From Jacaranda mimosifolia (Eukaryota > Streptophyta > Magnoliopsida > Lamiales > Bignoniaceae), in assembly GCA_018894105.1 (NCBI GenBank), contig CM032120.1:29348710-29412709 (forward strand): a DNA stretch of 64,000 nucleotides. Reading direction: 5' to 3'. The position numbers were made by a program, and so were the translations under genes. The notes below the pieces were generated by a model. That model saw only the letters and a program-made list of their open reading frames with translations. It was not told the DNA's origin and did not search any database. This document shows positions 1-64,000 of this stretch, in pieces; position 1 is the first letter of the stretch; every line of letters begins with the position of its first letter.

Positions 1-786
1 ACCATTAAAACCCTTAACGCTGCCGTCGCAATTTCTTCATCACCGGTGGTCAAAAATTCAAACAAAAGGTACCAAAATGCTCATCTCAACAAGCCCATTA
101 AAACCCACCCGTTCATTTCTAGTTTGGGTTGTCGGAAACGTCAAACCTGCTATCACCACCACCATCGAGCTCTGCCGCGGTCGAAAAGTCCGGTGGTTCA
201 TTGGTTGTTTTAGGGAAGTTTTGGTATGGTTGTGATCCTTGAGCTAAGAGGAATCTAACTATATCTTTGGTTTCTGGTTTCGAGCAAAAATGGAGGAGAA
301 ATGAGTTTGGGAGGAGTTGAGGTCACCTTTGAGAATTTGAAGAAATTATGTCCTTAATTATATATATATATATATATAAAGTATTTTTTCAGTTTATTCA
401 ATTCGAGCTCAACATTTCTAACCGCCTTCAATGTACCCCAAAAGTTTGAACCGCCTTTGAATTCGGCCTAATACTTTTATTTTAGTCCTTTAGGTTTTAG
501 TTTTCATTTTGGCCCATAACATTTCCAAGTCTAGTCAATTAAGTTCTTCTTTATTTATTTTGAAGTCGTTAAGCTTTTAATTTCCTCACATTGACCCCTA
601 AACTTTATAATTTTGATCAATCAAGCCCTTTTCCTTTACAATTCAATCCCCTAATTGTCAATAATTATTTATGGGTCTCAATTAAATCTAACTCAAAATT
701 ATTTAAACCAAATTTATCGAATTGGTATTTTATTTTACTGAAACACCAACTTTGGGTTTAGTATTCTAAAATTCGAGGTGTCACAT
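1..786 (+). mobile_element. 3' part of a decayed LTR (retrotransposon remnant)
   Basis: No gene is present. The stretch ends in GAGGTGTCACA, the kind of terminus seen on many plant Ty3/gypsy LTRs, and the 400 bases before it are pyrimidine-rich blocks of the sort found there. Its general character matches the better candidate ending at 11540 (GGTGTTACA). A short (TA)n run lies near 360-378. The left end is outside the window, so neither length nor target duplication can be checked. It could also be unrelated AT-rich DNA. Confidence 0.35.
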
Positions 787-2069
787 TTAAATACTAAAAA
801 TAATTATGATTCATTTTTAATCACATGAAGTAAAATAAACATTATTATAATACATATATGAAAGACTTTAATTTAAGAAATTTAACATATTGAATCAATC
901 AAACAAATTAAAGATAAATAAATCATCAATGAGCTAAAGTAACTACAATTAGTCATAAGATTTAAAACAAAACAAAACAAATAGAATTATGGCACTTACA
1001 AATTACAGCTTACAAGTTATCAAATACCAACTACAAAGAAATAATAATTCAAGTTCCAAATAGTAGTCTAAAACTACATTGCATCAAAGCAAATTAAATT
1101 CCAATACTAAATTAGTAAATTAAAATCCAAATTGTCTAACTTGTTCAAATTACATCCACATTATGTTAAATCGTTCAAATTACATCCAACTGGACTTTGG
1201 GGCTTCTGGAAACAAATTAAAAAATAACATAAAGCAAAAAGGAAATTAAAATAAAAAAAGTATAACTATTTTTTGGTTCAATTTACGATTTTGACCCATT
1301 TTTAGTTCGACTCCGGTTAACCAGTCTAAACAAATCAAATCAAATGAAAAATTAAAATTTTTTAGTTATATAACCAAAAATCAAACCAAACACACTTCAA
1401 TTTAATTTGATTTTTTTTTTATCTTCGATTGATTTGACTGATTTTATTTTTAATTTTTTGCACAGCCACAACTTCAATCATGTGTATGTAACACCTTGCT
1501 TTATTACTTTTTTTTTTTTTTTTGTGAGTAACACCTTGTTTTGTTACGTTTAGCCCCATCCCACTAAGAAACTATTATATATTTTCTAATGTCACCAGTC
1601 TTTCTAAAATACTAAGGAATATTATATATATTTCTAATTTTACTACTCTATTTTAAAATACTAAGAAAAATATAATATATCTTAAAATAAAAGGATAAAC
1701 ATATCTGAAATCTATACTATTATATATAGTACAACAGTGTGGGACCTGCAATTGTGCAATTTTGAATAAATTTTAAATTTTTAGAATTTTGAGTTTTTTT
1801 AATTAAATTAAAAAATTCTCATTGATTGTTAATTATTCATCTTTATCTAAGAAAATTCAAAATTTATTTAAATAAGTAACAACTTTATTCAAATGCACAT
1901 ATAATCTATTTTCTTAATTAACTATTAGATAAATTATTGACAACTAATAATATTTTTTAATTTTTATTGAGTTATTCCAATCAATAAATTTGCATCTTGT
2001 TGTCCAATAAGTTAGCGACCAATCAAGTTGTGGCAATTGATTTAGAGTGTTATCGAATAAATACTTGAT
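787..2069. other. AT-rich intergenic DNA, no gene seen
   Basis: Both strands have frequent stops and no recognisable protein. There are A/T homopolymer runs (e.g. near 1508-1523) and short direct repeats such as the two GTAACACCTTG(C/T)TTT blocks near 1488 and 1526. Nothing else can be supported. Confidence 0.6.
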
Positions 2070-2072
2070 ATT

Positions 2073-4863
2073 CACTACTAAAAAAATGCATTTAGCGACG
2101 GATGTTTTCCAAAAATCTCTCGCAAATTCCGATTTGCAACGGATTTTGTGACAATTAAAATTCATCGCAAAAATCTTCGTCGCAAAATTTTGTGACAAAA
2201 TTTGCAACGGATTTGAGATGTCACTTTTGCAACAGAAATGATCTGTCACAAATTTACAACGATGAATCCGTCACAAATATTTTAGATTGCAATTTTTAAA
2301 AAAAAAAATTTAATTAATTTGCAATGGAAGTCTACATCGCAAAAATAATAATTAAAAAAAATAAATTTTTCCATGGAAAATTCCGTCGCGGATTTTAAGA
2401 AATTTTAAAATATATATACATACAAATTGAAACATATAATTAACCAATATCAATAATTCTTTGCATTACTTACTAATAATCCATACACCAATACTTAAAT
2501 ATTATTTTTAAATAGTATAATTTTATATCACAATAAAAATCTAACATATAATGCAAATCACAATCTAATATAATCCATATTATCCAATATATAAACCAAG
2601 TCCTAACTAAAATATAAATTCACAAAATAATGCCAAAAAAATTATCTTACTCAATACAAACACTTAGTCCAATGCCTTGAGATATCAAAATCTGCAATAT
2701 TAAAATAAAAATAAAATCAGAATAATGAAAAATAGAAATATAAACTAAGAGGCACATAAAAGAAAAAAAAAACATTCAAAACACTTAGAGAAACATATAT
2801 TTTGAAATCTAATTAAGAAAAAGCATAAGTTACACTTGAAATAATTCTTACCTCAAACTCTCCAAATTGCATCATTCTAATTGCCTTTGAAAAACAAAAT
2901 CCAATGGAAGGATTTGCAATGAAATTGTTAGTTGAAAATCTTTTGGAAACTTAAATTTAAAAGTCAGACGAGTAACCCTTAATTTGATATAGACTATATA
3001 GACATAAATATAGACAACACAAAAGCTTTGGTGTATAGTGTTCAACTATATAAGATGTCTATTGACAATATGCAATGTAAGCACCTACTTATTAGCGTAT
3101 TGATGTGGATGACAAACAAATTGAGGATTGGAACATCAATATCCCATTGACAATCCAATTCTTAATTTGTTTGTCATTACATCAAATAAATCCAAGTAGA
3201 TAACAAGACCGAAGATATAATATGATTAATGATACATTATATCAAAAACTCCCTTAAATAGGAGACTTCAAATTGCCAAAAAAACAAGACTCAACAAAAT
3301 GAGTAGCATTGCTTGAATTAAAAACAATTAATAATATTCATAAACACATAATGACACGTACATAAACACTCCTCCTTATATCCATCATCATCACACAAGC
3401 AATTAAAAACCAATCAACAACAAGGCTCCACCCCTTCTTCCAACATCCCATCCTCCATCCTAATTTTACCAACTTTATACAATTCTCATGTATTCTACTA
3501 ATAGAATATATAAAATCGAAGGAAGGTATGCAACACTTATATCGAAATGCTCCAAAAAACTCAATGCACACAAAACGTATTCACCATAGTCGAGATATTC
3601 TATGTCATTAAGCACATGTTAGAATATCAATATTTCACTTTGAATGAACTATAGAATTCAGCACAAATCAATATTTTAAGTATTTGATCACATTATTGCA
3701 TATAATTATGTATATTGAATAAAAAAATTCAATATATGTCTCTAACCACAACAAAAAAATGTATATAATAATTTACAAAGTGATTATCAATCTAAAATTT
3801 TCTTGCAAGTGCACATATTTATCTATAAATCATAATTCCATAAACTAAATTAAAATTTATAAACTTAATACAATTCAAAATATACTAACATAAAGTTTAA
3901 CTCAATCAAAATTCAAATAGAATTTTTAATTCACATAAAAACATAAATCTAACATAATATAACAACATTTAATACATAAATCAAATTTAAACTAACATAA
4001 TTTAATCTAATACGCAAATCAAATTTAAACTAACATAATAAATTATAATTAAAAAAATTACCTTACTTAGTGGAGATAATGCAAAAAATGAGCTCTCCAA
4101 ACCTGAAACAATAATTAAACAAAAATAATTAACATTATTTAAAATTAAAATATTTTTTTCCAAAAAATTAAAAAAAAATAAAGAAAATGAAATAAATAGG
4201 CCAAATCTGGCCGGATCTAGCTAGTTGCACGGCCAACAGTGATCAATTGCTAGTCTGCATGGCTAGTAGCTTACGGCCACGCCAACCAGCAACTAGCCAC
4301 GTGGACCAACACCTTGCTAGCTATGCGGCTAGCAAGCTGCTAGCCATGATCGGCCGGCCAATCGCTTCAACAAACAAAGAAAAAAAAAGTTAAGGGGGGA
4401 AGGGGGTTCCTGAAGACACAAGAGGAACGTTCAAGATGTGGGTGGGGGAATTAGGGTTTATTTTCTCCCTCTTGTCTATTTGTGACGGATTCCAAATACT
4501 TTGCAAAAAAATTTTAATTTGTTTTCCTTTTTTCAATTTTTTGACGGAAAAGTCCATTGCAAAAATTTAATTTTGTGATGGATTTTTTTCTGAGATTTTA
4601 GAAATTAGCGACGGATTTTGAATCCGTCACTAATATCCTTAATTGCGATGAAAAATTCCGTTGCAAATTTTTTTTTACATCTTTTTAATTTTTTTTGCAA
4701 TAGATTTTTCCGTTGCAAAAGTCCAAAGTTAATTTGTTCAAAGATCATCACTTTTGGGATGGAATATTTTTGTGATGGATTTTCCGTCACAAAATTCATT
4801 GCAATTTGCAACAGATTTTTTCGTCACAAATTTCCATCGCAAAAATTATTTTTTTTAGTAGTA
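2073..4863. mobile_element. Non-autonomous CACTA (En/Spm-like) DNA transposon
   Basis: The left end reads CACTACTAAAAAAATG and the right end TTTTTTTTAGTAGTA, its near-perfect inverse; the last base is A instead of G. The element is flanked by a 3-bp direct repeat ATT (2070-2072 and 4864-4866), the duplication size of this superfamily. Both ends carry many short subterminal repeats of the form GCGACGGA, TTGCAACGGA and GTGACGGA in both orientations (2090-2400 and 4475-4860), typical of CACTA transposase-binding regions. No transposase reading frame is present, so it would need a partner in trans. A GC-richer patch at about 4205-4370 is full of GCTAGC/TAGCCA words. Confidence 0.83.
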
Positions 4864-4866
4864 ATT

Positions 4867-5916
4867 ATCTTTCTAAAATTATATACATTGATGGGATAAT
4901 ATAAAAGATTTTCAAGTAGTTAAAATTTTCTTCTAATGCATATACCTATATAAAAAGATTGTGATATTTAATACAAATATTCCAATGAAATTTTTAGAGG
5001 GAAAGTAAAAAATTTTCATCCCGAAATGGACTTTTCAAGCAATTTCTTGCAAAATTCTGATGGACTTTTATCGAAAAAATTTCTGGCAGATTTTCGACGG
5101 AATATTCCATCCATATTTTATATTTCAAGTTAATATTTTCTTCTTTATGACTAATTTCTATTGAAAAATTCGTTTAAATCTCTACTTTTTAAAGTTTAGT
5201 ATTTCATCGTCATTTTTATTGATTTAAATATTTGTATCTCATACCTTAACATGTATTTATAATATGAGACCTTAATATTCTTACTTTTTAATTATGATAT
5301 AATTCTATCTTTATTTATCTTTATTTATATTTTACAAAAGAAAATTACATCATGTAAAAAACATGAAACTGTAAATATATATAATATAGAAATATTTCTA
5401 AGTTTTACTTAATATTAATATATCACATTTTTTTTTTTTTTGATTGATACTATTTGGCATTATTAGTTAACTGTGCAAAATAATATTTTAGAAAAGAATA
5501 GTATTTTATTAATTGAGATAAAAATAATATCATATTTATAAAAACACAATAATTTAATTATATATTTATAAATTTATTTTACTTAATTTAATTGAATGAA
5601 TATGATGTGCATAGCATGGGATTTATGCTAGTAAATCTTTTATTTGATATACGTGAATATGTAGAAAAATAATTTGGGACAAGAAATTTTTCAAGAATTA
5701 AGTACGATAATCCCATAAATTCCAGTACTTCCCACCAACAGATCAGAATATGCAGGCTGATGCTGAGTTTGTTTACTCAAAAAAAAAAAAAGAAAAGAAG
5801 AAGAAGAAGAAGAAGAAGAGGAGGAGGAAGGAGAAGAAGAAAGAAAAAGAAAAATGCTTGTTGAAGACATAAGACCATGCAGCTTATGCCCACCTAATGT
5901 GGACGGTCAAAAAGAT
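4867..5916. other. AT-rich intergenic DNA with a purine tract
   Basis: No gene is recognised. The 4980-5110 part has words similar to the CACTA subterminal repeats (GATGGA, GACGGAATATTCC) and may be a scrap of a related element. The end of the stretch holds the GAA/GAG tract listed separately. Confidence 0.55.
5773..5856. repeat. Purine microsatellite (GAA/GAG)n
   Basis: An almost uninterrupted A/G tract with about seven GAA-type triplets followed by GAG-type triplets. It is simple sequence; no function can be read from it. Confidence 0.9.
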
Positions 5917-6074
5917 GTTTGTTGCATGGATGGATTTACGGGGGGACAAGCGGGGGCCTTTGTGCCCCCCTCCCCCCCCCCCCCTATGTATATATTAAAA
6001 AATTTAATAATAGATCATTTTAATTTAAATTTTAAAAGAATAAATCATTAATTATGAATTAAAATAATTAATTT

Positions 6075-6312
6075 TTAATTAATATTCATTAATTTTTAAA
6101 AGATTTAACTTTTGGGGAACTTATTTATAAATCCACAAGCTCATTTTCCATTTAGCATTCAATCCTTACCCATCACTTTCTCATTTTCGACTCCCCATCT
6201 CAAGTTTCAATTTTGTGTTGACTCCCCAACCACCTAAATTGATAGAAATGTCCTCATTTTACTTTTTTTTCTTTTTTTTCTGTTTATTCCTAAATATGAA
6301 CCAATTCCCAAC

Positions 6313-6364
<52 letters not shown>

Positions 6365-6680
6365 CTGTTTTACTCCCGCCGAAATGCAGACCTTCATCTT
6401 TTTTTCCCCCATAATAGCCTACAATATCCTAGCAGGAAGAAAGTAGTTTTTTCTCCTTCATCTTTTGTCTTCTATTTCACTCCTGCCATAATGGAGGCCT
6501 CCATCTTTTTTTATTTTTTTTATTTTTCTACAATACCCTACAATATACTAACAGGAAGAAGGAAGATTTTAATCCATTTTTGCATGGTGAAGCATTATTT
6601 TACTCTTTCATAGCAACAATTCTTCTATTTCACTCCCACAGTAGAAGAAGGTCTAGAAGATTGAAAGGTAAGGGCTATCG
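6075..6680 (+). repeat. Left inverted arm of the MULE-like element
   Basis: Pairs with 16680-17085 in inverse orientation. It contains a T/C-rich leader with a CT microsatellite and ends near a donor-like GAAAGGTAAG. The outer 40-60 bases are too AT-rich to place the end exactly. Confidence 0.45.
6317..6358. repeat. (CT)n microsatellite
   Basis: About 21 uninterrupted CT units within the T/C-rich leader of the left arm. The apparent Ser-Leu protein read through it is an artefact. Confidence 0.95.
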
Positions 6681-8012
6681 GTCCTGATGCTTCTAATCTT
6701 ATAGATTTCTTTTTATGGTTTGCAAGATTTACATGGAATGCTTGGATTTCTTTTGATGTGGTTTGTTAATTGTGGTGAAATTTTGTAGGCATGTTGCTTC
6801 AGAATTGGTTGTTGTTGTCTTTGAGCTGTGTTTTTGGCTTAAGGATGTCAGTTTAGATATGCAGATTATTGTAAGGAATTGATTGGCCTGTTATTGAATG
6901 ATTTGGTTGCTAATCAACTCTTTTTAAGAGTTTAATGTTCTGTTTTGAGATTGATTGGGAATTGCATCCTATTTGGGTTGGTAAACTCTACTAGCTCCTG
7001 GGTTTTGTTTTAGTTTGCTGCTGTTGTTGTGCTTGTGGCAGCGTCTCTTTTGCGTAGCATATTTTCAGTAATAAGGATTATACTGCTCAAGTTTCTTGGC
7101 TTCAGATTATTTTCAGAAAACAGGAACAGCATAGCTTAAGTTGTTCAGTTTCTGGTTTTCGTGCAAAGTTCAAGTTTTTGGGTTTCATTGATTCAAATTT
7201 TCATGGAAGCTTTTGGCATGACTTGTTTGTGCTACTTCTCTTTGATTTGAATTTTGCATTAACCTTGTTTTTTGTGGTTGAGCGCCTAACTTAATGCTGA
7301 ATTGTTGGAATAATTTTGTTCCATTTGAACGCTACTCTTTGTTCTGATACAAAAAGTTGTTGCTCCTGTTATTAATAAGCAAAGTTTATTTTGGTTGAGG
7401 CTTGAATTCTATTGCTTGGTTTAGTATATATAGATTTTGGTTTGTCCTTTTAGAGTATGTCCTCTTGAGGCATCCAGATTTTTGTTTGCCAATGGATTTG
7501 CTGTTGACTTGGTGTGACTACCAATTTGTGGGAAATTACTTTCAGCAAGAGTCGACCTTGTATTCCTCGGAACTTGTCCTTTGTTTCTGCAGGAAGGAGG
7601 TTCGAAACATGGTAGTTTGTGAAACAACTTATGCTGAATTTTGCAACAAGGTGGATTCAATTCATGGACATCTGACGCTTGATTTTTCCTCCTTTTTGCT
7701 TATTATGCTGGAATGGATAATCAAACCATTGACCATTTGCTTGTTATAAAGGATTCGAACCTTGTACCTGATGGCATACTTGAGCAGCATATGTAGCAAA
7801 CTTAGCTCTTAATTTCATTTATTTTGAAATTCAATTTGATGTAATTTATAATATTTCTCTCTCTTTCTTTCTTTTAAGGTGCTTTGTGTTTTGATATTTT
7901 GTAAGGGAAGTAAGTACTTCCTCATTTATATTTATGCTCAATCTATTGCGACTTGTAATCCTTTATTTGATCTTTAATACATATCTGAAACCCTATTTTA
8001 AAAAAATGGTAC
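6681..8012 (+). other. Intron-like T-rich DNA, possible worn gene
   Basis: The segment has the T-rich, TTGCAG-containing look of plant intron and 5' gene DNA. One open stretch on + (7402-7749) includes CETTYAEFCNKV, loosely like the N-terminus of some plant MULE transposases, but no catalytic motif follows. I do not assign a function. Confidence 0.3.
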
Positions 8013-11000
8013 CAATTAGGTCGAATTCGAACTCAATACCTTATGCGCTGAGAATGATACTGAAAAAATGAAGAAAAAAAAAGTACTCAATACTAGCATT
8101 TATGTACTCCAGAACTGTGTTTATGTACTTAATTTGCAAATGTTGTGTACCTATTATACATGTTTTTGTACTTGCTTTTTCAAGGTCAAGATAAGGCTCA
8201 ATTCGATGCATGGAACAACACATAAGATATCTTAATGCAACAAAATTGTGGTCTGTTGAAAAAATGATCGTGTTAGTACATGTTGAAATGGTTGGGAACT
8301 CAAACACCCACATCCGACCACTTGCACTCTCATTCATAGTAGTATAAGCCATTGATGTATGAGTCAAATGAATCCTCTCAACACGAACATCGAAAACCAT
8401 TGAACCTATCACGGCTATATGAGTTCTAAGACTAATATGTTATGATCTTATGATCATGCAATGGTCAAATTAAATCGAATTGAACTCGATGCCTTATGTG
8501 CTGAGAATAATACTGAAAATCCAAAAAAAAAGTACTCACTATTGGTATTTATATACTCCAAAATTTGCACTTATGTACTTAATTTGCAAATGTTGTGTAC
8601 CTATTATTCATGTTTCTATATTTACTTTTTCGAAGGTTGATGCAGTGCCCCCACTCGAGATAGCACCTAAGCTGAGGCATCACTCAATCCAGACTTAAAT
8701 CTCATCCATAATTCAAATAATATGCCTATCAAATAATTTTTTTCCAAAATTATCAAAGATAGAAACAAGCTTCAACCTAAGCACATCTTAAAAATATATA
8801 AATTTCGTACCATTGCAAATTTATCATTCATCGTTTCATACCTACTACAAACCATAAGTTCAAGTCGGACATCTCACAATATCTCCAAGTTTCCACTAAC
8901 ATAAAAGTGATTCATACACAGGTTTAAGCACATATTTTATTACAAAACATATTTACATCCTTCCAAGCCTGAAGTATGAGATCATCACTAAAACCTATCT
9001 GAGAAGGTCAAGAGATATGGGGGGTAAGTCCAAAGACTTAGTAAACGATAACTTAAGAATAACAGAAGAGATCTATCGAGGAAGGTTCAACTCAACAAAT
9101 CATCAGTTAAACATACAGAACATGACAAATTCAGAATCAGACAGTAACCATAGCAAAACAGGAAATTCTCTAGCCTTATTGCTCCAAGAACATATTTTAG
9201 ATAGATAGAATTCAGATAGGCAAAACAAACCCAAAACATATGCATTCCAAGAAAAGACTATAGACATGCATTGCAGAATTACCTTATACCAGTCATACAA
9301 TTAGTTTACGTAAGTGTAACAGCTTGGTACATGGCAGATGCCCATATGAACTGTATAGTGCACCGCAGATGCCTAGGGGAAGCCCATAGCGCACCGCTGA
9401 TACCTAATGGAAAGTCCCTAGCATACCGCTGACACCCAGGAAAAAGTCCCTAATGTATCATTGACACCAAAGGGAAAGTCCTTAGCGTGCCCCACATAAC
9501 CAAACATTTCACCCGGATCGACCCTTAGCCCAATAATTCTCCGTACATATAACAGAATCAATAACCATTTGTGCAGATGCCCAGGGCAAAGTCCTTAGCG
9601 CATTGTCGGTTCCAAGATAAAATAGTACAGAACATAACAGAAACGCCATCAAGGCAACATGATAGCAATAAACAAATTCAGATGAGCCAACATGGCCAAA
9701 TAAAGCTGGATAGATAAACAAAAATGCTAGCAAGGCAACAGAGAACGATACAGATTAGTACGTATACGAGACAGACAGATAACTAAAATACAGATAACAG
9801 ATAAGGGTCTAGGCGCCAGAACAAACAGAAATCAAAATTAATAACAAACGATAACCCTCACAAGGGTGTTCATATCAGCTAATAGATAACAATAAGAATT
9901 CAAACAATTTCCAGATTTCAAACAAATAAGAGTATGGTACAGAAACAGAAACAGAAATAGAAAACCCACATGGGGGTTTATCACAATAACAAATAGTATG
10001 AAAAGTGCCAGATTGGCAGATCCTCACTTCTTGTAGTTTCAACAAACAACCATAGCCCGCAATCTACTGATCGGCAGAACCCACTTCTTCATCATCTAAT
10101 CAAAAGAATATTTCCATAGTCAAAACTCCTCTTCATCTCTATTAGCCTTCTAGAATTGCATCATAAGGATTCTAACATTACTAACTTATTGACCAATATG
10201 ATTATATAAGTTTAATAGGTACTACCCAAAGTACTCCAATAAAATGATTATTCTAGAATTAACCATGATGTTCTATATCGGTTCCAAAAATAACATGATA
10301 TCTCGTTCTTAACTACAAAGTCATTATCATATCATCATCCTAATCAATCCACACAAAATAGTCCAATCTCTACATAATTAATCCTAATCAAATGCCACTT
10401 AGTCTTACATTACATAATCCTTAATTTAGATTAATCACTTAGTACCATTGTTAAATCTAAATTTTGGCATTTAACATAACATGTCCAGGTCCACTAATTG
10501 AATATTCTTCTTGCATGGGAATCTTACACACATATATATACCAATCATACCCAAAATCTTCAGTCTTGGTGTAAAATATAAGGTTTCCAAAGGAAAGGTA
10601 CAATATATACATATATATATATCAAGATACGACCAACTAAATTTCAAGATTGGCCACCGAAGTTCTGAAGCCACAAACAAAATACACGGATGCGTTTGTT
10701 TTGACTTGAAGAGGTAAAACTGCCTCTTTGCCACCGCCATTGCTGTCCGCCGCCCGCCATCGCTGCCGAAGTAGTCCAACGTCACCATCAGAATGCTTCT
10801 TTCAACTTCCTAAGTCCAACACCACTATCAGTTTCAAGTTCCATGGCCAAAATCACCTTCAATCGAGCTCAAACTTCAAACAGGTCTCTCTCGCCACTGT
10901 CCTCTGATCGTTGGTTTTCGCCTCCGCTGCCGTGTCAAACTCACATGCAAGGGTGTTTTCAGCTTCCTCACGCTGAGAGCTTCCAAAATCACCATCCAAA

Positions 11001-14000
11001 AATGAGTTCTGGCTGCAGCTCTGTCGTTGCCCGTCAAGACATACTAGTGCTAAGTTTCAGCTCTTCGTTTTTGATGACTCGCCACCCATATCGCCATACA
11101 TGTGGTGTGCGAGTGTAGCTGAGAGTGTGGGGAAGGTTTAATTGGATCAGTTAGGGTAGATTCCGGCCGCCGGTGAAGATCACCGAAGGTGGTAATAGTA
11201 GTTGCGGGAAGGAGAATGAGGAAGAATGGGGGGTTCAAATGCAAATGCCAACTTTTATAAAAATTATTTTTTTGAATTTCATATTTGAACCAAAATCTTT
11301 TTAATAAAATCAATTAAGTCCATGCAATTATTAGAAAATAGGGCTTTGACCCCGTTGATCAAAATTTTTCCATGCAAACACTAATATTTTCAAAAAGTGC
11401 TAAATCAAGTTTTCTAAAATTACAAATCTGGCCCCAAAACTTTCTAAAATAATCAAAATAATTAATATAATTGAAATTTCATAAATAAAATTAACAATAA
11501 GAAATTAATATTAAAGTATGAAATATTTTAGGGTGTTACAGCCAAGAGGAGGCTCAATTTGATGCTTGGAATAATACATAAGATACCTTAATGCGGCAAA
11601 ATTGTGGTTTGTTGAGGAAATAGTAGTGATAGTACATGTTGAAATGGTTGGGAACTCAAACACCTACATTCAACCACTTGCATTCTCATTCATAATAATA
11701 TAAACTATTGATGCATGAGCCAAATGAATTCTCCCGATGCCACCATTGGGAACCACAAAACCTATTATGACTATATGAGTCCTAGGACTCATATGCCATG
11801 ATCTTATGATCACGCAATGGCCAGATTAAGCCGAATTGTACTCGATCCCAATTTTGGCAGTTATGTACTGCAGAACCGCATTTATGTACTTAATTTGTTA
11901 ATGTTGTGTACTTATTTTTCATGTTTATGTATTTGCTTTTTCAATGGCTAGGAAAAGGATTAATTCGATGCGTGCAATAACACATAAGACACCTCAATAT
12001 GACAAAACCATGGTTTGTTGAAGAAATAATTGTGACAGTACATGTTTGATTAGTTGGGAACTCAAACATCCACATCCAACTACTTGTGTTCTTATTCATA
12101 GTATTCATAGTAGTATAAATCATTGATGCATGAGCCAAATGAATCCTCCCGACACCACCATCAGAAACTATTGAACCTATCATGGCTATATGAGTCCTAA
12201 GGCTAATATGTTATGGTCTTATGATCATGTAATGACCAGATTAGGCTGAATGGAGAACGTTTATTCATGCGCTAAGAATGATACTGAAAATATAGAAAAA
12301 AAATACTTAGTTCCGGCACTTATGCTCTTGGGGACATTGTTTATGTGTTCATTTTGTATATGTTGTGTACTTATGGTAGGAATTCTATACTTGCCTTTCC
12401 AAAGGTCAATTATAACCTCAATCGACGCAGTGACCAATACATTGGTGACCCCATAACTTCGAATACATGATTTGTCGAATATGTGGTCATGATAGTACGT
12501 GTTGGAATAATTGGGAACACAAAAACCCACATCCCACACATTCAACCACCTGCACTCTTATTCATAGTAGTATAAACCATTGATGCATAAGCTAAACAAT
12601 TCCTCTCGACACCACCATTGAAAGCTAGTGAACCTATCATGACTATATGAGTCCTAGGACTAATATGTCGTGATCTTATGATCACGCAATGGCCAAATTA
12701 GGCTGAGTTGAACTCGATCCCTTATATGATGAGAATGATACCGAAAATCAACAAAAAAGTACTTAGTTTTAGCAGTTATGTACTCTAGAACTACATTTAT
12801 ATACTTAATTTGTTAATGTTATGTACTTATTTTTTGTGTTTATGTACTTTCTTTTCTAATGGGTAGGATGAGGCTCAATTCGATGCGTGCAATAACACAT
12901 AAGACACCTCGATGCAACAAAACCATGTTTTGTTGAAGAAATGATCTTGATAGTATATGTTTAAATAGTTGGAAACTCAAATACCCACATCCAACCACTT
13001 GCATTCTCATTCATAATAGTATAAACCATTAATGCATGAGCTAAACAAATCCTCCGGACACCATCATCGAAAACCACTGAACCTATCATGACTATATGAG
13101 TCCTAGGACTAGTACATCATAGTCTTATGATATGCAATGGCCAGATTAGGCCGAATTGAACTCGATCCCTTATGCGCTGAGAATGATATAGGAAATTGAC
13201 CAAAAAGTACCCAGTTTTGGCAGTTATGTACTACAAAACTACATTTATGTACTTAATTTGTTAATATTATGTACTTATATTTTGTTTTTATGTACTTGCT
13301 TTTTCACATGATAGGATGAGGCTCAATTCGATGCGTGCAACAACACACAAGATACCGCGATGCGACAAAACTATAGTTTGTTGAAGAAATGGTCATGATA
13401 ATACATGTTGAAATTGTTGGGAACTCAAACACCCACATCCAACCACTTGCGCTCTCATTCAAAGTAGTATAAACCATTGATGCATGAGTTAAATGAATTC
13501 TCCCAACACCACCATTGGTAACTAGTGAACCTATCATGACTATATGAGTCCTAGGACTAATATGCCATAGCCTTATGATCATGTAATGGTCAGATTAGAC
13601 TGAATTGAACTCGATCTCTTATGTGCTGAGAATGATACCGAAAATTTGCAGAAAAGTACTCTATATTGGCATTTATGTACTCCAAAATTGTATTTATGTA
13701 CTTAATTTACTAATGTTGTGTACCTATTATGCATGTTTCTGTACTTGCCTTTAAAAAGGCCGAGTTGAGGCTCAATTCAATGCGTGGAACAACACAAAAG
13801 ATATATTAACACGACAAAACCATGGTTTGTCGAAGAAGTGGTCATGATAGTACATGTTGAAATGGTTGGGAACTCAAACAACCATATCCAACCACTAGTG
13901 CTCTCATTCAGAGTAGTATAAACCATTGATGCATGAGTTAAATGAATCCTTCCGACACCACCATTGAAAACCAGTGAACCTATAATGACCATATGAGTCA

Positions 14001-14215
14001 TAGGACTAATATGCCATGGTCTTATGATCATGCAATAGCCAGATTAGACTGAATTGAACTCAATCACTTATGCGTTGAAATGATACTAGAAATCAACGAA
14101 AAAGTACCCAATTTTGACAATTATGTACTTCAGAGCTGAGTTTATGTATTTAATTTGTTAATATTGTGGATTTATTTTTCATGTTTATATACTTGCTTTT
14201 TCTGCTTTTGTACGT
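8013..14215. repeat. Tandem array of ~450-bp repeats (interrupted)
   Basis: A unit of about 445-460 bp recurs with starts near 8022, 8466, 11826 (shortened), 12244, 12703, 13148, 13602 and 14049. Each starts with a variant of GAATTGAACTCGATCCCTTA, passes through several GTACTTA words and ends CTATATGAGTCCTAGGACTAATATG. Units differ by substitutions and small indels, so the array is old. On the minus strand several units keep a similar open frame with the shared string VFEFPT(I/N)(S/Q)TC, most simply explained by shared ancestry. The array is split by an LTR remnant at about 8650-11540. Confidence 0.85.
8650..11540 (+). mobile_element. Truncated LTR-retrotransposon remnant within the repeat array
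   Basis: The ~450-bp repeat breaks off near 8640 and resumes at 11541. The right boundary is GGTGTTACA, and a TGTAACAGC block at 9315 could be the matching LTR start, giving an LTR of about 2.2 kb. Between 9330 and 9610 a ~40-bp motif (GCAGATGCC..AAGTCC..TAGCGCA) recurs several times, as often seen in plant LTRs. No gag or pol domain is present and no 5-bp duplication was found (GTAAG against GCCAA), so this is probably a truncated element rather than a clean solo LTR. Confidence 0.5.
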
Positions 14216-14548
14216 GTTGTGTTTTATTACTTACGTACTTAGTTTGAGCTAATCTGTAACATATATATCTTTACCAGCATCTATTTATAAATAAATTGTA
14301 AACACCATCCATTTCTAATCTTCCAAAATATACAAATTGTAAATGTTATCTAGTAAGAATGTCATAAATACTGAAATAAAAAATAACCAAATAGTCAACT
14401 CATCCAGATAATAACCAGTCGAACATCATCATTCTCCCCTAGAATACATTAAACCATGCTCATTAGTCAGAATTTGTACAGCAATATGTACTCGATAAGC
14501 ATCCATAGAACATTCATTTGCATAATGCCATAAAATCCTTCATGTTTT

Positions 14549-15330
14549 TTGCATAACACTCAGCCTAAAGACATACATAAACTCCTCAATCCAGGTCCCC
14601 ATTTGTATAGCAATCGTCTTGAATTTTTTTTTGTGTCAACAACTTTCGTGGGCATCTTACTCTCATACCATCGAAGGAATCATGGAAATGAACACAATGA
14701 ATTTGTCGTTCCCAAGCAAAGAATACGTCCCTAAACCCAAGCTTGTCATTCAAAAGAAGAATTATGCAATATCATAGTTACTCAATAATAGTAATAAAAA
14801 ATATTAATAGTAACAATGCCATTAACTTACCATTAGGCCAATACTGCATTCATCAAAGTATTTCTTTTTTGGACCTTTCCCTGTTTCACCTTCTAGATGC
14901 ACCAAAATCTCATCATACAAAAACTTAAATGCACCAATTCCCCATGCATAAAGACCAATGGACGATAAACCATCCACGTACGAAAGAAGGGATCTAGGCG
15001 TCAAATAGTTACTAGTTGGAAACACAATATAGTTGAAAATTAGTAGTATGTACATTCTAACAAAATTATCTATATCCTGATCACTATGTTTTTCTGCCAA
15101 CTCTTTCAATCTTTTACAAATTTCTTCTCGAGTGACATTCTTATTTTTTCCTTCAAATAATTGTTTAACAGTTTCGGACTCTATTTTTATAACAAAATTC
15201 AAAGGTTGCCCCACGTGCTACAACCCTACAATAATAGAAAAGCCCCTCAAAGGAAAAGGAAGCTTAATAGCGTTACCGAAAATAAAAGAACAAGACCTAA
15301 TATCACACCTCCTTAAGACGCTTCAACTCT
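14549..15330 (-). pseudogene. DUF1985-like (Ulp1-associated transposon gene) fragment
   Basis: The longest open part, 14822-15214, reads on the minus strand with IDNFVRMYILLIFNYIVFPT and YVDGLSSIGLYAWG. This is the pattern of plant DUF1985-like proteins that accompany Ulp1-type cysteine proteases in MULE transposons; the assignment rests on pattern memory, not a search. The same frame continues upstream to about 15330 across one in-frame TAG (15220s), with GFSIIVGL before it. The exon ends at a donor-like GTAAGTT at about 14830, and a following exon (~14600-14730) keeps FLRWYESKMP behind an in-frame stop. The protease part was not found. It is the right-hand, convergent gene of the MULE-like element and is non-functional as read. 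Confidence 0.5.
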
Positions 15331-15616
15331 AATAACATTATTAGTACTCAATTTACTCAAGAAAATCATTTTAAGGTACACAATAGATGGTGTTCTCTTT
15401 AGTGCTTCAGTGTGTCTGAAGCTCATATTACCATCCAACTCTTTCATCATATTTTTAAAGTACCATGGAGAGCACCAAGAATATAGCTCAAAGTCTCTGT
15501 TACCTTCGGTACTTTGTTATATAGGTCCCTGGGTGGTTTTAGCCATTATTTCTACAGAAAAGAAAGACTCAGAGACATACATAACTACATAAATGCAATG
15601 AAGGTTTTGGAACAAC

Positions 15617-15915
15617 AAGTCACAATTTGAATACTGAAAGTTTGAATTTTTACACCAAAAAGAATTGCATAGAATACTGAATTGGAGGGTTTGTGTACTG
15701 CAACTCATAATTTAAATACTGAAACTTTGAATTTTTGTACTAAAAAGACTTGCACAAAATACTGAATTGGAGTTTTTGTGTACTACAATTCACAATTTAA
15801 ATACTAAAAGTTTGAATTTTTGTACCAAAAAGACTTGCACGGAATATTGAATTGGAGGTTTTGTGTACTGCAACTCATAATTTAAATACTAAAAGTTTTA
15901 ATTTTTGTACAAAAA
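15617..15915. repeat. 85-bp tandem repeat, about 3.5 copies
   Basis: The word CA(C/T)AATTT(A/G)AATACT recurs at 15621, 15706, 15791 and 15876, an exact 85-bp period, followed each time by AAAGTTTGAATTTTT-like sequence and GTAC(C/T)AAAAAGA. Substitutions between units are few. No coding function is evident. Confidence 0.88.
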
Positions 15916-16679
15916 AAAAACAACACAGGTTACAGGTTAAAGTTCAGGTACCACATTTCAACATATATAATCAAAGTTTAAGTACTACAAACACGATAAG
16001 AAATATTGAAAGCTTTCATTTTGGTATAATAATTACTTACAAAGACTATTAAAAACTAAGGTTATGGTACTAGAACCACAGTTTGAGATACTGAAATTTA
16101 AAATTTTTGTGCTAAGACTACTTACACAAAATACTACACATACCTTATGCTAATTTTGTTTGATCAACAATAAAAACAAAAATATTTTCCCCCCTTCGTA
16201 CAACTTATAATTGAAATAGTATTCTTGAATTTAATTTACAAAATTCCTAGGGCTATTTCTTTGCCTAGAACATCCAAATGATTAAATTCAATCGTGATGA
16301 TAGTACTAAAATTATAGCAACAGAGAATGCACCAAGCTTTGGATTTCTTTTAACAGAAACCATGATGATGTCCTTATTAACAAGCTTATGATTGAATTTT
16401 ATATATACTTTCTCATGTCTCTGCAAAATATGTAGGTAACTAGTAATAAAAATAAATACCCATTTGTGGATTATATGAAAAACATTATATTTGAATTTTC
16501 TCTAAAATTTGAAATGGGTGAATTTAAAACGATGCCAATAATCAAATTAGGGTTCATAATAAACAAAACCAATATATATTAACTAAAATGATAGGCAACA
16601 TAAATGAATTTTAGGATTTTTTTTCAATCTCGCAACCACAAAATCTCAATGAAAATAAAATATATTATTGCAAAAATGA
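15916..16679. other. AT-rich DNA, no gene seen
   Basis: Lies between the 85-bp repeats and the right arm of the MULE-like element, so it would be intron or spacer of the minus-strand gene. Nothing else can be supported. The 14216-14548 stretch left of the DUF1985-like gene is the same in character. Confidence 0.5.
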
Positions 16680-17085
16680 AGTACGGTATCTAACCTTTCA
16701 AAATATGATCAAAACTTAAAGGTTGCTTCTCATTGGCAACAGCAATGGCAAACAGCAAGTTGGAGAGATGAGGTAAAGCATTACAAAAAAAATGGAGAAG
16801 AATAACTAGTGACAGTTTCTGAAAATGGAGAAAAATGAAAAGCGAAAGCGTGAAAGGAAAATGAAAAAACATGGAAGATAAAAAGAATATTTTGTAGTTT
16901 GAAATTGAAGCCATGGGCATTTTAGTATTTGTGACACCACTAGGGAGTGAAGTCTAAACCGAACATTGAATTGGAGAGTTAAAATTAAGAAAAGGGTGGG
17001 TGGGGACTAAACACTAAAGTGAAAATGAATTTGGGGATTTCTGGCCAATTAACCGTTAACTTTTTTTGAAGGGTCTTAAATAAAA
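16680..17085 (-). repeat. Right inverted arm of the MULE-like element
   Basis: Read on the minus strand it matches the left arm at 6105-6260 and then gives a leader with an ATG (16918-16920) followed by an open exon to about 16696 and a donor-like AAAGGTTAG. It probably served as the promoter and first exon of the decayed gene to its left. Confidence 0.45.
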
Positions 17086-17539
17086 AACTAATTATTTAAA
17101 TTTATTGAATTAAATTAATAATTTTTAATAATGATAAAATTTAAGAACAATTAATTTAGTTTTACTTATTTTAATTTTATAAAACTCAAAAGAAATCTTA
17201 AATTCATATTTACAATTGAGTAATCAAATGAAGACAATTGGATTAGGCCCGCTAGGGTACTCCAATTTTCTTTGTGTTAAAAAAGCGTTACAAGAGTTTA
17301 GTGAAGAAAAAAAAAAACTTTAAAGGACTTGTAAATAATCAAAATTCATTCTTTTGACTTCAATGAGATTAAAACAAAAAGATAAAAGGAAGTGAATATT
17401 TTATTTTATTTTTATTTTTATTTTCTTTCACTTTCAATAGCTACAAGGGAGTAAAAATTTTCTACTATAAATTTTGTGAAAAAGAGGCTAAAAAATAAAA
17501 TAAAAGATGAATTTTTTTAGCTGATCATTTAGTTACTTA
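17086..17539. other. AT-rich remainder of the enclosing hAT-like element
   Basis: Non-coding. It separates the MULE-like element from the MITE and, with 5925-6074 and 28035-28218, would be original hAT element DNA. It contains A/T homopolymers and no recognisable domain. Confidence 0.4.
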
Positions 17540-17845
17540 TATTAAGAAGGAAAAATTACTAAAACTCCCTTAAAATAAATTTTTATATCTAAAAAACCCA
17601 TAAAATAATTTTTCAATCTACCAAACCTATTTCACTAATTTTTATTCCAAAAAGTCCAACTATTAACTTTTACTTTATTTTTGGACAAAATTAACCTTGA
17701 ATGTCTCACATTAGAATTTTTTTTTTATTTATCAAAATTAATTCCTTTTAACTCTCTTTGTAGTAAAAATTAGAAAAGTTATTTATGAATTTTAAATAAA
17801 CTTTTGTCTCTTTGTTTAGTTCTTTTGATTTTGGAATTTATAAGT

Positions 17846-18548
17846 GATGAGGGTTCGATCCGTTGGGTCAGGATCCAAGCTGGTATATGGATAAAACTTG
17901 ATCTGGAAGATTCGTGTTCTTGATTGATTAGGGGTAGAATCCTGTAATCACAGTAAACGTTAGGCTAGCCGAGAGGCCTTCAGCTTAGGCCCTCCAACGC
18001 CCAAGTCAGTAATAATCGACCTCTGAAATCGAGCAGCGGAGTAAGGGTTTTTTGGTGTATATGGGTGCGTACCTATCGGAGGCAGGGTTGAGGGTATATA
18101 TATCGTTCTTCGGCTAGAAAATGTCTGGAAAGCCCTTAGGTATCTCTCGGGGCCACTAACCTTGGGCCTGGGGTATTCGGTCATTTCCCCTATATGAATA
18201 TTTCCAGCCAACTGCCTTCCCGGTTTCAAGGACAAGATAGTACATTGTAGCGGCGCCTGTTGTGTCAGACGGCGAAGGGGATGGCATGCGCTATTAATAC
18301 GGGGGCGTGGCGCCTACCAGTGCATTTAATGCGGTGGCAGAGTACTGTACTGATCTCGACCTCAGCCTCGACCTCAACCAGGTCGACTGAGGTCAAAGAT
18401 TTCCACAGGCCGAGGGAGCCTGACTGGGTCTGTGCAGATCTGGTCGAGTGAAGTCGATGAGACTTATGGGCCCTGAGTCTCAGTTGGGCGGCCATCTCCT
18501 GCTGGGCCTTGCTGGTTTGGGCCCAAGCATTTGGGCCTTCCCATATCA
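17846..18548 (-). repeat. 3' LTR of the Tat element
   Basis: It starts TGATGAGGGTTCGATC and ends CCATATCA on the plus strand, matching 26998-27702 along its whole length with scattered substitutions and a few single-base indels. The ~90-codon open stretch inside it (17960-18235 -) is repeated in the other LTR and is not a gene. Confidence 0.96.
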
Positions 18549-18563
18549 TAAGTCCCCCCACTT
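18549..18563 (-). promoter_or_regulatory. Polypurine tract of the Tat element
   Basis: Read on the minus strand this is AAGTGGGGGGACTTA, a purine-rich run directly before the 3' LTR, as expected for the plus-strand DNA primer. Confidence 0.75.
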
Positions 18564-18753
18564 CGCAAGGCTAAATGAGGTATCGACGAGAAGCGTTGGG
18601 AAGTAGCGAAATCGGTATTAATGACAGTCGACCAGGGTTTTTGAAAATCGACCAGGGTTTGGCGCATTTATTGAGCGGTTACATCGTGGCGCGCGTGGGA
18701 CGGCGTGGCGGTTACAGTCATTATGGCAGACGTTTGGTTTACCACGCCCCTTT

Positions 18754-18766
18754 CCTTATAAATACC
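18754..18766 (+). promoter_or_regulatory. TATA box of the antisense gene
   Basis: CCTTATAAATACC is a good plant TATA box on the plus strand, opposite to gag-pol, about 240 bp upstream of the antisense coding region. Transcription from it is inferred. Confidence 0.55.
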
Positions 18767-18993
18767 CACTATAATTTTGGCCATTTTTACTTTTACTGCT
18801 TTAGAATCTGCGCGAGAGCTCATAGAAAAACTCTTGGGTGCCCAGACTTTCTGAATCTAAATCTTCACGTTCACTCCCCCAGTTTCCTGCATTTAACTTC
18901 CATTTCTAGTAAGTGTTCCACTGTTTTTACTTCCTATCGTCTGCTTTTCTTTTGAGAAATCATGCTAGGATTATATAGTTCTAAGGGTAGCCA

Positions 18994-21426
18994 GGGGGGA
19001 TAGTGAAGCCACCCAGTCGGAAAGGCGTAGGTATTCCCCTACGCCATCTGACGAGTCATCGGCTGATGATTTTAGTTCCAGCAGCTCGAGCCGCAACCGC
19101 GGTAGTGAGGAGGCTGGGCCTAGCCAGGTACCCCCATCGTGAGGTCGATTATTTACTCCCAGTCATTATAGCGAAACAGTGTCTACTATGAACCCTAGGG
19201 ACATAAGACATCACAGGGAGCTCTATCATATTCCCCCTGAATACCAGCTTTTAACCCCTAGGCCACCTGGTCGAATGCATCGCGCCCCTACGGGTTGCAT
19301 AACTGTGTTCGAGGATGCCTTTAGGTGTGGGCTTAGGTTCCCTCTAAGTGACAACATGATAGGTCTGCTTAGGGGTCTCCAAGTATGGATAACCCAGCTT
19401 CTGCCCAACTGTTTTTCTACTCTCTGTAGCTTCATAGTTTTAATGCGGCTGTTCAACCAACCAGCCAGCTTCAGAAACTTTTCCAACCTGTTTCATCTTC
19501 CCATGTCTCGTAACTTTGGCAGTGCCGATGAGTCGGGGTTCTATTACCTTACTGCTTGACCTCGTCGGAGATTTCTGGTAGCACACTCCTCTTCATATGG
19601 TCAGGAGTGGAAAAAATGCTACTTTTTTGTTCGAGTGAAGGGGGGTTTTGATATTCCTCGGGGTTGGTGGAGGGGGCATGTCGACATGCCTGGGAATATG
19701 ACTCCGACCTGGCCTAACACATTCGTGCGGGATCTGGTCGAGTTCGGACCCATCAAGGCCTCTGTCTTCATCGAGGAGAGGCAGTTAGTGTTAGTCGGGC
19801 TGTCGCCAGCCCCCATAGATTTTCCTGCTGATTATAAGATAGGTAGATGGAGTGTGCTTTGCGCTTTATTAATTGTCCATCTTTGATGATCTGCGTGGTT
19901 CTTTGGCTTTGACTTCTGTTGAATTTGATGTGTGCAGATCAAGAAGAGATCATGAACAGATCAAGAGCTGAGGCACTGGCTCGAGCAGAAAGGAACCAGC
20001 AGTGCAGGCAAGGCGCTGCTTCTCGTCGAGAGCCCTCACCGTACGATGAGCCGCATCGATTGGCAGCAGCTCCTACCCCCTCGCCGACCCCCTCGCCAGG
20101 TCAAGTAGTAACAGCCCCGAGCAGGGGCCCTGCTGGTCGGGGCAAAAGACCGATAGGCGAGCAGAGTGGTCCTGCGCCCAAGAAGATTGCCGCGGGGAAG
20201 GACAAAGGAAAAAGCACAGGGCCGGGGATGCCGACAGAGAACGATCTCTTCGGAGATCGAGGAGCTGATGCGATGTTTAACCTGCGGAAGTTCCTGTCTC
20301 CCTGGTTTGGGTCGGACCCGAGCCTCGCCGTAAACGACTCCTCGAGCATGGTTGCATCGGGGCCCACCGAGGTAGACCCTTTGAAGGTGCTAATGGCTGG
20401 TCAGTTCCCAACTGACCAGAAGAAGATAATGGGCATGAGCCAGGCTGTTGCCCTCTGTGAGTTCGCATATCACGCGAACATGGTAAGATTTCATTTTCTG
20501 CGTCTCTGCATATTTATACTTTTCTTGATTTGATAGTGGTGACCTTTATGTCTCAGGTCGGGCAACTGGGCTACAATTTCTACCGCCGCTCTGAACTAGT
20601 GCTTGCTGATCGAGAGAAGTTGGATGCTGGCAGTGATGCTGAAACTTTAAAGGCTTAGCTGGAGTCTTCCCAACTGCGACTCGAGGAGCTGGAGAAGTAA
20701 GTTAGCCAGCATGCCCGGGAGATGGAGGAAAAGGATGAACAGGTCCTTCTCGCAGTGACGGAGCGGACCAAGATGGATGAAAAGTTGAAAAAATTGGAGC
20801 TGGACGTGCAAGTTGCCTATGAATCTGGTCGGGCCGCTGGCCGGAGTAAGTGTCTGGTTGAGGCCAGAGCTGAGTTTGCTCGGATATTACCCAAGGTCCA
20901 CCGGGAAGCTGTGCAGCAATTTGTAGTTAGCCCGGCTTTCCAGGATGCCAGCGTTGTGCTAGCTCTGGATGATGCGTGAAACGCCTTTCAGAAGGCGATC
21001 TAACAAATGCAGTTTTTGGGCTATGCTCTCCGGCCTGAAGACCGCTCCTGAATGAGCCACGCTATCGACGAGCAGCTTCGACCATACCCCGAGGAGGAGG
21101 TCGATGCTGAGGAAGTGCCCGTTAACAAAGGGCCAGGGGTCGAACTGTCGCCAGAAGAGAAAAAATGGGCAGAACTTGATGCAAAACTAGAGACAGTAGC
21201 CCGGGAGTTTGAGTTCACTGGGGACCTGGCTTTCGATGTGTTAGAAGGAAAAGCCAATGTGGCTTCCTTCTTCCCGGCTACCGAGCGGCTGTTCCTTGAA
21301 GCTGCAGCTGGCCCCTCTCGTCCCGATCGCCATAGCGCCGCCCGAGCCTCAACGAGCCTCTGTTCCATCTGGTGCACCTACCCTCGCCGTCGCTCCCAGC
21401 ATCGAAGAAACGGGCAGCTCGAATTA
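18994..21426 (+). pseudogene. Antisense extra gene of the Tat element, Transposase_28-like
   Basis: Three exons on the strand opposite gag-pol: about 18994-19842, 19938-20482 and 20557-21426. The introns (19843-19937, 20483-20556) have GT...AG ends, and joining them keeps one frame. Exon 1 opens with a Ser-rich stretch and then has ELYHIPPEYQLLTPRP, GCITVFEDAFRCGLRFPL and, later, WKKCYFFVRV. This is the pattern of the Pfam 'putative gypsy type transposon' domain (PF04195), recognised by eye. Exon 2 is basic and Pro-rich; exon 3 is Glu/Lys-rich and coiled-coil-like. In-frame stops at 19557, 20656, 20698, 20977, 21001 and 21049 and one in exon 1 near 19138 make it non-functional. Extra genes between pol and the 3' LTR are known in Tat elements; their role is not known. 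Confidence 0.7.
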
Positions 21427-22259
21427 GGCCCAGTTATCTTTTTGTTTCATCTTGATGTACATGCCTCGCCAAGGCGTTTAACACTTAATGGAATTGTTGC
21501 CTCTCTGAGGCTTTTACTGGCTCATTCACAGAGTTTACCTCAATGAGGCTTTTGTTAAATTTGTGCGTGAATTTAAACTGTAATTTCACTCATGATTGTC
21601 TCTACTTTTGTTTTGAGTTGTTTCGGCAAGTGGCCGCGAATGTGGCGAGTAGTTTCGCTTCGTGTCTTTCATTTGATGGTAATCTATTTTTTCGACTCAA
21701 GTCGCACGTAATCCCATAGGATGATAGTTAATGTTCGAGTTTGGAACAGCGTTCGCGAGTGTACAATAAGTTTATCATCGTTGCCATTTGCAATTAATAA
21801 TTTGTAAATTAGGTCGGCTCACTGGGCTCGACTTCGTGCCTTATAGGCTATTTCGCCAACTACAAGGTCGGCATGCTGATTTCGACAGTAGGGTCGACCA
21901 TGTGATCTTGGCGCAAAGGCCTCGACTTGGTAGCTATGAAATTTTCGTCAACTACCGGGTCGACTTAGGTGGTCTCGGCGCTTAGGCCTCGACTTTGTGG
22001 CTTTGAGCCTTTTGGTCGACTACGGGGTCAACTTAGGTGGTCTCGACGCTTAGGCCTCAACTTTGTGGCTTTGAGCCTTTTCGTCGACTACGGGGTCGAC
22101 TTATGTTGGGAATGATTGGATCTGTTTCACTCCGCTTGAACATATTACAACTCCATTTCTTTGGGTTGATACAAAGGTCATCATTGATGAATTATACAAA
22201 GAACTTTTTCAAGTTTACCGCATTCCAGGGTCGATATAGCTCGCGGCCTGATGCATCAG
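21427..22259. other. Spacer between antisense gene and integrase
   Basis: Contains the 68-bp tandem repeat and otherwise no coding signal. Relative to gag-pol it is 3' untranslated DNA; relative to the antisense gene it is also downstream DNA. Confidence 0.6.
21810..22105. repeat. 68-bp tandem repeat in the Tat 3' untranslated region
   Basis: GGGTC(G/A)ACTTAGGTGGTCTC recurs at 21957 and 22025, with a partial third unit at 22093, an exact 68-bp period. Degenerate units lie further left (near 21812, 21864, 21891). Units share GGCCTC(G/A)ACTT and GCTTTGAGCCTTTT. Confidence 0.85.
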
Positions 22260-23400
22260 CTAATCGATAGGCATTATTTTTAGACACCTTGATAACTGAG
22301 TACGGTCCTTCCTATTTTGGTCAAGCTTCCCAACAAGTTTAGACACTTCCACTTTTTTGAGGACGAGGTCGCCAACCTTAAAGCTCTGCGGTCGTACTGA
22401 CCTATTATAGCGATCCGCCATCTTTGAACGATACCACTGCATTGTGTTGTAAGCTGCATGGCGTTTCTCATCAATAGTGATTAGGTCCAACGTCCTCTCC
22501 GATGTATGTGCTATCGGGTTGTAGTGGATCACTCTTGTTGTGTGCTGGATTAATTCTGGCGAGATCACCACCTCAAATCCATAGACTAGGTTGTACGGGC
22601 TGTGTCCTTTGGCTGTTCGAGGCATCATTCTGTAGGCCTAAAGGACACTAGGGAGGTCGTCCGCCCAGCTGGCCCCTATCGCCGTTATTCGACTCTTGAT
22701 ATGGTCGAGCACAGTCCTGTTGGCAACCTCGATCTGTCCATTGGCTTGCGGATTCCCCACAGAAGTAAAATGTTGGGCGATCCCCAAAGTCTCGCACCAC
22801 CTCCTCGTGTTTTTGCTCTGCAATTGGGTGCCGTTATCTGAGATTAGGACTTTAGGCAACCCAAATCGGCATACAATATTCTTCCAAATGAAACTTTTAA
22901 TGGCCGCATCAGTGATCTTTGGGACAGCCTCGGCTTCCACCCATTTTGTAAAGTATTCGACGGCCACTATGATGAATTTTCGTTGGCCGAAAGTTTTTGG
23001 GAGCGATCCAACTATGTCGATCCCCCACTGGTCGAACGGCCAGGTGATGCTAACATTGGTCATCGATGCAGCTGGATAGTGCTGAATGTTCGAATGAATT
23101 TGACAGGATAGGCATTTTTTAGCGAAATCGATAGAATCTCTCAACAAAGTCGGCCAAAAATACCCGTAGTGAATGACCTTGTGAGCCAGGGATCGACCGC
23201 CTGAGTGGTTGCAGCAAATACCGGCATGCACTTCTCGTAATACTTCATTAGCCTGGTCGGGATCCAGGCATCTGAGTGGTGGCCCCGCTATTGATCTCTT
23301 GTACAGTTGTCCGTGCTCATCCAGCGCATATTTGGGTGCTAAACCCTTCAGTCTATGTGCGTCCCTATCATCGTCGGGTAAGGTACCCCGACTTAGGTAA
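22260..23400 (-). pseudogene. Integrase of the Tat element (stop-interrupted)
   Basis: The zinc-binding HHCC is visible: His in EVHAGICCNH, His seven residues later, and CLSC. The catalytic triad is in GIDIVG, ISDNGTQ and GQIEVANR, with 35 residues between the second Asp and the Glu, as expected of D,D-35-E. After DDLPSVL an in-frame TAG (about 22630) stands where relatives usually have Trp, and the frame then continues with RMMPRTAKGHSPY and a basic C-terminal part to 22260. It would insert the element cDNA; with the stop it is probably inactive. Confidence 0.9.
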
Positions 23401-23539
23401 AGTTTGATTGGGTGCTGCCAAGAAAGGGTTGTTTGCTCGAGGCACCTGACCAAACTTTGGTCGGGGGCAGAGACGCAGGGCTGGTCGGCGACAAGAAATG
23501 TTATTGTTCTTTCTCTAGTACCTTTCGTTGAGCTGGCCA

Positions 23540-23903
23540 GCTTGGAGAGCACGTCTACTCGCTCATTTTCTGATCGAAGGACTTGGCTCAGCGAAAAAAT
23601 TTTGAACATTTGCCTCAACTGGTGTACTTCTGCTAAATACTGTGCCATTTTGTATTCTTTCGCCTCAAAGTTGCCTTCGACCTGTTCTGCAACGAGCTGA
23701 GAGTCGGTGAACGCTGCTAGCTGCTCGACCTCGCGGTCTGCGGCCATGCGCATTCTTACAATAAGAGCCTCATATTCTGCTTCGTTATTAGTGACCTGGA
23801 AGTCGAGTTTTACTACAAACTCATAGTCCTCGGCCAGCGGAGACCGAAGGGATATCCCTAATCCTTCTCCAGATGATGTGGCGGACCCATCGACGTGAAA
23901 GGT
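23540..23903 (-). pseudogene. Second, archaeal-type RNase H (aRH) of the Tat element
   Basis: Directly after an in-frame TAG (23901-23903) the frame reads TFHVDGSATSSGEG and then TNNEAEYEALI, the signature of the additional RNase H in Tat-group elements, followed by FTDSQLVAEQVEG with its Asp and a final Asp in SENERVDVLSKLASS. It lies between the ordinary RNase H and the integrase, the usual Tat position. This domain supports the lineage call. Confidence 0.85.
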
Positions 23904-24263
23904 CTACCAGGGCGTGATCTCAACATCCCGAGTCGGCAGGTCAACTCTTTCGATGATGAAGTCGGCCAGCACATGTGCCTTAATGGCCATCCGCAGTTGA
24001 AATTGGATGTCGAATTCCCCGAGTTCGATGGCCCATTTGGTGAGCCAACCTGAAGTGTCTGGCTTCGACAGCACCTGCTTTAGCAGCTGATTCGTCAACA
24101 CCACAATTGTGTGGGATTGAAAATAAGGCCGCAGTTTTCTAGCCGACGTGACTAGGGCCAAAGCAAACTTCTCGATCTCCAAATAATTATGCTCGGGTCC
24201 CTGGAGAGCCTTGCTGCAATAGTATACTGGCCGGGGGTTTCCTACTCTCATCATCGTCAACAC
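23904..24263 (-). pseudogene. First RNase H domain of the Tat element
   Basis: The segment reads PVYYCSKALQGPEHNYLEIE, the conserved retroelement RNase H core, then a KPDTSGWLTKWAIELGEFDI stretch. It is cut from the reverse transcriptase by a single TGA (24264) and from the second RNase H by a TAG, all in one frame. The usual catalytic Asp at the front is not seen (AVSSASIS in its place), so it was probably already degenerate. Confidence 0.85.
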
Positions 24264-25220
24264 TCAACTGATGGAGGCCGAAGAGACCGCCAAATATATC
24301 TGTAGCACTTCTCCCAACTCGGGCTTGGCGAGCAAGGGTGGGGAAGAGAGGTATTCCTTGAGGTCGAGCAAGGCTTGATCACACTGTTGGTCCCATTTGA
24401 ATCCAGATTTCTTCGGGTTTCTCAAGATTTTGAAGAAGGGTAGGCTCTTATCTGTTAGTCGAGCTATGAATCTGCCCAAGGTTATAACTCTGCCGACCAA
24501 GCGCTGGACTTCACGGACCGTGCGAGGTGGGGCGATGTCCAAAACTGCTTGAATCTTTTGCGAGTTGGCTTCAATGCCTCTCTGACTGACCATGTAGCCT
24601 AGAAATTTACCTCCTCGAACCCCGAAGGTACACTTGTTAGGATTGAGCTTCATACCAAAAGCTCTCAAAATAGAAAAGGTGTGGTTGAGGTCGATCAAGT
24701 GGTCTTCGGCTCTTTCAGTCTTTACAATCATATCATCTACATAGACCTCCATCGACTTCGCAATTTCATTCTTGAACATGAAGTTAACTAATCTCTGGTA
24801 AGTTGCCCCTGCATTTTTAAGTCCGAATGGCATGACAAGGAAGCAATGTACCCCGTTGGGAATGACAAAAAATGTTTTGTCCTTGCCTTCGGGTGCCATG
24901 AATATTTGATAATAGCCCTTAAATGTATCCATCATGCTAAGCAATTCGCAACCAGCAGTGGAATCAACAAGTAAATCAATACAAGGCAGGGGGTGAGGAT
25001 CCTTAGGGCACGCTTTATTCAAATCCGTAAAATCATTACACATTCTCCATTTTCCCTCATTCTTGGGGACAAGTACAACATTACAAAGCCAAGAGGGATA
25101 CTGGATTTCTACAATGTAGCCCGCTTCCAAAAGCTTGCCGACCTCCTCCTCAATGATCTGGGTTCGCTCTGCATTGAAAGTCCTTTTCTTTTGCCGCATT
25201 GGCTTGTAGGTTGGGTCCAC
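24264..25220 (-). pseudogene. Reverse transcriptase of the Tat element
   Basis: Recognisable blocks in order: WRMCNDFTDLNKACPKD, LLSMMDTFKGYYQI, VMPFGLKNAGATYQRLV, YVDDMIVK (catalytic Asp pair) and FLGYMVSQRGIEAN. The core is open for 318 codons, so the polymerase fold is preserved, but the segment is closed off by stops on both sides. It would copy the element RNA into DNA in virus-like particles. Confidence 0.93.
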
Positions 25221-25256
25221 GTTGAGCCTATGAACAATTATGCTGGGGTCAATGCC

Positions 25257-25958
25257 CTACAAATCCGCAGCTTTCCAGGCGAAGACATTGATATTGCGAT
25301 GAAATAAGTCGATCATAAGGCATTCTAGACGATCGCCCATATCACTCCCAACTCTGGTGGTCTTTTCGGGGTTCCCAGGCTCGAGCTCAATTGTTTTGAA
25401 TTCACCCACAGGCTCAACCCTTGTATCTTCCAACTTCCTTTTCTTCGAAGAAGATCCCTTCTCGGGTTTCGCTACAAGGGCGTCCCCTGAGGGCTTCAAT
25501 TCTGGTCTCTTTTTCTGTTCGCTGGAGTCCACCGAGATTGCATAGCAACGCCAAGCATCCTTAATGTTGCATAACAACTCGCCAACTCCTGCTAGGGTTG
25601 GGAACTTTATTTTCATGTGGTAGGTGGATGCAATGGCTCTGAAATCATTTGGGGCGTCGACCACCAAGTAGCTGATCATCAGAGTTCGACTGCGGTGACC
25701 TTGCCCGAATGTAGTGGAAAGGTCGATGGATCCTTCTTGGATTATCTCTGATCCACCAAATCCGACCAAGGGTGTCCTGACCGGATGGAACTTCAGCTTC
25801 CCTAATTTCATTCTGTTCAAGGTCGACAAGAATATGATGTTCACAGAACTCCCGTTGTCGACTAGCACTTTTCGGACCTCAAAGTTGGCTATCTCAACAG
25901 TGACCACCATTGGGCAATCAATCTTTTGGTCAACTCCTCGGTTCTCAAGGTAGTCCAA
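25257..25958 (-). pseudogene. Aspartic protease region of the Tat element
   Basis: KVLVDNGSSVNIIFLSTLNR is the active-site block; many Tat-type proteases have DNGS or DGGS in place of the usual DSG or DTG. The remainder is a linker rich in Lys and Glu. It ends in a TAG (25257-25259) that a CAG-to-TAG change would explain, and the pol frame resumes immediately after. Confidence 0.8.
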
Positions 25959-26054
25959 GTCTGCGTCGGTAAAGGAAATTGGTTCGGCACTAGTTGTCAG
26001 CTAGAAGACTATTTCGACCTTAGATGGTTTGGTCGAGTCAAGCTGTCTCTGAGT

Positions 26055-26957
26055 CTACTTCCTTGCATTCCGGGAATCTCCCACCGTGGGCCCTCTGGTG
26101 ATCATATCGATGACACCGTTGATGGGTGGGTGGGGTTTATGGGCAGGTCGCTTCCCCTTGTCCTCTCTTCTCGAGCTAACCGACCTTTCTCTTCGGGGAG
26201 TCCGGTCGGCCACGCCCTCCTCTCTTCGAGCCTGCTCCTCGACAAACTTCTTCAAGTGGCCTTGCCTAATCAGCCTGTCGATTTCATCTTTCAGGTTGAA
26301 GCACTCCTCGGTATCGTGCCCCTTCTGCTTGTGGAAATAGCAGTACTTCTTGGACTTCTTCATGGCCTCTGTTTCTGTAATTTTTCGAGGCTTCTTGAGC
26401 AGGCTATCATGCTGGATGGCAAACAGCACTTCTTTCCTTGGCATGATCAGCAGGGTGTATTCATGGAAGCGCTTGATCGGGGAATGGCGTCCCTCCCTGT
26501 TTTGTATGTCATCCTTCTTGAGAGCTCCTCCAGGCGCTTATTCAACACCTCCTCCAGTTCCTGCTGGTCCTACTTCCTCTCTTGGTGGGGGGCAGACTGC
26601 CTCTCTACGAAAGCGACCCAGGCTCAACTCTCTTCGGGATTGGGTCCGGAGAGATTTCGGTCACTAGGAATATTCCACTGGCCACGCCCTTTCAGGAGCC
26701 ACGGGCTGGGGTATGGCACTAACCGCCGGCTCCGGTTGCACGGCATGTCTGTTTAGGGTGGCGGAAAGTTGGGCTGAAATCTATGCTGAAATCTGCTCCC
26801 TAATAAGCTGCATCAACTGTGGCATTGTGAGGGTAACCACAGGCTCGGGTTGAGTACCGGGCCCTTGTGCATTTGGTTCTAAGTTCTGACGTGGGGGAGG
26901 AGAGCTGGATCTCCTGTTTTCTTCTCTCCCGGATGCAGTTCGCCTAGTGTTTACCAT
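26055..26957 (-). pseudogene. gag of the Tat element (stop-interrupted)
   Basis: The natural start is probably the ATG at 26957 (MVNTRRTASGREENRRS), a common plant gypsy gag beginning, just after the primer site. The first segment stops at 26781. A later segment (26055-26444) has YFHKQKGHDTEECFNLKDEI, the Cys/His motif typical of this gag family, and ends in TAG. The stretch between is broken. Gag would form the particle shell and bind RNA; this copy cannot make a full protein. Confidence 0.85.
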
Positions 26958-26979
26958 TTTTGATAGAGGATTCTGCTTT

Positions 26980-26995
26980 CCCACAGACGGCACCA
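26980..26995 (-). promoter_or_regulatory. Primer-binding site of the Tat element
   Basis: On the minus strand, TGGTGCCGTCTGTGGG follows the 5' LTR by two bases. This is a common plant Ty3/gypsy primer-site pattern (GGCGCCGTCTGTGGG) with one change. The tRNA is not assigned here. Confidence 0.75.
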
Positions 26996-26997
26996 AA

Positions 26998-27702
26998 TGA
27001 TGAGGGTTCGATCTGTTGGGTCAGGATCCAAGCTGGTATATGGATAAAACTTGATCTGGAAGATTCGTGTTCTTGATTGATTAGGGGTAGAATCCTGCAA
27101 TCACAGTAAACGTTAGGCTAGCCGAGAGGCCTTCGGCTTAGGCCCTCCAACGCCCAAGTCAGTAATAATCGACCTCCGGAATCGAGCAGCGGAGTAAGGG
27201 TTTTTTGGTGTATATGGATGCGTATCTCTCGGAGGCAGAGTTGAGGGTATATATATCCTTCTTCCGCTAGGAAATGTCTGGAAAGCCCTTAGGTATCTCC
27301 CGGGGCCACTAACCTTGGGCCTGGGGTATTCAGTCATTTCCCCTATATGAATATTTCCAGCCAACTGCCCTTCCCGGTTTTAAGGACAAGATAGTACACT
27401 GTAGCGGCGCCTATTGTGTCAGACGGCGAGGGGGACAGCATGCACCATTAATACGGGGGCGTGGCGCCTACCAGTGCATTTAATACTGTGGCAGAGTACT
27501 GTACTGGTCTCGACCTCAGCCTCAACCTCGACCAGGTCGACTGAGGTCGAAGATTTCCGCAGGCCGAAGGAGCCTGACTGGGTCTATGCAGATCTGGTCG
27601 AGTGAAGTCGATGAGACTTATGGGCCCTGAGTCTCAGTTGGGCAGCCATATCCCGCTGGGCCTTGCTGGTTTGGGCCCAAGCATTTGGACCCTCCCATAT
27701 CA
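26998..27702 (-). repeat. 5' LTR of the Tat element
   Basis: Matches 17846-18548 over the whole length, with the same TG...CA ends. It abuts the primer site and lies upstream of gag on the minus strand. Scattered differences between the two LTRs indicate an insertion that is not recent. Confidence 0.96.
27246..27258 (-). promoter_or_regulatory. TATA box in the 5' LTR
   Basis: On the minus strand GGATATATATACC lies mid-LTR, as expected for the U3/R boundary; the equivalent is at about 18090-18103 in the other LTR. Use is inferred. Confidence 0.5.
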
Positions 27703-28226
27703 ATAAGTATTTCTATTATGATTTAAAAAAAACATATTTCTTCAAAACTTTTAGTTTATTAAACTTAAAATCACCATGGATAGAAATCAATTTAAAAAAT
27801 TACAAAAAATATTCTATTAAAAAAGCTAATTGATTAAGTTTTTAAATTTAATAAATTAAGGATAATTTAAAGAATTTAATAAATTAAGGGCGATTGAGTC
27901 AAAAAATTAGTTATTGGGTCTTTTGGAGTGAAAAGTTGATGGAATGGGTATTTGAGCATGAAAAATATTTTAATGAGCTTTTTAGATATAAAAATATATT
28001 TTAAGGAGTTTTTAGTAATTTTCTCTATTAAGAATATTCTTAAAAGTTTTGATATTGATTCTATTGTTAATGAAATTTATAATATAAAAGATCATTATAC
28101 TCAATTTCGATGAAGAACATGTATTTTAAATTTATAAATCGTAAAAATTTATATTTAAATTTTTATGTTTTTATAACTTTCGCTCCCCCCTATATTTTAA
28201 TTTTTGAATCCATCACTGGTTTGTTG

Positions 28227-29138
28227 GATCCTCATCCTCAAGATTTAGGATTATTATTTCCACATTATTTCTCTATTTCCAATAATTGTTTGATTAACAG
28301 TAAAATTCTGATTACGAAAGATAACTATGAATCAATTAAATTATTAAATAAAAATTATTGTCTTAATAATAATCTGATCATATAAAATCTGACTATAATG
28401 ACATATAGATTGGTCTAATTTCAGATTACCTTTTTAATTAAGTTCAAACATCAGTTTTAAAGTTTAAATTTTTACGGATGAAGTGTTAAAAGGGGGCAAA
28501 GTAAAACTTCATCCTTGCTAATAAAAGCATATCTGATGCTATGAATTTATTTCAATGAGATCGCACTTTGAATTTTATGCTAGGTGGACATAAATTTGAT
28601 TCCACATCATGGTTACTTCAAATAATCCAACAATAGAAATTGGATTCTTAAATTTATGTTAGACAATATCCAATTTATAAAATATTTGACTAAACTTATT
28701 TAAAAAATCTTATTAACTTTATAAGATGTTTTGAGAGTTTATAAAATACTAGATCTTATTTTAACATAACCAATAAAGTGTTTCATAAAATGAGACTTTA
28801 GAGTTTATGAAATATTAATGATGGCAAATTTGTGTTTAAAATAGTTAAAATTAAACAAGCTTGTTAAAATGTTGTAAATAAATTAGAATCTTATAAGTTC
28901 TTACTGATCTTGCGAAAACATTTACTAAATGTTTTCTAACATTTTATAAATTTTTAAATATTTTATAAAATATTTTGAGTAGTTAATTTATTATAAGCTC
29001 AATGAAATACCCTCATAATAACAGTTTCCAATAGTAAGTAAATAAAAATTGCAAAAATTACTAAGTGAATTGACTATGATCATTTCATTTCTTTCCAGTA
29101 AATAGAGAGCAGAATCCTCAATGGTTTAAGGAGTACCC
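28227..29138. other. AT-rich DNA upstream of the MADS-box gene
   Basis: No gene is seen. The last 200 bases form the likely proximal promoter. Several TTATAAAAT-like blocks around 28670-28990 are low-complexity sequence, not convincing repeats. Confidence 0.5.
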
Positions 29139-29139
29139 C

Positions 29140-29149
29140 TATAAAATAA
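29140..29149 (+). promoter_or_regulatory. TATA box of the MADS-box gene
   Basis: CTATAAAATA lies about 125 bp upstream of the ATG at 29273, which would give a 5' leader of roughly 100 bases. Confidence 0.6.
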
Positions 29150-29272
29150 CAGCTTCATTTCACAGCTTAAAACACCATTTTGACAGTTCTTTAATTTTTG
29201 CTTTTGTTTGCTACTTCTCTCATTTCCATAGATCCCATATTTTCTTTTTTTCATTGATTTTTGTTCATAATC

Positions 29273-30055
29273 ATGAGTTCGGCGAATCAATCCCAAGCAA
29301 GAAAAAACCATGGCCGTCGAAAAGTAAACATGGCAAAAATAGAGAATGAGAGTAATCTCCAGGTTACCTTCTCAAAACGACGGCTTGGCCTCTTCAAGAA
29401 GGCAAGCGAGCTTTGCACGCTTTCTGGCGCTGAGGCGGCTGTTGTCGTTTTCTCTCCGGGCAATAAGGCTCATTCCTTTGGCCATCCAAATGTTAACACC
29501 ATTGTTGATAGATTCCTAAACCCAAATGCTCCACCTGCAAATAATGCTGCCCATATTGATCAAAAGTCGAACTCAAACCCAAACCCGAAAAGTCAGAACG
29601 ACCTGGAATATCTGGGTTGGGTTGAGAGCCAAATAGAAGCTGAGAAAGCACGTGGAGAAGGGCTAGATCAAATTAAAAAGGCTTATGAGAAAGAGAAATG
29701 GATCTTTTCTCTTGAGGAACTCAACTACGAACAGCTTGATCATTTGAAAGGGGCTATCGTGGATCTTGGACAGAATATTGAAACCCAAGTGAAAACTGGC
29801 GTAAATCCCATAATGCCGTACAATATTGTAAGTACTCCTGGAGCGTACTCTGGGAGTGGAATTGGTTTCCCATATGTTGTTGGGCCCTACGAAAATTTTG
29901 AAGTTTCATCTGATCATGCTACCATGATTAATCCATATGGAGCGGGGCGTAGCACTGTGATTTCATACGATCATGGGGCAACTGAGGTTGGTGAAGCAGC
30001 TGGCTTATCTCTCCAATTCAACAGTACTGGCAGTGACAATGGTCATGGGCTCTGA
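29273..30055 (+). CDS. Type I (M-alpha) MADS-box transcription factor, AGL62-like
   Basis: An intronless gene of 260 residues. The MADS domain covers about residues 12-72: RRKVNMAKIENESNLQVTFS, then KRRLGLFKKASELCTLSGAE and VVVFSPGNKAHSFGHP, the pattern of the plant AGL62/AGL61/AGL28 group. There is no keratin-like K domain, as expected of type I; residues 100-165 are charged and helical and the tail is Gly/Ser/Tyr-rich. In the family these nuclear factors bind CArG-type DNA, often in the female gametophyte or endosperm; that role is inferred here. The ATG at 29273 is preferred; four codons upstream the frame is open but has only TTG. It looks intact, while every neighbour within 20 kb is transposon DNA. 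Confidence 0.92.
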   Translation: MSSANQSQARKNHGRRKVNMAKIENESNLQVTFSKRRLGLFKKASELCTLSGAEAAVVVFSPGNKAHSFGHPNVNTIVDRFLNPNAPPANNAAHIDQKSNSNPNPKSQNDLEYLGWVESQIEAEKARGEGLDQIKKAYEKEKWIFSLEELNYEQLDHLKGAIVDLGQNIETQVKTGVNPIMPYNIVSTPGAYSGSGIGFPYVVGPYENFEVSSDHATMINPYGAGRSTVISYDHGATEVGEAAGLSLQFNSTGSDNGHGL

Positions 30056-33000
30056 AAAAATTTCAATTACGCACCAGTTGTTGTCTTTTAAGATTGGAAG
30101 TGATTAAGGTCCTAACTAGTGTTGTGTTTTTATTTCTCGTTTCCTATTTTAGAATGTTTTTCAGTGTGTTTTTATTTCGTTATTATTATTCTGCATGTGA
30201 GAATGAGAATATAATTGGACTGATAGTATAGAAATTACGAAAAAGAGTGGAATTGAGAATATTAATGTAATATGTTAAAGTTTTTAATATAAAGCCTTAT
30301 GTCTTATCAATTAAACTAAGATAATAAGAAATTACCATTTAACTTAACGCAGGTACATACTATTATTTTGGAAAGATAGAAAAAAATTACTGTTTAATTA
30401 GTTAATAATTATAGTGAAATAAGAAATTATTATTAAATGTAGTGTAGAACCCGTGCATGATCTTGGAATGATGAAAAAGTATTACTTAAGTTAATGAATT
30501 TTAATTATTTTTAAATTAATAAGTATTTTAAGTTTGTATATGAGACATATAGATTGAAACAACGTGATGATTTTTTAGAAAATATGCCTAAACAATCATA
30601 TTTGTTTCATGCTGAAACACAAACAATCAGGGCCCAATTTATTTATTTTATTTTATTTTTAATTTTTGGTTCTTTCTGTAAGCACAAATCTTCGTCGTTA
30701 TATCCAATTACATATTCTTAACATTAGTTGCATTTTCACCAACCATATGAGAAATTTAATGCTGGGTATCGTAATTTCTTTTCTTTTAGTACTGGAGATT
30801 CATCTTCAATGCAATTATCATTTATTAAAAATTGAAGTGTGACGATCAGCTAAGTTCATAAGGTAGGTAAGTGAAATATAATTCATTCTTTGGACAACCC
30901 TTGCCAACCTCCCCATGAACGGAAAAAAGGTATTCCACCACTTTTCCGCTCCTCACTAGATATGATGAAAACTTCATAGCATAAAATCTTAAATATATAG
31001 CCGCCATTAGTTTTTAACGAGTCATTTGACGCGCAGGACAATGGTTGACAGAATTAAAAAACTGATAGTGACACCATGTAAAACTACTTAAAATACAAAA
31101 CATAAATTGAATTAACGGTAATTTTGAGGGAAGAAAATCCATTTTGTTAATTAATTACGAAATGCATATTTATTGATTGATACATGTATGTCAAGCGGAG
31201 GGAACTAACAAATTAGAAAAAGCAAAGATTAACAAGGTTTGGGACCTTATTCTCTTCCTTTTTCTTACGTGAATAGAGAGATTCTATTCAAACAAAGACT
31301 AAAGAAGATCAAATCCATCAAATTGTAGCTAAAATATTTTTGGTATAGAAAGTCTCAAATTCCAAATCTTCTGCTATGTGAATTTTCTGAGAAATGAAGT
31401 CATAGGCAAGTAGGTCCAAAGTCAAAATTGGTCATTTCTCAAGAACAAAAAACTAAAAGACCGATAATGCCACTTGAATTTGAAATCTACATGCTGATGC
31501 TCATGATTTTATACCCATACCAATGATTTGGAGATCCCATTTCGATCAACTCTTCATCATCTTCTGTAGCTCAGCAGTACGTATTTCCACGATGCTCATT
31601 TATTTCAATTATGAAGAGTAGCTAATTAATCCAACTCACTTCGGGCCAAGTGCCTAAGTGAGATTTGGTCAATAGTAGGCCAAGAAATATTAAATAGTAA
31701 TGTAGGCAACAGTTTACTCTGAAATCAATTAATCTCTTTTTTCAAAAAAATTGACGATCATCTAGAATAACCAATAAATAACAATTCTATTATGCCGTGA
31801 TTGATACATTAGTCTTTGCAACATTAATGATTTTTGTTGAGCTTGATTTCAAAATGTAGATCTTGAATCCTAGCACCATCCTTGTTATATACTAAAAATG
31901 CCATAATTAGTTTCTATCTTATACTCACTCTCTATCATACTCCTCCACCCTCACCAAAGATCCATCAAAAAAATGGTCAGCCTTAGCCATAGGTAGATAC
32001 ACCTTCAATTTGTTCTCCTTTTTCGCTTCTCTTTCCCAACAAGCCCTTCAAGTGGCGGGAAAAAATGCCTACCTTCTCTCGCTCAAGACTACTTGCTTCT
32101 TGACAAATATCCCAAAAAGCAATCGATTGCCCTCAACTTGCTTTATTTGTTGATGTCAAAAGTATTGGCAAAGGAAGTGACCGATCAGACCCTACCCCAA
32201 TGGCTATGAACTTAGATGACTCACTTAAGTATGCCGAATATGTCTTTGACCAGGAGCAATCCTTCTTGATGTGAGTAGATCGATTCAAGAATCAAAGGCA
32301 ACAATTGTTGTTCTTTCATAAATTTTTTAAGAAATATTTCACAAAATAATGCACCTCTGTTTCCCAGTTCCTTCTCCTATCTGGTCGGAAACTAGTATTC
32401 TATTTATAGTGTAAGGATCGGCAATAAAGGAGCTGAAATCTAATGCAAGGTGAAATGAGGTCAGCAATAGTGAATTGACTTAAACAATTCTTGTTTGCTT
32501 AGAACAGGACTCTCTTTCGAGTTTTAGGGATGAATCCTCATAAAGAACTCAATTACCCCGATTCTTGGATATAATCTGGTGTGAGTTGTCTGTCAATTCT
32601 CAATTGTACATGGAAACATCACCCAAGGGAATCCATGCACGAGAAGGTACGTACAACTCACTCCCAAAACCTAAGATTGCATGGTGGTTAAATTCTTGCT
32701 ACACCAGTTTTCAGAGGAGATCAGAATCATCAACAGAGTGATCTCGAAGTGCCAAGACTTGTGAACAACTAGCCACGTATTCCAGATAGTTTCCTCCTCA
32801 ATGGAGCTCCTAGTGATAGTTCGGCGGCCAAGTTACACAAAGTTCAGCAGAGAAGATTTGCACCTTCAGCAGAACTATAATTTCGATTTTCCTAGGACTG
32901 CTTTTGGAAGGAACAGTAATGATGTGTCCACATCTATCCACAAATCTAGACACACATGTTCGCATCTATATGCAAGCACACATACAACCACAAAGAGAGA

Positions 33001-33617
33001 GAGAGAGAGCATCAAGCAAGTGGTAGAGAAATAGCAATAGAAAAACCACTACTCTTAACTTGGTTACAAAGTTGAAGTTTTAGCTGATTGAGTCTCAACA
33101 AACAAGAAATGATTTATTAAACAAGAAATGGATGAAAGTGAAACACGATTCTGCTCCATTCTTCCACATCACCTTCATCTGCATAATCAACAAATAAAAA
33201 TTAAAAATAAAAAATAAATGTTAATCTTGACGATGGATTTTCACGAGTTTGAATAAAAAATAATATCAACTGCATCCATCCATATAAAAAGAAAGAAAAT
33301 AAAAGGTTGTATAAAATTGCTGCAATCTAAACTGGCATTGGGATTTAGGTCCCACGGCAACCAAGAAAATCAAACTGTAAAACTTGGATCCACAGAATAA
33401 CAAGTGAAAAATAATTAATCCATGACAGCATTGAATGGTATGCTGCTTTCTCATCTAACAAATATGGCATAAAGCAACTAAACTGGGGGTTGACACCGGC
33501 ACAAACCAAAACGATTTCATGTACAAGATGCAGAGACCACTCATCTTATTTATAGGGTGACATTGTGTCTCTTACTCTTTTTGTCCTTTTTCTGCTTGTC
33601 TCCCTCTTTCTTTTGGG

Positions 33618-33619
<2 letters not shown>
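30056..33619. other. Intergenic DNA, no gene supported
   Basis: Begins with the 3' flank of the MADS-box gene. No open stretch over 80 codons resembles a known protein. A (GA)n tract lies at about 32995-33010. The 31900-32950 part is less AT-rich than its surroundings and could hold pieces of a worn gene, but no domain is recognised. Confidence 0.5.

Positions 33620-33649
<30 letters not shown>
33620..33649. repeat. Poly-T run of 30 bases
   Basis: An uninterrupted T run followed by GT- and G-rich sequence. The poly-Phe frame through it is an artefact. It could be the poly(A) end of a retroposed sequence on the minus strand; no body was recognised. Confidence 0.85.
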
Positions 33650-33652
<3 letters not shown>

Positions 33653-34690
33653 TTGTGTGTGTGTTGGGGGGGTGGAGGTGGGGTGGAAGAAGGTAGGGTA
33701 AAAAATTTTGGCGATATAAAGGAAAAGATAAGAATAAAAGCATCAATTTGTCACAAAGATCCATTATACTTGTGCCATCAAGATCACATTTCAACAGTTG
33801 ACCTAACAAAATACTTGAGAAACAGAGTAAGGGACAAAGGAAAAGGTAAAAGTCCTACTTAACCCATAAGCCATGCTCAGAGATCTGCTTGGACTTCATG
33901 TGATACTTAGAATCTATTCAAGTAAAAAGCATCTTTGATATTCATGAAAATCAACAATGATGCCTGCATAGAAATCATACAGAACCTTAGGCTTTGTTTG
34001 GCACACTGATTTAGTTGTTTGGGGAAAAATATTTTGGGAGACTGTATTTTGGGGAATAGGGTGGAAAAGGTGATGTATGTTTGGTTTTGTTTTAGGAGAT
34101 GGTTGGAGATTATTTCAAGAGAAAATTGTGTATCTGGTTTTATTTGAGGAGGATATTTGTAGTTAAGGTTTTTGTTAGGTTGGTGGGGTATTTTTATTAT
34201 TTTTTTGTATGTATAGTCGCAATGAATGCAAAATATATATCTATATATGTAATGATTAATTTCAGAGTTGAGGAGTTGTGGCCATTTTGCAGGGAAAGTA
34301 CGAATTCTGAAGTGGCGTAGGGAGAGGTGTTGAGAAGTTTGTTTGGTTCTCCCAGAAAGAAAGATCAGAACCAAAAAAAAAAAAAAAAACCTCAGTAACT
34401 TGTCACAGGTCATGCTCATTATAAAACCTTATCAGTTGCTCTTGCATTATAGATATAAAACATTCCTAGTAGTTTGCAACACATGGAACCATCGGGGAAA
34501 GCAGGAAAAAGACTTATCCGCCCAAATCTGAAAGTGTAAAATCCATTGCCCCAGAAACTGAAATGTAAAAATGGTCCCATGCAAGGTAAAGAGCATCTTC
34601 CACCGATCCTCAAATTGGCCCTGCCAGTTTTCCACCGGTCTCATACAAAGTTACTTTTTGTTTCCTTAAAGAAAAAAGGCACAATTAGAA
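33650..34690. other. Non-coding DNA with a possible small repeat
   Basis: Between about 33990 and 34360 lies a G/T-rich block with GGCTTTGTTTGG near the front and TTTGTTTGGTTCTC near the end, wording common in small plant elements, but no inverted ends or target duplication were found. Overlapping open stretches on the minus strand (34419-34644) have no known match. Confidence 0.35.
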
Positions 34691-34698
34691 GTCTCTAT

Positions 34699-36251
34699 CA
34701 CAGTTGTCACAAACCCAATGCGCAAAGTTTCTCTAAAGCTATAGTGCACAGCGCAGCGCGACACACACACTTTATTGAAGTAAAGTGCACAATAAATACA
34801 TATGTATATATTTCTAGTATATATAAAATACCAATAGATTTCACCTATTATAAATAGGGGTGTTCATTAGATAAATCCGATCCAACGATCCAAACCGAAC
34901 CAATCCCATTGGTTCGGGTTGGGTCGAGTAATCGGGTTAGATAGAGTAAAATCCGATCAAACCCAAATACATTTGGTTTGGTCTCGGATTTCATATTCAC
35001 TTACCCTATCCAACATGAACCGACCCTATGATTTAATTAAAATAAATAATAATTTATTTTTTTAAATTATGACTTTTGTTATTTATATTTATATTTGATG
35101 TTCAACTTAGATTTGAATTTGGAAGGAATTTTATATTATCAATTATGGCTTTTGATAAAGAAGAAAATAATTTATAACAATTATGACTTGTGGTGCCCGG
35201 GTGCAAAGCTATGTGCTTTTGAGTTTTGATGAATATTTTGAGAATAATTTGATTGTCTTGATAGGATTATACTACGCTAATGTTGTTTATATAGGCCATC
35301 TATTCAGTTTTAATTTAGATACAGATTATTTACTAGTTAAAAAACTAGAGAAAATGCAATCGGTGCTCGCTTGCTTCCTGCTGCTTCTTATTCGTCTCTC
35401 CCTCTCTCCCTCTCTCCCCTGAACCCAATTACCAAACCAATCAGGTTGGTTTGTTCGGGTTCAACAATTAAAATTTACAAAACCCGAACCAATTCAATCC
35501 AATTAAAACTTATTGGTTTGGATTCATTTTCTAGTCAAGCCTGAACCAACCCGACCCGTGATAACAATAAATATTCAAAATAAGAAGAATAACAAGTAAA
35601 CATGCAATTACAAATCAAATTTAGCATTTAGGCAATTCAATAATTCAGCAACTCAAAAGTTCATTTCAATAAATTTTCCTAAATGAAAAATCCAACCACT
35701 CACCAAACCAAAAGAGAAGACGAAGAGAAGAAAGTCAAAGAAAAGAAAAAAAAAAATAAGAAGCTCTCGAGCTGGGAGAATATGAAAGGACCAAAAAAAA
35801 CTGAAGAAGCCATGGGAGAAAAAGATGAAAGATGAATTTGAGTGGAAAAGAAAATGGAAGGGTGGGGGAAAAAAAGGAAGAATTGAAGATAAAAGGTAAA
35901 GAAGAAAAAGGAAGTAGTGAAAGGCCTGAAAAAAAGGAACAAATATTAATTAGGTTCAGCTGCTCGTTCCTTGCTCCCACGCCACATTCCAATGGCAAGA
36001 AGAGAAGATCATAAAAAGCAATTAGGTGAGTGTCTTGGCGACTATTATTCACCAGAAATTTCAGCCCTACATGTGCTTTTTCTTTTTCTTTTTCTCTTTT
36101 TAATTTAACTAGCAATTTTACTGTAGCGCATAATAGTGCAAAAATTGATGGGAAGCATGCACTACACACAACCCCATCATGCTTTTGCGCTTTGCATCCT
36201 TCGCATCGCTAGGCACTATAGTACGAGCTTTGTGCGCTATTGACAACTATG
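34699..36251. mobile_element. Non-autonomous hAT-type element, copy A
   Basis: Ends are CACAGTTGTC (left) and GACAACTATG (right), an inverted pair, flanked by GTCTCTAT (34691-34698) and GCCTCTAT (36252-36259), an 8-bp duplication with one difference. Inside are GC-rich AGCGCAGCGCG-type words, a purine-rich block and no transposase. The same sequence occurs inverted in copy B, starting 193 bp to the right. It carries the insertion at 34857-35565. Confidence 0.72.
34857..35565. mobile_element. Small element inserted in copy A
   Basis: It begins GGGGTGTTCATT, and its arms carry complementary GGTTCGGGTTGGGTCG / CGAACC-type sequence at both ends. Comparison with copy B, which lacks it, places the insertion exactly; it is flanked by TATAAATA (34849-34856) and AATAAATA (35566-35573), 7 of 8 bases alike. 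The wording resembles hAT-type miniature elements. It has no coding region. Confidence 0.6.
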
Positions 36252-37129
36252 GCCTCTATCTGTTAATATCTTCGGAAAAAAGAAAGAAAAACCCTAGAGC
36301 AAAAACAAGTGTGTTTAGATCAAAAATCTTACTAAGATAGCAAGACTATAAGTTGTTTCAGACCCTATTGGTTATAGAAAAGATTCCAAATGTACCAAAT
36401 AGTCAATTGCAACCATTAAAAGATATCAAACCCATATGCAGCGCCATAGTTGTCCACAACATACAACGCACACGCTATAGTCATTGTTACTCCTGGGCAA
36501 GGCGCCTCCAAGAAGGCACCCATGGGCAAGCGCCTAGCTGCACCTCGCCCAGACAATGAGGCGGGCCAGCTCTACCAGGGCTTTTAAAAAAAAAAAAAAA
36601 GGAAAAAGGAAAATACCAAGAAAACCCTAGGCAACGAGGGGGGGAAAAAACAAAAAACAAAAAAACAAAAACAAAAACCTGGCCCACTCCTGTGCACACT
36701 ACCCACTGCACCCAACCCCACCCAACCGGTTCGCCACCGGCAGCTACCTCCAGGTACGGTTTTTGTTGTTTCTGCCTCTTTTTTTATTTTATTTTTTTCT
36801 TTTCTGTTTTCTGTTTTTATGTATAAAAAACAAAGTTCTAAATTTTCTATTTTTATTTAACTTATTTTAAACTAATTTTTATGCTTTTTTCCATTTTTAA
36901 TAATTTTTTATGTTTATTTTTTTATCCTTTTAACTGTATTCATTTGTTTTGTTGCTGTTTTTAAATTTTTTGTAATTATTTTATTTCAGTTTTATTTATT
37001 TATTTATTTATTTGCTGTTTTTTGTTAATTCTTTTTTCTATTTTTGCTTTTTTTTTCCATTTATTTTGTTTTATTCATGCTTTACTCTAAAATCGAATAT
37101 ATTATTTTACATTTACAGCTCGAAAATAG

Positions 37130-40100
37130 GTCGTCTTCCGGTTCCGGACAAGCTTCGCCTAGAAAAGACCCCATGTTGGAAATATGTGAGGTTGGAGAAT
37201 CTAAAAAATACAAATAACACTATATGCATTTTTTGTGATCAAAAATATTCTGGGGGAATATGTAAGGCAAAACAACATATAGTTGAAGGTTTCCCTAATG
37301 TGAAACCATGTGAGAAAGTCCCAAATAATGTGAAGAAGAAGATTCAGAATTATGTGTGCACAAAGAAAAGAGTTAAAAGAGCAAATAATTTTGAAAAAAC
37401 CTGTTTAACAGCAAAGAACTCGAGAAGAATACTTGAGAAGTATTGGTGAGGAAGGTGATGATGATGCTGAAATAAAGAGCCGGGAAGTTTATCAATTGAA
37501 GAAGAAAGCAAAAGTAAATGTGAAAGGCCAATGGATATTTTTGTAAGTCATGGAGAACAACCGACTTCAAAAGACATGACGAAACAAAAGGATGTGAATG
37601 AGGAAGCATTGAAGGTATTAAAAGGTCAAGCACATTCAGCTATAGCAAGATGGATGTATGATGTTGGGATTGCTTTTAACGCAATGAATTACGATAGCTT
37701 TCAAGATATAATTGATGAGATTTCAAAGAAGAATGGAAACAACACGGTTGCTATATTTTGTCAGATGGGTGGAAGGACAAAAGGGAATGGACTTTGATTA
37801 ATTTTCTTGTTAGTTGTCCTAAGGGAAGCATGTTTGTAAAGTCAATTGATGCTTCTACGTATAGCAAGACATAGGAGAAAAAGTGTGAGCTGTTGAGCGA
37901 TTTTGTGGAGGAAATTGGACCGGAAAATGTTGTTCAAGTGGTTACAGATAATGCTTCAAATATAAAGCTAGCAAGTAAGAGCGATTAAAATTTAAATAGT
38001 TTATGTTTATCATAATTCATATCTTTGTATTTTGTTTTCTTTTTTCTCTTTTTATAATTTATTTTTATTAGTTTTCTACATTTTCTTATCTTCGTAGGAC
38101 AATTATTGATGGCCAAGTATCCGACTTTATATTGGACGCCCTGTGCCACACATTGTTGGGACTTGATGTTGGAGGATATATTTAAAGATAGGGATATTCA
38201 TCCAATTTTTAAAAAGGCCATTCAAGTAAATAGCTATATATCATAGTTATTAGAGGCGAGAGGCCCATTTTTAAGGCGAGAGGCGAGGCAAGAGGGAGGC
38301 AACCAAAAGGCGAACGAGGCGACAATTTAAAAAATATATATAGTGCAAAAATTCCAAAAAACATATAGACATATAAATAATGTTAAAAAAAATCCAAATT
38401 CACACTACAAAAGTTCATCCATAACTCGTAAAAATACTAATTTATAGTCAATTAACAATAGATAATTATATGTCATCCTCATCCCCACTCAAATCTAATG
38501 CAAACTCATCATATTCATGGCTTCAAGCTGTAAATATAAAATAATATATTCGATTTTAGAGTAAAATATGAATAAAACAAAATAAATTAAAAAAAAAAAA
38601 GCAAAAATAGAAAAAAGAAAAACAAAAAAAGCAAATAAATAAATAAATAAAACTGAAATAAAATAATTAAAAAAAATTAAAAACAGCAACAAAAACAAAT
38701 GAAAACAGTAAAAAGGATAAAAAAATAAACATAAATAATTATTAAAAATGGAAAAAAAGCATAAAAATTAGTTTAAAATAAGTTAAATAAAGATAGAAAA
38801 GTTGGAACTTTGTTTTTATACATAAAAACAGAAAACAGAAAAGAAAAAGAATAAAAAAATAGAAGCAAAAAAAGCAAAAACAATACCTGGAGGCGGCGGA
38901 GGACTGGCAGCAAGGGGCGGCGAACTGGCTGGTTGGGGTTGGGCACAGTGGGTAACGGGCACAGAAGTGGACCAGGGCTTTTTTTATTTCGCTGCCTAGG
39001 GGTTTTTTTTTGGGGTAATTTTCCTTTTCCCTTTTTTTTTTTTTTTTTTTTTTTTTTAAAGGCCCTAACAACAAGGCGGACCAGGTGGCCCGCCTCACTG
39101 TCTGGGCGAGGCACAGCAAGGCGCCCGCCCATGGGCGCCTTCCTGCTAGCACCTCGCTCGCCTGGGGCGGCCCAAGTGAGCACCTTTAATAACAATGCTA
39201 TATATATATAGCTGCCCCGATGTAGTAAACTTGATGAGAAAGTTTACTAATTTAAAGTTGGTTAGACCTGCGATGACCCGTTTTGCCACAACATTTCTCA
39301 CGCTCTCAAGGTTTAATTTGGTAAAGAACGGATTGAGAGCTATGTTTGTTTCGGATACATGGAGCAGTAGCAAATGGGCAAAAGAACAAAAAAGTATACA
39401 AGCAACCAAGATTGTGCTATCTATTGTATTTTGGCGAGGAGCAACCAAAGCCCTTAAGATTGGTAGTCATTTAGTGAAGGTTCTTTGGCTAGTTGATGAT
39501 GAGAAGAAACCTCCAATGGGTTACATCTATGAGGCTATGGACAGAGCAAAAGAGGCTATTGCAAAGAGTTTTGGTGGTGATGAGGAGAAATATAGCCGAT
39601 ATTTTGATGTCATTGATAAGAGGTGAGAAGATCAACTTCATCAACCTTTGCTTGCCAACCCAGAGTTTTTCTAATCAAATCCAAATATTGGTGGTGATAA
39701 GGAAATTATATCTAGATTCTACAAATGTCTTGAGAGATTGGTTACAGATACACGTACCCAAAATATAATTCATGAAGAATTAATGCGTTACAAGAATGAA
39801 GAATGCCTCTTTAGGTATAATATGGCAAAGAGACAGAGAACTACGAGATCACTAGGTAATACCATAAATTGGAATTTTGAATATATCTTAAATATTAGAA
39901 TATGAAATTGTCAATGTTACTTTATAATTAATGTGAGGTATTGAGGTTTATTCAATTTGCACAACTGATTGATGGAGGTCCTATGGTAGTGAGACTCCAA
40001 ATTTGCAGAGTTTAGCCATTAAAATTCATAGCCTTACTTGTAGTGCATCCGGGTGTGAGAGAAATTGGAACTTCTTAGAGCATGTAAGTTTAGTCACACA

Positions 40101-40653
40101 TTATTCTATTTAGTTTAAATTGTAAAAAATAGAAATATTTTTTTACATATACTTATTCATCAATGGCATATGAAATTGATAGGTCCATAGCAAGAAGAGA
40201 AATAGGTTGGCTCAAGCTAAAATAAATGACTAGGTGTTTGTGAAATACAATAAAGCATTGAAACGACGATATAGACTCCGAGATGAGATCGATCCTATAT
40301 CTTTAGAGGATATTGATGACAGTAATGAGTGGGTGGTGGGCGAAGATGATAGAATAAGTGAAGCAAATGATGATGAGATGTTTGATGATGACCTAACATG
40401 GGAAGATGTTGCTAGAGCTGAAGAGCTGGCATACTTTAGTAGAGAGAAGAGATCATCTACTTCAAAAGCTCCAAGTTGTGATGTTAGGAAAGAAAGAGGA
40501 AAGGTGAAGATAGGCACTTCAAATATGTCTAGCACACGCTTACGCCTTATTGACGAAGTTGAAGATGATGAAAAAGAGTGTGAACCCATTCATGGTGGCC
40601 ATGAAGATGATGAGTTTGCATTAGATTTGAGTGGGAATGAGGATGACATATGA
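37130..40653 (+). pseudogene. hAT transposase (BED zinc finger, DUF659, C-terminal dimerisation)
   Basis: Recognisable parts in order: a BED zinc finger at 37165-37340 (ICIFCDQKYSGGICKAKQHI and KPCEKVP); a DUF659 region at 37630-37974 (AIARWMYDVGIAFNAMNYDS; later VVQVVTDNASN); an intron 37975-38097 with GT...AG ends; LLMAKYPTLYWTPCATHCWD; then, after the 956-bp insertion, RPAMTRFATTFLTLSRF and GYIYEAMDRAKEAIAKSFGG; and the dimerisation block SETPNLQSLAIKI with CSASGCERNWNFLEHV at about 39985-40083. The last exon (40234-40653) is acidic. Frameshifts (near 37440 and 37770), in-frame stops (37872; TAG near 40230) and the insertion destroy the gene. In an intact element it would cut and paste the DNA. 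Confidence 0.88.
38242..39197 (-). mobile_element. Deletion derivative of the same hAT family, inserted in reverse
   Basis: This 956-bp piece is flanked by an exact 8-bp duplication CTATATAT (38234-38241 and 39198-39205) and ends CATAGTTATTAG / TAATAACAATG. Its right two thirds (about 38515-39190) is the reverse complement of the host element's leader (36484-37125), and its left part (38242-38545) the reverse complement of the host's 3' end (about 40560-40908). It is therefore an internally deleted relative that kept both ends, landed in the transposase gene of a full-length element and points the opposite way. Confidence 0.9.
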
Positions 40654-41982
40654 TTATCTATTGTTAATTGATTACAGATTAGTATTTTTATGAGTTATGA
40701 ATGAACTTTTGAAGTGTGAATTTGGATATTTTTTAACATTATTTATATGTCTATATGTTTTTTGTAATTTTTGCACTATATATATTTTTATATTTTTTTT
40801 TTTAAATTGTCGCCTAGTTTGCCTTTTGGTCGCTCGCTTCTCACCTCACCTCTCGCCTTAAGAATGGGCCTCTTGCTCGCCTCTCGCCTCTCGCCTTTAA
40901 TAACTATGGCTATAGTGCGTAGCGATGCAAAAAGTTTAGTGTCACTATGCTTGATAAAGTTGAATGTAGTGCACGCTTCCTAGTGCTTTTTGCATTATTG
41001 TGCTGCTATGTAGCGCAACACATTGCAAGCTATAGTAAAATCACTGATTAAATTGACAACAGGTGCATTTAAGATTGAAATGTCTAGCGAGTAACAATAG
41101 TCTGGTCAGGACACTCACCCAACTACTCTTTGCGTTCTTCTCTTGCCGTCGCTGTAACACAGCATGCGAGCAAGAAACAAGCAACCCAACCCAAGTAATA
41201 TTTCTTCCTTCTCTTCAACCTTTCACCACTTCTTTTTTTCCTTTTCTTTTCATCTTCAATTCTTTTTTCCCCCCTTTCCTCTTCTTCTCCACTGGAATGC
41301 TTCTTTTATTTTCTTCTCCCATGCTTCTTCAATTTTTTTAGGTCCTTTCATCTTCTTCTACTAGAATGCAAAGTCTTTTTCCTTTTTTTTTTTTTTTTCT
41401 CTCTCTTTTCTCTAACTTTTTCTCTTCATCTCTTTCTCGTCTTCTTTTTTGGTGAGTGGTTGGTTTTTTTCATTTAAAAAAAATAATAATGAAATGAATC
41501 TTTGAATTGCTAAACTATAAAATTGCTCAAGTGTTAAATTTGATTTGTAAATGCATTTCTACTTGTTGCACAAATTTAGTCGTTATTCTTGTTATTATGA
41601 ATATTACTTGTTTATTCTTTATAATAGATAAAATCTATTGGTATTCTAGGTATATAATAGAATATGTCTATATGTATTTATTGTGCACTTTATTTCAGTA
41701 AAACACGCACTATGCATTGCGCTATGTAATATAGCTCCAGAGGACCTTTGCGAGTAGTGCTGAAAAAGATATGAGGTGGGAAAATGATTAAAAGTCGGTA
41801 CAACTATTTTGTGCACTATTTTTTAAGCAATAGTTCGCAATCCACCATGCCAATGATTCAACTTGCTAATAAAAAAACATGTAAGGAAAGAAAGTTGCAA
41901 TCCACCTTCATCAACTTCATCCATAACCACAAGGAGATATTCAGATTGACAAAGTCTGTCTTATACATTTTAAACTGAGTTA

Positions 41983-42834
41983 GCATGAGTAGGCCTATAA
42001 ATGGGTAGGATATCATCCTACCTACACCCATTACGTAAAATATTCAAACCAAAATACCTTATATTCTACGCTATCCTAAAATACCCAAAAGGATAAAACC
42101 CTAACCCTACCCTGCTCTATCTAACCCAATACACATTAGGTCTAATTTATTGGATTTATATTTTTAATGTATATACTAATTTTCTCATCATATACTAAAA
42201 ATATTATTTGGCATATGATACCAAACAAACAAAAAAAAAAAAAAAAATCTCTATATTTAATTTAATTTAATCATTCAATTTAAATTAGTTAATCTTTATT
42301 TTTAATTTTTCATTCATTAATAATGTTTTTATTAACAAAGTTTATTTATCAGTAAAGTTAATTTTATTAACTATTTTTTATAAAAAATATTTATTTCACT
42401 ATTAATTTTAATATTGTTAATTTGATTAATGAAAACTCTTCAACTGTTGCTATTGCTATTCCAATTATATATATATATATATATAAAAAAAAAGTTGTCA
42501 TCCCAATATATTAACTTTATTAATTTTATTAATTTAGTTTTAAAATGAAGAAAATTGTTTAGTTGTTACTGTTCATTCACACATTTGTAATTTTTATATA
42601 CAAAAATTTTATCATTAATATAAATTTGATTTCGTTATAAACAATTTTTAGATCAATAGATTAAATTTAGGTATAAAATAATGGATAATTTTTGGATATG
42701 GGTACATGAATAATTTATGGATATAGACCCTACTCATACCCATTACATTATCTTTAATAAGTATAGGTATGGGTATGGGTATGGCATTTTGGGCCTGGGT
42801 AAAGTAATACCCTACCTATTTACAGGCCTACCGC
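41983..42834. mobile_element. hAT-like miniature element, 0.85 kb
   Basis: TAGGCCTATAAATGGGTAGG on the left and its inverse CCTACCTATTTACAGGCCTA on the right are inverted near the ends. An exact 8-bp direct repeat CTGAGTTA (41975-41982 and 42835-42842) flanks 41983-42834, with GC at each terminus. The interior is AT-rich with short (TA)n and GGTATGGGTATGG runs and no coding region. Confidence 0.72.
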
Positions 42835-42842
42835 CTGAGTTA

Positions 42843-43515
42843 TAGATATATGCCCTTAAGTTGGAAGTTCTTTTAAAAAGAAAAGATCTCTCAGTCCTCT
42901 TACGAAACTTCCATTATTGGGGTTAGCTATGTTATGTCTTAACACGCACTCCCAATATTATAAGATCATGTCCAAATCTAAAATCTAGCACTCTATCTTG
43001 AGAAAAGTTGGGCTCATATTAAACTAAGAATGCAGCAAAGTAACACTAAGCCTATTTGTGTGTAGCGAACATTCATACTTCAAGACAATAAAAACAATAG
43101 CTCGAAAATAGATAAATAAACAAATAAATCGGGGGGAAAAAAAAAGTTCAAGAAAGTAAAAACAATAGCTCAGAGAAAATCATCCAAAAAGAAGGGGGAA
43201 AAATAAATGATTTCACATTCTAGGTACCCAAAACAAGCGAGCCGCACTGAGGAACCATTCTTAACACGTATTATGATGAAAAAGAACCTAAATTTCAAGC
43301 ACAAAATCTACAAACTTGAAAAGGAGCAAATTTGGGTTTCATATTATAGAGAACTCCAAATTTTAGAACCTAAATCGATACGCCAACACCCAACGCACAT
43401 AAAAATGCTAAAACGCCAAACAGAATCAAAAACCCAAATCTCAGAAATATGGCAATTTATAAACTTCTTAAAGACCAATAATGTACTTGATTGTGATTGT
43501 GACCTGTGCTGACTT
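42843..43515. other. 3' flank of the complex I gene, no other gene seen
   Basis: Non-coding DNA downstream of the minus-strand NDUFB3-type gene; it probably includes its 3' untranslated region. An open stretch on the plus strand (43207-43512) has no known match. Confidence 0.5.
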
Positions 43516-43734
43516 TCAATGAGAAGCCGATGAGGTGGATTGAGAGTGAGAATGAGACTTGGGTGCGTAGATTTTGTTGTAGGCTGTTTCACCAACGAGG
43601 TAGATGCCGAAGGCGACTAGCGCAATGCCAAGGCCGGGGGCGGCGTGGCGCCACTGATTGGTCAGCATCGGGTGCTTCCTCCACTCATCGCGCCGCCTGA
43701 AAAACTCTCCAGTGGGTCCCAGTGGCTTCGCCAT
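43516..43734 (-). CDS. NDUFB3: NADH dehydrogenase (complex I) beta subcomplex subunit 3, B12 type
   Basis: A 72-residue protein, the full length of plant NDUFB3/B12 homologues. The front MAKPLGPTGEFFRRRDEWRK and the following HPMLTNQWRH are characteristic of the family. A hydrophobic segment at about residues 33-51 (GLGIALVAFGIYLVG) is the single membrane span, and the tail is short and Ser/His-rich. In the family it is an accessory subunit of the membrane arm of mitochondrial complex I, in the inner membrane. The ATG at 43734 lies in a good context (TCAATGGC); the frame is open for 34 more codons upstream, but those residues are not family-like. No intron or break is seen in the coding part. 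The pararetrovirus locus starts 459 bp upstream of its start codon. Confidence 0.93.
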   Translation of the reverse strand: MAKPLGPTGEFFRRRDEWRKHPMLTNQWRHAAPGLGIALVAFGIYLVGETAYNKIYAPKSHSHSQSTSSASH

Positions 43735-44192
43735 TGACGCTGCTAATTCTTCTGCTCGTCTTCTCTCTCTTGTTTCAGATGATCGAATGATCTGGCGAGT
43801 GTAGAATTTGTCCGCATATAACTGTATAAGGGCCATACCAGCCCATTTGTCTCAGCCCCTCGTTTGGGCCTCAGGACTAAGGGCCTTGAAAGTCTTTTGG
43901 GTTATTTCGGCCTAAAGGCTTGTGCTGCAACTTAAAATTTTAAATTAGTATAAATTTAAATGTGTACGGCAGCGCAAGTATATGAATTGATTTATACCAA
44001 TTTCAATCTCAATGTCCTAATTTTTTTCATTTTAAAAAGAATATTTGTGGCACTAACAACTCATTACATGTTACGAATTGTTTGATAAAAAATTTTAAAA
44101 GAAACTTATAACCTTCTAAAATAAAATTTTAAAATCTTATAAACTCTTTTGAAAAAGTATGGACTTCTCTTATTTTTAAAATTTTTAAAAAT
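43735..44192 (-). promoter_or_regulatory. Upstream region of the complex I gene
   Basis: About 460 bp between the gene start and the pararetrovirus junction. The part next to the gene is GC-moderate and probably leader; beyond 43930 it becomes AT-rich. No clear TATA box was identified. The promoter is at least partly here, possibly cut short by the insertion. Confidence 0.45.
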
Positions 44193-44801
44193 ACTTTAAA
44201 TGTTAAGTTGCATGGATTTAATTATATGCCCGGTACAGATGTGATGTGTGTTTGTTACCGTGTTTATTTTAAGCCTTGCTTTACATTAAATCCAATGTGT
44301 AAGGTTATGAATTTGGATAAAAATGAGACTATTCTAATTGAATCTAATTTTAATAAGTCTCAGATTACAACTAGGAAACCAATTAAATGGAATGAAATTC
44401 AGTTTCCTAATAATTGGTTAATGGAAAATGTTGTTCCAATTCAGCCTGTAATACAGACTGATATTGATAGAATAGTTCAAACGCCCGATGGGGATGTTTC
44501 TATTCAATTCAAACCAATTAATCGCACTGCACACACTGCACTCAATGTGTTAAGATCCAATCGATCTTCTTTTTCTGTGATTGATCCAATTGATTATGTT
44601 GTAGAATCGCCTAATATAACTAGAGCGTCTACATCTAGAGTTAATGAATCTAGGTCAGATAATAATCTGGAAACTAGATTTGGAAAATTAAAAATTTCTC
44701 CTAATAACATTGTTCATGGTATTCCTCGTAATAATAGCGATGAGTCTGTTGAACTTACTGAGTCGGAAATGGACTTTTCTGTGAGAAATACTCGCGTTTA
44801 A
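44193..44801 (+). pseudogene. Movement protein gene, copy 1, front part missing
   Basis: Corresponds to about residues 184-385 of the complete gene in copy 2, in frame to its normal stop. The leader, primer site and first ~183 codons, including the core 30K motif, are absent because the viral DNA begins here. The remaining sequence is nearly identical to copy 2. Confidence 0.93.
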
Positions 44802-44813
44802 AAAATTGTATTA

Positions 44814-47800
44814 ATGAATCAAGAAAAAATTGATTTTTCAAAAGGTTCAAATGCTCGTCAGTTAATAAAAACTGAGTTTCTTAAAGAAAGATGGGAAGTT
44901 TTTAGAAAATGGTTTTTTGAAAGCTTTACCAAAGATCAACAAAATGGTTTTCAGGAAGAGTTTTATAAATTCGTTTCTGAAAAGAATCAATTAGTACCTT
45001 TTGTTGCATGGTTTGTGGTAACTTATGTGGAACCATATATTGCAGTTCTGGAAAGAACTTATGTGTTTGATTCTGGTAGGAAAGAAAAATGTATTTTCCC
45101 TCCCCAGGATGCATTTCATGTTGAAGGATCTAAGGACATTCCTTTTACTGCTTTCAATAAATTGTTGGAAGGTGGTCAGTTTAATGTCACAATTGGTCAT
45201 CTTAATAACTTGGTAAAACAAGGTAATTATGCTGCTCTTTACCTTAATGTGCTAGGTGAGAGTATGTATGGGCTTGATAATAGGCTCAATTTAATTTTAA
45301 ACCAAGTTAATAAAACCAATAAATTGATAGGTGATTTAGAAGAACAGGTTAATCAAATGAAGAAAATGATTTTGGAAAAATCTGTTTCTATCACCCCGGT
45401 AACTGAAATTATTTCAATGCCAACAATTCAACCTCCCCCTGAGATCCATAATTTCAAACTCAGGAATTTATCTGAATTAGAAAAACTTATCAATAAAAAG
45501 TTTTCTGATTTAAATATTTCGGTAATTGATGATAACCTAGATGATAGTTCATATATCAAACAGGTTAATGAAGAAGTTAATAAACTTAGGTATGCTGATA
45601 GGCCTACACTAAGGACTTATTATTATCCTCGTCCCTCCCCAATTGATGTTTTGCATGAGGAACAGGATCTGATTACCAATAATTCGTTTTCTGGCAAACA
45701 TATCTATGAATGGAATTTAGATGGTTTTGCTGAACGTCATATTTACAATCTTGTGCATCGCATGCTTATGTATTCTACTATCTGTAAGAATAATGGCAAT
45801 GATGACAGAAGTGTAGCCCAAATGATTGTGGCTGGGTTCACTGGTCAAATAAAAGGCTGGTGGGATAATTATTTAACAAGTGCTAGCAAAGATGAAATCC
45901 TAGGAGCTGTTAAATTAGAACAGGAAGGATCATCTAACACAGATAATCAAAATGCTGTGTATACTTTAATTGTTACTATTATTGAGCATTTTACTGGCAG
46001 GTGGACTAATAATAATGAGTATATTAGGACCCTGTTAAATGGTTTAAAGTGTCAAAGTCTCACCTCATTTAGGTGGTACAAGGATACTTTTATGTCTAGA
46101 GTAATGGAACTCCCAGAGGTTAATAGTACCCACTGGAAATCTAAATTTATAGATGGTCTGCCTTCATTATTTGCGGAAAGGGTTAGAAAAACTCTTAGGC
46201 AGAATGAGTCTAGTATAGACTATGACAAATGCACTTATGGTAAGTTAATTGCAACTTGCATCCAAGAAGGTTTAGGTTTATGCAATGAGATAAAACTGAA
46301 CCAACAAATAAAAAAGAATAACTTAGCTGAAAAACAACAGTTAGGTCAATTTTGTGGTCAGTTTGGGATGGAGAATTCTAAGCTAATTGAAAATAAACCA
46401 CAAGGTAAATCCAAACCTGATAAAAAGAGTAGACATAGGTCGCATAAGGCTAGGTCTTCTCAAAAATTGGAAAAGAAAAAATTGAGAAAAGATAAACATG
46501 ATTCTGATAAAAGAAAAATGTTTAGAAAATTTAGAAAGCATGGTGCCTGTTGGAAATGTGGTAAAATAGGACATTATGCTGATAAGTGTAAAATGAGAGA
46601 AAAAATTAGGAGCCTAGATATTGATGATAATATCAAGGATGTTTTGTGCAAATTGATGCTTGAATCTTCTGATGAAGAAGATAATGATATTTCTGATCAT
46701 GCATTCTCTGATTTCAATAATGCTTTGAATTGCATGAAATCTGATTGTGATGGAACTGATAATTTTACTGATTCTGATTCTGCACATAGTAGTTCTGAAT
46801 CTGATATGAATGTCAATCATATTATGGCACAATTTAATGAAGGTGTTATTAATGTTATTTCTGATAATAGCGCTTTTGAATTGTTAAAAATGATTAAGGA
46901 TCCAATTCTTAGATCTAAAATCATTGATAGCATAGGTGATGAACCTAGTACATCTAATTCTATTAATGAAAATAGGATAGGTGGTAATAGTGAACCATAC
47001 TCAATGACAGAGGTGTACAAAATGCTAGAAAGTAGGAATAAGCATAGCTCACCTACTACTATTGCTGACCTTAATAAAGAGGTTATTAGTCTTAAAAATG
47101 AGATTAATGAATTGAAAAGAAATAATAGATTTCTTGAGGATAGAATTAGGAAAATAGAGATTGCTCAAGGAAAGCAAATAGTGCCTTCCTCTTTGCCTGC
47201 TTCTCTACCTGTTTTCCCTGTCCCCAATTCCCCCAATAAGCCTAATTTGTCTCTGTTCAAACTGAATGATATGTTTGATGTGCCTGATAATTTTCAGTTT
47301 AATAATTTGTCTGATGATTTTCTATCTAAATTAGAGGTAGTTACTTCTCAGAAATGGTTAATTAAAATAAAGCTTTTAATTGGAAATAGTTTTTCAAAAG
47401 AATTTACTGCACTAGTTGATAGTGGTGCAGATTTAAATTGCATTCAGGAAGGTTTAATACCTACTAGGTATTTTGAGAAAACATCTCATGTCCTTCGTTC
47501 TGCTAATGGAGAAAAACTAGATATAAGTTTTAAACTCCCCAATGCTTTTATTTGCAAAAATAAATGTTGCATTCCAATGAGTTTTCTTTTGGTTAAAAAT
47601 ATTTCTAATCAAATAATTTTAGGTACACCCTTTTTAAAGAAAATATTTCCTTTAAAAATGGTTAATGAAAAAGGTTTTTCTGGAGTCTTTAATGGTAAAG
47701 ATTTAACTTTTCAGTTTATAACTGAACCGTTTTCCAGAATGCTGAATCAACTTCAGGATTTGATTGTTAATAAAAATAATCAAATTAATTTTCTTAAGGA

Positions 47801-49268
47801 AGAAATTGTTAGTCTTAATATAGATGAAAAATTGCAAAATCCTAAATTAAAGGAAAAAATTGCTTTAATTGAAACAGGTTTAATTGTTTCTGTTTGCAAT
47901 GATCATCCAAATGCTTTTTGGAATAGAAAGAAGCATATTGTTGATTTGCCTTATGATGATTCATTTGATGGTAGTATCCCTACTAAGGCTAGGCCGTGTC
48001 AAATGAATAGTGAAACTTTGGTTTACTGCAAAAAAGAAATAGAGTCTTTATTGCATAAAGGGTTAATTAGACCTACCAAGTCTGCTTGGTCCTGCACTGC
48101 ATTCTATGTGAATAAACACAGTGAGCAAGAACGTGGTGCACTTAGATTGGTCATTAATTATAAGCCTCTTAATAAAGCCTTAAAATGGATTAAGTACCCA
48201 ATCCCCAATAAAAAAGATTTGCTTGACAGATTATTCAGTGCAAATATCTTTTCCAAATTTGATTTAAAATCTGGATATTGGCAGATTCAAATAGCTGAGT
48301 CTGATAGGTTTAAAACTGCCTTCAATGTTCCTTTTGGGCAATATGAATGGAATGTTATGCCTTTTGGTCTGAAGAATGCCCCTTCAGAATTCCAGAAGAT
48401 TATGAATGATATCTTCAATTCTTATAGTGATTTCATAATTGTTTACATCGATGATATATTGGTATTTTCAAATAATATAGAAATGCATTTTAAACATTTG
48501 CATGTGTTTAAACAGGTCATGATAAATAGTGGTCTGGTCATTTCTAAACCCAAAATGGTTTTATGTCAAACCAAAATTAAATTTTTGGGTCATTTCATTG
48601 AAAAAGGTAATATCATACCTATTGATAGGAGTATTGAGTTTGCATCTAAATTTCCTGATGTCATTCTTGATAAAACCCAATTGCAAAGGTTTTTAGGGAG
48701 TCTTAATTACATTTCTCCTTATTATAAAAATCTTGCTGATGATACTGCATGCTTACATGATAGGCTTAAGAAATTGCCTAAGCCTTGGAATGATGAGCAC
48801 ACACAATCTGTAATTAGGATTAAGAATAGGGTTAAAGAATTGCCTTGCCTTATGTTGTCTAATCCTAATTGGGAAAAAATCATTGAAACTGATGCATCAG
48901 ATATTGGTTTTGGTGGTATATTAAAACAAATTAATCCTAGTAATAAACAGGAAATACTTGTTAGATTTTATTCTGGTAAATGGAATTCAAGCCAGTCTAA
49001 TTATGCTACTGTAGTCAAAGAAATTTTTGCTATAGTAAAATGTGTTCTTAAATTTCAAGATGACTTGTATAATCAATTTTTTATTATAAAAACTGATTGT
49101 CAAGCTGCACAATTCATGTTTAATAAAGATTTTAAACATAATGTTTCAAAGCAAATGTTTGCGAGGTGGCAAGCTTATTTAGCCCCTTTTGATTTTAAAA
49201 TTGTTTATAAGAAAGGGAATGAGAATTATCTTCCCGACTTCTTAACAAGAGAATTTTTGCAGGGCTAA
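44814..49268 (+). CDS. Pararetrovirus polyprotein (capsid, zinc finger, protease, RT, RNase H), copy 1
   Basis: 1484 residues, uninterrupted, starting 12 bases after the preceding stop. The N-terminal ~200 residues end in a coiled-coil-like stretch; a capsid-like region lies at about 290-530. A CCHC zinc knuckle CWKCGKIGHYADKC starts at residue 579. The protease Asp is residue 869 (LVDSGAD). Reverse transcriptase spans roughly 1060-1250 with YIDD at 1211-1214, and RNase H follows with Asp 1360 in ETDASDIG. In the family this yields capsid protein and the enzymes that copy pregenomic RNA. Against the other copies it has private differences at residues 949 (Met), 1006 (Lys) and 1054 (Ser). Whether it is expressed is unknown. 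Confidence 0.94.
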   Translation: MNQEKIDFSKGSNARQLIKTEFLKERWEVFRKWFFESFTKDQQNGFQEEFYKFVSEKNQLVPFVAWFVVTYVEPYIAVLERTYVFDSGRKEKCIFPPQDAFHVEGSKDIPFTAFNKLLEGGQFNVTIGHLNNLVKQGNYAALYLNVLGESMYGLDNRLNLILNQVNKTNKLIGDLEEQVNQMKKMILEKSVSITPVTEIISMPTIQPPPEIHNFKLRNLSELEKLINKKFSDLNISVIDDNLDDSSYIKQVNEEVNKLRYADRPTLRTYYYPRPSPIDVLHEEQDLITNNSFSGKHIYEWNLDGFAERHIYNLVHRMLMYSTICKNNGNDDRSVAQMIVAGFTGQIKGWWDNYLTSASKDEILGAVKLEQEGSSNTDNQNAVYTLIVTIIEHFTGRWTNNNEYIRTLLNGLKCQSLTSFRWYKDTFMSRVMELPEVNSTHWKSKFIDGLPSLFAERVRKTLRQNESSIDYDKCTYGKLIATCIQEGLGLCNEIKLNQQIKKNNLAEKQQLGQFCGQFGMENSKLIENKPQGKSKPDKKSRHRSHKARSSQKLEKKKLRKDKHDSDKRKMFRKFRKHGACWKCGKIGHYADKCKMREKIRSLDIDDNIKDVLCKLMLESSDEEDNDISDHAFSDFNNALNCMKSDCDGTDNFTDSDSAHSSSESDMNVNHIMAQFNEGVINVISDNSAFELLKMIKDPILRSKIIDSIGDEPSTSNSINENRIGGNSEPYSMTEVYKMLESRNKHSSPTTIADLNKEVISLKNEINELKRNNRFLEDRIRKIEIAQGKQIVPSSLPASLPVFPVPNSPNKPNLSLFKLNDMFDVPDNFQFNNLSDDFLSKLEVVTSQKWLIKIKLLIGNSFSKEFTALVDSGADLNCIQEGLIPTRYFEKTSHVLRSANGEKLDISFKLPNAFICKNKCCIPMSFLLVKNISNQIILGTPFLKKIFPLKMVNEKGFSGVFNGKDLTFQFITEPFSRMLNQLQDLIVNKNNQINFLKEEIVSLNIDEKLQNPKLKEKIALIETGLIVSVCNDHPNAFWNRKKHIVDLPYDDSFDGSIPTKARPCQMNSETLVYCKKEIESLLHKGLIRPTKSAWSCTAFYVNKHSEQERGALRLVINYKPLNKALKWIKYPIPNKKDLLDRLFSANIFSKFDLKSGYWQIQIAESDRFKTAFNVPFGQYEWNVMPFGLKNAPSEFQKIMNDIFNSYSDFIIVYIDDILVFSNNIEMHFKHLHVFKQVMINSGLVISKPKMVLCQTKIKFLGHFIEKGNIIPIDRSIEFASKFPDVILDKTQLQRFLGSLNYISPYYKNLADDTACLHDRLKKLPKPWNDEHTQSVIRIKNRVKELPCLMLSNPNWEKIIETDASDIGFGGILKQINPSNKQEILVRFYSGKWNSSQSNYATVVKEIFAIVKCVLKFQDDLYNQFFIIKTDCQAAQFMFNKDFKHNVSKQMFARWQAYLAPFDFKIVYKKGNENYLPDFLTREFLQG

Positions 49269-50749
49269 TGGAAGCTGGATTTTTCCCTTTCTCCAATAGA
49301 GGAGGACGGCGTAATTTTTCCAATAGAGGAAGAGGCCGAAATGTCAATGTTCCTAAGCCGCCATTAATACAACATGGCAAAATGAAGCTAATAGAAGCTT
49401 CTGACCTTTCTTTTGGTCAAGCCACCCAATTTCCCCAATATTTTTGTGACCCAATGTTCACAGACCCAGATATGCTAGCCGAATTCATGAAATTCCAGCA
49501 AACTAAAGCAGCAGAAGAAAATAAATCTTCTGGCTCTTCATCCAGCCAAACCCAATCCCAAGCCGAAGGATCTAATACTAGACCTTCATATGTTAATGTG
49601 GCTGCTCATATTGAAACCGTGGTTGATGAGGATAGCCTTGTCACCTTTGAGCAGAAATCTGCCAAGGACCCAATTTTGGTTCTTGAGAAGTCCGATCTCA
49701 AATGGAGAGATGATCCCTGGAAATTATTCCAGAGGTATTTGGATGTGGCCTCATATCCTGCTGGTTCTTACAAGAACAGGTCTTTTTATGAGAATATACT
49801 CATAAGCTCTGGTTCTGCAGAGTTCAAGCATAATGAAGCTAATACGCAGGAAAAAATGAATTTCGCGTATAGTAGGATCATAATTAAAAAGATCATTTCA
49901 ATTGAGGAATGGGGTATCTCTTCATTAAAAGAGAAAGAATTATTCATTAACAAGGGTATAATTAAATACACCTTTTGGGATTATATCCAGGCATTTTCAA
50001 ATGCACTGTTATATGAAAACAGTAGGAGGAAGCATACTTGGTTCATTAAGGTATGTCCAGAAGTCTTCAATAATGGACTTCCCAATTGGTTTTTTGATTG
50101 GTGGCAATTCCACGGTCCCTCAGAAAAAATTTTACCAGATCAATTCAGAAGGGGATTTGAGGAATGGAAAAAATATGCCCCGTCCATATTTCAGGAAGAG
50201 GACAGTGATAGAGCCTCTTTTCAATTTTATTCAGAATTTGGTATCCCATGGATTTGGAAATGGTGTCCAGAGGTTGGGGTAAATCAATTCAATAATCCAT
50301 GTTTGCAAAGAACATATTATTGCAAATGGTGGAATAAGATGCTTCAGTTCGATAAAAATACTAAGAGAATTGAAGGAAAAGATACCCTTAATAATGTAAA
50401 CTTAATGACCCAGGTTTACAAAGAAAAATTCGAAAGGGATCAACAAAAGGAGGCATCGTCAATTTTGGGTCTAGCTTCTGAAAAAATTCGTCGGCGCAAA
50501 GGGAAAATGTCCAAGGCCGATTTGATGAATGAAGTCTTTAAAATGGTCCAAGAACAAGTAGGACAGTTTGAAGATAATAGCTCAGACACTGAGGAAAATA
50601 AATCCGCCAGTGAGACTGCATCAATGAGCTCTAAATCTACTTCAAGAGTAGAAGATTTTCAAGAAGCTCAGGATCCAGAGGATAATATTCCTTCTGAAGA
50701 AGCTGTCAGGAAATTCATTGCTGACATGGAGCAACAAAATAAGTTGTAA
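49268..50749 (+). CDS. Pararetrovirus third reading frame, 493 residues, function unknown, copy 1
   Basis: Its ATG overlaps the preceding stop by one base (TAATG), which suggests translation by re-initiation. Residues 10-30 are Gly/Arg/Asn-rich (NRGGRRNFSNRGRGRN), 75-100 Ser/Gln-rich; the middle (about 220-370) is unusually rich in Trp and aromatic residues (e.g. NWFFDWWQFHGPSEK); the C-terminal ~90 residues are acidic and Ser-rich. I recognise no catalytic motif. Its position is that of the transactivator/inclusion-body gene of several caulimovirids, but similarity to it was not seen. It differs from copy 2 at one residue (Glu in QEKMN against Lys). Confidence 0.88.
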   Translation: MEAGFFPFSNRGGRRNFSNRGRGRNVNVPKPPLIQHGKMKLIEASDLSFGQATQFPQYFCDPMFTDPDMLAEFMKFQQTKAAEENKSSGSSSSQTQSQAEGSNTRPSYVNVAAHIETVVDEDSLVTFEQKSAKDPILVLEKSDLKWRDDPWKLFQRYLDVASYPAGSYKNRSFYENILISSGSAEFKHNEANTQEKMNFAYSRIIIKKIISIEEWGISSLKEKELFINKGIIKYTFWDYIQAFSNALLYENSRRKHTWFIKVCPEVFNNGLPNWFFDWWQFHGPSEKILPDQFRRGFEEWKKYAPSIFQEEDSDRASFQFYSEFGIPWIWKWCPEVGVNQFNNPCLQRTYYCKWWNKMLQFDKNTKRIEGKDTLNNVNLMTQVYKEKFERDQQKEASSILGLASEKIRRRKGKMSKADLMNEVFKMVQEQVGQFEDNSSDTEENKSASETASMSSKSTSRVEDFQEAQDPEDNIPSEEAVRKFIADMEQQNKL

Positions 50750-50941
50750 TTGATGTAATTGATTAGTGAAGCAAATAGTTGCTTCTGGGTAAAACAATAG
50801 TGTTTTCACTGTGCACTTTCCAAAAAGTGAATAGTAAATCACTGTTCACTTTTGACTTTCGGTAAAGTAAATAGTACTTTACTGTTGGTCACTGTTGCGG
50901 ATTCGAAATATTTTGAAGTCCGCACAGTACCATTTTTTTTG

Positions 50942-50952
50942 TTTATAAGTAG
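50942..50952 (+). promoter_or_regulatory. TATA box of the viral promoter, copy 1/2 region
   Basis: TTTATAAGTAG in identical surroundings to 59290-59300 at the end of copy 2. Position about 1.05 kb before the primer site (about 0.63 kb without the duplications). Confidence 0.6.
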
Positions 50953-51140
50953 ATGTTAGGATCATTTGTTGAGAGAGCTTTCGCACGCATACTCTCTATA
51001 ATTTTCTTACTCTTTTGTAATTTGATTTTGATATTTGTATAACTGTTTATATAATTTGTAAATTAAAGAAGAGAAGAGGAAGGAAAAATTTTCCTTCAGT
51101 TCGTGGTGTTCGAAGAGGTAGTCCTTCTCACCCCCTCCTT

Positions 51141-51858
51141 TTAATTGTGTTTTTCCCTAGCCTAATGCAAGGCTAAGGGGTTCAGTGTTAAATAGACATG
51201 ATAAAGATGTTGTTTGTTTAAATCATGGTTAATCAAGTAGTTTGGACTGTGATGTAGGTATTTGATTTCGATTTACGCTTATAAATCATTACCTTGATGC
51301 TGTTATCCGGATCTCTCCCCTTTCGGGTTCTAAGGACCTTGACCACTGAGTAGCTTTGTTGTCCCTTGTATGCCCTTGTTAGCCGGGGTAGGCGTTTGTG
51401 GGCTTGGACGGAACAGATCTATTTCAGTTGTGTTAAAGTCTTGGGTAAAGTTCTCCCGATTTGGCGGTTTATTTTGTGTTGTTAAAGATCCGTGAACACT
51501 TAATTGTGTTTTTCCCTAGCCTAATGCAAGGCTAAGGGGTTCAGTGTTAAATAGACATGATAAAGATGTTGTTTGTTTAAATCATGGTTAATCAAGTAGT
51601 TTGGACTGTGATGTAGGTATTTGATTTCGATTTACGCTTATAAATCATTACCTTGATGCTGTTATCCGGATCTCTCCCCTTTCGGGTTCTAAGGACCTTG
51701 ACCACTGAGTAGCTTTGTTGTCCCTTGTATGCCCTTGTTAGCCGGGGTAGGCGTTTGTGGGCTTGGACGGAACAGATCTATTTCAGTTGTGTTAAAGTCT
51801 TGGGTAAAGTTCTCCCGATTTGGCGGTTTATTTTGTGTTGTTAAAGATCCGTGAACAC
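51141..51858 (+). repeat. 359-bp direct duplication in the viral leader
   Basis: The segment starting TTAATTGTGTTTTTCCCTAG occurs at 51141 and again at 51500, apparently identical, back to back. Copy 2 has it only once (from about 59488). It contains the small palindrome AGCCTAATGCAAGGCT. Confidence 0.95.
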
Positions 51859-51860
51859 TT

Positions 51861-51994
51861 AAGGTCTTGATCTATGCCCGTATTTTGAATGATTATTCTT
51901 GCCTCATAAGATCCCGCGCTAAAAATGAAGGTCTTGATCTATGCCCGTATTTTGAATGATTATTCTTGCCTCATAAGATCCCGCGCTAAAAATG
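51861..51994 (+). repeat. 67-bp direct duplication before the primer site
   Basis: AAGGTCTTGATCTATGCC to GCGCTAAAAATG occurs at 51861-51927 and again at 51928-51994. The equivalent next to 59850-59915 is single and ends in GCAACAAAAAATG instead. Confidence 0.95.
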
Positions 51995-53149
51995 GTATCG
52001 GAGCCATGGTTTTATGAAGAACATCTTTTGACTGTTTATTTAACACTATTTCCTAAAATGAGTTTTTTTAAAGGGAAATCCTCTTTAATTAAAAATTCAC
52101 AGTTGGAGGAAATAGATCTTCCAAAAAATTTGGACTTATTAAATAAATGGACCATTCCAAAAGTGGATCCGAAGGTAATTTATCAATTCGGAACTTTTGA
52201 AAAAATAAGTTTTAAACAAGTTGTTAAAACAACTGAGGAAATTATCCCTATTCATAAAGATGATATGTCTTTACAATTATTGCACAGATCTGATATTGAT
52301 AGATATAGATCTGAGTTTAAATTCTTGCATATCGGTTTAATTCAAGTTGCTTTTAAGCCCTTGACTCTGGACAATTTACCAGAGAGTTTTATTGCTGTGT
52401 TACGTGATGCGCGTAATCTTGACTGGAAAAAATCAATCATGGGTGTTATTCAATCTAGTTTGGCCCATGGTCCAGTCTATTTTAATGTTTATCCTAATCT
52501 TGCACTTTCGATTATGGATGAAAATATCTTACATGCTTTAACTTTAAATGTTAAGTTGCATGGATTTAATTATATGCCCGGTACAGATGTGATGTGTGTT
52601 TGTTACCGTGTTTATTTTAAGCCTTGCTTTACATTAAATCCAATGTGTAAGGTTATGAATTTGGATAAAAATGAGACTATTCTAATTGAATCTAATTTTA
52701 ATAAGTCTCAGATTACAACTAGGAAACCAATTAAATGGAATGAAATTCAGTTTCCTAATAATTGGTTAATGGAAAATGTTGTTCCAATTCAGCCTGTAAT
52801 ACAGACTGATATTGATAGAATAGTTCAAACGCCCGATGGTGATGTTTCTATTCAATTCAAACCAATTAATCGCACTGCACACACTGCACTCAATGTGTTA
52901 AGATCCAATCGATCTTCTTTTTCTGTGATTGATCCAATTGATTATGTTGTAGAATCGCCTAATATAACTAGAGCGTCTACATCTAGAGTTAATGAATCTA
53001 GGTCAGATAATAATCTGGAAACTAGATTTGGAAAATTAAAAATTTCTCCTAATAACATTGTTCATGGTATTCCTCGTAATAATAGCGATGAGTCTGTTGA
53101 ACTTACTGAGTCGGAAATGGACTTTTCTGTGAGAAATACTCGCGTTTAA
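51992..53149 (+). CDS. Pararetrovirus movement protein (30K superfamily), copy 2
   Basis: 385 residues, complete. The core 30K pattern is visible: IGLIQVAFKPLT at residues 114-125, LRDAR near 137, GPVYFNVYPNLAL further on. In the family this protein lines or enlarges plasmodesmata so virus moves between cells. The frame opens at the ATG at 51992, which overlaps the tRNA primer site (51993-52006), giving a start MVSEP; the second Met at 52058 (MSFFKGK) is an equally possible start and would leave the primer site untranslated. The C-terminal third is Asn/Ser-rich. The polyprotein begins 12 bases after the stop. The gene is intact here and cut short in copy 1. Confidence 0.92.
   Translation: MVSEPWFYEEHLLTVYLTLFPKMSFFKGKSSLIKNSQLEEIDLPKNLDLLNKWTIPKVDPKVIYQFGTFEKISFKQVVKTTEEIIPIHKDDMSLQLLHRSDIDRYRSEFKFLHIGLIQVAFKPLTLDNLPESFIAVLRDARNLDWKKSIMGVIQSSLAHGPVYFNVYPNLALSIMDENILHALTLNVKLHGFNYMPGTDVMCVCYRVYFKPCFTLNPMCKVMNLDKNETILIESNFNKSQITTRKPIKWNEIQFPNNWLMENVVPIQPVIQTDIDRIVQTPDGDVSIQFKPINRTAHTALNVLRSNRSSFSVIDPIDYVVESPNITRASTSRVNESRSDNNLETRFGKLKISPNNIVHGIPRNNSDESVELTESEMDFSVRNTRV
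51993..52006 (+). promoter_or_regulatory. tRNA-Met primer-binding site, start of copy 2 (one change)
   Basis: TGGTATCGGAGCCA. The standard caulimovirid site, complementary to the 3' end of initiator tRNA-Met, is TGGTATCAGAGCCA, as found at 59916; here A is changed to G at the eighth base. By convention this marks position 1 of the viral circle. Confidence 0.9.
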
Positions 53150-53161
53150 AAAATTGTATTA

Positions 53162-56100
53162 ATGAATCAAGAAAAAATTGATTTTTCAAAAGGTTCAAAT
53201 GCTCGTCAGTTAATAAAAACTGAGTTTCTTAAAGAAAGATGGGAAGTTTTTAGAAAATGGTTTTTTGAAAGCTTTACCAAAGATCAACAAAATGGTTTTC
53301 AGGAAGAGTTTTATAAATTCGTTTCTGAAAAGAATCAATTAGTACCTTTTGTTGCATGGTTTGTGGTAACTTATGTGGAACCATATATTGCAGTTCTGGA
53401 AAGAACTTATGTGTTTGATTCTGGTAGGAAAGAAAAATGTATTTTCCCTCCCCAGGATGCATTTCATGTTGAAGGATCTAAGGACATTCCTTTTACTGCT
53501 TTCAATAAATTGTTGGAAGGTGGTCAGTTTAATGTCACAATTGGTCATCTTAATAACTTGGTAAAACAAGGTAATTATGCTGCTCTTTACCTTAATGTGC
53601 TAGGTGAGAGTATGTATGGGCTTGATAATAGGCTCAATTTAATTTTAAACCAAGTTAATAAAACCAATAAATTGATAGGTGATTTAGAAGAACAGGTTAA
53701 TCAAATGAAGAAAATGATTTTGGAAAAATCTGTTTCTATCACCCCGGTAACTGAAATTATTTCAATGCCAACAATTCAACCTCCCCCTGAGATCCATAAT
53801 TTCAAACTCAGGAATTTATCTGAATTAGAAAAACTTATCAATAAAAAGTTTTCTGATTTAAATATTTCGGTAATTGATGATAACCTAGATGATAGTTCAT
53901 ATATCAAACAGGTTAATGAAGAAGTTAATAAACTTAGGTATGCTGATAGGCCTACACTAAGGACTTATTATTATCCTCGTCCCTCCCCAATTGATGTTTT
54001 GCATGAGGAACAGGATCTGATTACCAATAATTCGTTTTCTGGCAAACATATCTATGAATGGAATTTAGATGGTTTTGCTGAACGTCATATTTACAATCTT
54101 GTGCATCGCATGCTTATGTATTCTACTATCTGTAAGAATAATGGCAATGATGACAGAAGTGTAGCCCAAATGATTGTGGCTGGGTTCACTGGTCAAATAA
54201 AAGGCTGGTGGGATAATTATTTAACAAGTGCTAGCAAAGATGAAATCCTAGGAGCTGTTAAATTAGAACAGGAAGGATCATCTAACACAGATAATCAAAA
54301 TGCTGTGTATACTTTAATTGTTACTATTATTGAGCATTTTACTGGCAGGTGGACTAATAATAATGAGTATATTAGGACCCTGTTAAATGGTTTAAAGTGT
54401 CAAAGTCTCACCTCATTTAGGTGGTACAAGGATACTTTTATGTCTAGAGTAATGGAACTCCCAGAGGTTAATAGTACCCACTGGAAATCTAAATTTATAG
54501 ATGGTCTGCCTTCATTATTTGCGGAAAGGGTTAGAAAAACTCTTAGGCAGAATGAGTCTAGTATAGACTATGACAAATGCACTTATGGTAAGTTAATTGC
54601 AACTTGCATCCAAGAAGGTTTAGGTTTATGCAATGAGATAAAACTGAACCAACAAATAAAAAAGAATAACTTAGCTGAAAAACAACAGTTAGGTCAATTT
54701 TGTGGTCAGTTTGGGATGGAGAATTCTAAGCTAATTGAAAATAAACCACAAGGTAAATCCAAACCTGATAAAAAGAGTAGACATAGGTCGCATAAGGCTA
54801 GGTCTTCTCAAAAATTGGAAAAGAAAAAATTGAGAAAAGATAAACATGATTCTGATAAAAGAAAAATGTTTAGAAAATTTAGAAAGCATGGTGCCTGTTG
54901 GAAATGTGGTAAAATAGGACATTATGCTGATAAGTGTAAAATGAGAGAAAAAATTAGGAGCCTAGATATTGATGATAATATCAAGGATGTTTTGTGCAAA
55001 TTGATGCTTGAATCTTCTGATGAAGAAGATAATGATATTTCTGATCATGCATTCTCTGATTTCAATAATGCTTTGAATTGCATGAAATCTGATTGTGATG
55101 GAACTGATAATTCTACTGATTCTGATTCTGCACATAGTAGTTCTGAATCTGATATGAATGTCAATCATATTATGGCACAATTTAATGAAGGTGTTATTAA
55201 TGTTATTTCTGATAATAGCGCTTTTGAATTGTTAAAAATGATTAAGGATCCAATTCTTAGATCTAAAATCATTGATAGCATAGGTGATGAACCTAGTACA
55301 TCTAATTCTATTAATGAAAATAGGATAGGTGGTAATAGTGAACCATACTCAATGACAGAGGTGTACAAAATGCTAGAAAGTAGGAATAAGCATAGCTTAC
55401 CTACTACTATTGCTGACCTTAATAAAGAGGTTATTAGTCTTAAAAATGAGATTAATGAATTGAAAAGAAATAATAGATTTCTTGAGGATAGAATTAGGAA
55501 AATAGAGATTGCTCAAGGAAAGCAAATAGTGCCTTCCTCTTTGCCTGCTTCTCTACCTGTTTTCCCTGTCCCCAATTCCCCCAATAAGCCTAATTTGTCT
55601 CTGTTCAAACTGAATGATATGTTTGATGTGCCTGATAATTTTCAGTTTAATAATTTGTCTGATGATTTTCTATCTAAATTAGAGGTAGTTACTTCTCAGA
55701 AATGGTTAATTAAAATAAAGCTTTTAATTGGAAATAGTTTTTCAAAAGAATTTACTGCACTAGTTGATAGTGGTGCAGATTTAAATTGCATTCAGGAAGG
55801 TTTAATACCTACTAGGTATTTTGAGAAAACATCTCATGTCCTTCGTTCTGCTAATGGAGAAAAACTAGATATAAGTTTTAAACTCCCCAATGCTTTTATT
55901 TGCAAAAATAAATGTTGCATTCCAATGAGTTTTCTTTTGGTTAAAAATATTTCTAATCAAATAATTTTGGGTACACCCTTTTTAAAGAAAATATTTCCTT
56001 TAAAATTGGTTAATGAAAAAGGTTTTTCTGGAGTCTTTAATGGTAAAGATTTAACTTTTCAGTTTATAACTGAACCGTTTTCCAGAATGCTGAATCAACT

Positions 56101-57616
56101 TCAGGATTTGATTGTTAATAAAAATAATCAAATTAATTTTCTTAAGGAAGAAATTGTTAGTCTTAATATAGATGAACAATTGCAAAATCCTAAATTAAAG
56201 GAAAAAATTGCTTTAATTGAAACAGGTTTAATTGTTTCTGTTTGTAATGATCATCCAAATGCTTTTTGGAATAGAAAGAAGCATATTGTTGATTTGCCTT
56301 ATGATGATTCATTTGATGGTAGGATCCCTACTAAGGCTAGGCCGTGTCAAATGAATAGTGAAACTTTGGTTTACTGCAAAAAAGAAATAGAATCTTTATT
56401 GCATAAAGGGTTAATTAGACCTACCAAGTCTGCTTGGTCCTGCACTGCATTCTATGTGAATAAACACAGTGAGCAAGAACGTGGTGCACTTAGATTGGTC
56501 ATTAATTATAAGCCTCTTAATAAAGCCTTAAAATGGATTAAGTACCCAATCCCCAATAAAAAAGATTTGCTTGACAGATTATTCAGTGCAAATATCTTTT
56601 CCAAATTTGATTTAAAATCTGGATATTGGCAGATTCAAATAGCTGAGTCTGATAGGTTTAAAACTGCCTTCAATGTTCCTTTTGGGCAATATGAATGGAA
56701 TGTTATGCCTTTTGGTCTGAAGAATGCCCCTTCAGAATTCCAGAAGATTATGAATGATATCTTCAATTCTTATAGTGATTTCATAATTGTTTACATCGAT
56801 GATATATTGGTATTTTCAAATAATATAGAAATGCATTTTAAACATTTGCATGTGTTTAAACAGGTCATGATAAATAGTGGTCTGGTCATTTCTAAACCCA
56901 AAATGGTTTTATGTCAAACCAAAATTAAATTTTTGGGTCATTTCATTGAAAAAGGTAATATCATACCTATTGATAGGAGTATTGAGTTTGCATCTAAATT
57001 TCCTGATGTCATTCTTGATAAAACCCAATTGCAAAGGTTTTTAGGGAGTCTTAATTACATTTCTCCTTATTATAAAAATCTTGCTGATGATACTGCATGC
57101 TTACATGATAGGCTTAAGAAATTGCCTAAGCCTTGGAATGATGAGCACACACAATCTGTAATTAGGATTAAGAATAGGGTTAAAGAATTGCCTTGCCTTA
57201 TGTTGTCTAATCCTAATTGGGAAAAAATCATTGAAACTGATGCATCAGATATTGGTTTTGGTGGTATATTAAAACAAATTAATCCTAGTAATAAACAGGA
57301 AATACTTGTTAGATTTTATTCTGGTAAATGGAATTCAAGCCAGTCTAATTATGCTACTGTAGTCAAAGAAATTTTTGCTATAGTAAAATGTGTTCTTAAA
57401 TTTCAAGATGACTTGTATAATCAATTTTTTATTATAAAAACTGATTGTCAAGCTGCACAATTCATGTTTAATAAAGATTTTAAACATAATGTTTCAAAGC
57501 AAATGTTTGCGAGGTGGCAAGCTTATTTAGCCCCTTTTGATTTTAAAATTGTTTATAAGAAAGGGAATGAGAATTATCTTCCCGACTTCTTAACAAGAGA
57601 ATTTTTGCAGGGCTAA
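53162..57616 (+). CDS. Pararetrovirus polyprotein, copy 2
   Basis: 1484 residues, open from end to end, with the same domains and positions as copy 1 (CCHC knuckle at 579, protease Asp 869, YIDD 1211-1214, RNase H Asp 1360). All active-site residues I could check are present. Private differences are Ser at 651 (others Phe) and Leu at 746 (others Ser). It follows the movement protein by 12 bases and overlaps the third frame by one base, so all three frames sit on one likely transcript. No integrase domain is present, as expected of pararetroviruses. Confidence 0.95.
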   Translation: MNQEKIDFSKGSNARQLIKTEFLKERWEVFRKWFFESFTKDQQNGFQEEFYKFVSEKNQLVPFVAWFVVTYVEPYIAVLERTYVFDSGRKEKCIFPPQDAFHVEGSKDIPFTAFNKLLEGGQFNVTIGHLNNLVKQGNYAALYLNVLGESMYGLDNRLNLILNQVNKTNKLIGDLEEQVNQMKKMILEKSVSITPVTEIISMPTIQPPPEIHNFKLRNLSELEKLINKKFSDLNISVIDDNLDDSSYIKQVNEEVNKLRYADRPTLRTYYYPRPSPIDVLHEEQDLITNNSFSGKHIYEWNLDGFAERHIYNLVHRMLMYSTICKNNGNDDRSVAQMIVAGFTGQIKGWWDNYLTSASKDEILGAVKLEQEGSSNTDNQNAVYTLIVTIIEHFTGRWTNNNEYIRTLLNGLKCQSLTSFRWYKDTFMSRVMELPEVNSTHWKSKFIDGLPSLFAERVRKTLRQNESSIDYDKCTYGKLIATCIQEGLGLCNEIKLNQQIKKNNLAEKQQLGQFCGQFGMENSKLIENKPQGKSKPDKKSRHRSHKARSSQKLEKKKLRKDKHDSDKRKMFRKFRKHGACWKCGKIGHYADKCKMREKIRSLDIDDNIKDVLCKLMLESSDEEDNDISDHAFSDFNNALNCMKSDCDGTDNSTDSDSAHSSSESDMNVNHIMAQFNEGVINVISDNSAFELLKMIKDPILRSKIIDSIGDEPSTSNSINENRIGGNSEPYSMTEVYKMLESRNKHSLPTTIADLNKEVISLKNEINELKRNNRFLEDRIRKIEIAQGKQIVPSSLPASLPVFPVPNSPNKPNLSLFKLNDMFDVPDNFQFNNLSDDFLSKLEVVTSQKWLIKIKLLIGNSFSKEFTALVDSGADLNCIQEGLIPTRYFEKTSHVLRSANGEKLDISFKLPNAFICKNKCCIPMSFLLVKNISNQIILGTPFLKKIFPLKLVNEKGFSGVFNGKDLTFQFITEPFSRMLNQLQDLIVNKNNQINFLKEEIVSLNIDEQLQNPKLKEKIALIETGLIVSVCNDHPNAFWNRKKHIVDLPYDDSFDGRIPTKARPCQMNSETLVYCKKEIESLLHKGLIRPTKSAWSCTAFYVNKHSEQERGALRLVINYKPLNKALKWIKYPIPNKKDLLDRLFSANIFSKFDLKSGYWQIQIAESDRFKTAFNVPFGQYEWNVMPFGLKNAPSEFQKIMNDIFNSYSDFIIVYIDDILVFSNNIEMHFKHLHVFKQVMINSGLVISKPKMVLCQTKIKFLGHFIEKGNIIPIDRSIEFASKFPDVILDKTQLQRFLGSLNYISPYYKNLADDTACLHDRLKKLPKPWNDEHTQSVIRIKNRVKELPCLMLSNPNWEKIIETDASDIGFGGILKQINPSNKQEILVRFYSGKWNSSQSNYATVVKEIFAIVKCVLKFQDDLYNQFFIIKTDCQAAQFMFNKDFKHNVSKQMFARWQAYLAPFDFKIVYKKGNENYLPDFLTREFLQG

Positions 57617-59097
57617 TGGAAGCTGGATTTTTCCCTTTCTCCAATAGAGGAGGACGGCGTAATTTTTCCAATAGAGGAAGAGGCCGAAATGTCAATGTTC
57701 CTAAGCCGCCATTAATACAACATGGCAAAATGAAGCTAATAGAAGCTTCTGACCTTTCTTTTGGTCAAGCCACCCAATTTCCCCAATATTTTTGTGACCC
57801 AATGTTCACAGACCCAGATATGCTAGCCGAATTCATGAAATTCCAGCAAACTAAAGCAGCAGAAGAAAATAAATCTTCTGGCTCTTCATCCAGCCAAACC
57901 CAATCCCAAGCCGAAGGATCTAATACTAGACCTTCATATGTTAATGTGGCTGCTCATATTGAAACCGTGGTTGATGAGGATAGCCTTGTCACCTTTGAGC
58001 AGAAATCTGCCAAGGACCCAATTTTGGTTCTTGAGAAGTCCGATCTCAAATGGAGAGATGATCCCTGGAAATTATTCCAGAGGTATTTGGATGTGGCCTC
58101 ATATCCTGCTGGTTCTTACAAGAACAGGTCTTTTTATGAGAATATACTCATAAGCTCTGGTTCTGCAGAGTTCAAGCATAATGAAGCTAATACGCAGAAA
58201 AAAATGAATTTCGCGTATAGTAGGATCATAATTAAAAAGATCATTTCAATTGAGGAATGGGGTATCTCTTCATTAAAAGAGAAAGAATTATTCATTAACA
58301 AGGGTATAATTAAATACACCTTTTGGGATTATATCCAGGCATTTTCAAATGCACTGTTATATGAAAACAGTAGGAGGAAGCATACTTGGTTCATTAAGGT
58401 ATGTCCAGAAGTCTTCAATAATGGACTTCCCAATTGGTTTTTTGATTGGTGGCAATTCCACGGTCCCTCAGAAAAAATTTTACCAGATCAATTCAGAAGG
58501 GGATTTGAGGAATGGAAAAAATATGCCCCGTCCATATTTCAGGAAGAGGACAGTGATAGAGCCTCTTTTCAATTTTATTCAGAATTTGGTATCCCATGGA
58601 TTTGGAAATGGTGTCCAGAGGTTGGGGTAAATCAATTCAATAATCCATGTTTGCAAAGAACATATTATTGCAAATGGTGGAATAAGATGCTTCAGTTCGA
58701 TAAAAATACTAAGAGAATTGAAGGAAAAGATACCCTTAATAATGTAAACTTAATGACCCAGGTTTACAAAGAAAAATTCGAAAGGGATCAACAAAAGGAG
58801 GCATCGTCAATTTTGGGTCTAGCTTCTGAAAAAATTCGTCGGCGCAAAGGGAAAATGTCCAAGGCCGATTTGATGAATGAAGTCTTTAAAATGGTCCAAG
58901 AACAAGTAGGACAGTTTGAAGATAATAGCTCAGACACTGAGGAAAATAAATCCGCCAGTGAGACTGCATCAATGAGCTCTAAATCTACTTCAAGAGTAGA
59001 AGATTTTCAAGAAGCTCAGGATCCAGAGGATAATATTCCTTCTGAAGAAGCTGTCAGGAAATTCATTGCTGACATGGAGCAACAAAATAAGTTGTAA
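57616..59097 (+). CDS. Pararetrovirus third reading frame, 493 residues, function unknown, copy 2
   Basis: Complete and identical to copy 1 apart from one visible residue (Lys in QKKMN). It starts at the TAATG overlap with the polyprotein. The layout is a basic Gly/Arg-rich front, a Trp-rich middle and an acidic Ser-rich tail. That both copies are intact over 493 codons shows this is a real gene. Confidence 0.9.
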   Translation: MEAGFFPFSNRGGRRNFSNRGRGRNVNVPKPPLIQHGKMKLIEASDLSFGQATQFPQYFCDPMFTDPDMLAEFMKFQQTKAAEENKSSGSSSSQTQSQAEGSNTRPSYVNVAAHIETVVDEDSLVTFEQKSAKDPILVLEKSDLKWRDDPWKLFQRYLDVASYPAGSYKNRSFYENILISSGSAEFKHNEANTQKKMNFAYSRIIIKKIISIEEWGISSLKEKELFINKGIIKYTFWDYIQAFSNALLYENSRRKHTWFIKVCPEVFNNGLPNWFFDWWQFHGPSEKILPDQFRRGFEEWKKYAPSIFQEEDSDRASFQFYSEFGIPWIWKWCPEVGVNQFNNPCLQRTYYCKWWNKMLQFDKNTKRIEGKDTLNNVNLMTQVYKEKFERDQQKEASSILGLASEKIRRRKGKMSKADLMNEVFKMVQEQVGQFEDNSSDTEENKSASETASMSSKSTSRVEDFQEAQDPEDNIPSEEAVRKFIADMEQQNKL

Positions 59098-59915
59098 TTG
59101 ATGTAATTGATTAGTGAAGCAAATAGTTGCTTCTGGGTAAAACAATAGTGTTTTCACTGTGCACTTTCCAAAAAGTGAATAGTAAATCACTGTTCACTTT
59201 TGACTTTCGGTAAAGTAAATAGTACTTTACTGTTGGTCACTGTTGCGGATTCGAAATATTTTGAAGTCCGCACAGTACCATTTTTTTTGTTTATAAGTAG
59301 ATGTTAGGATCATTTGTTGAGAGAGCTTTCGCACGCATACTCTCTATAATTTTCTTACTCTTTTGTAATTTGATTTTGATATTTGTATAACTGTTTATAT
59401 AATTTGTAAATTAAAGAAGAGAAGAGGAAGGAAAAATTTTCCTTCAGTTCGTGGTGTTCGAAGAGGTAGTCCTTCTCACCCCCTCCTTTTAATTGTGTTT
59501 TTCCCTAGCCTAATGCAAGGCTAAGGGGTTCAGTGTTAAATAGACATGATAAAGATGTTGTTTGTTTAAATCATGGTTAATCAAGTAGTTTGGACTGTGA
59601 TGTAGGTATTTGATTTCGATTTACGCTTATAAATCATTACCTTGATGCTGTTATCCGGATCTCTCCCCTTTCGGGTTCTAAGGACCTTGACCACTGAGTA
59701 GCTTTGTTGTCCCTTGTATGCCCTTGTTAGCCGGGGTAGGCGTTTGTGGGCTTGGACGGAACAGATCTATTTCAGTTGTGTTAAAGTCTTGGGTAAAGTT
59801 CTCCCGATTTGGCGGTTTATTTTGTGTTGTTAAAGATCCGTGAACACTTAAGGTCTTGATCTATGCCCGTATTTTGAATGATTATTCTTGCCTCATAAGA
59901 TCCCGCAACAAAAAA
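59098..59915 (+). promoter_or_regulatory. Viral promoter and leader at the end of copy 2
   Basis: Same sequence as 50750-51991 without the 359-bp and 67-bp duplications. The TATA box is at 59290-59300. Transcription from here would run through the primer site at 59916 and directly into inverted copy 3, giving RNA antisense to the polyprotein gene. Confidence 0.75.
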
Positions 59916-59929
59916 TGGTATCAGAGCCA
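59916..59929 (+). promoter_or_regulatory. tRNA-Met primer-binding site at the end of copy 2
   Basis: TGGTATCAGAGCCA, the exact standard site. The ATG overlapping it (59915-59917) is followed by GTATCAGAGCC, so the MVSEP reading is preserved, but the viral sequence is cut immediately afterwards. Confidence 0.92.
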
Positions 59930-60047
59930 AATAGTGGTCTGGTCATTTCTAAGCCCAAAATGGTTTTATGTCAAACCAAAATTAAATTTTTGGGTCATTT
60001 CATAAAACCATTTTGGGCTTAGAAATGACCAGACCACTATTTATCAA
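59930..60047. other. Chimeric palindromic junction between copy 2 and copy 3
   Basis: After the primer site comes a ~73-bp plus-strand piece of the reverse transcriptase gene (matching 56873-56945), then about 45 bp of the same region in reverse, then the inverted polyprotein gene of copy 3. The two short pieces form a ~41-bp perfect inverted repeat starting AATAGTGGTCTGG with a ~30-bp loop. Joins show a few bases of overlap (AAAT, CAT, TC). Both short pieces carry G in TCTAAGCCC, as in copy 3 (60725-60735), where copies 1 and 2 have TCTAAACCC. Confidence 0.9.
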
Positions 60048-63000
60048 GATAATTCTCATTCCCTTTCTTATAAACAATTTTAAAATCAAAAGGGGCTAAA
60101 TAAGATTGCCACCTCGCAAACATTTGCTTTGAAACATTATGTTTAAAATCTTTATTAAACATGAATTGTGCAGCTTGACAATCAGTTTTTATAATAAAAA
60201 ATTGATTATACAAGTCATCTTGAAATTTAAGAACACATTTTACTATAGCAAAAATTTCTTTGACTACAGTAGCATAATTAAACTGGCTTGAATTCCATTT
60301 ACCAGAATAAAATCTAACAAGTATTTCTTGTTTATTACTAGGATTAATTTGTTTTAATATACCACCAAAACCAATATCAGATGCATCAGTTTCAATGATT
60401 TTTTCCCAATTAGGATTAGATAACATAAGGCAAGGCAATTCTTTAACCCTATTCTTAATCCTAATTACAGATTGTGTGTGCTCATCATTCCAAGGCTTAG
60501 GCAATTTCTTAAGCCTATCATGTAAGCATGCAGTATCATTAGCAAGATTTTTATAATAAGGAGAAATGTAATTAAGACTCCCTAAAAACCTTTGCAATTG
60601 GGTTTTATCAAGAATAACATCAGGAAATTTAGATGCAAACTCAATACTCCTATCAATAGGTATGATATTACCTTTTTCAATGAAATGACCCAAAAATTTA
60701 ATTTTGGTTTGACATAAAACCATTTTGGGCTTAGAAATGACCAGACCACTATTTATCATGACCTGTTTAAACACATGTAAATGTTTAAAATGCATTTCTA
60801 TATTATTAGAAAACACCAATATATCATCGATGTAAACAATTATGAAATCACTATAAGGATTGAAGATATCATTCATAATCTTCTGGAATTCTGAAGGGGC
60901 ATTCTTCAGACCAAAAGGCATAACATTCCATTCATATTGCCCAAAAGGAACATTGAAGGCAGTTTTAAACCTATCAGACTCAGCTATTTGAATCTGCCAA
61001 TATCCAGATTTTAAATCAAATTTGGAAAAGATATTTGCACTGAATAATCTGTCAAGCAAATCTTTTTTATTGGGGATTGGGTACTTAATCCATTTTAAGG
61101 CTTTATTAAGAGGCTTATAATTAATGACCAATCTAAGTGCACCACGTTCTTGCTCACTGTGTTTATTCACATAGAATGCAGTGCAGGACCAAGCAGACTT
61201 GGTAGGTCTAATTAACCCTTTATGCAATAAAGATTCTATTTCTTTTTTGCAGTAAACCAAAGTTTCACTATTCATTTGACACGGCCTAGCCTTAGTAGGG
61301 ATCCTACCATCAAATGAATCATCATAAGGCAAATCAACAATATGCTTCTTTCTATTCCAAAAAGCATTTGGATGATCATTACAAACAGAAACAATTAAAC
61401 CTGTTTCAATTAAAGCAATTTTTTCCTTTAATTTAGGATTTTGCAATTGTTCATCTATATTAAGACTAACAATTTCTTCCTTAAGAAAATTAATTTGATT
61501 ATTTTTATTAACAATCAAATCCTGAAGTTGATTCAGCATTCTGGAAAACGGTTCAGTTATAAACTGAAAAGTTAAATCTTTACCATTAAAGACTCCAGAA
61601 AAACCTTTTTCATTAACCAATTTTAAAGGAAATATTTTCTTTAAAAAGGGTGTACCCAAAATTATTTGATTAGAAATATTTTTAACCAAAAGAAAACTCA
61701 TTGGAATGCAACATTTATTTTTGCAAATAAAAGCATTGGGGAGTTTAAAACTTATATCTAGTTTTTCTCCATTAGCAGAACGAAGGACATGAGATGTTTT
61801 CTCAAAATACCTAGTAGGTATTAAACCTTCCTGAATGCAATTTAAATCTGCACCACTATCAACTAGTGCAGTAAATTCTTTTGAAAAACTATTTCCAATT
61901 AAAAGCTTTATTTTAATTAACCATTTCTGAGAAGTAACTACCTCTAATTTAGATAGAAAATCATCAGACAAATTATTAAACTGAAAATTATCAGGCACAT
62001 CAAACATATCATTCAGTTTGAACAGAGACAAATTAGGCTTATTGGGGGAATTGGGGACAGGGAAAACAGGTAGAGAAGCAGGCAAAGAGGAAGGCACTAT
62101 TTGCTTTCCTTGAGCAATCTCTATTTTCCTAATTCTATCCTCAAGAAATCTATTATTTCTTTTCAATTCATTAATCTCATTTTTAAGACTAATAACCTCT
62201 TTATTAAGGTCAGCAATAGTAGTAGGTGAGCTATGCTTATTCCTACTTTCTAGCATTTTGTACACCTCTGTCATTGAGTATGGTTCACTATTACCACCTA
62301 TCCTATTTTCATTAATAGAATTAGATGTACTAGGTTCATCACCTATGCTATCAATGATTTTAGATCTAAGAATTGGATCCTTAATCATTTTTAACAATTC
62401 AAAAGCGCTATTATCAGAAATAACATTAATAACACCTTCATTAAATTGTGCCATAATATGATTGACATTCATATCAGATTCAGAACTACTATGTGCAGAA
62501 TCAGAATCAGTAAAATTATCAGTTCCATCACAATCAGATTTCATGCAATTCAAAGCATTATTGAAATCAGAGAATGCATGATCAGAAATATCATTATCTT
62601 CTTCATCAGAAGATTCAAGCATCAATTTGCACAAAACATCCTTGATATTATCATCAATATCTAGGCTCCTAATTTTTTCTCTCATTTTACACTTATCAGC
62701 ATAATGTCCTATTTTACCACATTTCCAACAGGCACCATGCTTTCTAAATTTTCTAAACATTTTTCTTTTATCAGAATCATGTTTATCTTTTCTCAATTTT
62801 TTCTTTTCCAATTTTTGAGAAGACCTAGCCTTATGCGACCTATGTCTACTCTTTTTATCAGGTTTGGATTTACCTTGTGGTTTATTTTCAATTAGCTTAG
62901 AATTCTCCATCCCAAACTGACCACAAAATTGACCTAACTGTTGTTTTTCAGCTAAGTTATTCTTTTTTATTTGTTGGTTCAGTTTTATCTCATTGCATAA

Positions 63001-64000
63001 ACCTAAACCTTCTTGGATGCAAGTTGCAATTAACTTACCATAAGTGCATTTGTCATAGTCTATACTAGACTCATTCTGCCTAAGAGTTTTTCTAACCCTT
63101 TCCGCAAATAATGAAGGCAGACCATCTATAAATTTAGATTTCCAGTGGGTACTATTAACCTCTGGGAGTTCCATTACTCTAGACATAAAAGTATCCTTGT
63201 ACCACCTAAATGAGGTGAGACTTTGACACTTTAAACCATTTAACAGGGTCCTAATATACTCATTATTATTAGTCCACCTGCCAGTAAAATGCTCAATAAT
63301 AGTAACAATTAAAGTATACACAGCATTTTGATTATCTGTGTTAGATGATCCTTCCTGTTCTAATTTAACAGCTCCTAGGATTTCATCTTTGCTAGCACTT
63401 GTTAAATAATTATCCCACCAGCCTTTTATTTGACCAGTGAACCCAGCCACAATCATTTGGGCTACACTTCTGTCATCATTGCCATTATTCTTACAGATAG
63501 TAGAATACATAAGCATGCGATGCACAAGATTGTAAATATGACGTTCAGCAAAACCATCTAAATTCCATTCATAGATATGTTTGCCAGAAAACGAATTATT
63601 GGTAATCAGATCCTGTTCCTCATGCAAAACATCAATTGGGGAGGGACGAGGATAATAATAAGTCCTTAGTGTAGGCCTATCAGCATACCTAAGTTTATTA
63701 ACTTCTTCATTAACCTGTTTGATATATGAACTATCATCTAGGTTATCATCAATTACCGAAATATTTAAATCAGAAAACTTTTTATTGATAAGTTTTTCTA
63801 ATTCAGATAAATTCCTGAGTTTGAAATTATGGATCTCAGGGGGAGGTTGAATTGTTGGCATTGAAATAATTTCAGTTACCGGGGTGATAGAAACAGATTT
63901 TTCCAAAATCATTTTCTTCATTTGATTAACCTGTTCTTCTAAATCACCTATCAATTTATTGGTTTTATTAACTTGGTTTAAAATTAAATTGAGCCTATTA
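60037..64000 (-). pseudogene. Pararetrovirus polyprotein, inverted copy 3, partial
   Basis: On the minus strand this is the polyprotein gene from about residue 156 (at the window edge, continuing beyond it) to about residue 1471, open throughout. The natural last residues are lost at the junction: after GNENYL it reads two junction-derived residues and stops. Domain motifs match copies 1 and 2 (zinc knuckle, protease Asp, YIDD, RNase H). Private changes include Pro for Ser (NPYSD), Asn for Asp (LANDT), Phe for Ser (SSQFNY) and Ser for Ala (RWQSYL). The movement protein and third frame of this copy are not in the window. Confidence 0.93.

What the first reader, a model, noticed from the sequence alone, without database searches (positions are those of the whole stretch)
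53620..64000. Sense and inverted copies form a ~4-kb-per-arm inverted repeat under a viral promoter
Copy 2's polyprotein gene (+) and copy 3 (-) are near-identical over at least 3.9 kb and face each other. The promoter at 59290 reads straight into copy 3, giving antisense RNA; read-through from the copy 1 promoter would give a long hairpin. Such RNA is a ready source of siRNAs against this virus, so the locus may act as a heritable silencing source. The layout is seen; the function is inferred.
Basis: partly seen in the sequence, partly recalled or inferred. Interest (0 to 1): 0.85.

Follow-up and report, generated by a model that had tools for sequence, protein, structure and literature searches.

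The report
Inverted array of integrated plant virus
A stretch of plant chromosome carries three nearly identical copies of a virus genome, one of them backwards, which appear to have been inserted together in a single event; such a layout can make double-stranded RNA against the virus, but whether it does so here is untested.

Summary
The inverted repeat is real and longer than reported: 5,589-nt arms, 16 mismatches, the second arm running 1,634 bp past the window.

It belongs to a 21.9-kb endogenous caulimovirid array: truncated copy, complete copy, inverted copy. A perfect 146-bp host duplication abuts both ends, so the array probably entered in one event, and the three copies are different mosaics of viral alleles. 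The inverted arm was thus likely joined at integration, not made later. Junctions in five mapped arrays are 22 same-orientation and 24 inverted, as random joining predicts. Four further insertions have flanking duplications with perfect cores of 299-623 bp: 5 of 8 assessable insertions in all.

A silencing role is plausible but unmeasured. In a simple transcript model the copy-1 promoter gives ordinary genomic RNA; the copy-2 promoter gives antisense RNA with self-complementary ends. The silencing idea is already published for tomato. My searches found no report of long caulimovirid target duplications.

The parts
44047..44192 (+). left copy of a 146-bp host target-site duplication; right copy at L009:2118-2263, perfect and in the same orientation
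44193..51500 (+). viral copy 1, starting inside the MP gene (unit 550-7860), with polyprotein gene 44814-49268 and ORF3 49268-50749 open
50944..50949 (+). TATA-like box of copy-1 leader promoter (P1)
   Evidence: promoter role inferred
51141..51991 (+). leader with a 359-bp and a 67-bp tandem duplication between copy 1 and copy 2
51992..53149 (+). copy 2 movement-protein gene (Pfam MP), inside the inverted arm
53162..57616 (+). copy 2 polyprotein gene: coat domain, protease, reverse transcriptase, RNase H (searched in three pieces)
57616..59097 (+). copy 2 ORF3 (493 aa), no Pfam match, 10 related proteins found; outside the inverted arms
51992..57580 (+). sense arm of the full inverted repeat (5,589 nt; partner 60046-64000 plus L009:1-1634)
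59292..59297 (+). TATA-like box of copy-2 leader promoter (P2), reads into copy 3
   Evidence: promoter role inferred
59432..59915 (+). copy 2 leader part complementary to the antisense leader L009:1634-2117 at the far end of the array (484 nt, 99.8%)
59916..59927 (+). exact match to the tRNA-Met primer-site motif at the right end of copy 2
   Evidence: motif recalled
59929..60045 (+). junction filler: 75-nt sense piece of the polyprotein gene that folds back, 42-bp perfect stem (59929 paired to 60042)
60046..64000 (-). copy 3, inverted polyprotein part (antisense arm); continues in L009:1-1634

Best explanation
This is a young endogenous caulimovirid array. In one repair event several viral DNA molecules, often opened at the tRNA primer site, were joined end to end in random orientation and captured in a chromosomal break, whose host sequence was duplicated over 146 bp. 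The inverted copy is therefore probably a by-product of integration (supported by sequence). If the promoter at 59292 is active it makes an antisense RNA of up to about 6.8 kb over polyprotein and MP whose leader ends can pair, and which can pair in trans with sense RNA from other copies or from virus; this would feed DCL-dependent siRNAs, as reported for tomato EPRV inverted repeats (inferred, not measured; I put a real siRNA output at about 0.5).
For: A perfect 146-bp direct host duplication abuts both array ends; in the genome search only these two places are near-perfect, the other 41 listed matches reach at most 83% (40 of 533 candidates scored). The three copies carry different allele mosaics, with alleles shared with other arrays. 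16 of 102 fragment ends lie within 25 nt of the primer site, 0.66 expected. Joint orientation is 22 same to 24 inverted. The centre holds fold-back filler that carries copy 3's variant base. Four other insertions have perfect core duplications of 299, 443, 383 and 623 bp. P2 transcript model: 554 nt self-complementary.
Against: No flanking duplication was found at C10 or C14 (3.45 Mb) and only a weak ~36-bp one at C11 (6.4 Mb), so the signature is not uniform; C13 and C30 end in assembly gaps and cannot be judged. No transcript or small-RNA data. Eight AATAAA motifs lie on the P2-sense strand of the inverted copy (four in the window; four in L009) and could end the P2 transcript early. C10 copies are less alike (27 of 6,415 nt). 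The fragment-end count treats linked ends as independent, and its tiles resolve ends only to some tens of nt.
Confidence: 0.75

Rival explanations
1. The locus is a selected heritable antiviral silencing locus: the inverted copy persists because its siRNAs protect the plant from this virus.
For: The layout fits the published tomato case as summarised in PMC10377300 section 3.5. 6 of 21 modelled promoters, in 4 of 5 arrays, give self-complementary RNA.
Against: Inverted joints are near the 50% expected by chance. The array looks too young to show maintenance: no mismatch in the 146-bp duplication. No siRNA data.
Confidence: 0.2
2. The inverted copy arose after integration by inverted duplication or recombination between integrated copies.
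For: Recombination between integrated copies is a proposed source of caulimovirid arrays (PMC10377300 section 3.1). One C30 block is duplicated.
Against: Copy 3 carries 12 alleles over 56768-57521 that copies 1 and 2 lack, 10 of the 12 being the C30 haplotype. Host duplications sit at the outer ends of the whole array.
Confidence: 0.08
3. Assembly artefact: repeats wrongly joined.
For: Near-identical repeats are hard to assemble; the C30 and C13 arrays end in N gaps.
Against: No N in the window or in L009; each copy has its own variants; the junction filler and host duplication have exact ends.
Confidence: 0.07

Closest known systems
Transcriptionally competent siRNA areas (TSAs) of tomato, Valli et al. 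2023, known here only from the summary in PMC10377300 section 3.5; the original is not held
   Same: rearranged endogenous caulimovirid with inverted-repeat layout; predicted dsRNA source
   Different: here no siRNA or transcript measured; arms 99.7% identical and apparently young; the predicted RNA is mainly antisense with paired leader ends
Infectious endogenous banana streak virus loci (eBSV), as summarised in PMC10377300 section 3.4
   Same: viral fragments duplicated in the same and opposite directions within one locus
   Different: different virus; a flanking host duplication is described here, and the summary that I read mentions none
Petunia vein clearing virus tandem arrays, as summarised in PMC10377300 section 3.4
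   Same: head-to-tail copies, so the first promoter can give a genome-length transcript
   Different: separate MP gene, polyprotein gene and ORF3 here (petunia virus layout recalled); an inverted copy
Tandem duplications by fill-in at staggered breaks (PMC8355091, outline and abstract read)
   Same: break ends with complementary overhangs, filled in, duplicate local DNA
   Different: here foreign DNA lies between the two copies; the pathway in this plant is inferred

Membership tests
Endogenous caulimovirid (EPRV) | MP, coat, protease, RT-RNase H in caulimovirid order | tested here: met
   Pfam MP, Caulimovir_coat_dom, RVP, RVT_1 and RNase H matches
Endogenous caulimovirid (EPRV) | tRNA-Met primer site in the leader | tested here: met
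   exact 12-nt match at 59916, one mismatch at 51993; motif and tRNA identity recalled
Endogenous caulimovirid (EPRV) | no integrase core domain | tested here: met
   no rve match at E <= 0.001 in the three polyprotein pieces, ORF3 or MP
Named genus of Caulimoviridae | RT at least 55% identical to a genus type member | not tested
   no type-member sequences compared; best-scoring relative 67% (Solanum stoloniferum genome protein); no virus name among the names shown for the 120 listed hits
TSA-type silencing locus | rearranged EPRV with inverted repeat | tested here: met
TSA-type silencing locus | transcribed and rich in 22-nt siRNA | not testable with these tools
   no expression or small-RNA data
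TSA-type silencing locus | siRNAs silence complementary transcripts in trans | not testable with these tools
   needs a sensor assay
Target-site-duplicating insertion | direct host duplication abutting both ends | tested here: met
   C4 146 bp perfect; 5 of 8 assessable insertions, 2 more not assessable
Integrase- or transposase-mediated insertion | short fixed-length target duplication and fixed element ends | tested here: not met
   core duplication lengths 146-623 bp and variable viral ends

The most novel reading that the evidence does not exclude
These pararetroviral arrays integrate by a distinctive repair route that duplicates 0.15-0.6 kb of host DNA and ligates several viral molecules in random orientation, so an inverted-repeat locus able to make antiviral siRNA can be born in a single step from a mixed infection, and the host duplication gives a clock for when it happened.
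Probability: 0.3. Interest if true: 0.8.

Novelty: new variant of a known kind. Interest (0 to 1): 0.5.

Why it matters
The review read here calls the integration mechanism of these viruses speculative. Long perfect host duplications at both ends make it testable: they point to staggered breaks or replication-linked capture, suggest that whole mosaic arrays can arrive at once, and give a date independent of viral variation. If the locus makes siRNA, it would show that potential heritable silencing can arise as an immediate side effect of integration, with no need for selection to build the inverted repeat.

Tried and rejected
Cruciform origin of the host duplications (each duplication being one palindrome): the five folded as DNA are no more structured than shuffles (z -0.25 to -1.46); rejected. 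Duplication edges as mere repeat-element edges: at C4 a related repeat (L035) runs straight through the right edge of a joined empty-site model with one copy of the segment, and at C11 (22.09 Mb) collinear blocks in L029 do likewise, at only 74-79% identity. A genome-wide version of this test at C11 was asked six times and never answered, nor was one for the C4 right flank or for the uniqueness of the C5 duplication. An ORF3-region genome map did not complete. A first transcript walk missed promoters by demanding one exact tile position (19 found, 5 self-complementary); one search replaced it (21 and 6). Host species was not identified; genus was not assigned. Paper searches on target duplications were judged from the listings; of those papers I opened passages of PMC2946954, PMC3017797, PMC4241990, PMC8256270, PMC10377300, PMC10741241 and found no target duplication of a caulimovirid there. 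The Valli paper and the Gayral banana paper are not held, and most subscription papers are not, so the absence is weak.

Full report
WHAT IS THERE. The window lies at G000:C4:29348710-29412709 of a 707-Mb genome. Its right third holds an endogenous caulimovirid. The 7,924-nt unit, taken from copy 2, has a movement-protein gene (51992-53149), a polyprotein gene (53162-57616) with coat, protease, RT and RNase H domains, an ORF3 of 493 aa without Pfam match (57616-59097), and a leader that ends at a match to the tRNA-Met primer-site motif. Copy 1 is truncated at its left end (unit 550 onwards), copy 2 is complete, and copy 3 is inverted. Copy 1 and copy 2 differ at 10 of 7,307 positions. Named relatives are proteins from dicot genomes such as Solanum, Penstemon, Lactuca, Trifolium, Manihot and Rhododendron. 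A movement-protein probe has 40 matches at 99% or more, a lower bound (40 of 285 candidates scored).

THE INVERTED REPEAT. In the window 3,955 nt are reverse complementary with 14 mismatches. The window cuts the arm: it continues 1,634 nt in L009 with 2 further mismatches, to the first base of MP, followed by a 484-nt antisense leader. The full arm is 5,589 nt with 16 mismatches. At the centre, 59929-60045 is a small fold-back: 75 nt of sense polyprotein sequence, then reverse complement of its start, with a 42-bp perfect stem (-79.7 kcal/mol for 59900-60070, z -14.5). It carries the base that copy 3 has at 56896, not that of copies 1 and 2, so it was probably copied from copy 3's lineage.

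ORIGIN. Host DNA 44047-44192 recurs perfectly and in direct orientation at L009:2118-2263, touching both ends of the 21,925-bp array. In the genome search these two are the only near-perfect places; the other 41 listed matches reach at most 83% (40 of 533 candidates scored). This is a target-site duplication around the whole array, so the array, inverted copy included, most simply came in at once. At 22 variable sites, copies within the C1, C10, C11 and C30 arrays share one haplotype per array with rare exceptions (one site in one C10 copy, one site in a short C30 piece), while the three C4 copies are three different mosaics. Over the 12 sites in 56768-57521, copy 3 matches C30 at 10, and copies 1 and 2 match the main C10 haplotype at 8 or 9 depending on the C10 copy (my count). 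The arms therefore seem to come from different viral genomes, which argues against a later inverted duplication.

IS INVERSION SPECIAL? In five arrays mapped by short tiles into 51 pieces, neighbouring viral pieces are in the same orientation at 22 joints and inverted at 24 (C1 2/4, C10 5/1, C11 8/8, C30 4/10, C4 3/1). That is what random joining gives overall; C10 and C30 lean opposite ways, and part of C30 is a duplicated block. Of 102 fragment ends, 16 lie within 25 nt of the primer site, 0.66 expected; leaving out the C30 block, 15 of 92. Minus-strand DNA synthesis starts there in this family (recalled), so virion-type DNA opened there is the likely substrate.

LONG HOST DUPLICATIONS. I looked at the edges of ten insertions. 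Five have long direct host duplications at both ends: C4 146, C1 299, C7 443, C11 (22.09 Mb) 383 and C5 623 bp as perfect cores, 1,894 bp in all. The raw alignments were 146, 302, 460, 383 and 629 bp; their 1, 6 and 2 mismatches (C1, C7, C5) fall at the outermost bases, where junction sequence begins, and were trimmed to give the cores. C11 (6.4 Mb) shows only an AT-rich ~36-bp match at 94%; C10 and C14 (3.45 Mb) show none. C30 and C13 end in N gaps and cannot be judged. So 5 of 8 assessable, out of a larger number of clusters that I did not open. Host DNA in the window (44,046 bp), L010 and L011 has no direct repeat of 140 bp or more at 98.5%. The 383-bp segment belongs to a high-copy host repeat, other scored copies at most 94% (40 of 1,227 candidates scored). 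Related repeat copies hold one copy of the segment in line with the flanks, but at only 74-79% identity. With an assumed 7e-9 substitutions per site per year (recalled), 0 changes in 1,894 bp gives a pooled upper limit near 0.11 million years; trimming and gene conversion could hide more.

HOW IT COULD WORK. A simple walk along the mapped pieces from each TATA-like site to the next sense poly(A)-like region gives: copy-1 promoter, 8.5 kb, ordinary sense RNA, nothing self-complementary; copy-2 promoter, 6.8 kb to the array end, 6,044 nt antisense and 554 nt present in both orientations. Across five arrays 6 of 21 promoters give at least 100 nt of self-complementary RNA. The poly(A)-like site used is an AATTAAA at 59409, not a canonical AATAAA, and the model ignores termination in antisense sequence, where eight AATAAA occur. 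The likely dsRNA is thus antisense RNA pairing with its own leader ends and, in trans, with sense RNA from the other copies or from virus. This part is inference.

COMPARISON. The review PMC10377300 (its sections 2.1-2.2 and all of 3 read) states that inverted-repeat EPRVs in tomato make 22-nt siRNA that can silence transcripts, and that inverted EPRV fragments occur in banana. Passages of PMC12904150 repeat the concept, and passages of PMC9124383 describe 22-nt EPRV siRNAs in tomato hybrids. The same review calls the mechanism of integration speculative and names (TA)n sites and end joining. I saw no target duplication of caulimovirids in the listings nor in the passages opened. Fill-in at staggered breaks is a known route to tandem duplications (PMC8355091, abstract; studied there in mammalian cells).

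VERDICT. Observation confirmed and extended. Interpretation partly supported: possible silencing source, of a published kind, unmeasured here, with a corrected siRNA prediction (MP plus polyprotein against ORF3). The more interesting result is the one-step integration signature.

Noticed in passing
17842-27668: LTR-retrotransposon-like element: direct repeats 93-96% alike 9,153-9,154 bp apart, with integrase and RT domains on the minus strand between them.
   Followed up: no
8079-14200: Diverged tandem repeats with about 450-bp spacing, interrupted between about 8.6 and 11.5 kb.
   Followed up: no
29261-30055: ORF of 264 aa with an SRF-type (MADS) domain.
   Followed up: no
51141-51991: The leader between copies 1 and 2 has a 359-bp tandem duplication and a 67-bp duplication that copy 2's own leader lacks.
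   Followed up: partly
51993-52004 and 59916-59927: The primer site at the copy 1/2 joint has one mismatch to the tRNA-type motif while the one at the right end of copy 2 is exact; this may reflect copying from the tRNA.
   Followed up: no
G000:C30:434623-441632 (L013, L014): Within the C30 array a block of viral pieces, including the same 324-nt and 56-nt inverted bits, recurs.
   Followed up: no
L035:620-874, L029:954-1679: Dispersed host repeats related to the C4 and C11 target segments; at these two sites the insertions fall in such repeats.
   Followed up: partly
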